Shown here in pieces: positions 1 to 39,550 of a DNA stretch of 39,550 nt. Each line of letters opens with the position of its first letter. The stretch's first letter is position 1. The notes below the pieces were generated by a model. The model saw only the letters and a list, made by a program, of their open reading frames with translations, made no database searches and was not told the DNA's origin. The stretch spans positions 1 through 39,550 of the forward strand of contig JASJCE010000002.1 of assembly GCA_030066155.1 (NCBI GenBank), read 5' to 3'. The translations under genes and the position numbers were made by a program. This DNA is from Desulfobacterales bacterium. GTDB taxonomy: Bacteria; Desulfobacterota; Desulfobacteria; Desulfobacterales; JAFDCJ01.

Positions 1-366
1 ATTCAAATTAAAGGGTTGGGTTGGATAGAAACTACCGGGGATTAAACGGTTGATCAATAAATGATAATGTTTCCTGAAATAACACGCGATTGCTTTCATA
101 TATTACTGGCTACTGGATGCTCGATACTGGATGCTCGATGCTCGATGCTGGCTACTGGCTACTCGATACTGGATACTGGATGCGACTCCCATTGAATATT
201 GAAAAGTAAAGATTGAAGATTTCTTGAGGTCGCTTCCCACCGTATCGGTTCTTTTACGCTTTGCTCTATGCGCTATGCTCTCTGCCCTCCAATCCCGGAT
301 GTCGGGGTTATTTTAAATCCAAAATCCGCATTGCAAAATCCGAAATTGAAGTCCCCGTGTCCCGGT
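1..366. other. Gene-free left edge with short-unit repeats
   Basis: I see no gene here. The segment contains a degenerate tandem array at about 101-182 and AT-rich sequence with ATTGAA-type units around 190-225. The MBL-hydrolase gene, read leftward, ends at 367, so this is its downstream flank. No clear terminator hairpin with a T-run was found. Confidence 0.6.
101..182. repeat. Degenerate tandem array (TACTGG / ATGCTCGA units)
   Basis: About ten imperfect copies of 7-8 bp units such as TACTGGATGCTCGA and GGCTACTGGCTACTCGA run head to tail. Units vary by single bases, so this is a decayed or slippage-driven minisatellite rather than a CRISPR array: there are no spacers. Arrays of similar design but different unit sequence occur in other spacers of this window. 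Confidence 0.75.
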
Positions 367-1206
367 CTATAGTTCAAATACCATATCAGCGGCAGCTCCG
401 ATACACTTCAGACTGCTTCCTTTCGCGGTGATACGTTTTTGGCAATCCCCGACGATGAGGTCCATCTCGCTATCGGTTCGTTCCTGGTTCAAATGAAAGA
501 GCCCCAGTTGACTTACCTTCGCCGTCAGCGCCAGTTCAAGGGCATCGGTATAAACCGAGTGTCCCCATTCGATGAAGGTTTGATACTCCTCAGGGGTGTA
601 TTCGCCGTCATGTATCAGCAAGTCAGCTCCCCTGGAGAATGCCGCGTAATCCTTAAACGTACGTCCGCCGGGGTGAATATATCCCAGCTCGTTGTCAGTT
701 AAGAAGACAAATGTTTTATCGTCCTCGATGAACTTGTAGCCGCTTCCGCCATTCGGGTGGCTGAGTGCAATCGGCATAACGCTGACCGAGCCAATTTCAA
801 ACTCTGTCGGACTGGCATCCTGGTACAATATTTGGGCCGTGATGTCCGCGTACTTGACCGGAAAATTCGGAGGGGCCATCACCTTGGAAAGCATGGTCTC
901 GACAAATTTGCTGTGAAACGGGCAGGGGTATATGCGTATAGTTGATTTCTTAAAATAGAGGGGCTTGAAGAAGGGGAAGCCCATCAGGTGATCCCAATGG
1001 GCATGGGTGAAGATAAAGTTGAGGTCGTAGCAGTTTTCATCGGCCAGCAAATTGCCAAGTTTACGGATACCGGTGCCAGCATCGATAATGATCACGTCAC
1101 CACTTTTGGATCGAATCTCGACGCAGGTCGTGTCGCCTCCGTATTTCAAAAAATCCTTGCCCGAAACCGGTATCGATCCTCTCGAACCCCAGATTTTTAT
1201 GATCAT
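367..1206 (-). CDS. MBL-fold metallo-hydrolase
   Basis: A 279-residue metallo-beta-lactamase-fold protein, probably a cytoplasmic hydrolase of a phosphodiester or similar substrate. The HxHxDH zinc motif is THAHWDH (H68, H70, D72, H73). Further metal-ligand candidates are H150 (ALSHP), D171 (FLTDNE) and H216 (WGHS), followed by H238. The N-terminus KIWGSRGSIPVSG and the early GGDTTC segment resemble the PhnP/cyclic-nucleotide phosphodiesterase-like branch; this is a family impression, and the substrate cannot be read. AAGGA lies 5 bases upstream of the ATG. It is the last gene of a leftward run and starts 105 bp after the PrmA-like gene, so co-transcription is possible. No signal peptide is visible. 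Confidence 0.85.
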   Translation of the reverse strand: MIIKIWGSRGSIPVSGKDFLKYGGDTTCVEIRSKSGDVIIIDAGTGIRKLGNLLADENCYDLNFIFTHAHWDHLMGFPFFKPLYFKKSTIRIYPCPFHSKFVETMLSKVMAPPNFPVKYADITAQILYQDASPTEFEIGSVSVMPIALSHPNGGSGYKFIEDDKTFVFLTDNELGYIHPGGRTFKDYAAFSRGADLLIHDGEYTPEEYQTFIEWGHSVYTDALELALTAKVSQLGLFHLNQERTDSEMDLIVGDCQKRITAKGSSLKCIGAAADMVFEL

Positions 1207-1311
1207 ACGTATCCTTGAAACTTGAGATTGGTTCGTTATTTGGCACCTGGAAATAGCGTCTTCATCTCTGCACGCAACAGATCAATCAGGCAGGCTTTGA
1301 GGGATCCAAGG

Positions 1312-2187
1312 TCAATTTTGCACTACCTTGCCATAAATTGTATGCCAAATTCCGTCTTTAGTCCATTGCTTTAATGTGTTGACCGGATAGCTCTGGAGTT
1401 TATTGAGAATGTGCTTTGATTCTCCTCGCAACAGACCGGATAAAATGAATCGTTTTTTGGCAAGAAACCCTCTGGATTCGACCAATAGCTGCATGACGTC
1501 AAAGTGAATGTTGGCGATCAGAAGATCAGCGTGGCAGGTGATCATCTCCTCAGCGCGTCCCTGTATGATAAGCACCCGATTCTGCAGTTGGTTGAGATAC
1601 ACATTTCGATTGGCGGTTTCAGCCGCCAGCGGATTCAGATCCACCCCGATGACGGCTCGAGCTCCAACCCGGGCCGCCGCTAGGGCCAGCAGGCCGGTAC
1701 CGGTGCCGAGATCCACTGCCGTAAAATTCGTCAATGCACCGGCAGCTAATTCAATTGCTTCCAAACATTCTCGGGTTGTTGGGTGGGTACCGGTTCCAAA
1801 TACCAGTCCGGGATCCAGCGAGATCGGCGACAAGCGGTCGTCGGCCTCATGAAAACGGTTGGCTTCCTGCCAGGGCGGCATGATCCGAAAAGCACCGTGT
1901 TCAAAAGACTCAACGGTTTCGCCCAGCCATTGGTCGTACGGCATTTGATAGTAGTCTAGCAACTTCAACTGAGGTTGACGTTGCAACAGCGATTCGATTT
2001 GGCGATCAGCGGGGCTTGAGAAAAAAAGAACCGAATCTTCCCCTTCTTCCCAGTTGCCGATAAAATCATCCTGAACTATTCGATTGTCCGGCGTCAAACG
2101 ACCATTGAGATAGTAAATAAAGAGATTGTCGTACGGACAAATTCCAATTTGGCCCGGACTATTCTGATGATTGCGGGGGCGTCTCAT
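1312..2187 (-). CDS. prmA: PrmA-like class I SAM methyltransferase (ribosomal protein L11 methyltransferase)
   Basis: A protein of about 291 residues, close to the usual PrmA length. The family segment GTGTHPTT is at about 131-138, the SAM-binding glycine loop DLGTGTG at 159-165, and an acidic VDLNP after the next strand. Where PrmA enzymes carry an NI(L)A-P substrate/catalytic motif, this protein has ANIHFDV (about 225-231), so the target may not be L11. The first ~60 residues are also divergent. The ATG at 2187 has no clear Shine-Dalgarno; an upstream TTG at 2205 is the alternative. Either start lies inside the 3' end of the CBS-protein gene (stop at 2159), which suggests translational coupling. 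The family call is fairly firm; the substrate is inferred. Confidence 0.75.
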   Translation of the reverse strand: MRRPRNHQNSPGQIGICPYDNLFIYYLNGRLTPDNRIVQDDFIGNWEEGEDSVLFFSSPADRQIESLLQRQPQLKLLDYYQMPYDQWLGETVESFEHGAFRIMPPWQEANRFHEADDRLSPISLDPGLVFGTGTHPTTRECLEAIELAAGALTNFTAVDLGTGTGLLALAAARVGARAVIGVDLNPLAAETANRNVYLNQLQNRVLIIQGRAEEMITCHADLLIANIHFDVMQLLVESRGFLAKKRFILSGLLRGESKHILNKLQSYPVNTLKQWTKDGIWHTIYGKVVQN

Positions 2188-2851
2188 TTTTCGGCAACTG
2201 ATCAAGATACCATTCCATTGGATCCAGGAGCTTAAACCCGAGGCCCTGCAGCTTTTTCTTCACGTGGACCACGTTGAGCGTCAACAGGTACGTAAAAACC
2301 GCCCGCTTATTTTCTTCCCAGTAGCGGGCAACTAGGACACTGCCAAAAGAGATGTTTTCTTCGGTGATGGCATCGACGATTTTTTTCAACTGTCCAACCT
2401 GCTCCTCAACCAGCACACACAGCAGCGTGCCGGGTTCACCGATTCCGAGCACATTGATAAATGCCCGCAACAAATCCCGAACCGAAATTATACCCGTTAA
2501 CCGCTTGTTATCATCGATGACCGGCAGTGCTCCGACCTTCGAATTCTGGATCAACAGCAGGGCATCCTGGATCGTATAGGTCGGGGAGATGGTGATCGGG
2601 TCTCGGGTCATTATATCGCTCACTTTAAGCGCGCTGATTTTTTCCTTTGCACCTTGCGGGTCTTCATAAAATTCGTACGGCAAGGCACTTCTAATATCTC
2701 TGTCGGTCACGACTCCGATGAGTTGCTGGTCGCTGTCGGTAATGGGCAGGTGGCGAATTTTATTCGCCGCCATCAATTCTTGAGCATCAAGTATACCTGC
2801 TTCTTGATCCACCGTAATGACTTTGCGGGTCATGGATCTGGAAACAAACAT
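2159..2851 (-). CDS. Tandem CBS-domain protein with C-terminal ACT-like domain (AcuB-like)
   Basis: A 230-residue cytoplasmic regulator. CBS1 spans about 7-60 (MTRKVITV, then IGVVTDRDIR) and CBS2 about 80-135 (MTRDPITI, then LTGIISVRDLL). Residues about 140-210 form an ACT-like segment (LLCVLVEEQVGQLKKIV). This order matches AcuB-type proteins, in which adenine nucleotides bind CBS pairs. The next gene upstream encodes an AcuC-type deacetylase, and in Bacillus acuB and acuC are neighbours that affect acetate/acetoin use; a role in acetyl-CoA metabolism is inferred from that pairing. The start is set by ATG at 2851; the 80-bp gap to the deacetylase contains CAAC/AACC-type short repeats. Confidence 0.8.
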   Translation of the reverse strand: MFVSRSMTRKVITVDQEAGILDAQELMAANKIRHLPITDSDQQLIGVVTDRDIRSALPYEFYEDPQGAKEKISALKVSDIMTRDPITISPTYTIQDALLLIQNSKVGALPVIDDNKRLTGIISVRDLLRAFINVLGIGEPGTLLCVLVEEQVGQLKKIVDAITEENISFGSVLVARYWEENKRAVFTYLLTLNVVHVKKKLQGLGFKLLDPMEWYLDQLPKNETPPQSSE

Positions 2852-2931
2852 GGTCCCCCCTCTATAATTGAGTTTATGTCGAACTTTAATTTCCCAATCA
2901 ACAAATCAACTATTCAACCATTTAACCAAAA

Positions 2932-3882
2932 CTAACCGTTTAACAGGATTTCGACGTGGCTGGCCGCGAGTTCCGGCAGGCGTCTGAGACAGTAGCCGCC
3001 TTCGAGTACGGAAATGATTCTGCCTTTGGCAGAATGTCGGGCCATTTCCATTATCGTTTTCATTATCCAGGAAAAGCCATCGGTGGACAAATTAATGTCT
3101 GACATTTCATCGTCTTTGTGCGCGTCAAATCCGGCTGAGACCAGAATGACTTCCGGATTGAATTCTCTAAAGGCCGGCACAAGGTCTTTTTGAACAAGAT
3201 CCATATACTCCTTGTCCCCCTGTCCCGGCAATACCGGTGAGTTCTTGGTAAAACCGAATCCAAAATCTTTGCCGTTTTCAAACTCGCGGCCCGTTCCGGG
3301 ATAGGCAAATGACGGGTGCTCATGGATGGAGTAGTAGTATACCGTCGAATCCCCTTCGAATATATGCTGGGTTCCGTTGCCGTGGTGCACGTCAAAATCG
3401 ATGATTCCCACCCTTGAAATTCGATACTGTTTCTGCAGATAACGGGCGGCAACCGCGACGTTATTGAAATAGCAGAATCCCATGGCCTTGTTCGTTTCGG
3501 CATGATGTCCGGGGGGTCTGACGGCACAGAAGGCGTTGTCCAGAGTGCCGTCCATTACCCTGTCGGCTGCATCCAGGATTCCGCCGACCGCCAGTAGCGC
3601 AATCTCATATGTCCTGGAACACATTTGATTATCCGGGCTGTCAAACCTGTTTTCTCCAGCCTGACAAGCTTTTTCAAAGCGCTCGATGTACGGCCGGTCA
3701 TGTACCAGTTCGATCCATTTGAGATCGGCCGGACTGGCGGATAACGGAATCAGCTTTGGCAGCAGACCGGCCGCCTCGATACCCTGGTAAATGCGGACCA
3801 GGCGGGTCGGTACTTCAGGATGGTAGTTGCCGGTTTCATGCTGCTGATACCGCTCATCGTGTAAGTAGCCTGTTTTATTCAT
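2932..3882 (-). CDS. Histone deacetylase family protein (AcuC-like deacylase)
   Basis: A 316-residue zinc-dependent deacylase of the HDAC/AcuC/AphA superfamily with a complete active site: H126-H127 in RPPGHHAE, zinc ligands D164 and H166 in DFDVHHGNG, D253 in SAGFDAH, and the transition-state tyrosine Y297 in LEGGYCL. The bacterial members known to me deacetylate acetyl-CoA synthetase (AcuC) or acetylpolyamines. The start codon overlaps the stop of the CooC-like gene by four bases (ATGA), so translation is coupled. The AcuB-like gene lies 80 bp downstream. No signal peptide is visible, so it should act in the cytoplasm. The fold and activity class are firm; the substrate is inferred. Confidence 0.88.
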   Translation of the reverse strand: MNKTGYLHDERYQQHETGNYHPEVPTRLVRIYQGIEAAGLLPKLIPLSASPADLKWIELVHDRPYIERFEKACQAGENRFDSPDNQMCSRTYEIALLAVGGILDAADRVMDGTLDNAFCAVRPPGHHAETNKAMGFCYFNNVAVAARYLQKQYRISRVGIIDFDVHHGNGTQHIFEGDSTVYYYSIHEHPSFAYPGTGREFENGKDFGFGFTKNSPVLPGQGDKEYMDLVQKDLVPAFREFNPEVILVSAGFDAHKDDEMSDINLSTDGFSWIMKTIMEMARHSAKGRIISVLEGGYCLRRLPELAASHVEILLNG

Positions 3883-4628
3883 ACCATTATTTTCTCGAAT
3901 ATTTTGAATGCGGCCTGCACGGACGGGCTGTTTTCCGGCATCTCAATGGTCGGCTGGCCGTTAAAATCATAGTTATAGACGGTCTCATCTTCGGGTACGG
4001 TTCCGGCCAGCTCAAGGCCGGCTGTGTCAATCATTTCCAGCGCTTTTTCGGATAGTCCGTTTTTGACCTGGTTAATGACAACGTAACTTTTGCCAACGCC
4101 GATATTCAGGCTGCGGGCCAGGTCGTCGATGCGCAGGGCAGCCTGCAGTCCGCGTCGGGACGTGTCTGCGACGATCAACAGGATATCGACATTCTTTGTC
4201 GTCAGGCGGCTGATATGCTCCATGCCGGCCTCGTTGTCCATGACAATATACGGGTAGTTATTGGCGAGTCTCTCCATAAAGCCGGCCAGCAGTGAATTGG
4301 CTGCGCAATAGCAACCGGCACCTTCGGGTTGGCCCATCACAACCAGGTCAAATCCGGGTGCCTCTATCATGCATTCTTCCAATTTCATTTCCATAAAAAT
4401 GTCTTTGGTCATGCCGCCCGGGACGACGCCTTTTTTCATATCCTCCCGGGCGTTACCAAGGGTGTCTTTAACTTCTAATCCCAGGACTTCATTAAAATTC
4501 GCGTTGCAATCAGCATCGACAGCAAGAATCGGTGTTTTGCTATGCCTGACTAAATATTTTACCAGCAATCCGGCCATGGTGGTTTTACCGCTTCCGCCCT
4601 TGCCGGCCAGTGCAATTGTGTAGGGCAT
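3879..4628 (-). CDS. CooC/AcsF-type nickel-insertion ATPase (CODH maturation)
   Basis: A 249-residue MinD/ParA-type P-loop ATPase. The deviant Walker A is GKGGSGKTT (9-17), the switch-I-like segment is DADCN (38-42), the CxC pair GCYCA supplies C106 and C108, and Walker B is VMDNEAG around D131. The CxC pair between the switch region and Walker B is the nickel-binding hallmark of CooC, which forms a metal-bridged dimer and loads Ni into carbon monoxide dehydrogenase; AcsF is the acetyl-CoA synthase homologue. No CODH/ACS structural gene is in the window. It is the first gene of a leftward run and overlaps the deacetylase gene by four bases. Its leader is crowded with GGTTCTGGG-type repeats from 4651. 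Confidence 0.88.
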   Translation of the reverse strand: MPYTIALAGKGGSGKTTMAGLLVKYLVRHSKTPILAVDADCNANFNEVLGLEVKDTLGNAREDMKKGVVPGGMTKDIFMEMKLEECMIEAPGFDLVVMGQPEGAGCYCAANSLLAGFMERLANNYPYIVMDNEAGMEHISRLTTKNVDILLIVADTSRRGLQAALRIDDLARSLNIGVGKSYVVINQVKNGLSEKALEMIDTAGLELAGTVPEDETVYNYDFNGQPTIEMPENSPSVQAAFKIFEKIMV

Positions 4629-4650
4629 TTGTATTGTTTCCTTTCCAAAA

Positions 4651-4721
4651 AGGGTTCAAAGGTTCTGGGTTTAAGGGTTCTGGGTTCAGAGGTTCAGGGT
4701 TCAAGGTTCTGGGTTCACGGG
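4651..4721. repeat. GGTTCTGGGTTCA tandem array (inverted partner at 4945-4980)
   Basis: Roughly nine imperfect copies of an 8-bp GGTTCTGG/GGTTCAGG unit. A complementary array (GGAACCTTTGAACGCCGAAC and neighbours) lies at 4945-4980, so a transcript could fold back over about 330 nt. An open frame through the array reads as Gly-Ser-Gly-Phe repeats and is rejected as a gene. Confidence 0.7.
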
Positions 4722-4898
4722 TTTATCATCCAGATTTTATAATCTTATATAAAAATACACATGGTTTGAACAGCGAACCGCAGAATATCGAACAAGAAAT
4801 ATCGAATGATGAAGTGTGGAATCACTTCGCTCTGACTATTTCAGATGAATAAAAATCGATAGAATACCTTTCAATTTATTCAGTGCAAAAACTTTTTT

Positions 4899-4931
4899 TG
4901 CGCTTTTTTGCGCCTTTTTGCGGCTATATCA
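4899..4931. repeat. GCGC/T-rich dispersed module, copy 1
   Basis: The sequence TTTTTTGCGCCTTTTTGCGG followed by CTATATCAAAA recurs at 25861-25900 in the same orientation and at about 20931-20958 inverted. It is intergenic in all three places. Confidence 0.7.
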
Positions 4932-5361
4932 AAATTGAAACAGAAAACCCGGAACCTTTGAACGCCGAACCTGAAACCCAAATTTAACATATGAATTCAA
5001 AAACCTGCTGTCCACCAGCAAACGGTTTAAACAATTAGGTCAGATTAGATCAACAGTCAAGTAACTTTTGGCGTAGTCAATCGGGATTTATGTCAAAATC
5101 CCATATTAACATATATTCAAAAGCTTAGAATGCGCTGAAGCGCTATTCGACCGATCTGGCGGACTTCATATTTCTTGCAAAGCCCCCTAGCTTGTGCTAA
5201 TCCATCCCAGATTGTCTCCAAAAAATATGGAACTGGTAGCTGCTCAGACGAGCTATTCCGGGTTGGTGCCGAACAGAAACCCATGATAAGATAAAATGTT
5301 AATAATATTTACTATTTGAATATTCCTGATTTATCAACTATACTGGCCATTGGAGGAAAAA

Positions 5362-6516
5362 ATGGATTTTGAGCTGACCAAATCGCAAAAAGAGATACAA
5401 AAAGCCGCCAGAGAATTTGCCAAGGGTGAATTCGATAAAGAGTTGGCCCTTGAACTGGATCGAACCCATGAATTCCCGACGAAGATTTGGAAAAAGGCAG
5501 CTGATTTGGGATTTATCGGGGTCCACTATCCGGAGAAGTATTCCGGGCAGGATCTCGGAGTCCTCGAAAATATCATTATCGCCGATGAATTTTGTGCCCG
5601 GGATTCCTCCATCGGCAGCGCCGTTATTCTGGCCAATTTTGCATCCGAGTGCATTTTGCGGTTCGGCAGCGAAGAGCAGAAGGGAAAATACCTTCCAGCC
5701 GTGGCCGAAGGGCGAATGCTTTCCTCCGGTGCATTTACCGAACCGGATCATGGCTCTGACATCACATCGTTGGATACGATTGCCGTCCGGGAAGGCGATG
5801 AATGGGTGATCAACGGCACCAAGACATTCATCACCAATGGCGGGATGGCCGGATTTTACTGCACCATGTGCCAGACAGATGCGGACATACAGCCGTCCTA
5901 TCGCGGCATCAGTCTGATCCTGGTTGAAGCCGAGCGGGAAGGGCTGACTGCCACCGATATCGGTGATAAGATGGGAATCCATTTGATGGCGACAGCCGAA
6001 ATCAACTATAAAGATGTGCGCGTGCCGGTTACCAATCTTATCGGAAAAGAAGGCCGGGGCTTTTACCAGGTTCTCGAATTTTTCGACGAAAGCCGTATTC
6101 TGGTTGCTGCACAGGCCCTGGGTACCGCTCAGGGAGCCTATAACCGTGCCCTGGCATACGTCAAACAGCGTGAGCAGTTCGGCCGCAAGATCGCCCAATT
6201 CCAGGTGACCCAGCATAAACTGGCCGACATGGCCACCAAGATCGAGCTTGCCAGATTGATTACCTATAAAGCGGCCTGGAATTTTGATCAGGGCCGTATT
6301 GACCCAAAATTGACGTCAATGGCAAAAATGTACGCTGCACGCACGGCGGTGGAGGTGGCGGATGAGGCCATTCAACTATTGGGTGGATATGGCTACATGA
6401 CCGAGTACGAAGTGGAGCGGTTCTATCGGGATGCCAAGATCTGCGAAATTTACGAAGGCACCAAGGAAATCCAGAAAAATACGATCGCCAGCTCGGTCCT
6501 CGGTAAAGTTAAATAA
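5362..6516 (+). CDS. Acyl-CoA dehydrogenase
   Basis: A 384-residue FAD-dependent acyl-CoA dehydrogenase that forms the alpha,beta double bond of an acyl-CoA. FAD/substrate motifs are AFTEPDHGSD (124-133) and WVINGTKTFITNG (148-160); the C-terminal helical domain holds RxQFG-type REQFGRKI (270-277), QLLGGYGY and the catalytic-base candidate E365 in EIYEGTKEIQ, the position used by short- and branched-chain enzymes. The ATG at 5362 is chosen over an in-frame TTG at 5350 because GGAGG lies 5 bases ahead of it. Electrons would pass to an electron-transferring flavoprotein, which is not encoded here. The phasin-like gene follows 24 bp downstream. Chain-length specificity cannot be read by eye. Confidence 0.93.
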   Translation: MDFELTKSQKEIQKAAREFAKGEFDKELALELDRTHEFPTKIWKKAADLGFIGVHYPEKYSGQDLGVLENIIIADEFCARDSSIGSAVILANFASECILRFGSEEQKGKYLPAVAEGRMLSSGAFTEPDHGSDITSLDTIAVREGDEWVINGTKTFITNGGMAGFYCTMCQTDADIQPSYRGISLILVEAEREGLTATDIGDKMGIHLMATAEINYKDVRVPVTNLIGKEGRGFYQVLEFFDESRILVAAQALGTAQGAYNRALAYVKQREQFGRKIAQFQVTQHKLADMATKIELARLITYKAAWNFDQGRIDPKLTSMAKMYAARTAVEVADEAIQLLGGYGYMTEYEVERFYRDAKICEIYEGTKEIQKNTIASSVLGKVK

Positions 6517-6540
6517 GCGCAAAACTGAAAGGAGTATGAC

Positions 6541-6870
6541 ATGCCGGACATTAAGGATACCCCCGAATTCTTAAAAAAAGCCATGCTGGCGGGTGTCGGC
6601 CTGGCCCTGAAAACCTGGGATGAGGTTGAGGATTTTACCAAAGAATTGGTCGAAAAAGGTAAAATGGGTGAAAAGGAAGGCAATAAATTTTTGAAAGACC
6701 TGCAGAGCCGGTATGATGATACGCAAAAAAAACTGGAATCGCGGGTCGAGAAAACCGTGAAGGAATTTTTGAAAAAGGCGAATGTCGTCACCTCCGACGA
6801 ATTGAAAGCGGTTAAAAAAGAGATCAGAGATTTGAAAAAGATGATCAGCAGCGAAAAGGAAGGCAATTAG
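6541..6870 (+). CDS. Phasin-like coiled-coil protein (PhaF/COG3937 type)
   Basis: A 109-residue, highly charged helical protein without signal peptide or membrane segment. The N-terminal ~30 residues (FLKKAMLAGVGLALKTWDEV) form an amphipathic helix, followed by a KELVEKGKMGEKEG turn and a heptad-like coiled coil to the C-terminus. This pattern is typical of phasin-superfamily proteins that coat polyhydroxyalkanoate granules or act as their regulators. AAAGGAG precedes the ATG. It follows the acyl-CoA dehydrogenase by 24 bp, so the two are probably co-transcribed. A direct link to PHA is an inference; no canonical PHA synthase gene is adjacent, although a PhaC-like DUF3141 gene occurs at 32635. 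Confidence 0.75.
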   Translation: MPDIKDTPEFLKKAMLAGVGLALKTWDEVEDFTKELVEKGKMGEKEGNKFLKDLQSRYDDTQKKLESRVEKTVKEFLKKANVVTSDELKAVKKEIRDLKKMISSEKEGN

Positions 6871-7320
6871 TCAGTAATTTTGTATCTATAGCCTTCGGCT
6901 TTCTTTACGCTCTAATTGTAGCAGACAACAATAATTGGAATACTGGAATACTGGAATGCTGGAATATTGGAATACGTGACATTCAGGGTTTAGCGCCTCC
7001 TGTGTATTCCATGTATTTTGACAAGCAGAAAAAAACGCATGAGTCATTTTCCGCAGTAGTACCCAAATTCCCACCTTCCATTATTCCATCTTTTCATGTA
7101 CATCGGCACTCATACCGGTGACTAATCCGCCTGTGGTTGAACTATCCTGGAATTACGGCATCTTTTTAATTTTAAAATTGATTGACATCCTTAATTTTAG
7201 GCATTTTAGGCATTTTAAATTTTAGGCACTTATGAGAGCAGCCTTACGGGCTTGTAAACCTTACATGACTGTTGAGGCCTTCAAACAACCAAATAATCCA
7301 TTAAACCATCAACTGCTTTC
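6871..7320. other. 450-bp spacer with short direct repeats
   Basis: No gene supported. A TGGAATAC array lies at 6933-6977, and three direct copies of TTTTAGGCA lie at 7195-7203, 7204-7212 and 7220-7228. A TTGACA hexamer at 7181-7186 could be a -35 box for the downstream kinase-like gene, but I see no good -10 at the right distance. A short AGCC-TTC-GGCT stem followed by a T-rich run at about 6892-6906 may be a weak terminator for the phasin gene. Confidence 0.5.
6933..6977. repeat. TGGAATAC tandem array
   Basis: Five imperfect head-to-tail copies of an 8-bp TGGAATAC/TGGAATGC unit. It belongs to the same class as the other short-unit arrays in this window but has its own unit sequence. Confidence 0.7.
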
Positions 7321-9018
7321 ATGCTCAGTATCCGAAAAATCGGCGTCATTGGCCGTACCTACAGACATCTCAATCGATATCGTCAGATTCTGACCATCCT
7401 GTTTAAATTCGGTTTTGGCGATCTGCTGGAAATGCTGAAGATCGATCAATACATCGAGGTCGGTCTTCAGATGATTTCGAAAAAGCGTGAAATCCGCATT
7501 GAACGGTTGACGAAACCGCAAGGACTGCGGATGGCTTTTGAAGAACTCGGACCAACCTATATCAAGCTCGGTCAAATTTTATCCACCCGTCCGGATCTGA
7601 TTCCGATGGAGTTCATACAGGAGCTGTCCCGTCTGCAGGACCACGTACCGGCTTTTTCTTTTGATCAGGTCCGCAAAGTCATCAACTCCGAATTCGGCCA
7701 TTCTGACGAGGATGTTTTTGACAGCCTCGAAGAAACCCCGTTGGCGTCCGCCTCGATCGGGCAGGTGCACCGGGCGGTGCTGAAAGACGGCGAGGCGGTC
7801 GCAGTCAAATTTCAGCGTCCGGGAATCCGCAAAATAATTGAGGTTGACCTGGAGATCATGCTGCATCTGGCGACCCTTGCGGAACGCCATATCGAAGAAC
7901 TGGCCATCCATCGTCCCGTTAAAATCGTTGAAGAATTCGCCCGCACCCTGGAAAAAGAAATCGATTACAAAACCGAAGCCACCAACATGGAACGGGCTGC
8001 CAGCCATTTTCTGGATGACCCGAATGTGTATATCCCGAAAGTCTATCGCGAAGCGACCACATCCCGTATTCTGACCACCGAATTCATCGACGGCATTAAA
8101 ATATCGAATATCGAGAAACTGGATGAAGCCGGGCTGGATCGCAAACTGATTACCGCCCGGGGGGCCGACCTGGTCCTCAAACAGGTTTTCGATCATTGCT
8201 TTTTTCATGCGGATCCGCATCCCGGCAACATTTTTGTGCTGCCCGAGAATGTTATCTGTCTGTTGGATTTCGGAATGGCCGGTATTGTCGATCGCCAGAC
8301 ACGGGATGATTTTGTCGATCTGGTTGAGAGTATCGTCAACCAGAATGAAGTGCGCGCCACCCAGGTCCTGCTGAAACTAACCTATCGCGAGGAGGAACCG
8401 GACAGACGGCTGCTTGAAAGAGAGGTGGCTGATTTTATGGGGCGCCATCTCTACAAACCGCTCAAGGACATCGAACTCGGCAAACTTTTGAACCAGCTGC
8501 TGGAGCTGGCAACCAGCTTCCGATTGCGAATTCCGGCCGATATTTTTCTGATGATGAAAGCACTCGGCACCGTCGAAGGCGTGGGACGGATACTTGATCC
8601 GGAATTCGATATGATTGCCCGGGCAACCCCATTCATCACCCAGGTGAAGCTCGACCGATTCAAACCCGAACGAATTGCCGATGACGCCTATGATCTGGGT
8701 TCTCAATTAGTCCAGTTTCTGCGGCAATTCCCCAATCAGCTGCTCGATCTGGCCAACCTGATTCGTCAGGAGAAGCTGCGGCTTCAGATTGAACATCGGG
8801 GTCTGGAAAACATGCTCGCAACCCATGACCGCATATCAAATCGGATTTCATTTTCGATTCTGATTGCGGCACTGATCATCGGTTCCGCTCTGATCGTTAT
8901 ATCCGAAACCCCGCCCCTTATCTATGGCATCTCCCTGATCGGGATCCTGCTGTTTTCCGCCGCAGCGATCATGGGGATCTGGCTGCTGGTAGCGATATTA
9001 AAAAAAGGCAAACTCTAA
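7321..9018 (+). CDS. AarF/ABC1/UbiB kinase-like protein
   Basis: A 565-residue member of the atypical UbiB/ABC1 protein-kinase-like family. The family-defining KxGQ motif is YIKLGQILSTRPDLIP (K82-Q85), the alanine-rich loop that replaces the P-loop is ASASIGQVHRA (142-152), the VAIK-like lysine is in AVKFQRPG (161-168), and the catalytic-loop and DFG equivalents are HADPHPGNIF and LLDFGMAG. The last ~60 residues contain two hydrophobic segments that anchor it to the membrane. Family members support quinone biosynthesis or lipid distribution; in an anaerobe menaquinone is the likelier connection. The ATG at 7321 has no obvious Shine-Dalgarno but fits the usual family N-terminus (RHLNRYRQI). 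The gene appears single and converges on the manganese-transport locus. Confidence 0.9.
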   Translation: MLSIRKIGVIGRTYRHLNRYRQILTILFKFGFGDLLEMLKIDQYIEVGLQMISKKREIRIERLTKPQGLRMAFEELGPTYIKLGQILSTRPDLIPMEFIQELSRLQDHVPAFSFDQVRKVINSEFGHSDEDVFDSLEETPLASASIGQVHRAVLKDGEAVAVKFQRPGIRKIIEVDLEIMLHLATLAERHIEELAIHRPVKIVEEFARTLEKEIDYKTEATNMERAASHFLDDPNVYIPKVYREATTSRILTTEFIDGIKISNIEKLDEAGLDRKLITARGADLVLKQVFDHCFFHADPHPGNIFVLPENVICLLDFGMAGIVDRQTRDDFVDLVESIVNQNEVRATQVLLKLTYREEEPDRRLLEREVADFMGRHLYKPLKDIELGKLLNQLLELATSFRLRIPADIFLMMKALGTVEGVGRILDPEFDMIARATPFITQVKLDRFKPERIADDAYDLGSQLVQFLRQFPNQLLDLANLIRQEKLRLQIEHRGLENMLATHDRISNRISFSILIAALIIGSALIVISETPPLIYGISLIGILLFSAAAIMGIWLLVAILKKGKL

Positions 9019-9422
9019 CCCTCGACGGGCGAAGAGTGGTTAACGGGGATTGCCGGCTTTAAGAATATTCTTTGCTATCTGTGGATATAATGACGAATGA
9101 CGAATGTCGATTGTCGAATGAAGGAATTCTATCGATATTAAATATTCTCAGCGTGTTCTGCGGATAATTATACTCCCCTATAGGCCCTATTATTGAAATC
9201 CAATCCTTTCTGCGTAGGAATTGAGTATCGATAACAGAGGTGAATTCAAATCGATAGAATACCTCAAATATTCAATATTTAATAATCAATATTCATTTCC
9301 GGCTCAGCCGGGTTGGGAATATCCATGCAAAGATCACCGAATGAATATCGTCAAGATTGAGACACGGTTAAGATAAGACAGCATACCTTAATTCGACATT
9401 CGTCAATCGACATTCGCCATTC
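9019..9422. other. Convergent spacer between UbiB-like gene and permease gene
   Basis: About 400 bp without a gene. GACGAATG-type units at 9090-9122 are matched by an inverted set at 9394-9422. Inside sits an element with 14-bp near-perfect inverted ends (9123-9136 and 9250-9263) belonging to the composite repeat family. No T-run terminator is evident for either convergent gene. Confidence 0.6.
9123..9320 (-). repeat. Composite dispersed repeat, copy A
   Basis: GGAATTCTATCGAT at 9123-9136 and ATCGATAGAATACC at 9250-9263 are inverted ends with one mismatch. Read on the minus strand, the segment contains CCAACCCGGCTGAGCCGG, AAATGAATA, GGTATTCTATCG, GAATTCACCTCTGTTATC and ATAGGGCCTA in the same order as copy B at 20862-21138. 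Confidence 0.7.
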
Positions 9423-10733
9423 CTAGCTCGCCTTCGGTATCTTGCGTTGATGGGGATCCAGACCGCCGTGATCGATGGCCTCATCGAGCTGGGACTGCAT
9501 CGACGAATCCGTGAAATGCTCCAGCTTGTGAGCTGGCAGATGAACATCGGCGGCGCAGGCCGAAAATTGTTCGCACAGATACGCTTCCCAAAGCCGATGT
9601 GAGCGGATGAGCCCCTGGCCTTCCTTCCGGCCGATGGTTGTCAGGCTCAACCGGTCACCGTTGCCGCTCAGACGCCTTTTCCGTTTCAAATCCCACATGG
9701 CAATGGTCGCGATAAATCCCAGCTTGAGACCTTTGCGGACATCTTCAGTTTTCAGGGGAGTGGCGTCCGGTGCAGCCAATTCCTGATAGCGATACAAAAA
9801 TCCCAGGATATCGTCCCGGGTGATCTTCAATGTCAACATCGCCTGGCTCAGAGTGCGACTGACTAAACCGTGGCGGGGTGCGAAGAGGAAAATCACAAGG
9901 AATAAACCACCGGCAGCTACTCCCATCATTCCGGCTGTGCTCGTATCGCGGAACCCGAACCAAACCGGGACAGTGATCGCGAGGATATGCCCCAAAACCG
10001 CAGATATCATTGCAATGAGCAAGCTGATAACAATCATTGCCGGGAGTCGATCCGTCAGCAGATGGGCACCGGCAGCCGGCACAATGAGCATGGCAATGAC
10101 CAGAATGCTGCCGACGCTTTCAAATGCTGCCACCGTGGTGGCCGCCACAAATGTCATCAGAACATAATGCATAACGTTTGCATTGATGCCCATGGTGGTC
10201 GCCAAAGCCGGATCAAAGGTCGTAATTTTTAATTCTTTGTAGAAGATGACAATCAAAAGCGCGTTCATCAGCAGCATGAAGGCATTTGTCAGGGCGGCGG
10301 AAGGGATTTCGTAACCCAAAATCTCGTATGTTTCCAGAGGCGTAAGTTCGATGGCACCATACAGCACGCACCCCGGATCCAGATCAACATGATCGGCTGC
10401 CTGGCGTATCAGAATCAATCCCACGGCGAAGAGGGTCGTAAAGACAACGCCCATGGACGCGCCTTTGTCCAGATTGCTCAGTTTGGAGATTCCCTGCACC
10501 ATAAACGCCGTCATGACACCGATGATAACCGCTCCGATTAACATGGGAAGGCTTTCCCGGCTGCCGGTGATCAGAAACGCAATCGCGAGGCCGGGGAGTA
10601 CGGCATGGCTGATGGCATCGCCCATCATGCTCATGCGACGCAAAACCAGGAAATTACCCGGTAGCGCGCAGGCCATGGCACTGAGCGCACCGGTAACGAC
10701 GATCCAGGTATCCAGAAAAGTCCAATCCATCAA
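9423..10733 (-). CDS. Metal (Mn-type) ABC transporter permease fused to a DtxR/MntR-like C-terminal domain
   Basis: A 436-residue fusion. Residues 1 to about 290 are an ABC-3 (ZnuB/MntB/TroC) permease with about eight membrane segments and the family elements GNFLVLRRMSMMGDAISHAVLPG and FESVGSILVIAMLIVPAA. From about 305 a degenerate winged-helix region leads to a DtxR-type dimerisation/metal domain: SHRLWEAYL, VHLPAHKLEH, then LDPHQRKIP. Ligand-like residues H379, E383, H398, E405 and H406 have exactly the spacing of DtxR H79, E83, H98, E105 and H106. It is the last gene of the transport operon, separated from the other permease by 349 bp that include a 161-bp repeat. Chlamydial YtgC-YtgR is a known precedent for this fusion; whether the domain acts as a metal gate or a cleavable repressor is open. 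Confidence 0.9.
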   Translation of the reverse strand: MMDWTFLDTWIVVTGALSAMACALPGNFLVLRRMSMMGDAISHAVLPGLAIAFLITGSRESLPMLIGAVIIGVMTAFMVQGISKLSNLDKGASMGVVFTTLFAVGLILIRQAADHVDLDPGCVLYGAIELTPLETYEILGYEIPSAALTNAFMLLMNALLIVIFYKELKITTFDPALATTMGINANVMHYVLMTFVAATTVAAFESVGSILVIAMLIVPAAGAHLLTDRLPAMIVISLLIAMISAVLGHILAITVPVWFGFRDTSTAGMMGVAAGGLFLVIFLFAPRHGLVSRTLSQAMLTLKITRDDILGFLYRYQELAAPDATPLKTEDVRKGLKLGFIATIAMWDLKRKRRLSGNGDRLSLTTIGRKEGQGLIRSHRLWEAYLCEQFSACAADVHLPAHKLEHFTDSSMQSQLDEAIDHGGLDPHQRKIPKAS

Positions 10734-11082
10734 TACTGTCCCTCGTTATTGCCTTAATTGAATCTTAACTAGCGTTTTTGTTAACATGTCGTTGGAATTT
10801 GGGATGGTTTCAGGTTTCAGTGTTCAGATTTCAGAAATCAATCATTTGCTGACCTCCTGTGAAACTTCAAGCAGATGAAGATATGTGGAATGGATTCGAT
10901 TTTTATTATTTTTTATTTAGACAGGATTAACAGGATTATCAGGAATTTTTTCGCCTGCGGCGAGGGGCCTTTCGGCCGACGGCCGCATTATCCAAATGAT
11001 CCTGTTGATCTTGTCCGATTATTTTCTTTAAGATAAGAATCCATTCCTCTTTTTCTTTCAAAAGCTATAGTTTCTTACTTAA
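10734..11082. other. Intra-operon spacer carrying a 161-bp inverted-repeat module
   Basis: There is no gene between the two permease genes. It contains GTTTCAG/TTCAG units at 10809-10835, an AGGAGG-like GACCTCCTGTG segment (complement at 10851-10861), and the repeat module at 10887-11047. It should be transcribed as part of the operon mRNA unless a promoter lies within. Confidence 0.6.
10887..11047 (-). repeat. MITE-like 161-bp module, copy 1
   Basis: The ends GGAATGGATTC (10887-10897) and GAATCCATTCC (11037-11047) are a perfect 11-bp inverted repeat. Inside, ACAGGATTAACAGGATTATC pairs with TGATCCTGTTGATC further on, and the centre holds small GC hairpins (CGCC-TGC-GGCG and a GGCC-rich stem). 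A copy of equal length lies inverted at 26127-26287. Homology continues past the right inverted end to about 11094, covering the stop codon of the 11083 permease gene. No transposase is encoded. Confidence 0.8.
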
Positions 11083-12564
11083 TCAAACTGGCCGCGCTGC
11101 GGCCAGCTCATGTGGGCTGGGCGGCATTTTAACATCTTTCAGATCCGGCAGCATTTTTTCCAGCTTCCTGATCATCTCTTGATCCAGCACATGCTCGATG
11201 GCATCGGCGCCCCAGTCGACCTGACTTGGCGCGATATCCGCGTGGGTAATCAGATAGGCTTCCCACAACCGATGTTTGCGAACGATCTGATAAGCTGCCT
11301 GCAGTCCCTTATCGGTCAGCTCGAACAGCTGATTCCCGTTGGTCTGAATCAGCCCTTCGGACCGGGCGGATTTCAGTGTTCTGTGCAACTGGCCGGAAGA
11401 CCAGGCCCGGGCTGACAGAAGATGGTTAAAATGGATGTTGGTTGTCACCTGATTTGTCGACGGTGTCGAACCGCGTGATTCATAATATTCGTACAGCTCC
11501 CTCAGCAGGTTTTCGGCGGCTACCTTGTTGCTTAAGCGGCGCCGCTCGATTAACTGACGGAGCAGGCCGCTGGCCGATCCGAAAGCCAGACTCAAAAAGA
11601 AGACCACTGCCGCCATGATGACGATAACCGCTCCAGCCGGCAGGTTGGCCATGAGTGCGCTGAAAGCGGAGCCAAGCAAGCCGCTGAGCGCGCCGAAAAA
11701 ACCGGATAGAATCAACATATTTTTTAAGCGGTGTGTCCAGAATCTGGCTGCTGAAGGCGGTATGATCAAAAGTGCGACCACCAGTATCAGGCCAACAGCC
11801 TGCAACCCGATAACTGTCACGATAACGACCAGGGTCATCATCAGAAAATCCAATCGAATTACCGGCCAGCCCTGGGTTGCTGCATAGGAATAGTCGAAGC
11901 AGATCAGGCTAAACTCTTTAAATAGGATGATGCAGACAACGGCCGAACCTAAAGCCGTCGCACCGATCAATACCGCATCAAAAAACAGCATCGACGCGGT
12001 CTTGCCATAGATGAAGGAAGAAAGCCCGGCCGCCGTCCCGGTTTCCATGCGAGAAGCGATGCCGAGCAAAGCAATACCGAATCCAAAGTAGACGCTGAGA
12101 ACAATCCCGAGGGCAGCATCATCCTTGAGGCGGGAATACTTCTGAATCAGAATGACCGAAGCCGTACCAAGTACCGAAAAGACCGCTGCCCCGGTGATTA
12201 ATGCAATCAGGTTTTTGCCTTCACCACCCAGGTGGGTAATCAGTATGAAGGTCAATGCAATACCGGGCAGGGTTGCATGGCTGAGAGTGTCGCTGAGCAG
12301 CGCGCGCTTGCGCAGCAGCAGGAACGTGCCGACCAGGCCGGCCGCCAGCCCAAGTAACGTCGTCCCGATAACGACGACGCGTGTATTGTAATCCTGCAGC
12401 GTCAGAACGCGAATAACTTCGGGAAAAGTCGGCAGTTCCATTAGATGTCCTGACAAACCGGCAGATTCGGCAGGTATCGGCATCAGAACACCTATCAAGC
12501 AGACCGCCAGGGCTGCAGGGTGAAGAAATGCTGTGAAATCCGGTGTCTTCCCAATCGACTTCAT
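11083..12564 (-). CDS. Metal (Mn-type) ABC transporter permease fused to winged-helix plus DtxR/MntR-like domain
   Basis: A 493-residue fusion. After an N-terminal hydrophobic segment and a short loop, an ABC-3 permease with about eight membrane helices runs to residue ~340 (FLLLRKRALLSDTLSHATLPG; LQAVGLILVVALLIIPPSAARF). Residues ~345-428 look like a winged helix-turn-helix (LLRELYEYYESRG, SSGQLHRTLKSARSEGLI, LTDKGLQAA), followed by the DtxR-like dimerisation/metal segment KHRLWEAYL and VDWGADAIEHVL. H431, E435, D454, E457 and H458 fall at DtxR positions 79, 83, 102, 105 and 106, while the position-98 histidine is D450. The gene overlaps the ATPase gene by four bases. Its last codons and stop lie inside sequence homologous to the 26079-26287 repeat, so the C-terminus may have been altered by that repeat. 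Confidence 0.9.
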   Translation of the reverse strand: MKSIGKTPDFTAFLHPAALAVCLIGVLMPIPAESAGLSGHLMELPTFPEVIRVLTLQDYNTRVVVIGTTLLGLAAGLVGTFLLLRKRALLSDTLSHATLPGIALTFILITHLGGEGKNLIALITGAAVFSVLGTASVILIQKYSRLKDDAALGIVLSVYFGFGIALLGIASRMETGTAAGLSSFIYGKTASMLFFDAVLIGATALGSAVVCIILFKEFSLICFDYSYAATQGWPVIRLDFLMMTLVVIVTVIGLQAVGLILVVALLIIPPSAARFWTHRLKNMLILSGFFGALSGLLGSAFSALMANLPAGAVIVIMAAVVFFLSLAFGSASGLLRQLIERRRLSNKVAAENLLRELYEYYESRGSTPSTNQVTTNIHFNHLLSARAWSSGQLHRTLKSARSEGLIQTNGNQLFELTDKGLQAAYQIVRKHRLWEAYLITHADIAPSQVDWGADAIEHVLDQEMIRKLEKMLPDLKDVKMPPSPHELAAARPV

Positions 12565-13439
12565 TGGTGGGTTTCCTTGGTCCCGGACGGCAGGCGCGGG
12601 TCTTTGGAAAACTCGTAAACCGCATCCGACAGCAGCGTCAGCTTGCCTCCGTAGGTCTTCTTCAAATTTTCTTCGGTAAACACGTCTTCAGTGGCACCGT
12701 GTGCGACAACCCGCATATTCAGCAATACGACATAGTCAAAGTAGTTGGGGACTGTCTGCAAATCATGGTGAACCACCAAACATGTCTTGCCGGCATCTTT
12801 GAGCTCTTTCAAGAGAGCGACAATTGCGCGTTCCGTGGCGACATCCACCCCGACAAATGGTTCATCCATCATATAGACCCGCGCGTCCTGGGCCAGCGCC
12901 CGGGCTAAAAATACCCGCTGCTGCTGTCCCCCCGACAGTTGGCTGATTTGACGTTTTGCATAAGGTGTCATGTCAACCTTTTCCAGGGATTCCATGGCCT
13001 TCTCCCGGTAACGCCGGCTTACCGGCGAAATCCAGCCGATCTTGCGATACAATCCCATGGCGACGACGTCGAGGGCATTGACCGGAAAATCCCAGTCAAC
13101 GCTCTCGCGCTGGGGGACATAACCCACCAGGTGGCGTTGCCGCTCATAGGACTTGCCATATATCATGACGTTTCCGGAAGCCCGCGGCACCAGATCAAGC
13201 GCGGCTTTGATCAAGGTCGTCTTACCGGCGCCGTTCGGCCCGACCACAGCGATGAGTTTGCCTTCCGGCACTGCCAGATTTACATCCCACAGTACCGGTT
13301 TGCGGTGATAGGCAACGGTCAGATCGTGAATCCAGACCGGAGCCGACTCCGCGGAAAGGCCATTGGCGCCCGTCCCGGATGAGGACGGCTCGACGCTATC
13401 ATGGTTATTCATAGCTGTTGAACGTTGCATGGATGACAT
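12561..13439 (-). CDS. Metal ABC transporter ATP-binding protein
   Basis: A 292-residue ABC ATPase of the MntA/ZnuC/TroB type that energises manganese (or zinc/iron) import through the neighbouring permeases. Walker A is GPNGAGKTT (67-75), the Q-loop is YVPQRESVDWDFP around Q110, the signature is LSGGQQQR (168-175), Walker B is VYMMDEPF with D192-E193, and the H-loop is in LVVHHDL (224-225). The segment RESVDWDFP is characteristic of manganese-type ATPases. The N-terminal ~30 residues before APVWIHDLTVAY are a low-complexity Ser/Gly extension, so the true start could be internal. The stop overlaps the permease start by four bases. A short-unit array lies just upstream, between this gene and the binding-protein gene. 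Confidence 0.92.
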   Translation of the reverse strand: MSSMQRSTAMNNHDSVEPSSSGTGANGLSAESAPVWIHDLTVAYHRKPVLWDVNLAVPEGKLIAVVGPNGAGKTTLIKAALDLVPRASGNVMIYGKSYERQRHLVGYVPQRESVDWDFPVNALDVVAMGLYRKIGWISPVSRRYREKAMESLEKVDMTPYAKRQISQLSGGQQQRVFLARALAQDARVYMMDEPFVGVDVATERAIVALLKELKDAGKTCLVVHHDLQTVPNYFDYVVLLNMRVVAHGATEDVFTEENLKKTYGGKLTLLSDAVYEFSKDPRLPSGTKETHQ

Positions 13440-13462
13440 GGTGTTTTACCCGCAGATAGAAG

Positions 13463-13591
13463 TTATTGGTTACTGGTTACTGGTTATTGTTTATTGGTTA
13501 CTGGTTATTAGTTATTAGTTATTAGTTATTGGCTATTGGTTGTTGGTTATTCCATTTATTCTAATAACGAATGACCAACAACAATTAACCA
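13463..13591. repeat. GGTTATTGGTTACTGG array with inverted partner
   Basis: Some thirteen copies of a 7-bp GGTTACT/GGTTATT unit fill 13463-13553, followed at 13560-13591 by complementary units (AATAACGAATGACCAACAAC and neighbours). The array lies in the 165-bp gap between the binding-protein and ATPase genes of one operon, so the transcript would carry a foldback there. Confidence 0.7.
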
Positions 13592-13604
13592 CATCCCGTG
13601 GATG

Positions 13605-14603
13605 TCAGTGCGCCATAGGAAGTTTGCCGTTCAACCCGCCGGTCGGGGCCTGTCCTCCCAGGGCCCGGGCAATAGTGGTGGCATTGTGATCGATCATGCC
13701 GATGTAAGTGCCCTCATAGGTTCCGGCTTTTCCCATGGCATCTGAAAAAAGTTCGCCTCCGATTCTGACCGACTGTCCGCGGGATTTGGCTCCCTCCAGC
13801 AGGGCCTTGACATTTTTATCCGAAACACTGGATTCCACGAAAACAGCCGGAATTTTTCGATCAACAAGCAAGTCGACGATGCGGTTGATGTCTTTCAAGC
13901 CGGCTTCGGATTCGGTTGAAATCCCCTGAATCCCCATCACTTCGATGCCGTATGCCCGGCCCATATATCGAAATGCGTCGTGGGCGGTGACCATGATTTT
14001 CTGGTCGGCCGGTATCGAACCGATGACCTTGGCAGCATAGGCATCCAGTGCCTCGAGCTTTTTGAGGTAGGCCGCGGAATTGGTCTTGTAGAATCCGCCA
14101 TTGACCGGATCAAATTCCGACAGCGCCGCAGCAACAACTTCAACCGCTTTCATCCAGCCTTTGACGTCCATCCAGACGTGGGGGTCACTGTGATTGGTCG
14201 TCGTATCTTCGATCAGATAGCTTTCTTTAAGAAGTTCAGTGACCGCATAGACCGGCCGCCGGCGCGAAATCTTAACGAGAACATCCGTCATTTGGCCCTC
14301 CAGCAGGAGGCCGGCATAGAACACGATGTCCGACTTGAGCAAGACGGCAACATCGCTGCGGGTCGGATTAAACAGGTGGGGATCAACTCCGGTGCCGATT
14401 ATATTGGTAACCTCGCCTTTGTCCCTGACGACCTCCTTGATAATATCGGCAATCATGCCCACCGTCGTTCCAACTTTGTACGGATATTTGCCTTTGTATT
14501 CCGCCTCAGCCGGCGCGACCGACGAGAAGAACACGACAATCAATAGAAAAGCCGTCCACAACATCATTTTAACCGGGTATTTTCCGTAAATTGCGACCTG
14601 CAT
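13605..14603 (-). CDS. Metal ABC transporter substrate-binding protein (Mn-type, MntC/TroA-like)
   Basis: A 332-residue cluster A-I binding protein that captures a divalent metal in the periplasm and delivers it to the permeases. An N-terminal membrane segment (MMLWTAFLLIVVFFSSVAPAEA) serves as signal peptide; the true start may be the Met at residue 13. Ligand candidates are H76 (GVDPHLFNPT) and H142 (DPHVWMDV), an acidic residue in AVFVESSVS and D in GMIDHN. The TAHDAFRYMGRAYG and GELFSDAMG-GTYEGTY segments are those of TroA/MntC proteins, and no long His-rich loop of the ZnuA type is present, which favours Mn or Fe over Zn. It is the first gene of the transport operon, directly after the operator/promoter region at 14656-14744. 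Confidence 0.92.
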   Translation of the reverse strand: MQVAIYGKYPVKMMLWTAFLLIVVFFSSVAPAEAEYKGKYPYKVGTTVGMIADIIKEVVRDKGEVTNIIGTGVDPHLFNPTRSDVAVLLKSDIVFYAGLLLEGQMTDVLVKISRRRPVYAVTELLKESYLIEDTTTNHSDPHVWMDVKGWMKAVEVVAAALSEFDPVNGGFYKTNSAAYLKKLEALDAYAAKVIGSIPADQKIMVTAHDAFRYMGRAYGIEVMGIQGISTESEAGLKDINRIVDLLVDRKIPAVFVESSVSDKNVKALLEGAKSRGQSVRIGGELFSDAMGKAGTYEGTYIGMIDHNATTIARALGGQAPTGGLNGKLPMAH

Positions 14604-14655
14604 ATACGCGCCTCCTATGAATAGACATGATTCTCAAAACGCAATTGAAAAACCT

Positions 14656-14744
14656 ATGGTAAGAACCAAATAAATTTTGTCAAACGAATAAAATATTTTA
14701 GTTTACCAAATTATATATTTTGGCAAACCAAAATATTTTAGTTT
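14656..14744 (-). promoter_or_regulatory. Promoter and candidate MntR operators of the Mn-transport operon
   Basis: On the minus strand TTGACA (14683-14678) and TACCAT (14661-14656) are 16 bases apart, about 55 bp from the binding-protein start. Just upstream lie three palindromes: TAAAATATTTTA at 14689-14700; a 26-bp palindrome at 14702-14727 with arms TTTACCAAA and TTTGGCAAA (one mismatch); and AAACCAAAATATTTTAGTTT at 14725-14744 (one mismatched pair). A perfect minus-strand TATAAT (14715-14710) sits in the centre of the middle palindrome. The arrangement suits repression by the MntR encoded next door; no binding has been shown. Confidence 0.6.
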
Positions 14745-14871
14745 GTGAATTTCGTTACCTACGAGCAATTCCGATATTTTTTGCTGAAACCTGACACCTG
14801 AAATCAGTTGGTCAAGGCAACTTCCGTTTTAAACCTTTCAGGATCGGGTATTTACTTTTGCGGCGGACAAA

Positions 14872-15549
14872 TTACACGGATAGGGGGCCGACCATAATTT
14901 CATCGGCCACATTGATGCCCAGGGTTCGAATCGGCGCCTGGCGCTGGGGGCCGACACGGATGCTCAACGGCCCCTTGAAGGGAGCTTTTTCGACAACGGT
15001 TACGACCGTTTCGAGGCGGATTCCCAATTCGTCCAGATACCTCAGCATTTCGGCATCACTGTGACGCACCCTTGCGATCCGAACCGATTCGCCTATCGGT
15101 GTGGCAGCCAGGGTTTGGAATTTATCCGCTTTCAGTTTACCGTCTTTTTCAGGTATCGGATCGCCGTGTGGATCGTATTGTGGGTGGTTTAAATATTCGG
15201 CAATTGCATCGGTCAGCCGGTCGGATATATGATGCTCGAGGTTTTCGGCTTCATCATGAACTTCATCCCAGGAAAAGCCCAGGACCTGATTGAGAAACGT
15301 TTCAAGCAAGCGGTGCCGGCGGATGACGTTCAGCGCCACTTTTTTTCCCCGGGGGGTTAAAGCGACACCTTTGTGGAGTTCATGGGAAACCATCTTGGGG
15401 CGCACACTCGACAGGCGTTTGATCATATCCGTCACCGATCCGGCCGTCACTCCCAGGGTTTGGGCCAGAATGGTCGTTTTCACCCGGCCACCCTGTTGCT
15501 GAATTTCGTAAATGGTTTTCAGGTATTTCTCGACGGTTTCGGTTTGCAT
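14872..15549 (-). CDS. mntR: MntR-like DtxR-family metal-dependent transcriptional regulator
   Basis: A 225-residue repressor with an N-terminal winged helix (VKTTILAQTLGVTAGSVTDMIKRLS, about 23-47), a dimerisation/metal domain and a C-terminal SH3-like FeoA domain (about 145-225). With the ATG at 15549 as start, ligands H79, E83, H98, E102, E105 and H106 carry exactly DtxR numbering, which supports this start over an in-frame one at 15660. Glu at position 102, where DtxR has Cys, is the manganese-selective pattern of MntR. The presence of the FeoA-like domain is DtxR/IdeR-like, so it is longer than the short Bacillus MntR. It probably senses cytoplasmic Mn and controls the transport operon that begins 268 bp downstream, via the palindromes at 14689-14744. 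Confidence 0.88.
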   Translation of the reverse strand: MQTETVEKYLKTIYEIQQQGGRVKTTILAQTLGVTAGSVTDMIKRLSSVRPKMVSHELHKGVALTPRGKKVALNVIRRHRLLETFLNQVLGFSWDEVHDEAENLEHHISDRLTDAIAEYLNHPQYDPHGDPIPEKDGKLKADKFQTLAATPIGESVRIARVRHSDAEMLRYLDELGIRLETVVTVVEKAPFKGPLSIRVGPQRQAPIRTLGINVADEIMVGPLSV

Positions 15550-15792
15550 GTGATGCAGTCTCTCTGTGACCGGGTAGAAAACTGAAAAAATATAATTACT
15601 CTTACTGGTAATATCTGACTCTGCAAAATCGGATCCCCTGCTCTCAACCGGTAACGGCAAGTTTCAAATTGCGGCAAACGAAGTAGGGCTAAAATAAGCT
15701 AGGCTCAGATTGATGTCAAATACATTGACTTCGTACCTGAATTCTGACACGTTTTAAAAATTCGAGACCAACTAAAACAGGGTGAACCACTG

Positions 15793-17190
15793 ATGAAGAA
15801 AATCTTGCTTTATAATACGCTCAGCCGCCGAAAAGAAGAATTCGTTCCGATTCGAGATGGCCAAGTCGGACTTTACACCTGCGGGCCGACGGTCTACAAC
15901 TTTGCCCACATCGGGAATTTGAGAACCTACATATTTGAAGACATCTTAAAACGGGTTCTGCAGTACAATGGCTATCAAGTCCGGCATATTATGAACATAA
16001 CGGACGTTGGCCATCTGACCGGCGATCGGGATATGGGCGAGGATAAAATGGAAAAGGGCTCCCGGCGGGAGGGCAAAACCGCCTGGGAAATTGCTGAATT
16101 TTATACAGCGGCGTTTAAAAGCGACCTCCAGCAACTCAACATCCTCGATCCCGACATCTGGGTCAAGGCCACCGACACCATCGACGACCAGATTGCAATG
16201 ATCGAAAACCTGCAGAACAAAGGATTCACTTATCAGACCCGCGACGGGATTTATTTCGATACATCTAAATTTCCGGACTACACCAAGCTTTCCCACCAGG
16301 ATCTCGAATCATTGCAGGAAGGTGCGCGGGTCGAAAAAAATCCGGAAAAACGCAATGCGACCGATTTTGCTTTATGGAAGTTTTCGCCGGCCGGTGTACG
16401 GCGTCAGATGGAATGGGATTCACCCTGGGGGGTCGGTTTTCCCGGCTGGCATATCGAATGCTCGGCCATGAGCATGAAATTTTTAGGGGATCAACTGGAC
16501 ATCCATTGCGGCGGCACGGACCATATCGATGTTCACCACACGAACGAAATCGCCCAATCCGAAGCGGCAACCGGCAAACCATTTTTCAACTGCTGGATGC
16601 ATGGTGCGTTCCTGATAATTGCCGGTGGAAAAAAAATGGCTAAAAGCGATGAGAATTTTCTGACCCTGGATAATGCCTTCCTAAAGCGAGATATCAATCC
16701 GTTGGTCTACCGTTTTGGAGCTTTCCAGACCCATTATCGTAAACCGATGGAGTACAGCGATGAAAGTGTCCGGGCGGCGCGCAATGGGTTGCAGCATCTA
16801 CAGAATCAGGTGCGCCAGGCTGCCCAAAACGCCGGCGGACAGGCAGGCACCGTAAACGAATCGTTCAAGGCCAAATTCTTGCAAATGGTGAACGACGACC
16901 TCAACATTCCCAGGGCGCTGGCGGTAGTGCAGGAGATGCTCAAAAGCAACATCGATGATGCCGAAAAATGTGCCACGATTCTGGATTATGACCGGGTACT
17001 CGGACTCAATCTCGACAAATTGGATCAGCCGGAAACGCTGCCGGAAAACATTCAAAAACTGGTCGAAGCCCGTCAGGCCGCGCGGGCCGCAAAAGAATGG
17101 GCCAAATCCGATCAACTGCGGGATCAGATCCAGGAATCGGGATACACCGTGCAGGACACCAAAGGCGGGATGAAGGTGATTAAAAATTGA
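15793..17190 (+). CDS. cysS: Cysteinyl-tRNA synthetase
   Basis: A 465-residue class I aminoacyl-tRNA synthetase that charges tRNA-Cys in the cytoplasm; the length is normal for the family. The HIGH-type signature is FAHIGNLRTY (H39-N42), preceded by zinc ligand C30 in YTCGPTVYN. Other zinc-site residues lie in WHIECSAMSM and HCGGTDHIDVHHTNE. The KMSKS-type loop is KKMAKSDENF. The C-terminal anticodon-binding helical region ends DTKGGMKVIKN. It diverges from mntR; the 130-bp gap contains TTGACT near 15723 as a possible -35. No strong Shine-Dalgarno precedes the ATG. The DUF1841 gene follows by 68 bp in the same direction. Confidence 0.97.
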   Translation: MKKILLYNTLSRRKEEFVPIRDGQVGLYTCGPTVYNFAHIGNLRTYIFEDILKRVLQYNGYQVRHIMNITDVGHLTGDRDMGEDKMEKGSRREGKTAWEIAEFYTAAFKSDLQQLNILDPDIWVKATDTIDDQIAMIENLQNKGFTYQTRDGIYFDTSKFPDYTKLSHQDLESLQEGARVEKNPEKRNATDFALWKFSPAGVRRQMEWDSPWGVGFPGWHIECSAMSMKFLGDQLDIHCGGTDHIDVHHTNEIAQSEAATGKPFFNCWMHGAFLIIAGGKKMAKSDENFLTLDNAFLKRDINPLVYRFGAFQTHYRKPMEYSDESVRAARNGLQHLQNQVRQAAQNAGGQAGTVNESFKAKFLQMVNDDLNIPRALAVVQEMLKSNIDDAEKCATILDYDRVLGLNLDKLDQPETLPENIQKLVEARQAARAAKEWAKSDQLRDQIQESGYTVQDTKGGMKVIKN

Positions 17191-17258
17191 AGATTGAAGA
17201 TTGAAAATTGAATAATTGTGGAATTCTATCTATTCTATTTTGATCGGTGACAGTTTCC

Positions 17259-17759
17259 ATGGAAGAAGAATATTTCAAAATAATGCGGCGGGTGACGCGG
17301 GAGAGGATGTACGAGCTCTGGGGCCGGGCCAAGGAAAGAGATTTTGAGGAGCTTGACGGTGAAGAGCTACGCATCGCCAAGGCAATGGTGGACCACGAGG
17401 ACGAATTTTACAATCAAATGGAATTTGCCGATCTAACCTATGATCATGAATATGATCCGGACACCGAATACAATCCCTTTATGCATATTGTGATTCACTC
17501 CACCATTGAGGCTCAACTAGAACAGAAAGAGCCACTGGAAGCATATCAGTTTTACAACACGATGCGCAGGAAAAAATATTCCCACCACGATACAATCCAT
17601 TTTATCGGGCAGATTTTGGTCTGCCTGATATTCGATGTAATGAAACACAAGAGACCGTTTAACAATGAGCTGTATTGCAAACTGCTAAAAAAATATAAAA
17701 ACCGCAACCCGGAAAAACTGATGGATCAGCTCGAAAACGATCCGCTGCTACCCAAATAG
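17259..17759 (+). CDS. DUF1841 family protein
   Basis: A 166-residue soluble acidic protein of unknown function. The central segment NPFMHIVIHSTIEAQLEQKEP and the following YSHHDTIHFIGQIL match my recollection of DUF1841, a family spread through proteobacteria with conserved His residues in that block. The C-terminal ~30 residues (CKLLKKYKNRNPEKLMDQLENDP) extend past the usual domain. The ATG at 17259 is chosen because GGTGA lies 8 bases upstream; an in-frame GTG at 17247 would add four residues. It lies 68 bp downstream of cysS, behind an ATTGAAG-type array, and may be co-transcribed. No catalytic motif can be assigned; the several His residues could bind metal, which is speculation. Confidence 0.75.
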   Translation: MEEEYFKIMRRVTRERMYELWGRAKERDFEELDGEELRIAKAMVDHEDEFYNQMEFADLTYDHEYDPDTEYNPFMHIVIHSTIEAQLEQKEPLEAYQFYNTMRRKKYSHHDTIHFIGQILVCLIFDVMKHKRPFNNELYCKLLKKYKNRNPEKLMDQLENDPLLPK

Positions 17760-17810
17760 ATCTCGTCAATCAATCGGGTAAACTGATTTTAGAACTGTAG
17801 ATTTTGTTCG

Positions 17811-17893
17811 CTGACAAGGCGCCGTTGGATTTGATAGCGGAGCGTACTTAAGTACGTGAGCATTTCAAATTCGATGGCAACGCGGTCAGGGGG
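17811..17893. repeat. Long imperfect palindrome between convergent genes
   Basis: A 14-bp perfect palindrome CGTACTTAAGTACG (17843-17856) is the centre of an imperfect foldback of about 80 bp, with arms containing GGATTTGA and TTCAAATTC and outer ends CTGAC and GTCAG. It lies between the convergent DUF1841 and nrdJ genes, so it may end transcription from both sides or be a REP-like dispersed element. There is no T-run, so an intrinsic terminator is not certain. Confidence 0.6.
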
Positions 17894-17919
17894 CAAAAGA
17901 TGCAGTGACTGAATCAATT

Positions 17920-20412
17920 TTAGCCGCACTTATTGAAGCCGCAAAAGTGACACATCATACAACCCTCTTCAAAGCTGACGGTTTGACCGCATTCCGGGCA
18001 TTTTTCGCCCATCAGGCTGTATTCGGTTTTGTGAGACCTGGGTGCATTTTCGCCGGTCATATACTTTTTCTCCAGCACCCGGGCGATGGCATCCGGAATT
18101 GACAGCACCAGACCGCCATTCTGGAAAATCGGGTACTCACCGCCGATGCCTTTCAGCTGGTTGACAATTTTGTCCACTTTGACCCCGGATCTCAATGCCA
18201 ACGAAACCAGCCGACCGATGGCTTCCGTTTTAGCGGTGGTGGAGCGTCCCGATTTACCGATGGTGGCAAAGACCTCAAACGGCCGGCCCTCGAATTCAGT
18301 TACCGTGATGTAGAGATACCCATAACCCGTTTTGATCTTGGTTGTATATCCAGGGAGTGTTTCCGGTCTTTCCTTGACGGCTGTCATAAATGGGCTATCC
18401 GCTTTTTCTTCTTTGCGGGCGAAGGAGAGCACCTGATTTTCCTTGCTGCCGTCGCGGTAAATCGTGACGCCTTTACATCCCAGATCATAGGCCAGATCAT
18501 AAACTTTTTTGACGTCGTCCACGGTGGCATCGTGGGGCAGATTGACGGTCTTGGATACCGCGTTGTCGGTGTATTTTTGAAATGCGGCCTGCATGCGGAT
18601 ATGCCATTCCGGCGACACATCGTGGGCGGTGACGAAGACTTTGCGGATGTCTTCAGGAATCTCCGTGATATTCTGAACACTGCCCTGCCTGGCAATTTCG
18701 TCCATCAGCTCGGGGCTGAAAAAGCCTCTTTCCCGGGCAACTTTTTCGAAAAACGGATTGACTTCCAGTAGCTTGTCGTTGTCCATCACATTACGCACGA
18801 AACTCAGCGCAAACAGGGGCTCGATCCCGCTGGAGCATCCGGCGATGATGCTGAGGGTGCCGGTCGGGGCGATGGTGGTCGTTGTCGCATTGCGGAATTT
18901 GAGGCCATGTGCTTTGAAGATGCTATTGTCGTAATTTTTAAAAACGCCCCGTTCTTTCGCCAGATCGCGGGAAGCGTCATGGGCGGTTTCCTGGACAAAG
19001 CGCATGACGGATTCGGCGGTTTCCAGAGCAGTTTCAGAATTGTACGGAATATTTAGCCGGTAGAGCAAATCGGCAAAACCCATAATCCCCAGTCCGATTT
19101 TACGATTGCCCTGTACCATGGCCGTTATTTCGGGCAGCGGATATTTGGACATTTCAATGGTATTGTCGAGAAACCGAACCGACAGTTCAATCAGGTCTTT
19201 GAGGCCATCATAATCAACCATGGGACCGTCGCCGTTTTCGAGAACGAATTTGGCCAGATTGATAGACCCCAGGTTACATGCTTCCAGGGGCAGCAGCGGT
19301 TGCTCACCGCAGGGGTTGGTGCTCTCGATTTCACCCAGCGCAGGCGTGGGATTGTCGCGGTTGATGCGGTCTAAAAATATGATTCCCGGATCCCCGTTTT
19401 TCCAGGCCTGCCTGACCAGGGTGTCGTATACCTCCCGGGCATTCAATTCACCGACTGAGGTATGATTGCGGGGGTCAACCAATTCATAGTCGGTCCCGTC
19501 GACAGCCGCCTGCATGAATTTGTCGGTCACACCGACCGAGATGTTGAAATTATTGAGTTCCCGATTTTTTCTTTTGCTATGGATAAACTCCATGATGTCC
19601 GGGTGGTCGACCTTTAAGATCGCCATGTTGGCGCCCCGGCGGGTGCCGCCCTGTTTGACCTGTTCGGTGGCGGTATTGAATATTTTCATGAAGGAGACCG
19701 GCCCGGATGCGACGCCACCCGTGGTTCCGACGGTGCTGTTTTTGGGTCGCAGGCGGGAGAAGGCGAAACCGGTGCCACCGCCGGATTTATGGATGAGGGC
19801 GGCATTTCTCAGGGCTCCGAAAATCCCCTCCATACTGTCTTCAACCGGCAGAACAAAGCATGCCGCCAGTTGTCCCAGTCGACGGCCGGCGTTCATCAGA
19901 GTTGGCGAGTTCGGCAAGAATTTGAATTCGGTCATCATGCGGTAGAACAGATCCTGCATTTCTTTGACCTTCTTGTCGGTACCGCCAAGTTTCTTTTCAG
20001 CTTTGGCGATATGATCGGCGACCCGCTTGAACATTCGATGCGGTGTCTCGACAACCTTGCCATGGTCGTTCTTTTTGAGGTATCGTCGGCGCAGGACTCT
20101 TCTGGCATTGTCCGAAAGAAAGAGGCGGTTTTTGAGAAAGATGGATTGATCCAGCCGGATGGGAGACGGTTTGGTCAGGCCGTACTCCAGTAGTTTTGAT
20201 TCAATCATCTTTTCGATAAAAGACATCGTGATGGTTTGAAACTCCATCCGAGTGATTTCTTCCCGCAAAGAGCGGCTGATGCCCAGGGCCTGATCCGTAT
20301 CAATGGGGTTGTCCTTGACCAGAATATCCGAAAAAACCTGATCGTCCCACATGTGCGTTCCCAGATCGAAACGCCCTTCTTTGGTAACTAAAAATTTGCC
20401 TTTCTCCCCCAT
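17920..20412 (-). CDS. nrdJ: Adenosylcobalamin-dependent (class II) ribonucleotide reductase
   Basis: An 830-residue reductase that makes deoxyribonucleotides with B12 as radical source and works with or without oxygen. Active-site elements are C185 in LAACFVLPVEDSMEG, NPCGE (N366, C368, E370) and C379 in LEACNLGSINLA. The loop GGGTGFAFSRLRP and late SSGIEPLFAL and ATVDDV segments are those of NrdJ. Residues ~680-790 form a TSCPD domain (TGYGYLYITVTEFEGRPFEVF), and the tail CPECG-CMMCHFCGFNKCG holds seven cysteines, probably a zinc-ribbon/redox-relay module. AGGAG lies 8 bases ahead of the ATG at 20412. No nrdA/nrdD or nrdR gene is in the window. I saw no cobalamin riboswitch upstream. Confidence 0.95.
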   Translation of the reverse strand: MGEKGKFLVTKEGRFDLGTHMWDDQVFSDILVKDNPIDTDQALGISRSLREEITRMEFQTITMSFIEKMIESKLLEYGLTKPSPIRLDQSIFLKNRLFLSDNARRVLRRRYLKKNDHGKVVETPHRMFKRVADHIAKAEKKLGGTDKKVKEMQDLFYRMMTEFKFLPNSPTLMNAGRRLGQLAACFVLPVEDSMEGIFGALRNAALIHKSGGGTGFAFSRLRPKNSTVGTTGGVASGPVSFMKIFNTATEQVKQGGTRRGANMAILKVDHPDIMEFIHSKRKNRELNNFNISVGVTDKFMQAAVDGTDYELVDPRNHTSVGELNAREVYDTLVRQAWKNGDPGIIFLDRINRDNPTPALGEIESTNPCGEQPLLPLEACNLGSINLAKFVLENGDGPMVDYDGLKDLIELSVRFLDNTIEMSKYPLPEITAMVQGNRKIGLGIMGFADLLYRLNIPYNSETALETAESVMRFVQETAHDASRDLAKERGVFKNYDNSIFKAHGLKFRNATTTTIAPTGTLSIIAGCSSGIEPLFALSFVRNVMDNDKLLEVNPFFEKVARERGFFSPELMDEIARQGSVQNITEIPEDIRKVFVTAHDVSPEWHIRMQAAFQKYTDNAVSKTVNLPHDATVDDVKKVYDLAYDLGCKGVTIYRDGSKENQVLSFARKEEKADSPFMTAVKERPETLPGYTTKIKTGYGYLYITVTEFEGRPFEVFATIGKSGRSTTAKTEAIGRLVSLALRSGVKVDKIVNQLKGIGGEYPIFQNGGLVLSIPDAIARVLEKKYMTGENAPRSHKTEYSLMGEKCPECGQTVSFEEGCMMCHFCGFNKCG

Positions 20413-21170
20413 CGAGATTCTCCTGTCTAAAATACGAAATGGTTTAATCTAATTTCGAACTGTTTCATCCGATTCTGCCACAGCCACATCATGCAGCCCG
20501 GATTTAGAAAAAAAATAGCCTCTAATTTTGAATGTTCAAGCACGGATTATGGATTGATGAAAAGTGCACAGATTAATGCATGTGCGTTGCAGTAGATTTT
20601 GTGACCCAATCGCTGAACATCAAAGACATCGGCACAAAACGTCTTAGCATTACATACCATATGTAGTATGTCAATAAGAAAAATACCCCAACATGTGTGT
20701 ATCCTGTTCGGTAATCTATTCCATTTGGCACATGCGGCGCGCCACACAGAATAATTTTGCGGGAATTTATCACACAAACATTTGATAACATATAAACAAC
20801 ACATAACGATGAAATTAATGGAATAAATCGATTATCAAACTGATCGTACTATATAAAGACCCAACCCGGCTGAGCCGGTTGCAGCGAAGCGTAAATCCCG
20901 CTTTACCGGGGAAATGAATACTATTATAGCCGCAAAAAGGCGCAAAAAGCGCAAAAGTTAATTTTCGCTATCAGTAGTATCAGTAAGTTACAAAGTCAAA
21001 ATCCGACAATTTGGACTTTTCACGAGATCGTCAATTTTGATTATTGAATATTAGAGGTATTCTATCGTTCTGAATTCACCTCTGTTATCAATACTCAAAT
21101 CTTACACAAACATGATTTGATTTCGATAAGGGCCTAACTTTGTCAAAACAACTTGTAGAGGATAATAAAA
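20413..21170. other. 758-bp divergent spacer with composite repeat
   Basis: No convincing gene; short minus-strand frames at 20547-20804 lack ribosome-binding sites and recognisable sequence. The promoter of nrdJ should lie in 20430-20700. The right half, from 20862, is copy B of the composite repeat, including an inverted GCGC module, and ends about 33 bp before the 21171 gene. Confidence 0.55.
20862..21138 (+). repeat. Composite dispersed repeat, copy B
   Basis: In order it contains CCAACCCGGCTGAGCCGG (hairpin), AAATGAATA, a GCGC module (GCCGCAAAAAGGCGCAAAAA) at about 20931-20958, an insertion of about 80 bp, GATTATTGAATATT, GGTATTCTATCG, GAATTCACCTCTGTTATC, ACTCAAATC, CATGATTTGATTTC and GGGCCTAA. 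The last part recurs in copy C at 28153-28204; most modules recur inverted in copy A at 9123-9320. Confidence 0.7.
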
Positions 21171-21662
21171 ATGAAAACCTTATCACATATCAAACTTGCA
21201 GTAGCTATCATAATTTTGGTTTTTGCAGCGGCCAGTGCAAACGCCGGGGAAAAAGTGAGAGTATTTGAACTGGGGGAAACCGGCATTACGATCGAATTCC
21301 CGATAACACCTGAGGAAATCGCGGCAGAGGCCGCTACTAATGGCAGATTTATTGCTACCAGCCCCAAAAATGTGGATAGGGTCAGCAACAATGTGATTGT
21401 TTACGAAATGGGTGAAGGCGGTCATATTGTCGAATTCGAGGCGACGGTGGAGGAGATTGCCGCCAAAGAAGCGGAAGATGCCAGGTTGGCCGATTTTCGG
21501 GCAAAGCGGTTCGCGGCTATTCCCCTGCCGGCCGGCGATCGATTTGAAATGGCTGAAAATGGCAGTTACATCGTATTTCCACCGGCAGGCGTGCTGAGAG
21601 AAGCGGAGGATCTGGCTGTCGCTTTAGATCAAGCGGCCCGAAACACCACCGGCAATCAGTAG
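21171..21662 (+). CDS. Secreted protein with three internal repeats, function unknown
   Basis: A 163-residue exported protein that I do not recognise. Residues 1-25 are a Sec signal peptide (MKTLSHIKLAVAIIILVFAAASANA). The mature part has three copies of a motif of the form [VF]-[YFR]-E-[LM]-x-E-x-G-x-x-I-x-F: VFELGETGITIEF, VYEMGEGGHIVEF and FEMAENGSYIVF. The first two are each followed by a helical EEIAAxEA segment. There are no cysteines, no lipobox and no membrane anchor, so it is probably a soluble periplasmic or secreted protein. GAGG lies ahead of the ATG. It stands alone, 33 bp after the composite repeat B and convergent with the repeat lipoprotein gene. Confidence 0.82.
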   Translation: MKTLSHIKLAVAIIILVFAAASANAGEKVRVFELGETGITIEFPITPEEIAAEAATNGRFIATSPKNVDRVSNNVIVYEMGEGGHIVEFEATVEEIAAKEAEDARLADFRAKRFAAIPLPAGDRFEMAENGSYIVFPPAGVLREAEDLAVALDQAARNTTGNQ

Positions 21663-21740
21663 AATGGCTTCATTCGCAAGAGAACTGAAAGCTATCCTCA
21701 TTTACAGTGTCAAAGATAGGATCTGTGGGCAAGGATACCC

Positions 21741-22355
21741 TTACTGCTGGCTCTTTTTCCACTCCTGATATGCTTTAAACTCCTTCCATTCCAGGAACTC
21801 CTTGTAGTCTGCCGAGCTTTTAGCACTTTTTTTCCACTGCTGGTATTCCTGGAATTCGCGGTAATCGGCCGATCCTTTGGCAGATTTCTGCCACTGCTGA
21901 TACTCCTGGAATTCTTTGAAATCAGCCGAGCCCCTGGTTGATTTTTTCCATTCCTGATATTGATGAAACTGATCTTTTTCCTTTTGCCATTGCTGGAATT
22001 CCTGAAATTCCTGGAAGTCCCCGGTTTTATCAGAGGTTTGGCCCGCCCGGGAAGATGTCTGCGAACCGGCTGCCGCAGCTGTGGCAGTTCCCGCTGCTGC
22101 GGTGGTCGTGGTTTGAGCCGCTTCCCCTTTACTATCCTTTGGGAATAAGCCACCCTTTTTGGAGCTGTAAAGGGTAAACTCGCCACTTTCACCGCTGAGC
22201 AGGCCGGGCCCCGCCTTTATATCCTGGGGGTTGCCTTCGATTTCCTTCCAGTTATTCAATTGCTCTTCGTCAGGTGTGGCACCGCAGCCGGCCAGCCCAA
22301 TGATCAGCAGGCCGGCTGCCGCAATAATCCAGCTTTCAGGCTTGATTTTTAGCAT
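21741..22355 (-). CDS. Lipoprotein with FQEYQQW(Q/K)KS repeats, function unknown
   Basis: A 204-residue lipoprotein without a family I recognise. The signal peptide ends in the lipobox LAGC (C24). A short acidic domain is followed by an Ala/Thr/Ser-rich linker (about 80-112), then about 90 residues of repeats built on EFQEYQQWQKSAKGSADY, about 19 residues per unit, in roughly five copies with the first and last degenerate. The repeats are rich in aromatic residues, Gln and Lys and are probably helical, spaced for stacking or for binding peptidoglycan, LPS or partner proteins. The ATG at 22355 is preferred to an in-frame TTG at 22385 because AAGGA lies 10 bases before it and the signal peptide then has normal length. 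It converges with the 21171 gene. Confidence 0.82.
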   Translation of the reverse strand: MLKIKPESWIIAAAGLLIIGLAGCGATPDEEQLNNWKEIEGNPQDIKAGPGLLSGESGEFTLYSSKKGGLFPKDSKGEAAQTTTTAAAGTATAAAAGSQTSSRAGQTSDKTGDFQEFQEFQQWQKEKDQFHQYQEWKKSTRGSADFKEFQEYQQWQKSAKGSADYREFQEYQQWKKSAKSSADYKEFLEWKEFKAYQEWKKSQQ

Positions 22356-22439
22356 GCTTTGCTTTTCCTTATTTGCATTGTCCAATATAAAATGACCGCT
22401 GCGAATTGTTTACAACAATAAACATCATTGCACACCCAT

Positions 22440-22527
22440 ACACAGCGTCCTATTTATGCGATTCGATACTGAAGTATTAAAAGTTAAGATTGCATGCGCG
22501 TTTATGCGGTTTACTATGACGCTGTGT
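22440..22527. repeat. Inverted repeat just after the porin gene
   Basis: ACACAGCGTC (22440-22449) and GACGCTGTGT (22518-22527) form a perfect 10-bp inverted repeat around a 68-bp AT-rich loop, 5 bp beyond the porin stop. No T-run follows, so it is not a textbook terminator; it may stabilise the porin mRNA 3' end. Confidence 0.55.
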
Positions 22528-22531
22528 AAAA

Positions 22532-23602
22532 TTAGAACCTGACCCGGATTCCACCCATAAAAACGTTGATGTCGTCCGGATCGTCGCCTTCATCGAGATC
22601 CAGCATGTGCAGATAGTAGGTACCATAAAACTCCACACTTTTAAAGGGGGTAACAACGTATCCGAGGCCGAATGTATCCCCTTTGTCATCCTCATTGGAC
22701 AAATTCTTGGTCCGGGAATATTGAATCGATGCGGCATGGATCCCGAGGAACTGATAGCCCAGTTTTCCAAACAGGTTCCAGGGATTCTTATCATTCTGCT
22801 CCCGGAAGGCATAGGAGGCGGTTAAACTCAACCCGAAATCGAACAGCATCGAGGCCGAGGAGCTGAAATTCCCGTCCCGGTCGCCGTCCTGAGAGTCATT
22901 GGAGGTGCCGAAATCCGCCCAACCCGCAGCCGCGGCCAACCGGGCCCAGCCGAAATCGCCGGCATAACGGGCGGCCACATCCCACTCACTATTGCCCTCG
23001 AAGCTCACAGAGGCAAAGGCACCACCCCAGCGGGGCGTGTCGTAGCGAAACCGATCTTTACGGCTGAGTCCGTCGAAATTGCTGCGCGAGTTACTGACCG
23101 TAATGCCAATTTTCTCGCTCCCATCCCGGAACTCGATATCTCCGCCGACATCCGACACACTCGAATAGGTCGCGACAGCCGTGCCGGATAAATCTACTTC
23201 CGAGGTACCGTTGGAGGCCGTATCTCCCTGGCCCAACCGAGCGGTACCCCACTTTTCGACAAACACATCCAAGTGCCGCTCTCTAAAGGTAATGTCGCCA
23301 ACATCTTGGTTGTCATCCATTGAAACCTCATTCGACGCATTGGACTGCATTTCCACTTCCCATAGCAGACCGACCCTCCAGCCGCCTTCGAAATCATTGG
23401 ACCCTCTGAAACGGAAGCGGGACGATGAGTTTTCGTTGTCCACAAAAAACCATTTGGCGGAACGGCCGTCGTCGACATACATGGCTGCCCGGTTGAGCTG
23501 ACCGGAAATGGTGACATCGATGGCGTAAAGCGGTGTGGCAGTAATCATGACGGCAGCCGTCAAAATTAATGCAACCAAACCCAATTTCGATAATTTCTTC
23601 AT
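22532..23602 (-). CDS. Outer-membrane porin (Gram-negative general porin type)
   Basis: A 356-residue beta-barrel porin for passive diffusion of small solutes. Residues 1-27 are a signal peptide ending PLYA, followed by the typical first strand IDVTISGQLNRAAMYVDDG. Further strands carry the alternating pattern (SRFRFRGSNDFEGGWRVGLLWEVEM; VFVEKWGTARLGQGDTAS, the constriction-loop lead) and the protein ends in the C-terminal aromatic signal VFMGGIRVRF. Length and layout fit Neisserial/proteobacterial trimeric porins. GGAGG lies 9 bases before the ATG. It is divergent from the 24072 gene; its upstream region holds a strong Shine-Dalgarno with only a tiny frame behind it (23662-23723). Substrate selectivity cannot be read. 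Confidence 0.88.
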   Translation of the reverse strand: MKKLSKLGLVALILTAAVMITATPLYAIDVTISGQLNRAAMYVDDGRSAKWFFVDNENSSSRFRFRGSNDFEGGWRVGLLWEVEMQSNASNEVSMDDNQDVGDITFRERHLDVFVEKWGTARLGQGDTASNGTSEVDLSGTAVATYSSVSDVGGDIEFRDGSEKIGITVSNSRSNFDGLSRKDRFRYDTPRWGGAFASVSFEGNSEWDVAARYAGDFGWARLAAAAGWADFGTSNDSQDGDRDGNFSSSASMLFDFGLSLTASYAFREQNDKNPWNLFGKLGYQFLGIHAASIQYSRTKNLSNEDDKGDTFGLGYVVTPFKSVEFYGTYYLHMLDLDEGDDPDDINVFMGGIRVRF

Positions 23603-24071
23603 CAGTTGTTCCTCCAGTTAAACAATTTTTCCTGATACGTTAGCCGGGTTGTTTGAAAAGCCTAATCTTGATCTACATTATCGCGGGGTGGGGGATGTTT
23701 CAGCACATGGTAATCACCTCCTTGGCTACTTATTGTCGTCGTTCGGAAACATCAGCTGGAAGGGGTGACGGATTGGTGCAGCCTGCCGATTCAACGCACC
23801 GCCACTCCTCTTGTTGCAACCGTTATTTTCCATCATTCGAAATGTCGGTCAACAAAAATAATCTGCTTCGATATCAATCTATGGTCAGAACTTGATGAAA
23901 TTTTCAAAAGCTTATGGGGATGCGCTCATTTGATCTTGAAAAATGCCTAAACATTCATTATTTATTGGTTAAAATCAATTCTTCCGAAAATTCTGGATCA
24001 CTACGCAGACAAAAACTGCCATCTCCATCTTACCATTTGGGCTGAAATTTTAAAAAGAGAAAGGAAACAAA
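23603..24071. other. Divergent promoter spacer between porin and small secreted protein genes
   Basis: About 470 bp, mostly unique sequence. It contains the porin Shine-Dalgarno, the isolated AAGGAGG site at 23723-23717 (minus strand) with its tiny open frames, and AT-rich sequence before 24072. I cannot place core promoters with confidence. Confidence 0.5.
23662..23723 (-). promoter_or_regulatory. Candidate leader mini-ORF with perfect Shine-Dalgarno upstream of the porin
   Basis: AAGGAGGTGAT on the minus strand (23723-23713) is a perfect 11-base complement of the 16S rRNA 3' end. Eight bases after AAGGAGG is ATG followed by TGC TGA (Met-Cys-stop). An overlapping GTG at 23706 opens a 14-codon frame, MLKHPPPRDNVDQD, ending TAG at 23662. 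The frame contains a Pro-Pro-Pro run, a known ribosome-stalling signal relieved by EF-P. It lies about 60 bp ahead of the porin start. It could be a translational leader; chance is possible. Confidence 0.35.
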
Positions 24072-24413
24072 ATGAGAAAGAACGTCATTTTCACGGCATG
24101 GATAATGGCAATCGCATTGGTTTCACCAATGAATGGCACAGCGCTAGCGGATGTTATCACACCGCTCAATCCGCAAATGCAGGAAAATTTGCAGAATCTA
24201 TCCAAAATTTTGGTGAGCCTCTCCAATGAATTGAGTACCGGTAAAATGCCGGTAAATGCCCAGGAGGCGGCCGCTGAAATCACCAAGCAACTCGGGCAGA
24301 TTCTGCAGGATCTATCAGAGGGCAAACGGGAGTTCGATGCCCAAAAAAAGGGTATCGATGAAATGATGAAAATGTGGCAACCCTTCACCGAATCATCGCT
24401 CACGGGCAATTGA
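24072..24413 (+). CDS. Small secreted helical protein, function unknown
   Basis: A 113-residue exported protein that I do not recognise. Residues 1-26 are a Sec signal peptide (MRKNVIFTAWIMAIALVSPMNGTALA). The mature 87 residues are predicted helical and amphipathic (MQENLQNLSKILVSLSNEL; AAAEITKQLGQILQDLSEGKREFDAQKKGIDEMMKMW), without cysteine or lipobox, like a small periplasmic coiled-coil or chaperone-like protein. AAAGGAAAC precedes the ATG. It is followed 137 bp later by another small secreted-protein gene with its own predicted promoter, so the two need not be co-transcribed. Confidence 0.78.
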   Translation: MRKNVIFTAWIMAIALVSPMNGTALADVITPLNPQMQENLQNLSKILVSLSNELSTGKMPVNAQEAAAEITKQLGQILQDLSEGKREFDAQKKGIDEMMKMWQPFTESSLTGN

Positions 24414-24447
24414 TGGTTTAGAATTGAATTTTCCCAATAATGTTGGA

Positions 24448-24476
24448 TTGACGCGGTTTGATATCGGTTTTACAGT
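24448..24476 (+). promoter_or_regulatory. Predicted sigma70-type promoter
   Basis: TTGACG (24448-24453) and TACAGT (24471-24476) are separated by exactly 17 bases, 75 bp ahead of the 24551 start codon. The match is 5/6 at -35 and 4/6 at -10. This is prediction by eye only. Confidence 0.4.
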
Positions 24477-24550
24477 AACTAAAATGTATGTTTTTTCTTG
24501 CGGGCATTTTACCGCAATACCAATGCACAACTTAACAGGGGAAGGATAAT

Positions 24551-24958
24551 ATGAACATGAAAACTCGGAGTGCTAGCCGTGTAGTGTCCATCGCTTTTTT
24601 TTCGTTAATGCTTACTCTGGCAATGACCCAGGTTGCTGCCGCAGAAAGCGTTAAATTGGAGGGCGAGATTCGGGGTGCCAAATGCACGCATTTTCAGACG
24701 GAATGCTTTAACGACGACAATCACATTGCTCTGGAGCCCGATTTTGTTTTAGTGTTGCCGAATGGCGATTATTACTTTATGCCCAATCTTGCCAGAGCAG
24801 TAAAAGCCAGGCATGCCTATAAAAAAGTTCGCATTCACGGTGACCTTCGAAATCAGGAGTTGTGGGTGGATAAGCTGATGGATGTGGAACCTAAAGGACG
24901 GCGTTCGAAAACGACCTGGGATTGGTCTGACCAGGATGAATTCTGGGAATCCAGATAA
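24551..24958 (+). CDS. Small secreted protein with Cys pair, function unknown
   Basis: A 135-residue exported protein that I do not recognise. A signal peptide of about 31 residues ends QVAAA. The mature part starts SVKLEGEIRGAKCTHFQTECF, with C45 and C52 placed to form a disulfide in an oxidising periplasm. It continues with a beta-rich stretch (FVLVLPNGDYYFMPNL; KKVRIHGDLRNQELWVDKL) suggestive of a small OB-like or beta-sandwich domain, similar in feel to DUF-type 'KVRIxG' periplasmic proteins. GGGGAAGG precedes the ATG and a predicted promoter lies 75 bp upstream. A clear intrinsic terminator follows at 25001-25026, so it looks like a single-gene unit. Confidence 0.8.
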   Translation: MNMKTRSASRVVSIAFFSLMLTLAMTQVAAAESVKLEGEIRGAKCTHFQTECFNDDNHIALEPDFVLVLPNGDYYFMPNLARAVKARHAYKKVRIHGDLRNQELWVDKLMDVEPKGRRSKTTWDWSDQDEFWESR

Positions 24959-25000
24959 ATTCCTGCAGCTACTTGGTCTGCGGGTTGAAGGTACTAACAT

Positions 25001-25026
25001 GGAGGCTTTTCGAGCCTCCTTTTTTT
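25001..25026 (+). terminator. Intrinsic terminator
   Basis: The stem GGAGGCT/AGCCTCC with loop TTTCG (25001-25019) is followed by a seven-T run (25020-25026). It ends the 24551 transcript. The T-run touches the stop codon of the convergent 25025 gene. Confidence 0.85.
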
Positions 25027-25726
25027 ACTTTATTCTGTAAAACAGACGCAACCGTAGAATGTGCTCTTGGGCGGTAAATGCGTCACCCGCGCTGCCGCGA
25101 CCCTGCTGCAGATGATAGTGCAGCTGAACCCGCCAGGCGTCGGATAGCCTTGTACCAACTCCCGCATCATATCGTATTCGATTGACAAACATCGGCCTTT
25201 CAACATCCCAGAACGGCTCGATCGACCCCAACAGATAGACTCCGTTTTTGAACAGAATATTATAATTCGGTGTTCGGATACCCAACTGGTAGCGGGCCCG
25301 AACCGTGAAATCAAAATCGCGATCACCTTCCGTCTCCCAGGTCATGCGCTCTTCCAGTCGGAAATAATGGCTGACCGGGTAATCGCCGAGTTTGGGGCCG
25401 ATAAATCGGAGACCCTGCCAGGGGCCGATCTCGAAGGTATCTTCCTCATCGTCAAAAAAGACCTTAAAAAAACGAACCCCGCCGTGTACGGTGAACCAGT
25501 CTCTGGCCCGGTAGCGAACAGAGGGCCGGAAATAAACCAGCGTAAAATCACTGTCGCTGAGCACGCCCCGGATGCCCTGGTCGCCGTCGTAGCGCCAGCC
25601 GTCGGCAAATCGATAAATTGTGGCAATGTCGGACCAGGTTTGAAAATCGGCGCCGTCACTGGATCCCGCCAGGATCGTAATCAGTATGGCTGTGACAACT
25701 GTGACATTGATCCGGAGTTTATACAT
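25025..25726 (-). CDS. Outer-membrane beta-barrel protein, DUF2490-like
   Basis: A 233-residue exported barrel protein. Residues 1-25 are a signal peptide (MYKLRINVTVVTAILITILAGSSDG). The mature chain begins ADFQTWSDIATIYRF and alternates short amphipathic strands (LVYFRPSVRYRARDWFTVHGGVRFF; YFRLEERMTWE; FTVRARYQLGIRTP; RYDAGVGTRLSDAWRVQLHYHLQQ), ending in the aromatic-rich strand ILRLRLFYRIK. This is the pattern of DUF2490 outer-membrane proteins, whose job is unknown. It is probably transcribed alone. The 880-bp upstream region contains repeats and a 20-codon frame. Barrel nature is firm, family assignment moderate. Confidence 0.72.
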   Translation of the reverse strand: MYKLRINVTVVTAILITILAGSSDGADFQTWSDIATIYRFADGWRYDGDQGIRGVLSDSDFTLVYFRPSVRYRARDWFTVHGGVRFFKVFFDDEEDTFEIGPWQGLRFIGPKLGDYPVSHYFRLEERMTWETEGDRDFDFTVRARYQLGIRTPNYNILFKNGVYLLGSIEPFWDVERPMFVNRIRYDAGVGTRLSDAWRVQLHYHLQQGRGSAGDAFTAQEHILRLRLFYRIK

Positions 25727-25860
25727 CGTACGAATTAATCCGCCCTGAAAAATGGCATTTTACATGATCAGATGCGCTTTTGGGAATACTGAAAGATCCA
25801 GTTAGGGCGAAGCAAGCGGATTAATTAATTTAATGCTTCGCATTCTTTTGAAATCTGATT

Positions 25861-25900
25861 TTTTTGCGCGTTTCGCGCCTTTTTGCGGCTATATCAAAAA
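25861..25900. repeat. GCGC/T-rich dispersed module, copy 3
   Basis: TTTTTGCGCGTTTCGCGCC then TTTTTGCGGCTATATCAAAAA repeats the module seen at 4899-4931 and, inverted, at 20931-20958. Its edge supplies the stop codon of the 25894-25956 frame. Confidence 0.65.
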
Positions 25901-25956
25901 TAAAGCTTTGCAAATGCCAAAACAACTGAACATGCCCAAATAATATTCTTCATCAT
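25894..25956 (-). pseudogene. 20-codon frame resembling a truncated signal-peptide gene
   Basis: AAAGGAGG lies 11 bases before ATG ATG, opening the frame MMKNIIWACSVVLAFA plus four residues and a TGA. It reads like the signal peptide of a small exported protein or lipoprotein. The stop codon lies at the border with the GCGC module, so a small secreted-protein gene may have been cut by that repeat. A genuine 20-residue membrane peptide is the alternative. Confidence 0.35.
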
Positions 25957-26126
25957 TCTGTTTTAATCCTCCTTTGTTGGATTGAGCATCGCTCTCCGCA
26001 AGTCCCTGCCAGGTCCAAATTCAAACGGGACAGATAATGCAACTTTACACCGAAGGGCAGCTATCGGTCAAGCCGCGAGCGTCCAGTCTGATCAAATGAG
26101 AAACTCTAGCTTTTGAAAGAAAATGA

Positions 26127-26287
26127 GGAATGGATTCCTATCTCAAAATAAAAAAATTGGACAGGATCAACAGGATCGCTAGGATAAGGCGGCCTTCGGC
26201 CGAAAGGCATCTCGCCGCAGGCGAAAAAAATCCTGATAATCCTGTAAATCCTGTCTAAATAAAAATAATAAAAATCGAATCCATTCG
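26127..26287 (+). repeat. MITE-like 161-bp module, copy 2
   Basis: The inverted ends are GGAATGGATTC (26127-26137) and GAATCCATTCG (26277-26287, last base mismatched). By eye it is roughly 85-90% identical to the reverse complement of 10887-11047 and has the same length. Homology extends leftward to about 26079. It lies 320 bp before the MaoC/phosphotransacylase gene. Confidence 0.8.
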
Positions 26288-26609
26288 TCATTCCAGGTAG
26301 AGCACGAGTTGTCGGTAAAAACCGAATCCTGAGCGAAACTGATAAAACTCTAACAATTCTATTCTTAAATGAAATTTGGAGCATAGACACGCGGCAGTGC
26401 ACGGTGTCGTCCGGGATGAAAATTGAATTTGACAAACAGATAGCAGTTTGCCAAGTATAGGTCCGGAGAGCAAATGGCCGCCAGCCTGACAACAGACGGT
26501 GAATCTATTATGCCTGTTAAGTTGACTGGCCGATAATCCGAACATTTCTGCAATCTCCATCTCTGCAGGACAAACCGGATAATACGTCATTACCAGGAAA
26601 GCCGACGAT

Positions 26610-28016
26610 ATGATTACCAATAAGACATTTAACGAAATTAATATCGGTGACACCGCCAGCCTGGAGCGAACCTTAACCAAACGTGATGTGGACATGTTTG
26701 CGGTCATCAGCGGGGATATGAACCCCACCCATCTGAGCGATGAATATGCCCAGATGTTGCTCGAACGCCAGAAGGTCAGCGGCCACAGCATGTGGGGCGG
26801 TGCGTTGATATCGAGCCTCCTCGGCAATGACCTGCCTGGTCCGGGGACGGTCTACAAATCACAGCACCTGGAGTTTCACGGCGCCCTCGAGCTGGAAGAT
26901 ACGCTTACCGTGAGCATAACGGTCAAAGAAAAACGGGCGGCGGAAAATACGGTCATATTCGACTGTCAGGCTGTTAACCAGCGCAACGAGGAAATCATAT
27001 CGGGCATCGCCGAGGTTCGGGCTCCCTCCAAAAAGGCGAGCGGAGCGGGTGTGGCCGCCCATGACCTGACGTACCACGCGCGCCACGCATTTCGGGATCT
27101 CATTGAAAAAGTGCAGGATGACGATCCCATTTCGGTGGCGGTCGCGCATCCGTGCAGCAAAGCAGCCTTGGAAGGCGCCATCGATGCGGCTCGGGCTGAT
27201 ATTATTGAACCGGTGCTGGTGGGACCCGGGGCGCGCATCCGGCAGCTGGCCGATGAACTTGAGATCGACATCAGCCATTATGAGCTGGTAGATTCGCCTC
27301 ACAGCCATGCTTCTGCAGCAGAGGCGGTGTCTCTCTGCCGGGGCGGCCGGACCGAATCGCTGATGAAAGGCAGCCTGCACACGGACGAATTTATGTCGGC
27401 GATCCTGAAAAAAGAAACGGGCCTGCGAACCGCTTCGCGGGTCAGCCATGTCTTCATTCTCGATGTGCCGACCTATCCACGCCCCCTGTTTTTAACCGAC
27501 GCGGCCATCAATATCTATCCGGATCTGGAGGGCAAAATTCACATTGTGAACAATGCCGTGAGTCTGGCCCATGCCCTGGGTATAGAGACGCCCAGAGTGG
27601 CGATCCTGTCGGCCGTTGAAACCATCAATCCCAAAATCCCGTCCACTCTGGAGGCCGCCTCGCTCTGTAAAATGGCTGATCGCGGGCAGATAGCCGGCGC
27701 GATACTGGATGGACCCCTGGCGTTTGATAATGCCATCAGCAAGGAAGCCGCCCTGATCAAAGGCATTCAATCCGAAGTCGCCGGACAAGCTGACATTTTT
27801 GTGGTGCCGGATCTGGAGGCCGGCAACATGCTGGCCAAACAGCTGACCTACCTGATCGATGCCGATGCGGCCGGAATTGTGGTGGGAGCGCGGGTGCCCG
27901 TCATTTTAACCAGCAGGGCGGATTCAGCACGGGCGCGACTAACCTCATGTGCCGTTGCGGCAGCTGCGGCAATGGCCAAGCGTACAGGCGCCAAGGGCAT
28001 CAATGCGTCGGTATGA
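26610..28016 (+). CDS. Bifunctional MaoC-type enoyl-CoA hydratase / phosphotransacylase
   Basis: A 468-residue cytoplasmic fusion. Residues 1 to ~145 are a MaoC hot-dog hydratase (hydratase motif with D36 and H41 in FAVISGDMNPTHLSDEYA), which interconverts enoyl-CoA and (R)-3-hydroxyacyl-CoA. Residues ~160-468 are a PTA/PTB phosphotransacylase (VAVAHPCSKAALEGAIDAA; LKKETGLRTASRVSHVFILD; GAILDGPLAFDNAISKEAA; VPDLEAGNMLAKQLTYLIDADAAGIVVGARVPVILTSRADS), which swaps CoA for phosphate. The C-terminal pattern is the short PTB-like form. The acyl kinase gene follows after 242 bp. AGGAAAG precedes the ATG. The fusion channels an enoyl/acyl-CoA toward acyl phosphate; acyl chain length is unknown. Confidence 0.93.
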   Translation: MITNKTFNEINIGDTASLERTLTKRDVDMFAVISGDMNPTHLSDEYAQMLLERQKVSGHSMWGGALISSLLGNDLPGPGTVYKSQHLEFHGALELEDTLTVSITVKEKRAAENTVIFDCQAVNQRNEEIISGIAEVRAPSKKASGAGVAAHDLTYHARHAFRDLIEKVQDDDPISVAVAHPCSKAALEGAIDAARADIIEPVLVGPGARIRQLADELEIDISHYELVDSPHSHASAAEAVSLCRGGRTESLMKGSLHTDEFMSAILKKETGLRTASRVSHVFILDVPTYPRPLFLTDAAINIYPDLEGKIHIVNNAVSLAHALGIETPRVAILSAVETINPKIPSTLEAASLCKMADRGQIAGAILDGPLAFDNAISKEAALIKGIQSEVAGQADIFVVPDLEAGNMLAKQLTYLIDADAAGIVVGARVPVILTSRADSARARLTSCAVAAAAAMAKRTGAKGINASV

Positions 28017-28045
28017 ACCTTGAACACCCCGACGTTTTTTACCCA

Positions 28046-28204
28046 AGCCGGCGAAGCCGGAAATGACTATTGACTATTGAATAATGAATATTTGTGGTCC
28101 GCCTTCGGCGGATCGATCTTATACCGATTCTCACCAAAATAGTCGGGTTTGCGTTACTCAAATCCTGCGCGAACATGATTTGATTTCAATAAATAGGGCC
28201 TAAA
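28046..28204 (+). repeat. Composite dispersed repeat, copy C
   Basis: It opens with AAGCCGGCGAAGCCGGAAAT, continues through GACTATTGACTATTGAATA units and a TCCGCC-TTC-GGCGGA hairpin (about 28098-28112), and closes with ACTCAAATC, CATGATTTGATTTCAATAA and GGGCCTAA (28153-28204). The closing 50 bp match copy B (21092-21138). It lies directly ahead of the acetate-kinase gene. Confidence 0.65.
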
Positions 28205-28258
28205 TTGAGCGGTTCCAATTAGAGGGGCGGAGTAATTAGATTCAAGTGGAAGTAATCT

Positions 28259-29458
28259 ATGCAAGGATGCATTTCAGTCATTAACAGTGGATCGTCAAGC
28301 ATCAAGTTTTCGGTTTACGACCATGTCGAAACTCAGGAGTTGAGATTCGTTTTTGGGGGACAGGTGGAGGGAATCGGTGTGGCCCCGCGCTTTAAAGCTC
28401 GAGCTAACCATGGCGAAATTCTCGCCGAGAAAACCTGGGATCACGGTCCCGATGTCAACCATGAAAGTCTGATGGGCTATCTCATCGGTTGGATTCGAGA
28501 AAACCGGCAACAGCTAAATCTTGAATTGACGGGAGTCGGACACCGGGTCGTCCATGGTGGAAGTGCCTACAGCAGCCCGGTCAAAGTGGATGACGCCGTA
28601 TTGCGAAGACTTGAAAAGTATATCCCCCTGGCGCCGCTGCATCAGCCTCACAATCTTGGTCCCATCCGGTCGGTTATGAAGCTGGGTGCCGATATTCCGC
28701 AGGTCGCCTGTTTCGACACCGCTTTTCATCGCACCAATCCGCCGCTATCCCAGATTTTCGCCCTGCCGCGTCGGTATACGGACGAAGGCATTCGGCGCTA
28801 CGGGTTTCATGGCCTCTCCTATGAGTATATTTCCCGCAGGCTGCAGGTACTGGATTCCAAAGTCGCGGCAGGGCGGGTTGTGGTCGCGCATCTGGGCAGC
28901 GGTGCCAGTATGTGTGCCCTGCAAGGCGGAAGAAGTATTGCCAGTACCATGGGATTTTCAGCAATGGACGGTATTCCGATGGGAACCCGTCCCGGCAATC
29001 TGGATCCGGGGGTGGTGCTGTACCTGATGCAGGAAAAGGGAACGACGCCGGATGAGCTGGCGGATTTGTTTTACAAGCGTTCCGGTCTGCTCGGCATCTC
29101 CGGAGTCAGCAATGACATGCGGATCCTGTTGGAGAGCAGTGATCCGCAGGCGGAGGAAGCTATTGGCGTATTTGTGTATCGCATTCAGCGGGAACTCGGC
29201 TCTCTGGCTGCTGCTCTGGGTGGACTGGACGCGCTGGTGTTTACGGCCGGCGTCGGTGAAAATTCGCCTGCCATTCGTGCCCGGGTTTGTGAGGGGGCCC
29301 AATGGCTTGGCCTGCAGTTGGATCCGGCCGCAAACGACCAGAATCTGCTAAAAATCAGTACGCCGGAAAGCCAGGTCTCGATCTGGGTCATACCAACCAA
29401 CGAGGAATTAATGATCGCGACCCATACACGGAATGTTCTGCTTGGAGCACAGGAATGA
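28259..29458 (+). CDS. ackA: Acetate/acyl kinase (AckA family)
   Basis: A 399-residue ASKHA-fold kinase that converts acyl phosphate and ADP to the carboxylate and ATP. Family signatures are the N-terminal INSGSSSIKFSVYD, HRVVHGG, the catalytic-Asp segment ACFDTAFH, HLGSGASMCA, AMDGIPMGTRPGNLDPGV and FTAGVGENS. Length is normal. It follows the MaoC/phosphotransacylase fusion and, with it, forms a PTA-Ack (or Ptb-Buk-like) energy-conserving pair; propionate or butyrate may be used instead of acetate, which sequence alone cannot tell. TGGAAG precedes the ATG. The composite repeat copy C occupies the upstream gap. Confidence 0.95.
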   Translation: MQGCISVINSGSSSIKFSVYDHVETQELRFVFGGQVEGIGVAPRFKARANHGEILAEKTWDHGPDVNHESLMGYLIGWIRENRQQLNLELTGVGHRVVHGGSAYSSPVKVDDAVLRRLEKYIPLAPLHQPHNLGPIRSVMKLGADIPQVACFDTAFHRTNPPLSQIFALPRRYTDEGIRRYGFHGLSYEYISRRLQVLDSKVAAGRVVVAHLGSGASMCALQGGRSIASTMGFSAMDGIPMGTRPGNLDPGVVLYLMQEKGTTPDELADLFYKRSGLLGISGVSNDMRILLESSDPQAEEAIGVFVYRIQRELGSLAAALGGLDALVFTAGVGENSPAIRARVCEGAQWLGLQLDPAANDQNLLKISTPESQVSIWVIPTNEELMIATHTRNVLLGAQE

Positions 29459-29682
29459 CAGCCGTAGCGATAGAGAGAACATTTTATACCTAAATTTTTT
29501 CGGTAAACTTCGATGCCTAAAAGTGTCTAATCCGCAAACTCAATCATCACTATTGAAAACTACGTGCAAAATACCGGTTATAATACGATGACGGATGAAT
29601 TATAAATACGAATGCAGTTCTTTTTTACACAAATAACAAATAACCAATCACTAATAACTTGTTTCTAGAAAGGAAGCATGAC

Positions 29683-30444
29683 ATGCGCCGTAAAAACGCT
29701 CTGGTAGTGGGAATTGCCAACCAGGAAAGCATCAGCGCCGGAATCGCAAAGGAATTGAGTGTAAATGGCTATAACATCATTCCGACCTATCTGAACGAAA
29801 AGGCCTTGCCCTTCGTCAAAGAGGTAACCGATCAACTCGGAGTAGATAAGCTGTTTCCCTTCAAGGTCGGCAACGACGATCAGCTGCAGGCCATTATAGA
29901 TTACCTCCAGTCCGCGGGCCTGCGATTGGATGCTTTTGTGCATGGGATCGCATTTGCATCGGAGATCAAGAAGGATTTGCACGAGGTTTCCTGGCAAAGC
30001 TTTAAAGACTCCACCCGGGTTTCGTCTTTTTCCATGGTCGAAATAACGGGTAAACTCATTGCCGCAGATGTCCTTAATCCGGGCGGCTCTATTCTGACCC
30101 TGTCCTATATCGGGTCTCATCTGGCGGTTGAAGGCTACAACATGATGGGACCGGTAAAGAGCATCCTGGAGGCCCTGGTCAGGGGACTTGCCAGTGAACT
30201 CGGCGGCAAAGGCATCCGCGTGAATGCGATCTCACCCGGACCGGTCATGACGCGAGCTGCCGGCGGCATTAAAGGGTTCTCCAATCTGCTCGAGGTATCC
30301 CGCAACGCCAGTCCGCTCAGCCGGACCGCCGAACTGGATGACATCGGCAAGCTGGCCTTCGAAGTGATCACCAACCCGTCCATCACCGGGTCGGTGTACC
30401 TGGTCGACTGCGGATCCAGTGTGACGATCCGAGTGCCATCATAA
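29683..30444 (+). CDS. fabI: FabI-like enoyl-ACP/enoyl-CoA reductase
   Basis: A 253-residue short-chain reductase of the FabI branch, which reduces the double bond of an enoyl thioester with NAD(P)H. The N-terminal nucleotide site is ALVVGIANQESISAGIA, the FabI-type replacement of the Gly-rich loop. Active-site residues are Y142 (TLSYIGS), Y152 and K159 (GYNMMGPVK), at the spacing of E. coli Y146, Y156 and K163. NAISPGPVMTRAAGGI matches the FabI substrate loop. The ATG at 29683 is used because AGAAAGGAAG precedes it; an upstream TTG at 29659 is unlikely. In this cluster the substrate may be a CoA thioester rather than ACP. A divergent paralogue follows 25 bp downstream. Confidence 0.88.
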   Translation: MRRKNALVVGIANQESISAGIAKELSVNGYNIIPTYLNEKALPFVKEVTDQLGVDKLFPFKVGNDDQLQAIIDYLQSAGLRLDAFVHGIAFASEIKKDLHEVSWQSFKDSTRVSSFSMVEITGKLIAADVLNPGGSILTLSYIGSHLAVEGYNMMGPVKSILEALVRGLASELGGKGIRVNAISPGPVMTRAAGGIKGFSNLLEVSRNASPLSRTAELDDIGKLAFEVITNPSITGSVYLVDCGSSVTIRVPS

Positions 30445-30469
30445 CCTGACACCTAAGAACGGGGGTAAA

Positions 30470-31231
30470 ATGGAAACTAAAAATGCACTGATCGTGGGCA
30501 TCAGAGATGAAGACAGTATCTGTCACGCTATAGCCGGTGAAATTAAACGCGCTGGCTATAATATATATGCGACCTATGAAGATGAGGACACCTATCCCTC
30601 CGTCAGTCGGGTGGCCGAAGCGATGGGAATCAAAAAGCTGTTCCCTTACGATGCCCGCCGGGATGAGGATTTGGAAGCATTTACATCGGCTGTAAGGCAG
30701 GAAGGCATTTCCCTGGACATTCTGGTGCACGGGATTTCCTACTCCACGGCCGAAGGCGCCAAACTTGACCTGCCGTTGCTGGACGTGACCTGGGAAGAGT
30801 TCACCGATGCCATTCGCGTGGGCGCATTTTCGCTGGCGGAAATCTCGGGCGGACTGCTGGACGTGTTCAAGGACGACGCGTCCATTCTGGCGGTAACCCT
30901 GCGCTGGAGCAAAGTCGCGGTACCGAGATTCAATGTCGTCAGTGCCACTAAGGCGGCTTTGGAGTCCATCATCAGAGGCCTGGCCCAGTCGTTGGGAAAC
31001 GCCAAAAAGATCCGGGTTAACGGCATCTCACCGGGCTTTGTCAGCACCTACTCTCTTTCCAAGATCGGCAACCGTCTCGAACTTCTGGAGCAGGCCAAAA
31101 TCAAATCGCCGTTGAAAACCAATGTGCGCAAGGAGAATATCGCCAGCCTGGCTGTCAGCATTCTAGAAAACCCATCCATTACGGGAATGATTTATCCCAT
31201 TGACGCCGGCGTGGACATCATGGGAGTGTAA
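30470..31231 (+). CDS. FabI-like paralogue lacking both active-site tyrosines
   Basis: A 253-residue protein of the same length and layout as the preceding FabI-like enzyme (ALIVGIRDEDSICHAIAGEI; VNGISPGFVSTYSLS; ITGMIYPIDAG). At the catalytic Tyr-x6-Lys it has F154 and K161 (RFNVVSATK), and at the first Tyr position it has L144 within AVTLRWSK. Lacking both tyrosines, it probably cannot perform the normal FabI reduction. It may be a structural partner of the active paralogue in a mixed tetramer, bind ligand as a sensor, or use another chemistry. GGGGG lies ahead of the ATG, and the 25-bp gap indicates co-transcription. The frame is intact with normal coding character, so it is not an evident pseudogene. 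Confidence 0.85.
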   Translation: METKNALIVGIRDEDSICHAIAGEIKRAGYNIYATYEDEDTYPSVSRVAEAMGIKKLFPYDARRDEDLEAFTSAVRQEGISLDILVHGISYSTAEGAKLDLPLLDVTWEEFTDAIRVGAFSLAEISGGLLDVFKDDASILAVTLRWSKVAVPRFNVVSATKAALESIIRGLAQSLGNAKKIRVNGISPGFVSTYSLSKIGNRLELLEQAKIKSPLKTNVRKENIASLAVSILENPSITGMIYPIDAGVDIMGV

Positions 31232-31308
31232 ACTTCCGAGCCCAGAGGAGCCGGCCATGATCCGACTTGGAGTGTTCAATTGGCATTTAACTTGACCGGC
31301 GGTACTCT

Positions 31309-31340
31309 GGTTTCAGTGTTCAGTGTTCAGGTTTCAGCAC
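31309..31340. repeat. GTTTCAGTGTTCAG short-unit array
   Basis: Four imperfect TTCAGTG/TTTCAG units. The same words occur at 10809-10835 and, complemented, around 14780-14806 and 37366-37397, in each case between genes. Confidence 0.6.
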
Positions 31341-31412
31341 TGTTAATTGAGGTATTTAGATAGTTAAAAATAAATAAATTAACACAAGGACTACTGGAAA
31401 AGGAGAAAGAGT

Positions 31413-32207
31413 ATGTTAGATATAAAGAATGCAGTGGCCGTTATTACCGGCGGCGGGGGTGGAATTGGTTTAGAGGTTGCTAAATACTGGGTTCGCAACG
31501 GTGGGAAAGTGGTCATTGCCGACATTTCTCAGGATCTTCTGGATCAGGCCGAGGCTGAGCTCAAGTCCATCGGAGGCGACGTTCTTGCGGTGGTCACAAA
31601 CGTCACCAAAGAAGAAGACAACAGCAGGCTGGCCGATGCCGCCATCGAAAAATTCGGGCAAATTAACCTGGTGGCGCCTTTTGCGGGAATTATTCGCGAC
31701 GGCCTGATGGTTTCTCCGGACCGAGAGACCGGCAAGGTCACCCGCAAAATGTCGATCGCCGATTTCCAGATTGTTGTGGATATTAATCTGAGCGGTGTGT
31801 TTTTAACCGTTCGGGAATGCACCGAACGCATGATCAACCACGACTGCCATGGGTTGATCTGCTTAATTTCTTCCACCGGCTCTCTGGGAACCGCCGGACA
31901 GATAAACTATTCGGCGACCAAAGCGGCCATGTCCGTCATGCCCAAGGTTCTCACGGCCGAATTTTTTCGACGAAAGCTGGCGCACAAAATACGCTGTGTG
32001 GCGGTAGCGCCCGGATACGTCGGAACGGCGATGGTCAAGGGCATGAATCAAAAAGCGTTGGACGGAATTTTATCCCAGGTTCCCATCGGACGGCTGATCG
32101 AACCGGAAGAAGTTGCCCAGCTTGTGGCCGACATCTACCGGAATGAAGCCCTGGCAGGAGAGGTGTTTTTCATCCATGGCGGATTGAGACTCGGATCCAA
32201 GGGATGA
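31413..32207 (+). CDS. SDR-family 3-ketoacyl reductase (FabG/PhaB-like)
   Basis: A 264-residue classical short-chain dehydrogenase/reductase. The NAD(P) motif is TGGGGGIG (12-19), the catalytic Ser is in LISSTGS (153-156), and Y166 and K170 form YSATK. VAPGYVGTAM and the C-terminal GEVFFIHGGLRLG are standard SDR elements. D37 (VVIADIS) at the end of the second strand suggests NADH preference. By context it would reduce a 3-ketoacyl-CoA/ACP to a 3-hydroxyacyl thioester, the substrate of the MaoC domain; other SDR substrates are possible. AAAAGGAG precedes the ATG. It lies 181 bp after the FabI paralogue and 427 bp before the DUF3141 gene. Confidence 0.88.
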   Translation: MLDIKNAVAVITGGGGGIGLEVAKYWVRNGGKVVIADISQDLLDQAEAELKSIGGDVLAVVTNVTKEEDNSRLADAAIEKFGQINLVAPFAGIIRDGLMVSPDRETGKVTRKMSIADFQIVVDINLSGVFLTVRECTERMINHDCHGLICLISSTGSLGTAGQINYSATKAAMSVMPKVLTAEFFRRKLAHKIRCVAVAPGYVGTAMVKGMNQKALDGILSQVPIGRLIEPEEVAQLVADIYRNEALAGEVFFIHGGLRLGSKG

Positions 32208-32634
32208 TGTCCGCTTGCCGGAAGCAGTGCCTGGTCAGAGTTGATTGGTTCTGCCTTATTCAATAGAAGATTTTTAAATCCGAAGCACGAAATGCGAAAC
32301 CCGAAACAATATCGAATGACCGAAATTGAAATGCTCCAAGCAAAAGACACATCCGGCATTGCAAGGTAGGGGCTGTTTTTGTCATTAGAGCATTTGGTTT
32401 TTGAATTTGTTTCGAATTTCGACCTGCCCGCAATGCCTAAAAGCTCGTGCGAGGCAAATTTAAGCAATTGATAGATTGATAAGTGCTCACATCAACCCAT
32501 CGCTAATTGCATGGCAGACGGGTATTCGGATTTCGAATTTTTCGATTGTATTTGCCTAAATCATGCCCTCTGTGCTTAAGTTTAAGCCGGCCCTTCTGGG
32601 GTTGGATTTTAATCCTGAAAGAAAGGGAAGTCAT
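32208..32634. other. 427-bp spacer with long imperfect inverted repeat
   Basis: No gene. CGAAACCCGAAACAATATCG-type units with GAAATGCTC (about 32281-32339) are matched by GAGCATTTGG and GAATTTGTTTCGAATTTCG (about 32388-32421), so about 150 bp can fold back. An in-frame ATG at 32563 lies upstream of the chosen DUF3141 start. Confidence 0.55.
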
Positions 32635-34860
32635 ATGACAGCTACACAAAGCAACAACCAACCAATGGGCCGCAATCAACTGACCGAATATGTTGTTGAC
32701 GCCGGACAGCGTGCGATCCTGTTCTGGGACGCGATTCGCCAGCGTGGAAACCAATATCATGAACACATGGCACACGATACCCCGCACGTGCTGGATTACG
32801 AATACGAGCTGATTGTCGATGGTCGAACGTTGAGCCAACCGGTGAACTACGGCCTGGTGAAAATTATTCCTCCGAAAGGTGTCAAAATCGATGACCACAA
32901 ACGTCCTTTTGTGGTGGTCGATCCCCGCGCCGGCCATGGGCCCGGCATCGGCGGCTTCAAGGCCGACAGTGAAATCGGTGTGATACTCGCTGAGGGTCAT
33001 CCCTGCTACTTCATCGGGTTCTCGCCGGAACCCGAGCCGGGGCAGACAATCGAAGCCATCATGCGGGCAGAAGGCCAATTTCTAAAGCGGATCGTTGAGC
33101 TGCATCCAAAGGCGGACGGCAAACCGGTTGTCATCGGCAACTGCCAGGCGGGCTGGGCTGTCATGATGCTGGCGGCTACTTTCCCTGATCTATGTGGTCC
33201 GATTATTGCGGCGGGGGCGCCGGTTTCCTACTGGGCCGGCGTGCGCGGCGAGAATCCCATGCGCTACACCGGCGGCATGCTGGGAGGCAGCTGGCTGACG
33301 GCCCTGACCAGCGACTTGGGTAACGGCAAATTTGACGGCGCCTGGCTGGTGCAAAACTTTGAAGGGCTCAATCCGGCCAATACCCTGTGGTCGAAGCAGT
33401 ACAATCTCTATGCCAAGATCGACACCGAGATACCCCGCTATCTGGGATTTGAGCGCTGGTGGGGAGGTCACGTCATATTAGGCGGTGGCGAGATTCAGGA
33501 TATTGTCGACTATCTTTTTGTAGGCAACAAGCTCAGCACGGCCGGGATTCAGACATCGGACGGCCTGCGTGTGGATTTGAGAAATATCCGCGCGCCCATC
33601 GTCTGCTTCTGCTCAAAGGGCGACAACATCACCCCGCCGCAGCAGGCCCTGGGCTGGATCCTCGATCTTTACGACAGTGTCGACGATATTCGCGCCTCCG
33701 GGCAGACGATTATTTACGCCGTGCACGAGAGTGTCGGACATTTAGGTATCTTTGTCTCCGGCAGCGTTGCCAAAAAGGAGCACAGCGAGTTTACCAGCAA
33801 CATCGATTTTATCGACTGCCTGCCCCCCGGTTTATACGAGGCGGTAATGGAAAAGACATCCGCAGATACCGATAATGTGGATTTGGTGACCGGAGACTAT
33901 ATTTCCAGCTTCGAGCGGCGCACACTGGATGATATTCGTGCTTTGGGCGGCAATGATCTCGACGATGAGCTATGTTTCGCTGCCGTAGCGCGCCTGTCGG
34001 AGATCACTCATGGCATTTATCGCACTGCCGCTCAGCCATTTGTGCGCGCCATGGCGACCGAACAGTCTGCCGACTGGTTGCGCCGTATGCATCCATTGCG
34101 TTTGGGATACGAGCTTTTTTCCGATCACAACCCCCTGATGGCTTCCCTGCCGTCTGCTGCTCAGTGGGTGAAGGATCGTCGGGAGACGGCCGCGGCGGAC
34201 AATATCTTTTTGCAGTGGCAGAATATTTTTTCCGGCTACGTAACTCAAAGCCTCAACATTTATCGCGACTGGCGGGACATGATGATGGAGCAGATGTTTT
34301 TTGGCATCTACAGCCAACCCTGGCTTCAGGCTTTACTGGGTCTCCGGGCGTCCGACGACCCGCCGCGAATGAACCCGGGGCAGGAACCTGATCACCTGGC
34401 GCTCATCGAGCACCAAAAGAAGACCCTGCTGGCCAAGATGGATCAGGGTGGACCGCGCCGGGCCGTGATGCGGGGTCTGATTTACGTGCGCATGCCGGAA
34501 GGGAAAGTCGATGAACGGGTATTCGAAATGATCCGGCGCATTCGGGCCCAATTACCTGAAAAAAGAACGCTGGCCGAATTCAAGGAGGCTTTTCGCGAGC
34601 AGTTCTTTATGATCCTGCTGGATGAGCAACGGGCCGTGGCGGCGATTCCCACCCTGCTCAAAGGCCACCAGGACCAGGGATCCGAGCTGTTTGAGATGAT
34701 CCGCAAGGTCGCCACTGCCGGTGATCCGCTGGGCAAGGAAGCGCAGGGACGATTGACGGAAATCGAAAAGCTGTTCATTCCCCGGAAAGTCGTCAAACCC
34801 AAAAAGCCGAAAGCCAGGTCGAAGTCGGCAGGCGTCTCTAAAAGAAAAGCCGGACCTTGA
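32635..34860 (+). CDS. DUF3141 protein, PhaC-like alpha/beta-hydrolase
   Basis: A 741-residue cytoplasmic protein. The N-terminal ~400 residues are a PhaC-like alpha/beta-hydrolase: nucleophile elbow VIGNCQAGWA with C170 (the GxCxG form of PHA synthases), a charge-relay Asp in CFCSKGDNITPPQQ, and His in VHESVGHLGIF. The C-terminal half is all-helical and DUF3141-specific, ending in a Lys/Arg-rich tail (KKPKARSKSAGVSKRKAGP). No signal peptide. The ATG at 32635 follows AAAGGGAAG and is preferred to an upstream in-frame ATG at 32563. In other proteobacteria DUF3141 genes accompany phosphotransacetylase, acetate kinase and FabI genes, as here. It might transfer or hydrolyse 3-hydroxyacyl-CoA, possibly forming short polyester; that is inference. 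Confidence 0.88.
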   Translation: MTATQSNNQPMGRNQLTEYVVDAGQRAILFWDAIRQRGNQYHEHMAHDTPHVLDYEYELIVDGRTLSQPVNYGLVKIIPPKGVKIDDHKRPFVVVDPRAGHGPGIGGFKADSEIGVILAEGHPCYFIGFSPEPEPGQTIEAIMRAEGQFLKRIVELHPKADGKPVVIGNCQAGWAVMMLAATFPDLCGPIIAAGAPVSYWAGVRGENPMRYTGGMLGGSWLTALTSDLGNGKFDGAWLVQNFEGLNPANTLWSKQYNLYAKIDTEIPRYLGFERWWGGHVILGGGEIQDIVDYLFVGNKLSTAGIQTSDGLRVDLRNIRAPIVCFCSKGDNITPPQQALGWILDLYDSVDDIRASGQTIIYAVHESVGHLGIFVSGSVAKKEHSEFTSNIDFIDCLPPGLYEAVMEKTSADTDNVDLVTGDYISSFERRTLDDIRALGGNDLDDELCFAAVARLSEITHGIYRTAAQPFVRAMATEQSADWLRRMHPLRLGYELFSDHNPLMASLPSAAQWVKDRRETAAADNIFLQWQNIFSGYVTQSLNIYRDWRDMMMEQMFFGIYSQPWLQALLGLRASDDPPRMNPGQEPDHLALIEHQKKTLLAKMDQGGPRRAVMRGLIYVRMPEGKVDERVFEMIRRIRAQLPEKRTLAEFKEAFREQFFMILLDEQRAVAAIPTLLKGHQDQGSELFEMIRKVATAGDPLGKEAQGRLTEIEKLFIPRKVVKPKKPKARSKSAGVSKRKAGP

Positions 34861-34933
34861 TCTGGCTGATGGTGATCGTGTCCTCCCGGGGCTTGAAGGT
34901 CGAGTCGAAGATCACCTGAACGCGGCACGTCAT
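34838..34933 (-). CDS. Tiny ORF coupled to the lipoprotein gene
   Basis: A 31-codon frame whose ATG overlaps the stop of the 34930-35214 lipoprotein gene (ATGA). It starts MTCRVQVIFDSTFKP and ends TISQIKVRLFF. The composition is protein-like (a possible beta-strand pair), and its last 23 bases run antisense to the end of the DUF3141 gene. It could be a coupled small protein or the frameshifted tail of the lipoprotein. No family was recognised. Confidence 0.25.
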   Translation of the reverse strand: MTCRVQVIFDSTFKPREDTITISQIKVRLFF

Positions 34934-35214
34934 TGTGAATCAAACTCTTCGCTTCGAAGCATCAACTCGAGCAGCGAGCCGGACTTCGGGAAACTGTTGT
35001 CGAGGTCCCACTCCACATCGGTGGGACCACCGATCCGTCTTTTTCTAACCGGATAGCCTTTTACAGAATTTTGTTCCTCCGGATTCCAGGATTTCTGGGT
35101 TGTGCTTTCCGGGGTTTGGATCTGTTGAACTTCTCGCACCGGAGAATCATTACTTGCGCAGGCAAATCCCATACCAGCGATTATTACCGCTAAAATTCGG
35201 GGTACATGTCTCAC
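34930..35214 (-). CDS. Small lipoprotein, function unknown
   Basis: A 94-residue predicted lipoprotein that I do not recognise. The signal sequence MRHVPRILAVIIAGMGFAC ends in a plausible lipobox GFAC (C19), followed by SNDSPVREV, so the protein should be anchored in the outer membrane. The rest is hydrophilic and probably disordered, with a Trp/Pro-rich middle and EWDLDN-SLLELMLRSEEF at the end. AAAGTGAG precedes the ATG. It converges with the DUF3141 gene (70-bp gap). A 31-codon frame overlaps its stop by ATGA, so the native protein may once have been longer. Confidence 0.65.
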   Translation of the reverse strand: MRHVPRILAVIIAGMGFACASNDSPVREVQQIQTPESTTQKSWNPEEQNSVKGYPVRKRRIGGPTDVEWDLDNSFPKSGSLLELMLRSEEFDSQ

Positions 35215-35604
35215 TTTATTCCAAATCTAAAACCTGATCTTCAGGGCCAGGATTTTTAACTGTATAATTTTTTTCAGTTACATCGGATTGGGTCACACGT
35301 TCGCTTATACCATAAATCACCCTACACTGTAAAAGTCGAAAATATGCAGTTCTCCTTACGCCTCAAGTCCGAGAAACGCTCAACCTCACGCACGATCCCA
35401 TCGATTGCGGCTATTATGTAATACTTGAATTTTTGAGTCACAATCAGCGCCTAATTCAATTGTGATAACTCGACTTCGATTTTCACTCAGGGATATTTGC
35501 ATGCAAAAATCAGGTGATATGACAACGCTTGACCAAATTACTGTTTGAAAATGCCTGAGCCGAGTAATACTATTACAGGTATTACAACATACTGGAGGTT
35601 ATCT
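35215..35604. other. 390-bp spacer between divergent lipoprotein and toxin-antitoxin genes
   Basis: No gene. It contains a candidate operator for the toxin-antitoxin pair (35564-35585) and, at about 35255-35280, AT-rich sequence that may hold the lipoprotein promoter. Otherwise unique sequence without recognised features. Confidence 0.5.
35564..35585 (+). promoter_or_regulatory. Candidate operator of the AbrB/PIN pair
   Basis: GTAATAC (35564-35570) and GTATTAC (35579-35585) are a perfect 7-bp inverted repeat with 8-bp spacing, ending 19 bp before the antitoxin ATG. TATTACA is also directly repeated (35571-35577 and 35580-35587 region). The position fits autoregulation by the AbrB antitoxin; no binding data. 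Confidence 0.45.
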
Positions 35605-35832
35605 ATGCGTGTTACAACAAAAGGACAGGTAACGATCCCGCAGCATATTCGTGAAAAATTAGGAATTGTTCCGGCTACTAATATAGAGTTTGTTGAGGAA
35701 AAAGGTCGGGTCTATATTGTCAAAAAGGAAGATCCGGAAAATCGGGGTAATAAATTCAGAAAATTGAGGAGCGTTGCAACCGTTAGAATGACAACCGATG
35801 AGATTATGGCCTTGACAAGGAAAGAGAAATGA
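35605..35832 (+). CDS. AbrB/MazE-type antitoxin
   Basis: A 75-residue swapped-hairpin AbrB-family DNA-binding protein. The whole fold is in residues 1-38: MRVTTKGQVTIPQHIREKLG, then a second strand pair (TNIEFVEEKGRVYIVKK). The C-terminal ~35 residues, ending TTDEIMALTRKEK, are the toxin-neutralising tail. TGGAGG lies 6 bases before ATG 35605; an in-frame upstream ATG at 35545 would add 20 residues without support. The stop overlaps the PIN-toxin ATG (ATGA), the usual antitoxin-toxin coupling. It should bind the PIN protein and repress its own promoter through the inverted repeat at 35564-35585. Confidence 0.88.
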   Translation: MRVTTKGQVTIPQHIREKLGIVPATNIEFVEEKGRVYIVKKEDPENRGNKFRKLRSVATVRMTTDEIMALTRKEK

Positions 35833-36243
35833 GGGGAATTCTGGTAGATTCGAATGTTATTCTGGACATTTTTCTGGATGATCCCAACTGGGCCGAATGG
35901 TCGGAATCAAAATTGGAGAAACTCAGCTCGGCTTCAAATTTATTTATCAACCCCGTTGTGTACTCCGAAGTGTCCACCGGTTTCGATAAGGATAGAGGAC
36001 CTGGAGTCCGCCTTGAACCATGGTGGTTTTCAGATGCTTGAAATACCGAAGGAGGCACTGTTTTTTGCCGGTAAGGCATTTTTTGAATATCGAAAGAAAA
36101 AGGGCGTCAAAAGATTTCCGTTACCGGATTTCTATATCGGTGCCCAGGCCGCAATTTTGAGAATGGACCTGGGCACTCGCGATGAATCGAGATACCGAAC
36201 CTATTTCCCCACCGTCAATTTAATATGCCCCAAGAAAATGTAA
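35829..36243 (+). pseudogene. PIN-domain (VapC-type) toxin, frameshifted
   Basis: The gene is read in two frames. The first (from ATG 35829) gives MRGILVDSNVILDIFLDDPN through NPVVYSEVSTGFDK, with the first PIN acidic residues in VDSN and SEVS, then runs into a stop at 36041. The other frame gives IEDLESALNHGGFQMLEIPK through LPDFYIGAQAAIL and TRDESRYRTYFPTVNL, with the remaining acidic residues (PDFYIGA, TRD). Removing one G from the AAGGATA at 35988-35994 restores a protein of about 137 residues, a normal PIN length. It is thus a single 1-bp insertion, either a recent mutation that inactivates the RNase or a sequencing/assembly error. It overlaps the antitoxin stop by four bases. Confidence 0.82.
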
Positions 36244-36411
36244 GGATGCGAAACGATGTGGGAGAACGAAATTGATAAAAATGTACATTGTGCCAAATTT
36301 TTCCTGTTTTGGTCATTGGATATTGAATATTGTAATTTATTTGTAATTTGGTGCTTGAGATTTGGGATTTAACTCTCTTATAAATTACATAACACTCATA
36401 GTTCCGGGTCA

Positions 36412-37269
36412 TTACTTCTTGTTGCTTTCGTCGGATATTTGACTTTCAATAGTTATTGTATATTGTTTGCGAAGTGTTCTATATATTTCTTCTTTAACCT
36501 CCTTGCGCCGTTTTGCGATCCATTCCCGTTCCACCTCCTGTCGGACTTCGGCTAGCTCGGGGTCACTGGCTGCAATGTGCTCGTGCATGAAAACCAGATG
36601 CAAACCGTAGCTGGATCTTAACGGGCCGGTCCAAGCTCCGGGTTCCACTTGGAGGAGATCCCGACTGAAAGATTTCCCGAATACGCGTTCGATGTTGCCG
36701 GCATATTCCCGGGTGAATTCTTTCGGCAGCATAATCGAATCACCGTAGAATTGAGCATCGGCGATTGCGCCGATGGTGCTCAGTTCGGACAGCAACTCCC
36801 GGGCGTCGCTTTGGACCTTGGCACCGCGCCTGTCGCTGTTCAGATAGACATGCTTGAAGGATATCTGTGCTTCGCGGCGGAATGTAGCACGGTTTTCAGC
36901 CAGGAAGCGTTTGAGGTCTTCTTCCGTGGGCGCGTTGAGGCCGGCCATGTCTTCAGCGAGCAATTCCATTTTCATGCGCAGGCGCTTGCGGATGACGCGA
37001 TCATTCTGGTCGAGCCCCATGGCGACAGCTTCCCGGTAGGAGATTTCATCCCGCACCTGATCTTCAATCAGGCTCTCAAGCTCACTTTCCGTCGGCGGCC
37101 GGCGCCACGTGCGGGCAAAATTGGCTTTCAGGGAGTCAATATCACCCCGCGTGATGACGATCCGGTTTTCCGGATTTTCAGCCGGGCTTTTGACCATACC
37201 GAAAACAAGAAACAAGGCTGCGCCAATCAGCAGAAAATGCAGCAGTGGATCCTTCAACAGTCTTTTCAT
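36412..37269 (-). CDS. Membrane-anchored parvulin-type peptidyl-prolyl isomerase (PpiC/SurA-like)
   Basis: A 285-residue foldase. An N-terminal signal anchor (MKRLLKDPLLHFLLIGAALFLVFG) holds it in the inner membrane facing the periplasm. A SurA-N-like helical region (about 35-115; PTESELESLIEDQVRDEISYREA, RLRMKME) precedes a divergent parvulin domain (about 125-235; AQISFKHVYLNS, FGKSFSRDLLQVEPGAWTGPLRSSYGLHLVFMHE). The ATG at 37269 follows GGAGG and gives a normal anchor; an in-frame start at 37335 would add 22 residues. It follows the arylsulfatase gene in the same direction, behind an intrinsic terminator. Such PPIase genes often accompany secreted sulfatase genes, so it may help fold that enzyme. 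Confidence 0.85.
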   Translation of the reverse strand: MKRLLKDPLLHFLLIGAALFLVFGMVKSPAENPENRIVITRGDIDSLKANFARTWRRPPTESELESLIEDQVRDEISYREAVAMGLDQNDRVIRKRLRMKMELLAEDMAGLNAPTEEDLKRFLAENRATFRREAQISFKHVYLNSDRRGAKVQSDARELLSELSTIGAIADAQFYGDSIMLPKEFTREYAGNIERVFGKSFSRDLLQVEPGAWTGPLRSSYGLHLVFMHEHIAASDPELAEVRQEVEREWIAKRRKEVKEEIYRTLRKQYTITIESQISDESNKK

Positions 37270-37298
37270 ATAAAGATGATCCTCCGGGACTTCATAAG

Positions 37299-37329
37299 AA
37301 AAACGAGGATACGGCATTCCGCATCCTCG
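37299..37329 (-). terminator. Intrinsic terminator between sulfatase and PPIase genes
   Basis: On the minus strand a stem formed by CGAGGAT/ATCCTCG plus CGG/CCG (one internal mismatch, small loop) is followed by TTTTT. It lies 88 bp after the sulfatase stop and 30 bp before the PPIase start, so it should cut PPIase expression from the sulfatase transcript. Confidence 0.7.
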
Positions 37330-37416
37330 TGTCAACCAAAGTAAAGGTGTCAGGAATTCGAATTGCCAAATACTGAAACCTGAACACTGAAACCTGAATC
37401 CCCTGCCGTCAAACGT

Positions 37417-38997
37417 CTAGCGGTTAATCGGGAACCGTTCCTCCAGTTCCTTCAGCATGTTCATGGCTTTCATGGCCTTGAGCGTATTGTAGTTAATGTT
37501 ACCTGCATTGAGGGCTGCGCCTTCCTGGAACGGGTACTGCGGTATCGTCATGAAAAATTTCTTTAGCTCCTCTATAACCGGCACAAACAGCCACATATTA
37601 TCTCCATACCAGCGCAGGTATCCCATTTCACCTTCCTCATGCATCATCTCGTAGGGGTCGGCCCGCAGATTGATGACTAGCGGCCAGTTGGTCACGATGC
37701 GTTCGCCTGTGGCGATGTTGCCCTCGATAATCGCGAAATGAACCTTCCAGTCGTTCCAGCGAATGGCGTTCAGCTCGCCACCCTGGCCGAAATAAAAGAT
37801 CTGTTCGCGGGGGGCCTTGTCCACTTTACCACTAAAAAAAGGCAGGTAGTTATAGCCATCGAGATGCACCTTCCAGGTTTTGCCGTTGGCCTTGTACCCG
37901 GTCTTACACTTTTCGACGATGTCCGGCACGCCGGCAGCGGCCAAAAATGTCGGCAGCCAGTCTTCATGGGAGATGATATCGTTGTAAATGGTGCCGGGCT
38001 TGATCACACCCGGCCAGCGCACAACCTGCGGTACCCGGAATCCCCCTTCCCAGGTCGTACCCTTTTCGCCGTGGAACGGTGTGATGCCACCATCGGGCCA
38101 GGTGAACGACTCCGCGCCGTTATCGGTACTGTATACAACAATGGTGTTGTCGGCGATGCCCAGATCGTCCAGTTTCTTCAAGAGAAGGCCGACATGATCA
38201 TCGTGCTCCACCATACCATCCGGGTAAAGGCCAATACCGGTGCGGCCCTGGGCTTCTTTTTTGAGACGGGTCCAGACATGCATACGGGTGGTGCTCATCC
38301 AGACGAAAAAGGGCTTTTGGGCCTTGTGGGCGCGATCGATGAAGTCCAGGCCGGCCGCTAAAAATTCTTCATCAGCGGTTTCCATACGCTTGCGGGTCAA
38401 GGGTCCGGTATCTTCGATACGGCCGTCGGCATAGCTGCGAATGACGCCGCGGGGGCCGAACTTTTTCTTGAATTCAGGATCTTTGGGATAGTAGTACGTT
38501 TCCGGTTCCTCTTCGGCGTTCAAATGATACAGGTTGCCAAAAAACTCGTCGAAGCCGTGCACTGTCGGCAGATGTTTGTCCTGGTCGCCCAGGTGGTTTT
38601 TACCAAACTGCCCGCTCATGTAACCCTGGTCTTTAAGCAGGTCGGCAATCGTCGGGGCCCAGTCCGGGATACCGTGGTCCGAGCCGGGCATTCCGATGGT
38701 CAGCAGACCGGTGCGAAACGGATTCTGGCCGAGGACAAAGGACGAGCGCCCGGCGGTGCAGCTTTGCTGGGCATAGGCGTCGGTGAACATGGCTCCCTCT
38801 TTGGCGATGCGGTCAATGTTGGGGGTCTTGTAGCCCATGATGCCGTGGTTGTAGGCGCTGATGTTATGCACCCCCACATCGTCACCCCATATCACAAGGA
38901 TGTTGGGTTTTTTGGATGCTGCTGCCGGCCCAACAGTCCAGGCCAGCAGAACCAAAATTGCCATTGAAACAATAATCCACGATTTGCTTGATTTCAT
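37417..38997 (-). CDS. Secreted type I arylsulfatase
   Basis: A 526-residue sulfatase that hydrolyses sulfate esters. Residues 1-28 are a signal peptide (ending GPAAA), so it acts in the periplasm or outside. Metal-binding D39-D40 lie in NILVIWGDDVG. The formylglycine signature is SCTAGRSS with C80, a CxAxR variant of the CxPxR motif; in an anaerobe anSME would convert C80, but no anSME gene is in the window. Further elements are GKNHLGD, TDNGAE and FHGEKGTTWEGGFRVP. The C-terminal domain is present. AAAAGGAG precedes the ATG. A YqhA-family gene lies 43 bp upstream, and a PPIase gene lies downstream after a terminator. The substrate (glycan, steroid or aryl sulfate) cannot be read. Confidence 0.93.
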   Translation of the reverse strand: MKSSKSWIIVSMAILVLLAWTVGPAAASKKPNILVIWGDDVGVHNISAYNHGIMGYKTPNIDRIAKEGAMFTDAYAQQSCTAGRSSFVLGQNPFRTGLLTIGMPGSDHGIPDWAPTIADLLKDQGYMSGQFGKNHLGDQDKHLPTVHGFDEFFGNLYHLNAEEEPETYYYPKDPEFKKKFGPRGVIRSYADGRIEDTGPLTRKRMETADEEFLAAGLDFIDRAHKAQKPFFVWMSTTRMHVWTRLKKEAQGRTGIGLYPDGMVEHDDHVGLLLKKLDDLGIADNTIVVYSTDNGAESFTWPDGGITPFHGEKGTTWEGGFRVPQVVRWPGVIKPGTIYNDIISHEDWLPTFLAAAGVPDIVEKCKTGYKANGKTWKVHLDGYNYLPFFSGKVDKAPREQIFYFGQGGELNAIRWNDWKVHFAIIEGNIATGERIVTNWPLVINLRADPYEMMHEEGEMGYLRWYGDNMWLFVPVIEELKKFFMTIPQYPFQEGAALNAGNINYNTLKAMKAMNMLKELEERFPINR

Positions 38998-39040
38998 TTT
39001 CTGCTCCTTTTGTTGAATGATGTTTTACTTCGGGTTCGCA

Positions 39041-39535
39041 TCACTTCGTGTTGCCTGAGTCCTTGTCTTTGCCGGCGCCATAGTTTATGAAGAATGCCAG
39101 GGCTGCAATTACCAGGGCGATGCCGCCGCCGTAGTTCAGCAGGGCGGCCGGCTCCTCAGATCCGGCCGCCTGACCGAGAAATGCCACGGCCAGGGCCGCC
39201 ACAACGACACCGATGATCTTGTCCTCGAGATCTTTCAGGCTGTTGATCTTCAGGCGCGTGGGCAGCTCGATTCGGCTATGGCTGATAAACAGCCGATATA
39301 GGCCCACGGCGGTGATATAGGCCACCGTCGCCACCAGGAACAAGTCAATGATCTCGATGACGGCCAGAGCCATGATCTTGGCGGTTTTGGGTCCGTAGTC
39401 ACCTGCACGGACAACATTTGCCCCGCCTGTAAAGATTCGGACAATGCCCATTATCACCGTCCCCAAAGTGAGGAATACACATCCGATTACAGGCACAATT
39501 AAAAGATAGCGGCAAGCCGCAAGAAAGCGTGTCAT
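39041..39535 (-). CDS. YqhA/UPF0114 family membrane protein
   Basis: A 164-residue inner-membrane protein with about four hydrophobic segments (FLAACRYLLIVPVIGCVFLTLGTVIMGIV; KIMALAVIEIIDLFLVATVAYITAVGLYRLFI; IIGVVVAALAVAFLGQAA; LNYGGGIALVIAALAFFINY). The central IEIIDLFLVATV-YI-AVGLY-LFI block and LP-L-I-SLKDLEDKI that follows are the UPF0114/YqhA hallmarks. The function of this family is unknown. The start codon lies 15 bp from the window end, so upstream promoters are not visible. It precedes the sulfatase gene by 43 bp and is probably co-transcribed with it. The C-terminal tail (GAGKDKDSGNTK) is charged and cytoplasmic or disordered. Confidence 0.85.
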   Translation of the reverse strand: MTRFLAACRYLLIVPVIGCVFLTLGTVIMGIVRIFTGGANVVRAGDYGPKTAKIMALAVIEIIDLFLVATVAYITAVGLYRLFISHSRIELPTRLKINSLKDLEDKIIGVVVAALAVAFLGQAAGSEEPAALLNYGGGIALVIAALAFFINYGAGKDKDSGNTK

Positions 39536-39550
39536 CTTCGACTCCTTTCA

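Follow-up and report, generated by a model that had tools for sequence, protein, structure and literature searches.

The closest described relatives of the locus analyzed here are the gene neighborhoods combining DUF3141, PTA, AckA and FabI in S. meliloti, Rhodobacter and Rhizobium, including rhizobial and Rhodobacter plasmids; though these are widespread, no settled function for DUF3141 with its PTA-AckA-FabI neighbors emerged from the literature searched, and searches on the cluster itself returned nothing on point. Further points of comparison are clostridial Ptb-Buk, the class III PHA synthase PhaC/PhaE, and BbsCD of anaerobic toluene degradation, a heterotetrameric SDR with inactive subunits according to von Horsten et al. 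as relayed in PMC10818641. In a 39,550-nucleotide stretch of DNA from a Desulfobacterales bacterium (hereafter the window), DUF3141, PTA/PTB, AckA and FabI genes lie adjacent on one strand as part of a six-gene cluster, all six ORFs being present on the + strand in the same direction and without internal stops. The six genes and family names listed by the first-pass annotation are upheld by these intact frames and by the profile matches, as is its statement that PTA-AckA-FabI-DUF3141 groupings occur in other proteobacteria: the comparison of DUF3141 neighborhoods that it had suggested recovers a recurring core of MaoC-PTB (or PTA), AckA, FabI and DUF3141 across Desulfobacterota and Alphaproteobacteria, and an AckA-FabI-DUF3141-MaoC-PTB neighborhood is found in the Desulfobacterales genomes G036, G107, G162 and G215. 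The core of MaoC-PTB fusion, AckA, FabI and DUF3141 is hence an already known neighborhood. The clusters of S. meliloti (CP050559) and Rhodobacter sp. CZR27 share with the window the DUF3141 subfamily (57-60% identity), a transferase, FabI, an AckA sub-type with Ala232 and the arrangement on one strand; the window departs from them through its MaoC-transferase fusion, its second FabI-like gene, its extra SDR and its gene order. In place of the single canonical FabI of the DUF3141-PTA-AckA-FabI cluster, the window carries FabI1 and a degenerate paralog, FabI2. We propose, with moderate confidence, that the cluster serves PHB or C4 metabolism as an outlet that conserves energy, and that FabI1 and FabI2 form a mixed oligomer.

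The first gene (26610..28016, + strand) codes for a fusion of a MaoC (R)-enoyl-CoA hydratase domain (PF01575, 44 bits) with a PTB/PTA domain (PF01515), the protein matching NF006045 at 689 bits. The MaoC domain displays the motif GDMNPTH, an Asp-x4-His arrangement that marks it as a PhaJ-type hydratase, comparable to the D-x4-H spacing of the catalytic Asp31 and His36 of PhaJ; hydratases of this type mobilize PHA via enoyl-CoA (PMC4823750). The transferase domain scores 344 bits against the PTB model TIGR02706, short of the curated cut-off of 410, versus 75 bits against the pta model TIGR00651. The neighboring kinase (28259..29458, + strand; PF00871, 371 bits) matches the AckA-family model TIGR00016 above cut-off at 367 bits and falls below the cut-offs of the butyrate kinase models (TIGR02707, 49 bits against 289; NF002834, 77 bits against 222). 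It retains the catalytic R91, D148, R241 and E384, and belongs to the cluster AckA sub-type by virtue of Ala232 and the LHQP (here LHQPHN) and GLSYE motifs. Each of the 13 cluster kinases in the comparison has Ala at position 232, where the other AckA of the window genome has Pro; Pro232 is a determinant of acetate binding (PMC4390882), and the acyl pocket of the cluster kinase is non-standard. The cluster kinase does retain Val93, an obstacle to butyrate in AckA from Salmonella (PMC3475010), which counts against the C4 reading. Like clostridial Ptb-Buk, the window pairs a transferase nearer PTB than PTA with the logic of drawing ATP from an acyl-phosphate; it differs in that the kinase is of the AckA family and in that an (R)-specific MaoC and FabI replace crotonase and Bcd/Etf. 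A further point against the C4 reading is that the models matched by the transferase and the kinase carry acetate and propionate names too.

FabI1 (29683..30444) and FabI2 (30470..31231), both on the + strand, match FabI-type SDR models (NF005717, 221 bits; NF006266, 152 bits), and their best 60 PDB matches are all enoyl reductases. FabI1 is of the catalytic type, with Tyr146, Tyr156 and Lys163 in 10/10 sequences, but lacks the adenine-pocket Asp64, which is replaced by K, E, V, Q, R or A. FabI2 shows the converse: the window protein has Leu for Tyr146 and Phe for Tyr156, and all 11 orthologs lack both tyrosines (position 156 is Phe in 10, Leu in one) while keeping the Lys. The second FabI-like protein, which the first-pass annotation counted as another reductase, is therefore not one of two independent FabI reductases. 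Nor is it a decaying pseudogene, as the 11 orthologs are intact and omega (dN/dS) is 0.06-0.14 for both proteins, indicative of purifying selection. An AlphaFold model of FabI2 (pLDDT 79) adopts the FabI fold, with 2wyu as best PDB match (TM 0.85, E 3.9e-23). The evolutionary distances of the two proteins are correlated (Mantel r 0.88); at the loci examined FabI2 always lies directly behind FabI1 and was never found without it, and a phylum-wide search did not find FabI2 in the other 394 genomes. Based on the loss of the tyrosines, the purifying selection and the constant company of FabI1, we consider FabI2 most likely to be the pseudoenzyme subunit of a heteromeric reductase, which may shape or regulate FabI1. 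A comparable arrangement is offered by BbsCD, for which, in the account available via PMC10818641, two adjacent conserved SDR genes are likewise present, one without catalytic residues; BbsCD is a hydroxyacyl-CoA dehydrogenase whereas FabI1/FabI2 are FabI-type, and here it is the genes from which we infer a heteromer.

One could alternatively suppose that FabI2 is itself active but with an altered chemistry, for instance acting on another acceptor by means of an Arg-Trp motif, in sequence with FabI1. The retention of the cofactor site (Lys163, Asp64 and the Gly/Ser-Ile motif), the strong purifying selection and the conservation of the R-W motif in the vicinity of the missing Tyr146 would all fit such an enzyme; however, the proton-donor tyrosine is present in no ortholog and FabI2 does not occur apart from FabI1, and we regard this as unlikely.

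The pair occupies the FabI slot of the cluster at five loci (the window, L091, L094, L096 and L097), and therefore replaces the single FabI there. At six further loci (three from Desulfoluna species, two from Desulfobacterales MAGs and one from a Hahella MAG) it stands alone with neither MaoC-PTB nor AckA nearby, from which it follows that its function is not tied to the butyrate route; the genomes in question encode DUF3141 proteins elsewhere. These stand-alone pairs, the FabI-family membership of both proteins and the lack of another clear full-length FabI in pair-bearing genomes would agree with a role as enoyl-ACP reductase in the modification of fatty acids or lipids, with the PTB-AckA genes as mere neighbors. 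Yet a FabV-type sequence is present in the window genome (a fragment) and in G002 of the same genus (full-length), any FabI is missing from G002 and G007, relatives without the pair exist, and the pair takes the cluster's own FabI position at the five loci above; the pair is thus unlikely to be this genome's housekeeping enoyl reductase, and the enoyl-ACP reading as a whole appears doubtful. A search for FabK-type reductases gave only matches below cut-off. We instead suggest, tentatively, that the pair represents a previously undescribed heteromeric enoyl-thioester reductase of sulfate reducers, composed of a FabI subunit devoid of the adenine-pocket Asp and an obligate FabI-derived pseudoenzyme that kept this Asp and lost the tyrosines, and used in part for conversion of stored PHB to butyrate with ATP formation. 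If this is correct, it would be a case of complementary residue loss between duplicates and, going by the literature searched, the first reductase of the FabI type to have a conserved partner without activity; literature searches on FabI pseudoenzymes returned nothing on point.

The DUF3141 protein (32635..34860, + strand; PF11339, 936 bits) combines a PhaC-like alpha/beta hydrolase with a helical C-terminal part; its start is placed at 32635, which has a good ribosome-binding site, rather than at the upstream ATG at 32563. Its description as a Cys-nucleophile PhaC-like protein is confirmed by the nucleophile box G-N-C-Q-A-G and by Cys170, Asp330 and His369, invariant in 9 homologs. It thus shares the Cys nucleophile, Asp and His with class III PhaC/PhaE and has a weak match to the corresponding model (TIGR01836, 24 bits, E 1.5e-5), but differs in lacking PhaC_N (Pfam finds PF11339 alone), in the lack of an adjacent PhaE in the window and in its long C-terminal part, for which Pfam yields no significant match. 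The DUF3141 profile gave no significant match against the PDB, and an AlphaFold model from a four-sequence alignment (pLDDT 45) was too poor for a fold search. A class III PhaC/PhaE is encoded elsewhere in the window genome (contig C139), and PHA genes immediately follow the cluster in G036 and adjoin it at the Desulfofustis locus L094.

In the proposed route, DUF3141 would be a PhaC-like thiol enzyme at the interface of polymer and CoA-thioester, making or, more probably here, releasing (R)-3-hydroxybutyryl-CoA, for which reduction of acetoacetyl-CoA by the SDR could be an alternative source. The MaoC domain would dehydrate this to crotonyl-CoA, FabI1 would reduce the latter with NADH to butyryl-CoA, in line with the use of enoyl-CoA by E. 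coli FabI (PMC11048500), the PTB domain would replace CoA by phosphate, and from the resulting butyryl-phosphate the AckA-type kinase would form butyrate and ATP. The genes, presumably expressed together, might thereby, at times of scarce external electron acceptors, dispose of electrons and gain one ATP for each C4 unit. The MaoC and PTB-like domains, the adjacent PHA genes and the altered kinase pocket of the Desulfobacterota version suggest an ATP-forming route from C4 polyester to butyrate, which can be assayed; literature searches on PHB-to-butyrate conversion via butyryl phosphate gave nothing on point. Since the cluster has no thiolase, the route is not complete from acetyl-CoA.

Every step being reversible, the cluster might also run in the direction of activation, with 3-hydroxybutyrate or butyrate phosphorylated, transferred to CoA and polymerized by DUF3141, as a salvage of short acids into polyester. 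The engineered Buk-Ptb-PhaC route uses the same set of enzymes, and G036 and L094, with PHA genes close to their clusters, are compatible with this direction. Against it, the co-conserved enoyl reductase, be it a single FabI or the pair, yields a saturated acyl-CoA that PHA synthases do not polymerize, and PhaC2 of B. diazoefficiens (bll6073, a FixK2 target), which may not be a DUF3141 protein, is reported to be inactive as a synthase (PMC10888616); we accordingly view activation as improbable and favor the butyrate-forming direction.

The SDR (31413..32207, + strand; PF00106) is a probable 3-ketoacyl-CoA reductase of the FabG/PhaB type by family and neighborhood, although it falls below the curated FabG/PhaB cut-offs (NF006072, 230 bits against 298; TIGR01829, 133 against 302). 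It occurs in 54/242 genomes of the order, with close homologs (67-87%) in about 50 genomes, and several of the neighborhoods inspected hold PHA genes (phaE, phaC, phasin, phaR), but a single further genome was found to place it together with DUF3141; the case for fixed membership is weak. Of the idea that the genes form one pathway, the co-conserved core stands, FabI2 as a second reductase does not, and a constant place for the SDR is doubtful.

That the neighborhood is a coincidence of independent genes is very improbable and largely refuted by co-conservation: wide gaps in the window, promoter- or terminator-like sites at noise-level number and the existence of genomes that carry the SDR or the FabI pair away from the remaining genes might suggest it, but MaoC-PTB, present in only 11/242 genomes of the order, has AckA, DUF3141 or FabI as a neighbor in almost every case, and its recurrence with AckA and the FabI pair in four genomes besides the window shows that the co-localization is not due to chance. 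The intergenic gaps in the window are, in gene order, 242, 224, 25, 181 and 427 bp, a spacing that gives no evident co-transcription; the layout in relatives is mostly tighter, and the sister locus L091 keeps the window's gene order with small gaps.

The cluster comprises six plus-strand reading frames, as observed in the first-pass annotation, in a draft genome (6.66 Mb, 87% complete), with families given by Pfam and NCBIfam: MaoC plus PTA/PTB (26610-28016), acetokinase AckA (28259-29458), two FabI-type SDRs, FabI1 (29683-30444) and FabI2 (30470-31231), a FabG/PhaB-type SDR (31413-32207) and a DUF3141 protein (32635-34860). A ribosome-binding site precedes the DUF3141 start at 32635, and none was found before the upstream ATG at 32563. 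Given the intergenic gaps of 242, 224, 25, 181 and 427 bp in gene order, and promoter and terminator scans of the window that returned sites in numbers not above shuffled-DNA expectation, co-transcription of the six genes is plausible only. The order AckA-FabI-DUF3141-MaoC-PTB recurs in four genomes with a single FabI (G036, G107, G162 and G215), being followed in G036 by phaE-phaC-phasin-phaR, and Sinorhizobium meliloti, Rhodobacter and Rhizobium have plasmid-borne DUF3141-PTA-AckA-FabI with small gaps; thus, the core is a known, conserved set, as had been claimed. MaoC-PTB of the window's kind occurs in 11/242 genomes of the order, and the window's DUF3141 subfamily is patchily distributed (58 relatives). 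CoA-transferase-domain proteins of ~650-690 aa were seen close to the PTB/AckA cluster in Desulfofustis (L094, 4385-6448) and, in the same size class, elsewhere in the window's genome on a separate contig (L063, 6713-8677); in G167 (L141) a CoA-transferase-domain protein adjoins an SDR homologue.

The chief new point of our analysis is that the "second FabI", previously read as a further reductase, is instead a conserved degenerate partner. FabI2 orthologues (63-87% identity) are present in eight genomes of the order, to which G185 adds a fragment at a contig end, and at 10 named loci that overlap in part with these genomes, lying immediately 3' of FabI1 at every locus of sufficient length; the pair occupies the single-FabI slot in the window, its sister locus L091, L094, L096 and L097. 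With E. coli FabI as the anchor of the alignment, Tyr146, Tyr156 and Lys163 are present in 10/10 FabI1 proteins, whereas 11/11 FabI2 proteins retain Lys163 but have both catalytic tyrosines replaced: position 146 is Leu, Phe or Ala, and position 156 is Phe in ten proteins and Leu in one. Conversely, Asp64, which we take to be an adenine contact, is retained in FabI2 and lost in FabI1. Both are under purifying selection (NG86 omega 0.06-0.14 where dS was measurable, rough figures, since dS approaches or exceeds 1 in several comparisons). The FabI1 and FabI2 distance matrices are correlated (Mantel r 0.88, 0/10,000 permutations as high), for which shared descent alone would suffice. In a tree with long branches, FabI2 forms a single clade (100/100) and the paired set splits from single FabIs (100/100), with the FabI1 grouping supported at 75/65 only. 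The AlphaFold model of FabI2 adopts the FabI fold (pLDDT 79; best match 2wyu, TM 0.85). We propose that FabI2 is a pseudoenzyme subunit by analogy with BbsCD, a precedent for an SDR with such a subunit (PMC10818641). One pair lies on a contig binned as gammaproteobacterial (Hahella sp. MAG, L098, 6305-7851; DUF3141 elsewhere in the genome), reflecting transfer or binning error.

Might the pair be the housekeeping enoyl reductase? It may be in Desulfoluna, where it stands alone and a search found no FabV. The window's genome yielded no FabI besides the pair; a contig-end FabV fragment (L166, contig C367, 4-336) is probably its housekeeping enzyme, and G002, a congener, lacks FabI and carries a complete FabV, so that in this genus the pair is probably not the housekeeping reductase.

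The SDR, with close homologues in 54/242 genomes, had been read as part of the one pathway. Among the neighbourhoods read, only G106 (L131) arranges SDR-DUF3141 as in the window, and several (L094, L135, L136, L137, L139) contain phaE, phaC, phasin, phaR or a PHA-associated alpha/beta hydrolase. The SDR reads best as a PhaB-like gene that was recruited next to DUF3141, rather than a constant member of the set. Overall, the earlier observation holds, and its interpretation is supported in part. Separately, a protein of ~520 aa that resembles alpha/beta hydrolases but hardly matches any Pfam family (L094, 19206-20756; L062, 568-2184; L136; L139) recurrently adjoins phasin, phaR and PhaB-like SDR genes in Desulfobacterales, and is possibly an unrecognised PHA enzyme.

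The cluster AckA retains its catalytic residues. Position 232 (M. thermophila numbering) is Ala in 13/13 cluster kinases, and Pro in M. thermophila AckA and the window genome's other AckA (contig C538). Pro232, Val93 and Leu122 are together the determinants of acetate binding (PMC4390882), and Val93 hinders butyrate in Salmonella AckA (PMC3475010). With Ala232 but Val93 unchanged, the pocket as read from these residues is altered, but butyrate is only a candidate substrate. For the transferase, the phosphotransbutyrylase model gives 344 bits and the pta model 75.

We favour a predicted route in which PHB or acetoacetyl-CoA would end as butyrate while ATP is formed. Published precedents are the reduction of enoyl-CoA by FabI in engineered E. 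coli (PMC11048500), the mobilisation of PHA by PhaJ-type hydratases (PMC4823750), and PHB thiolysis to 3HB-CoA, which is observed in vitro, its in vivo mechanism being unclear (PMC7147478). A purely polymer-building role is disfavoured because the conserved enoyl reductase yields saturated acyl-CoA, which is no PHA monomer. The DUF3141 triad Cys170-Asp330-His369 is invariant among homologues compared, and Pfam found no PhaC_N in the window protein. Bradyrhizobium PhaC2 (bll6073), a possible DUF3141 member, is a microaerobic FixK2 target reported inactive as a synthase (PMC10888616).

Elsewhere in the window, at 35605-36243 (plus strand), an AbrB/MazE-like antitoxin ORF precedes, by eye, a PIN-like toxin whose frame is apparently interrupted near 36000; searched alone, this downstream ORF had no Pfam match. 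On the minus strand (9423-15660), again by eye, metal ABC transporter genes, for a substrate-binding protein, an ATPase and two permeases, each with a C-terminal winged-helix-like extension, stand behind a DtxR/MntR-like regulator.
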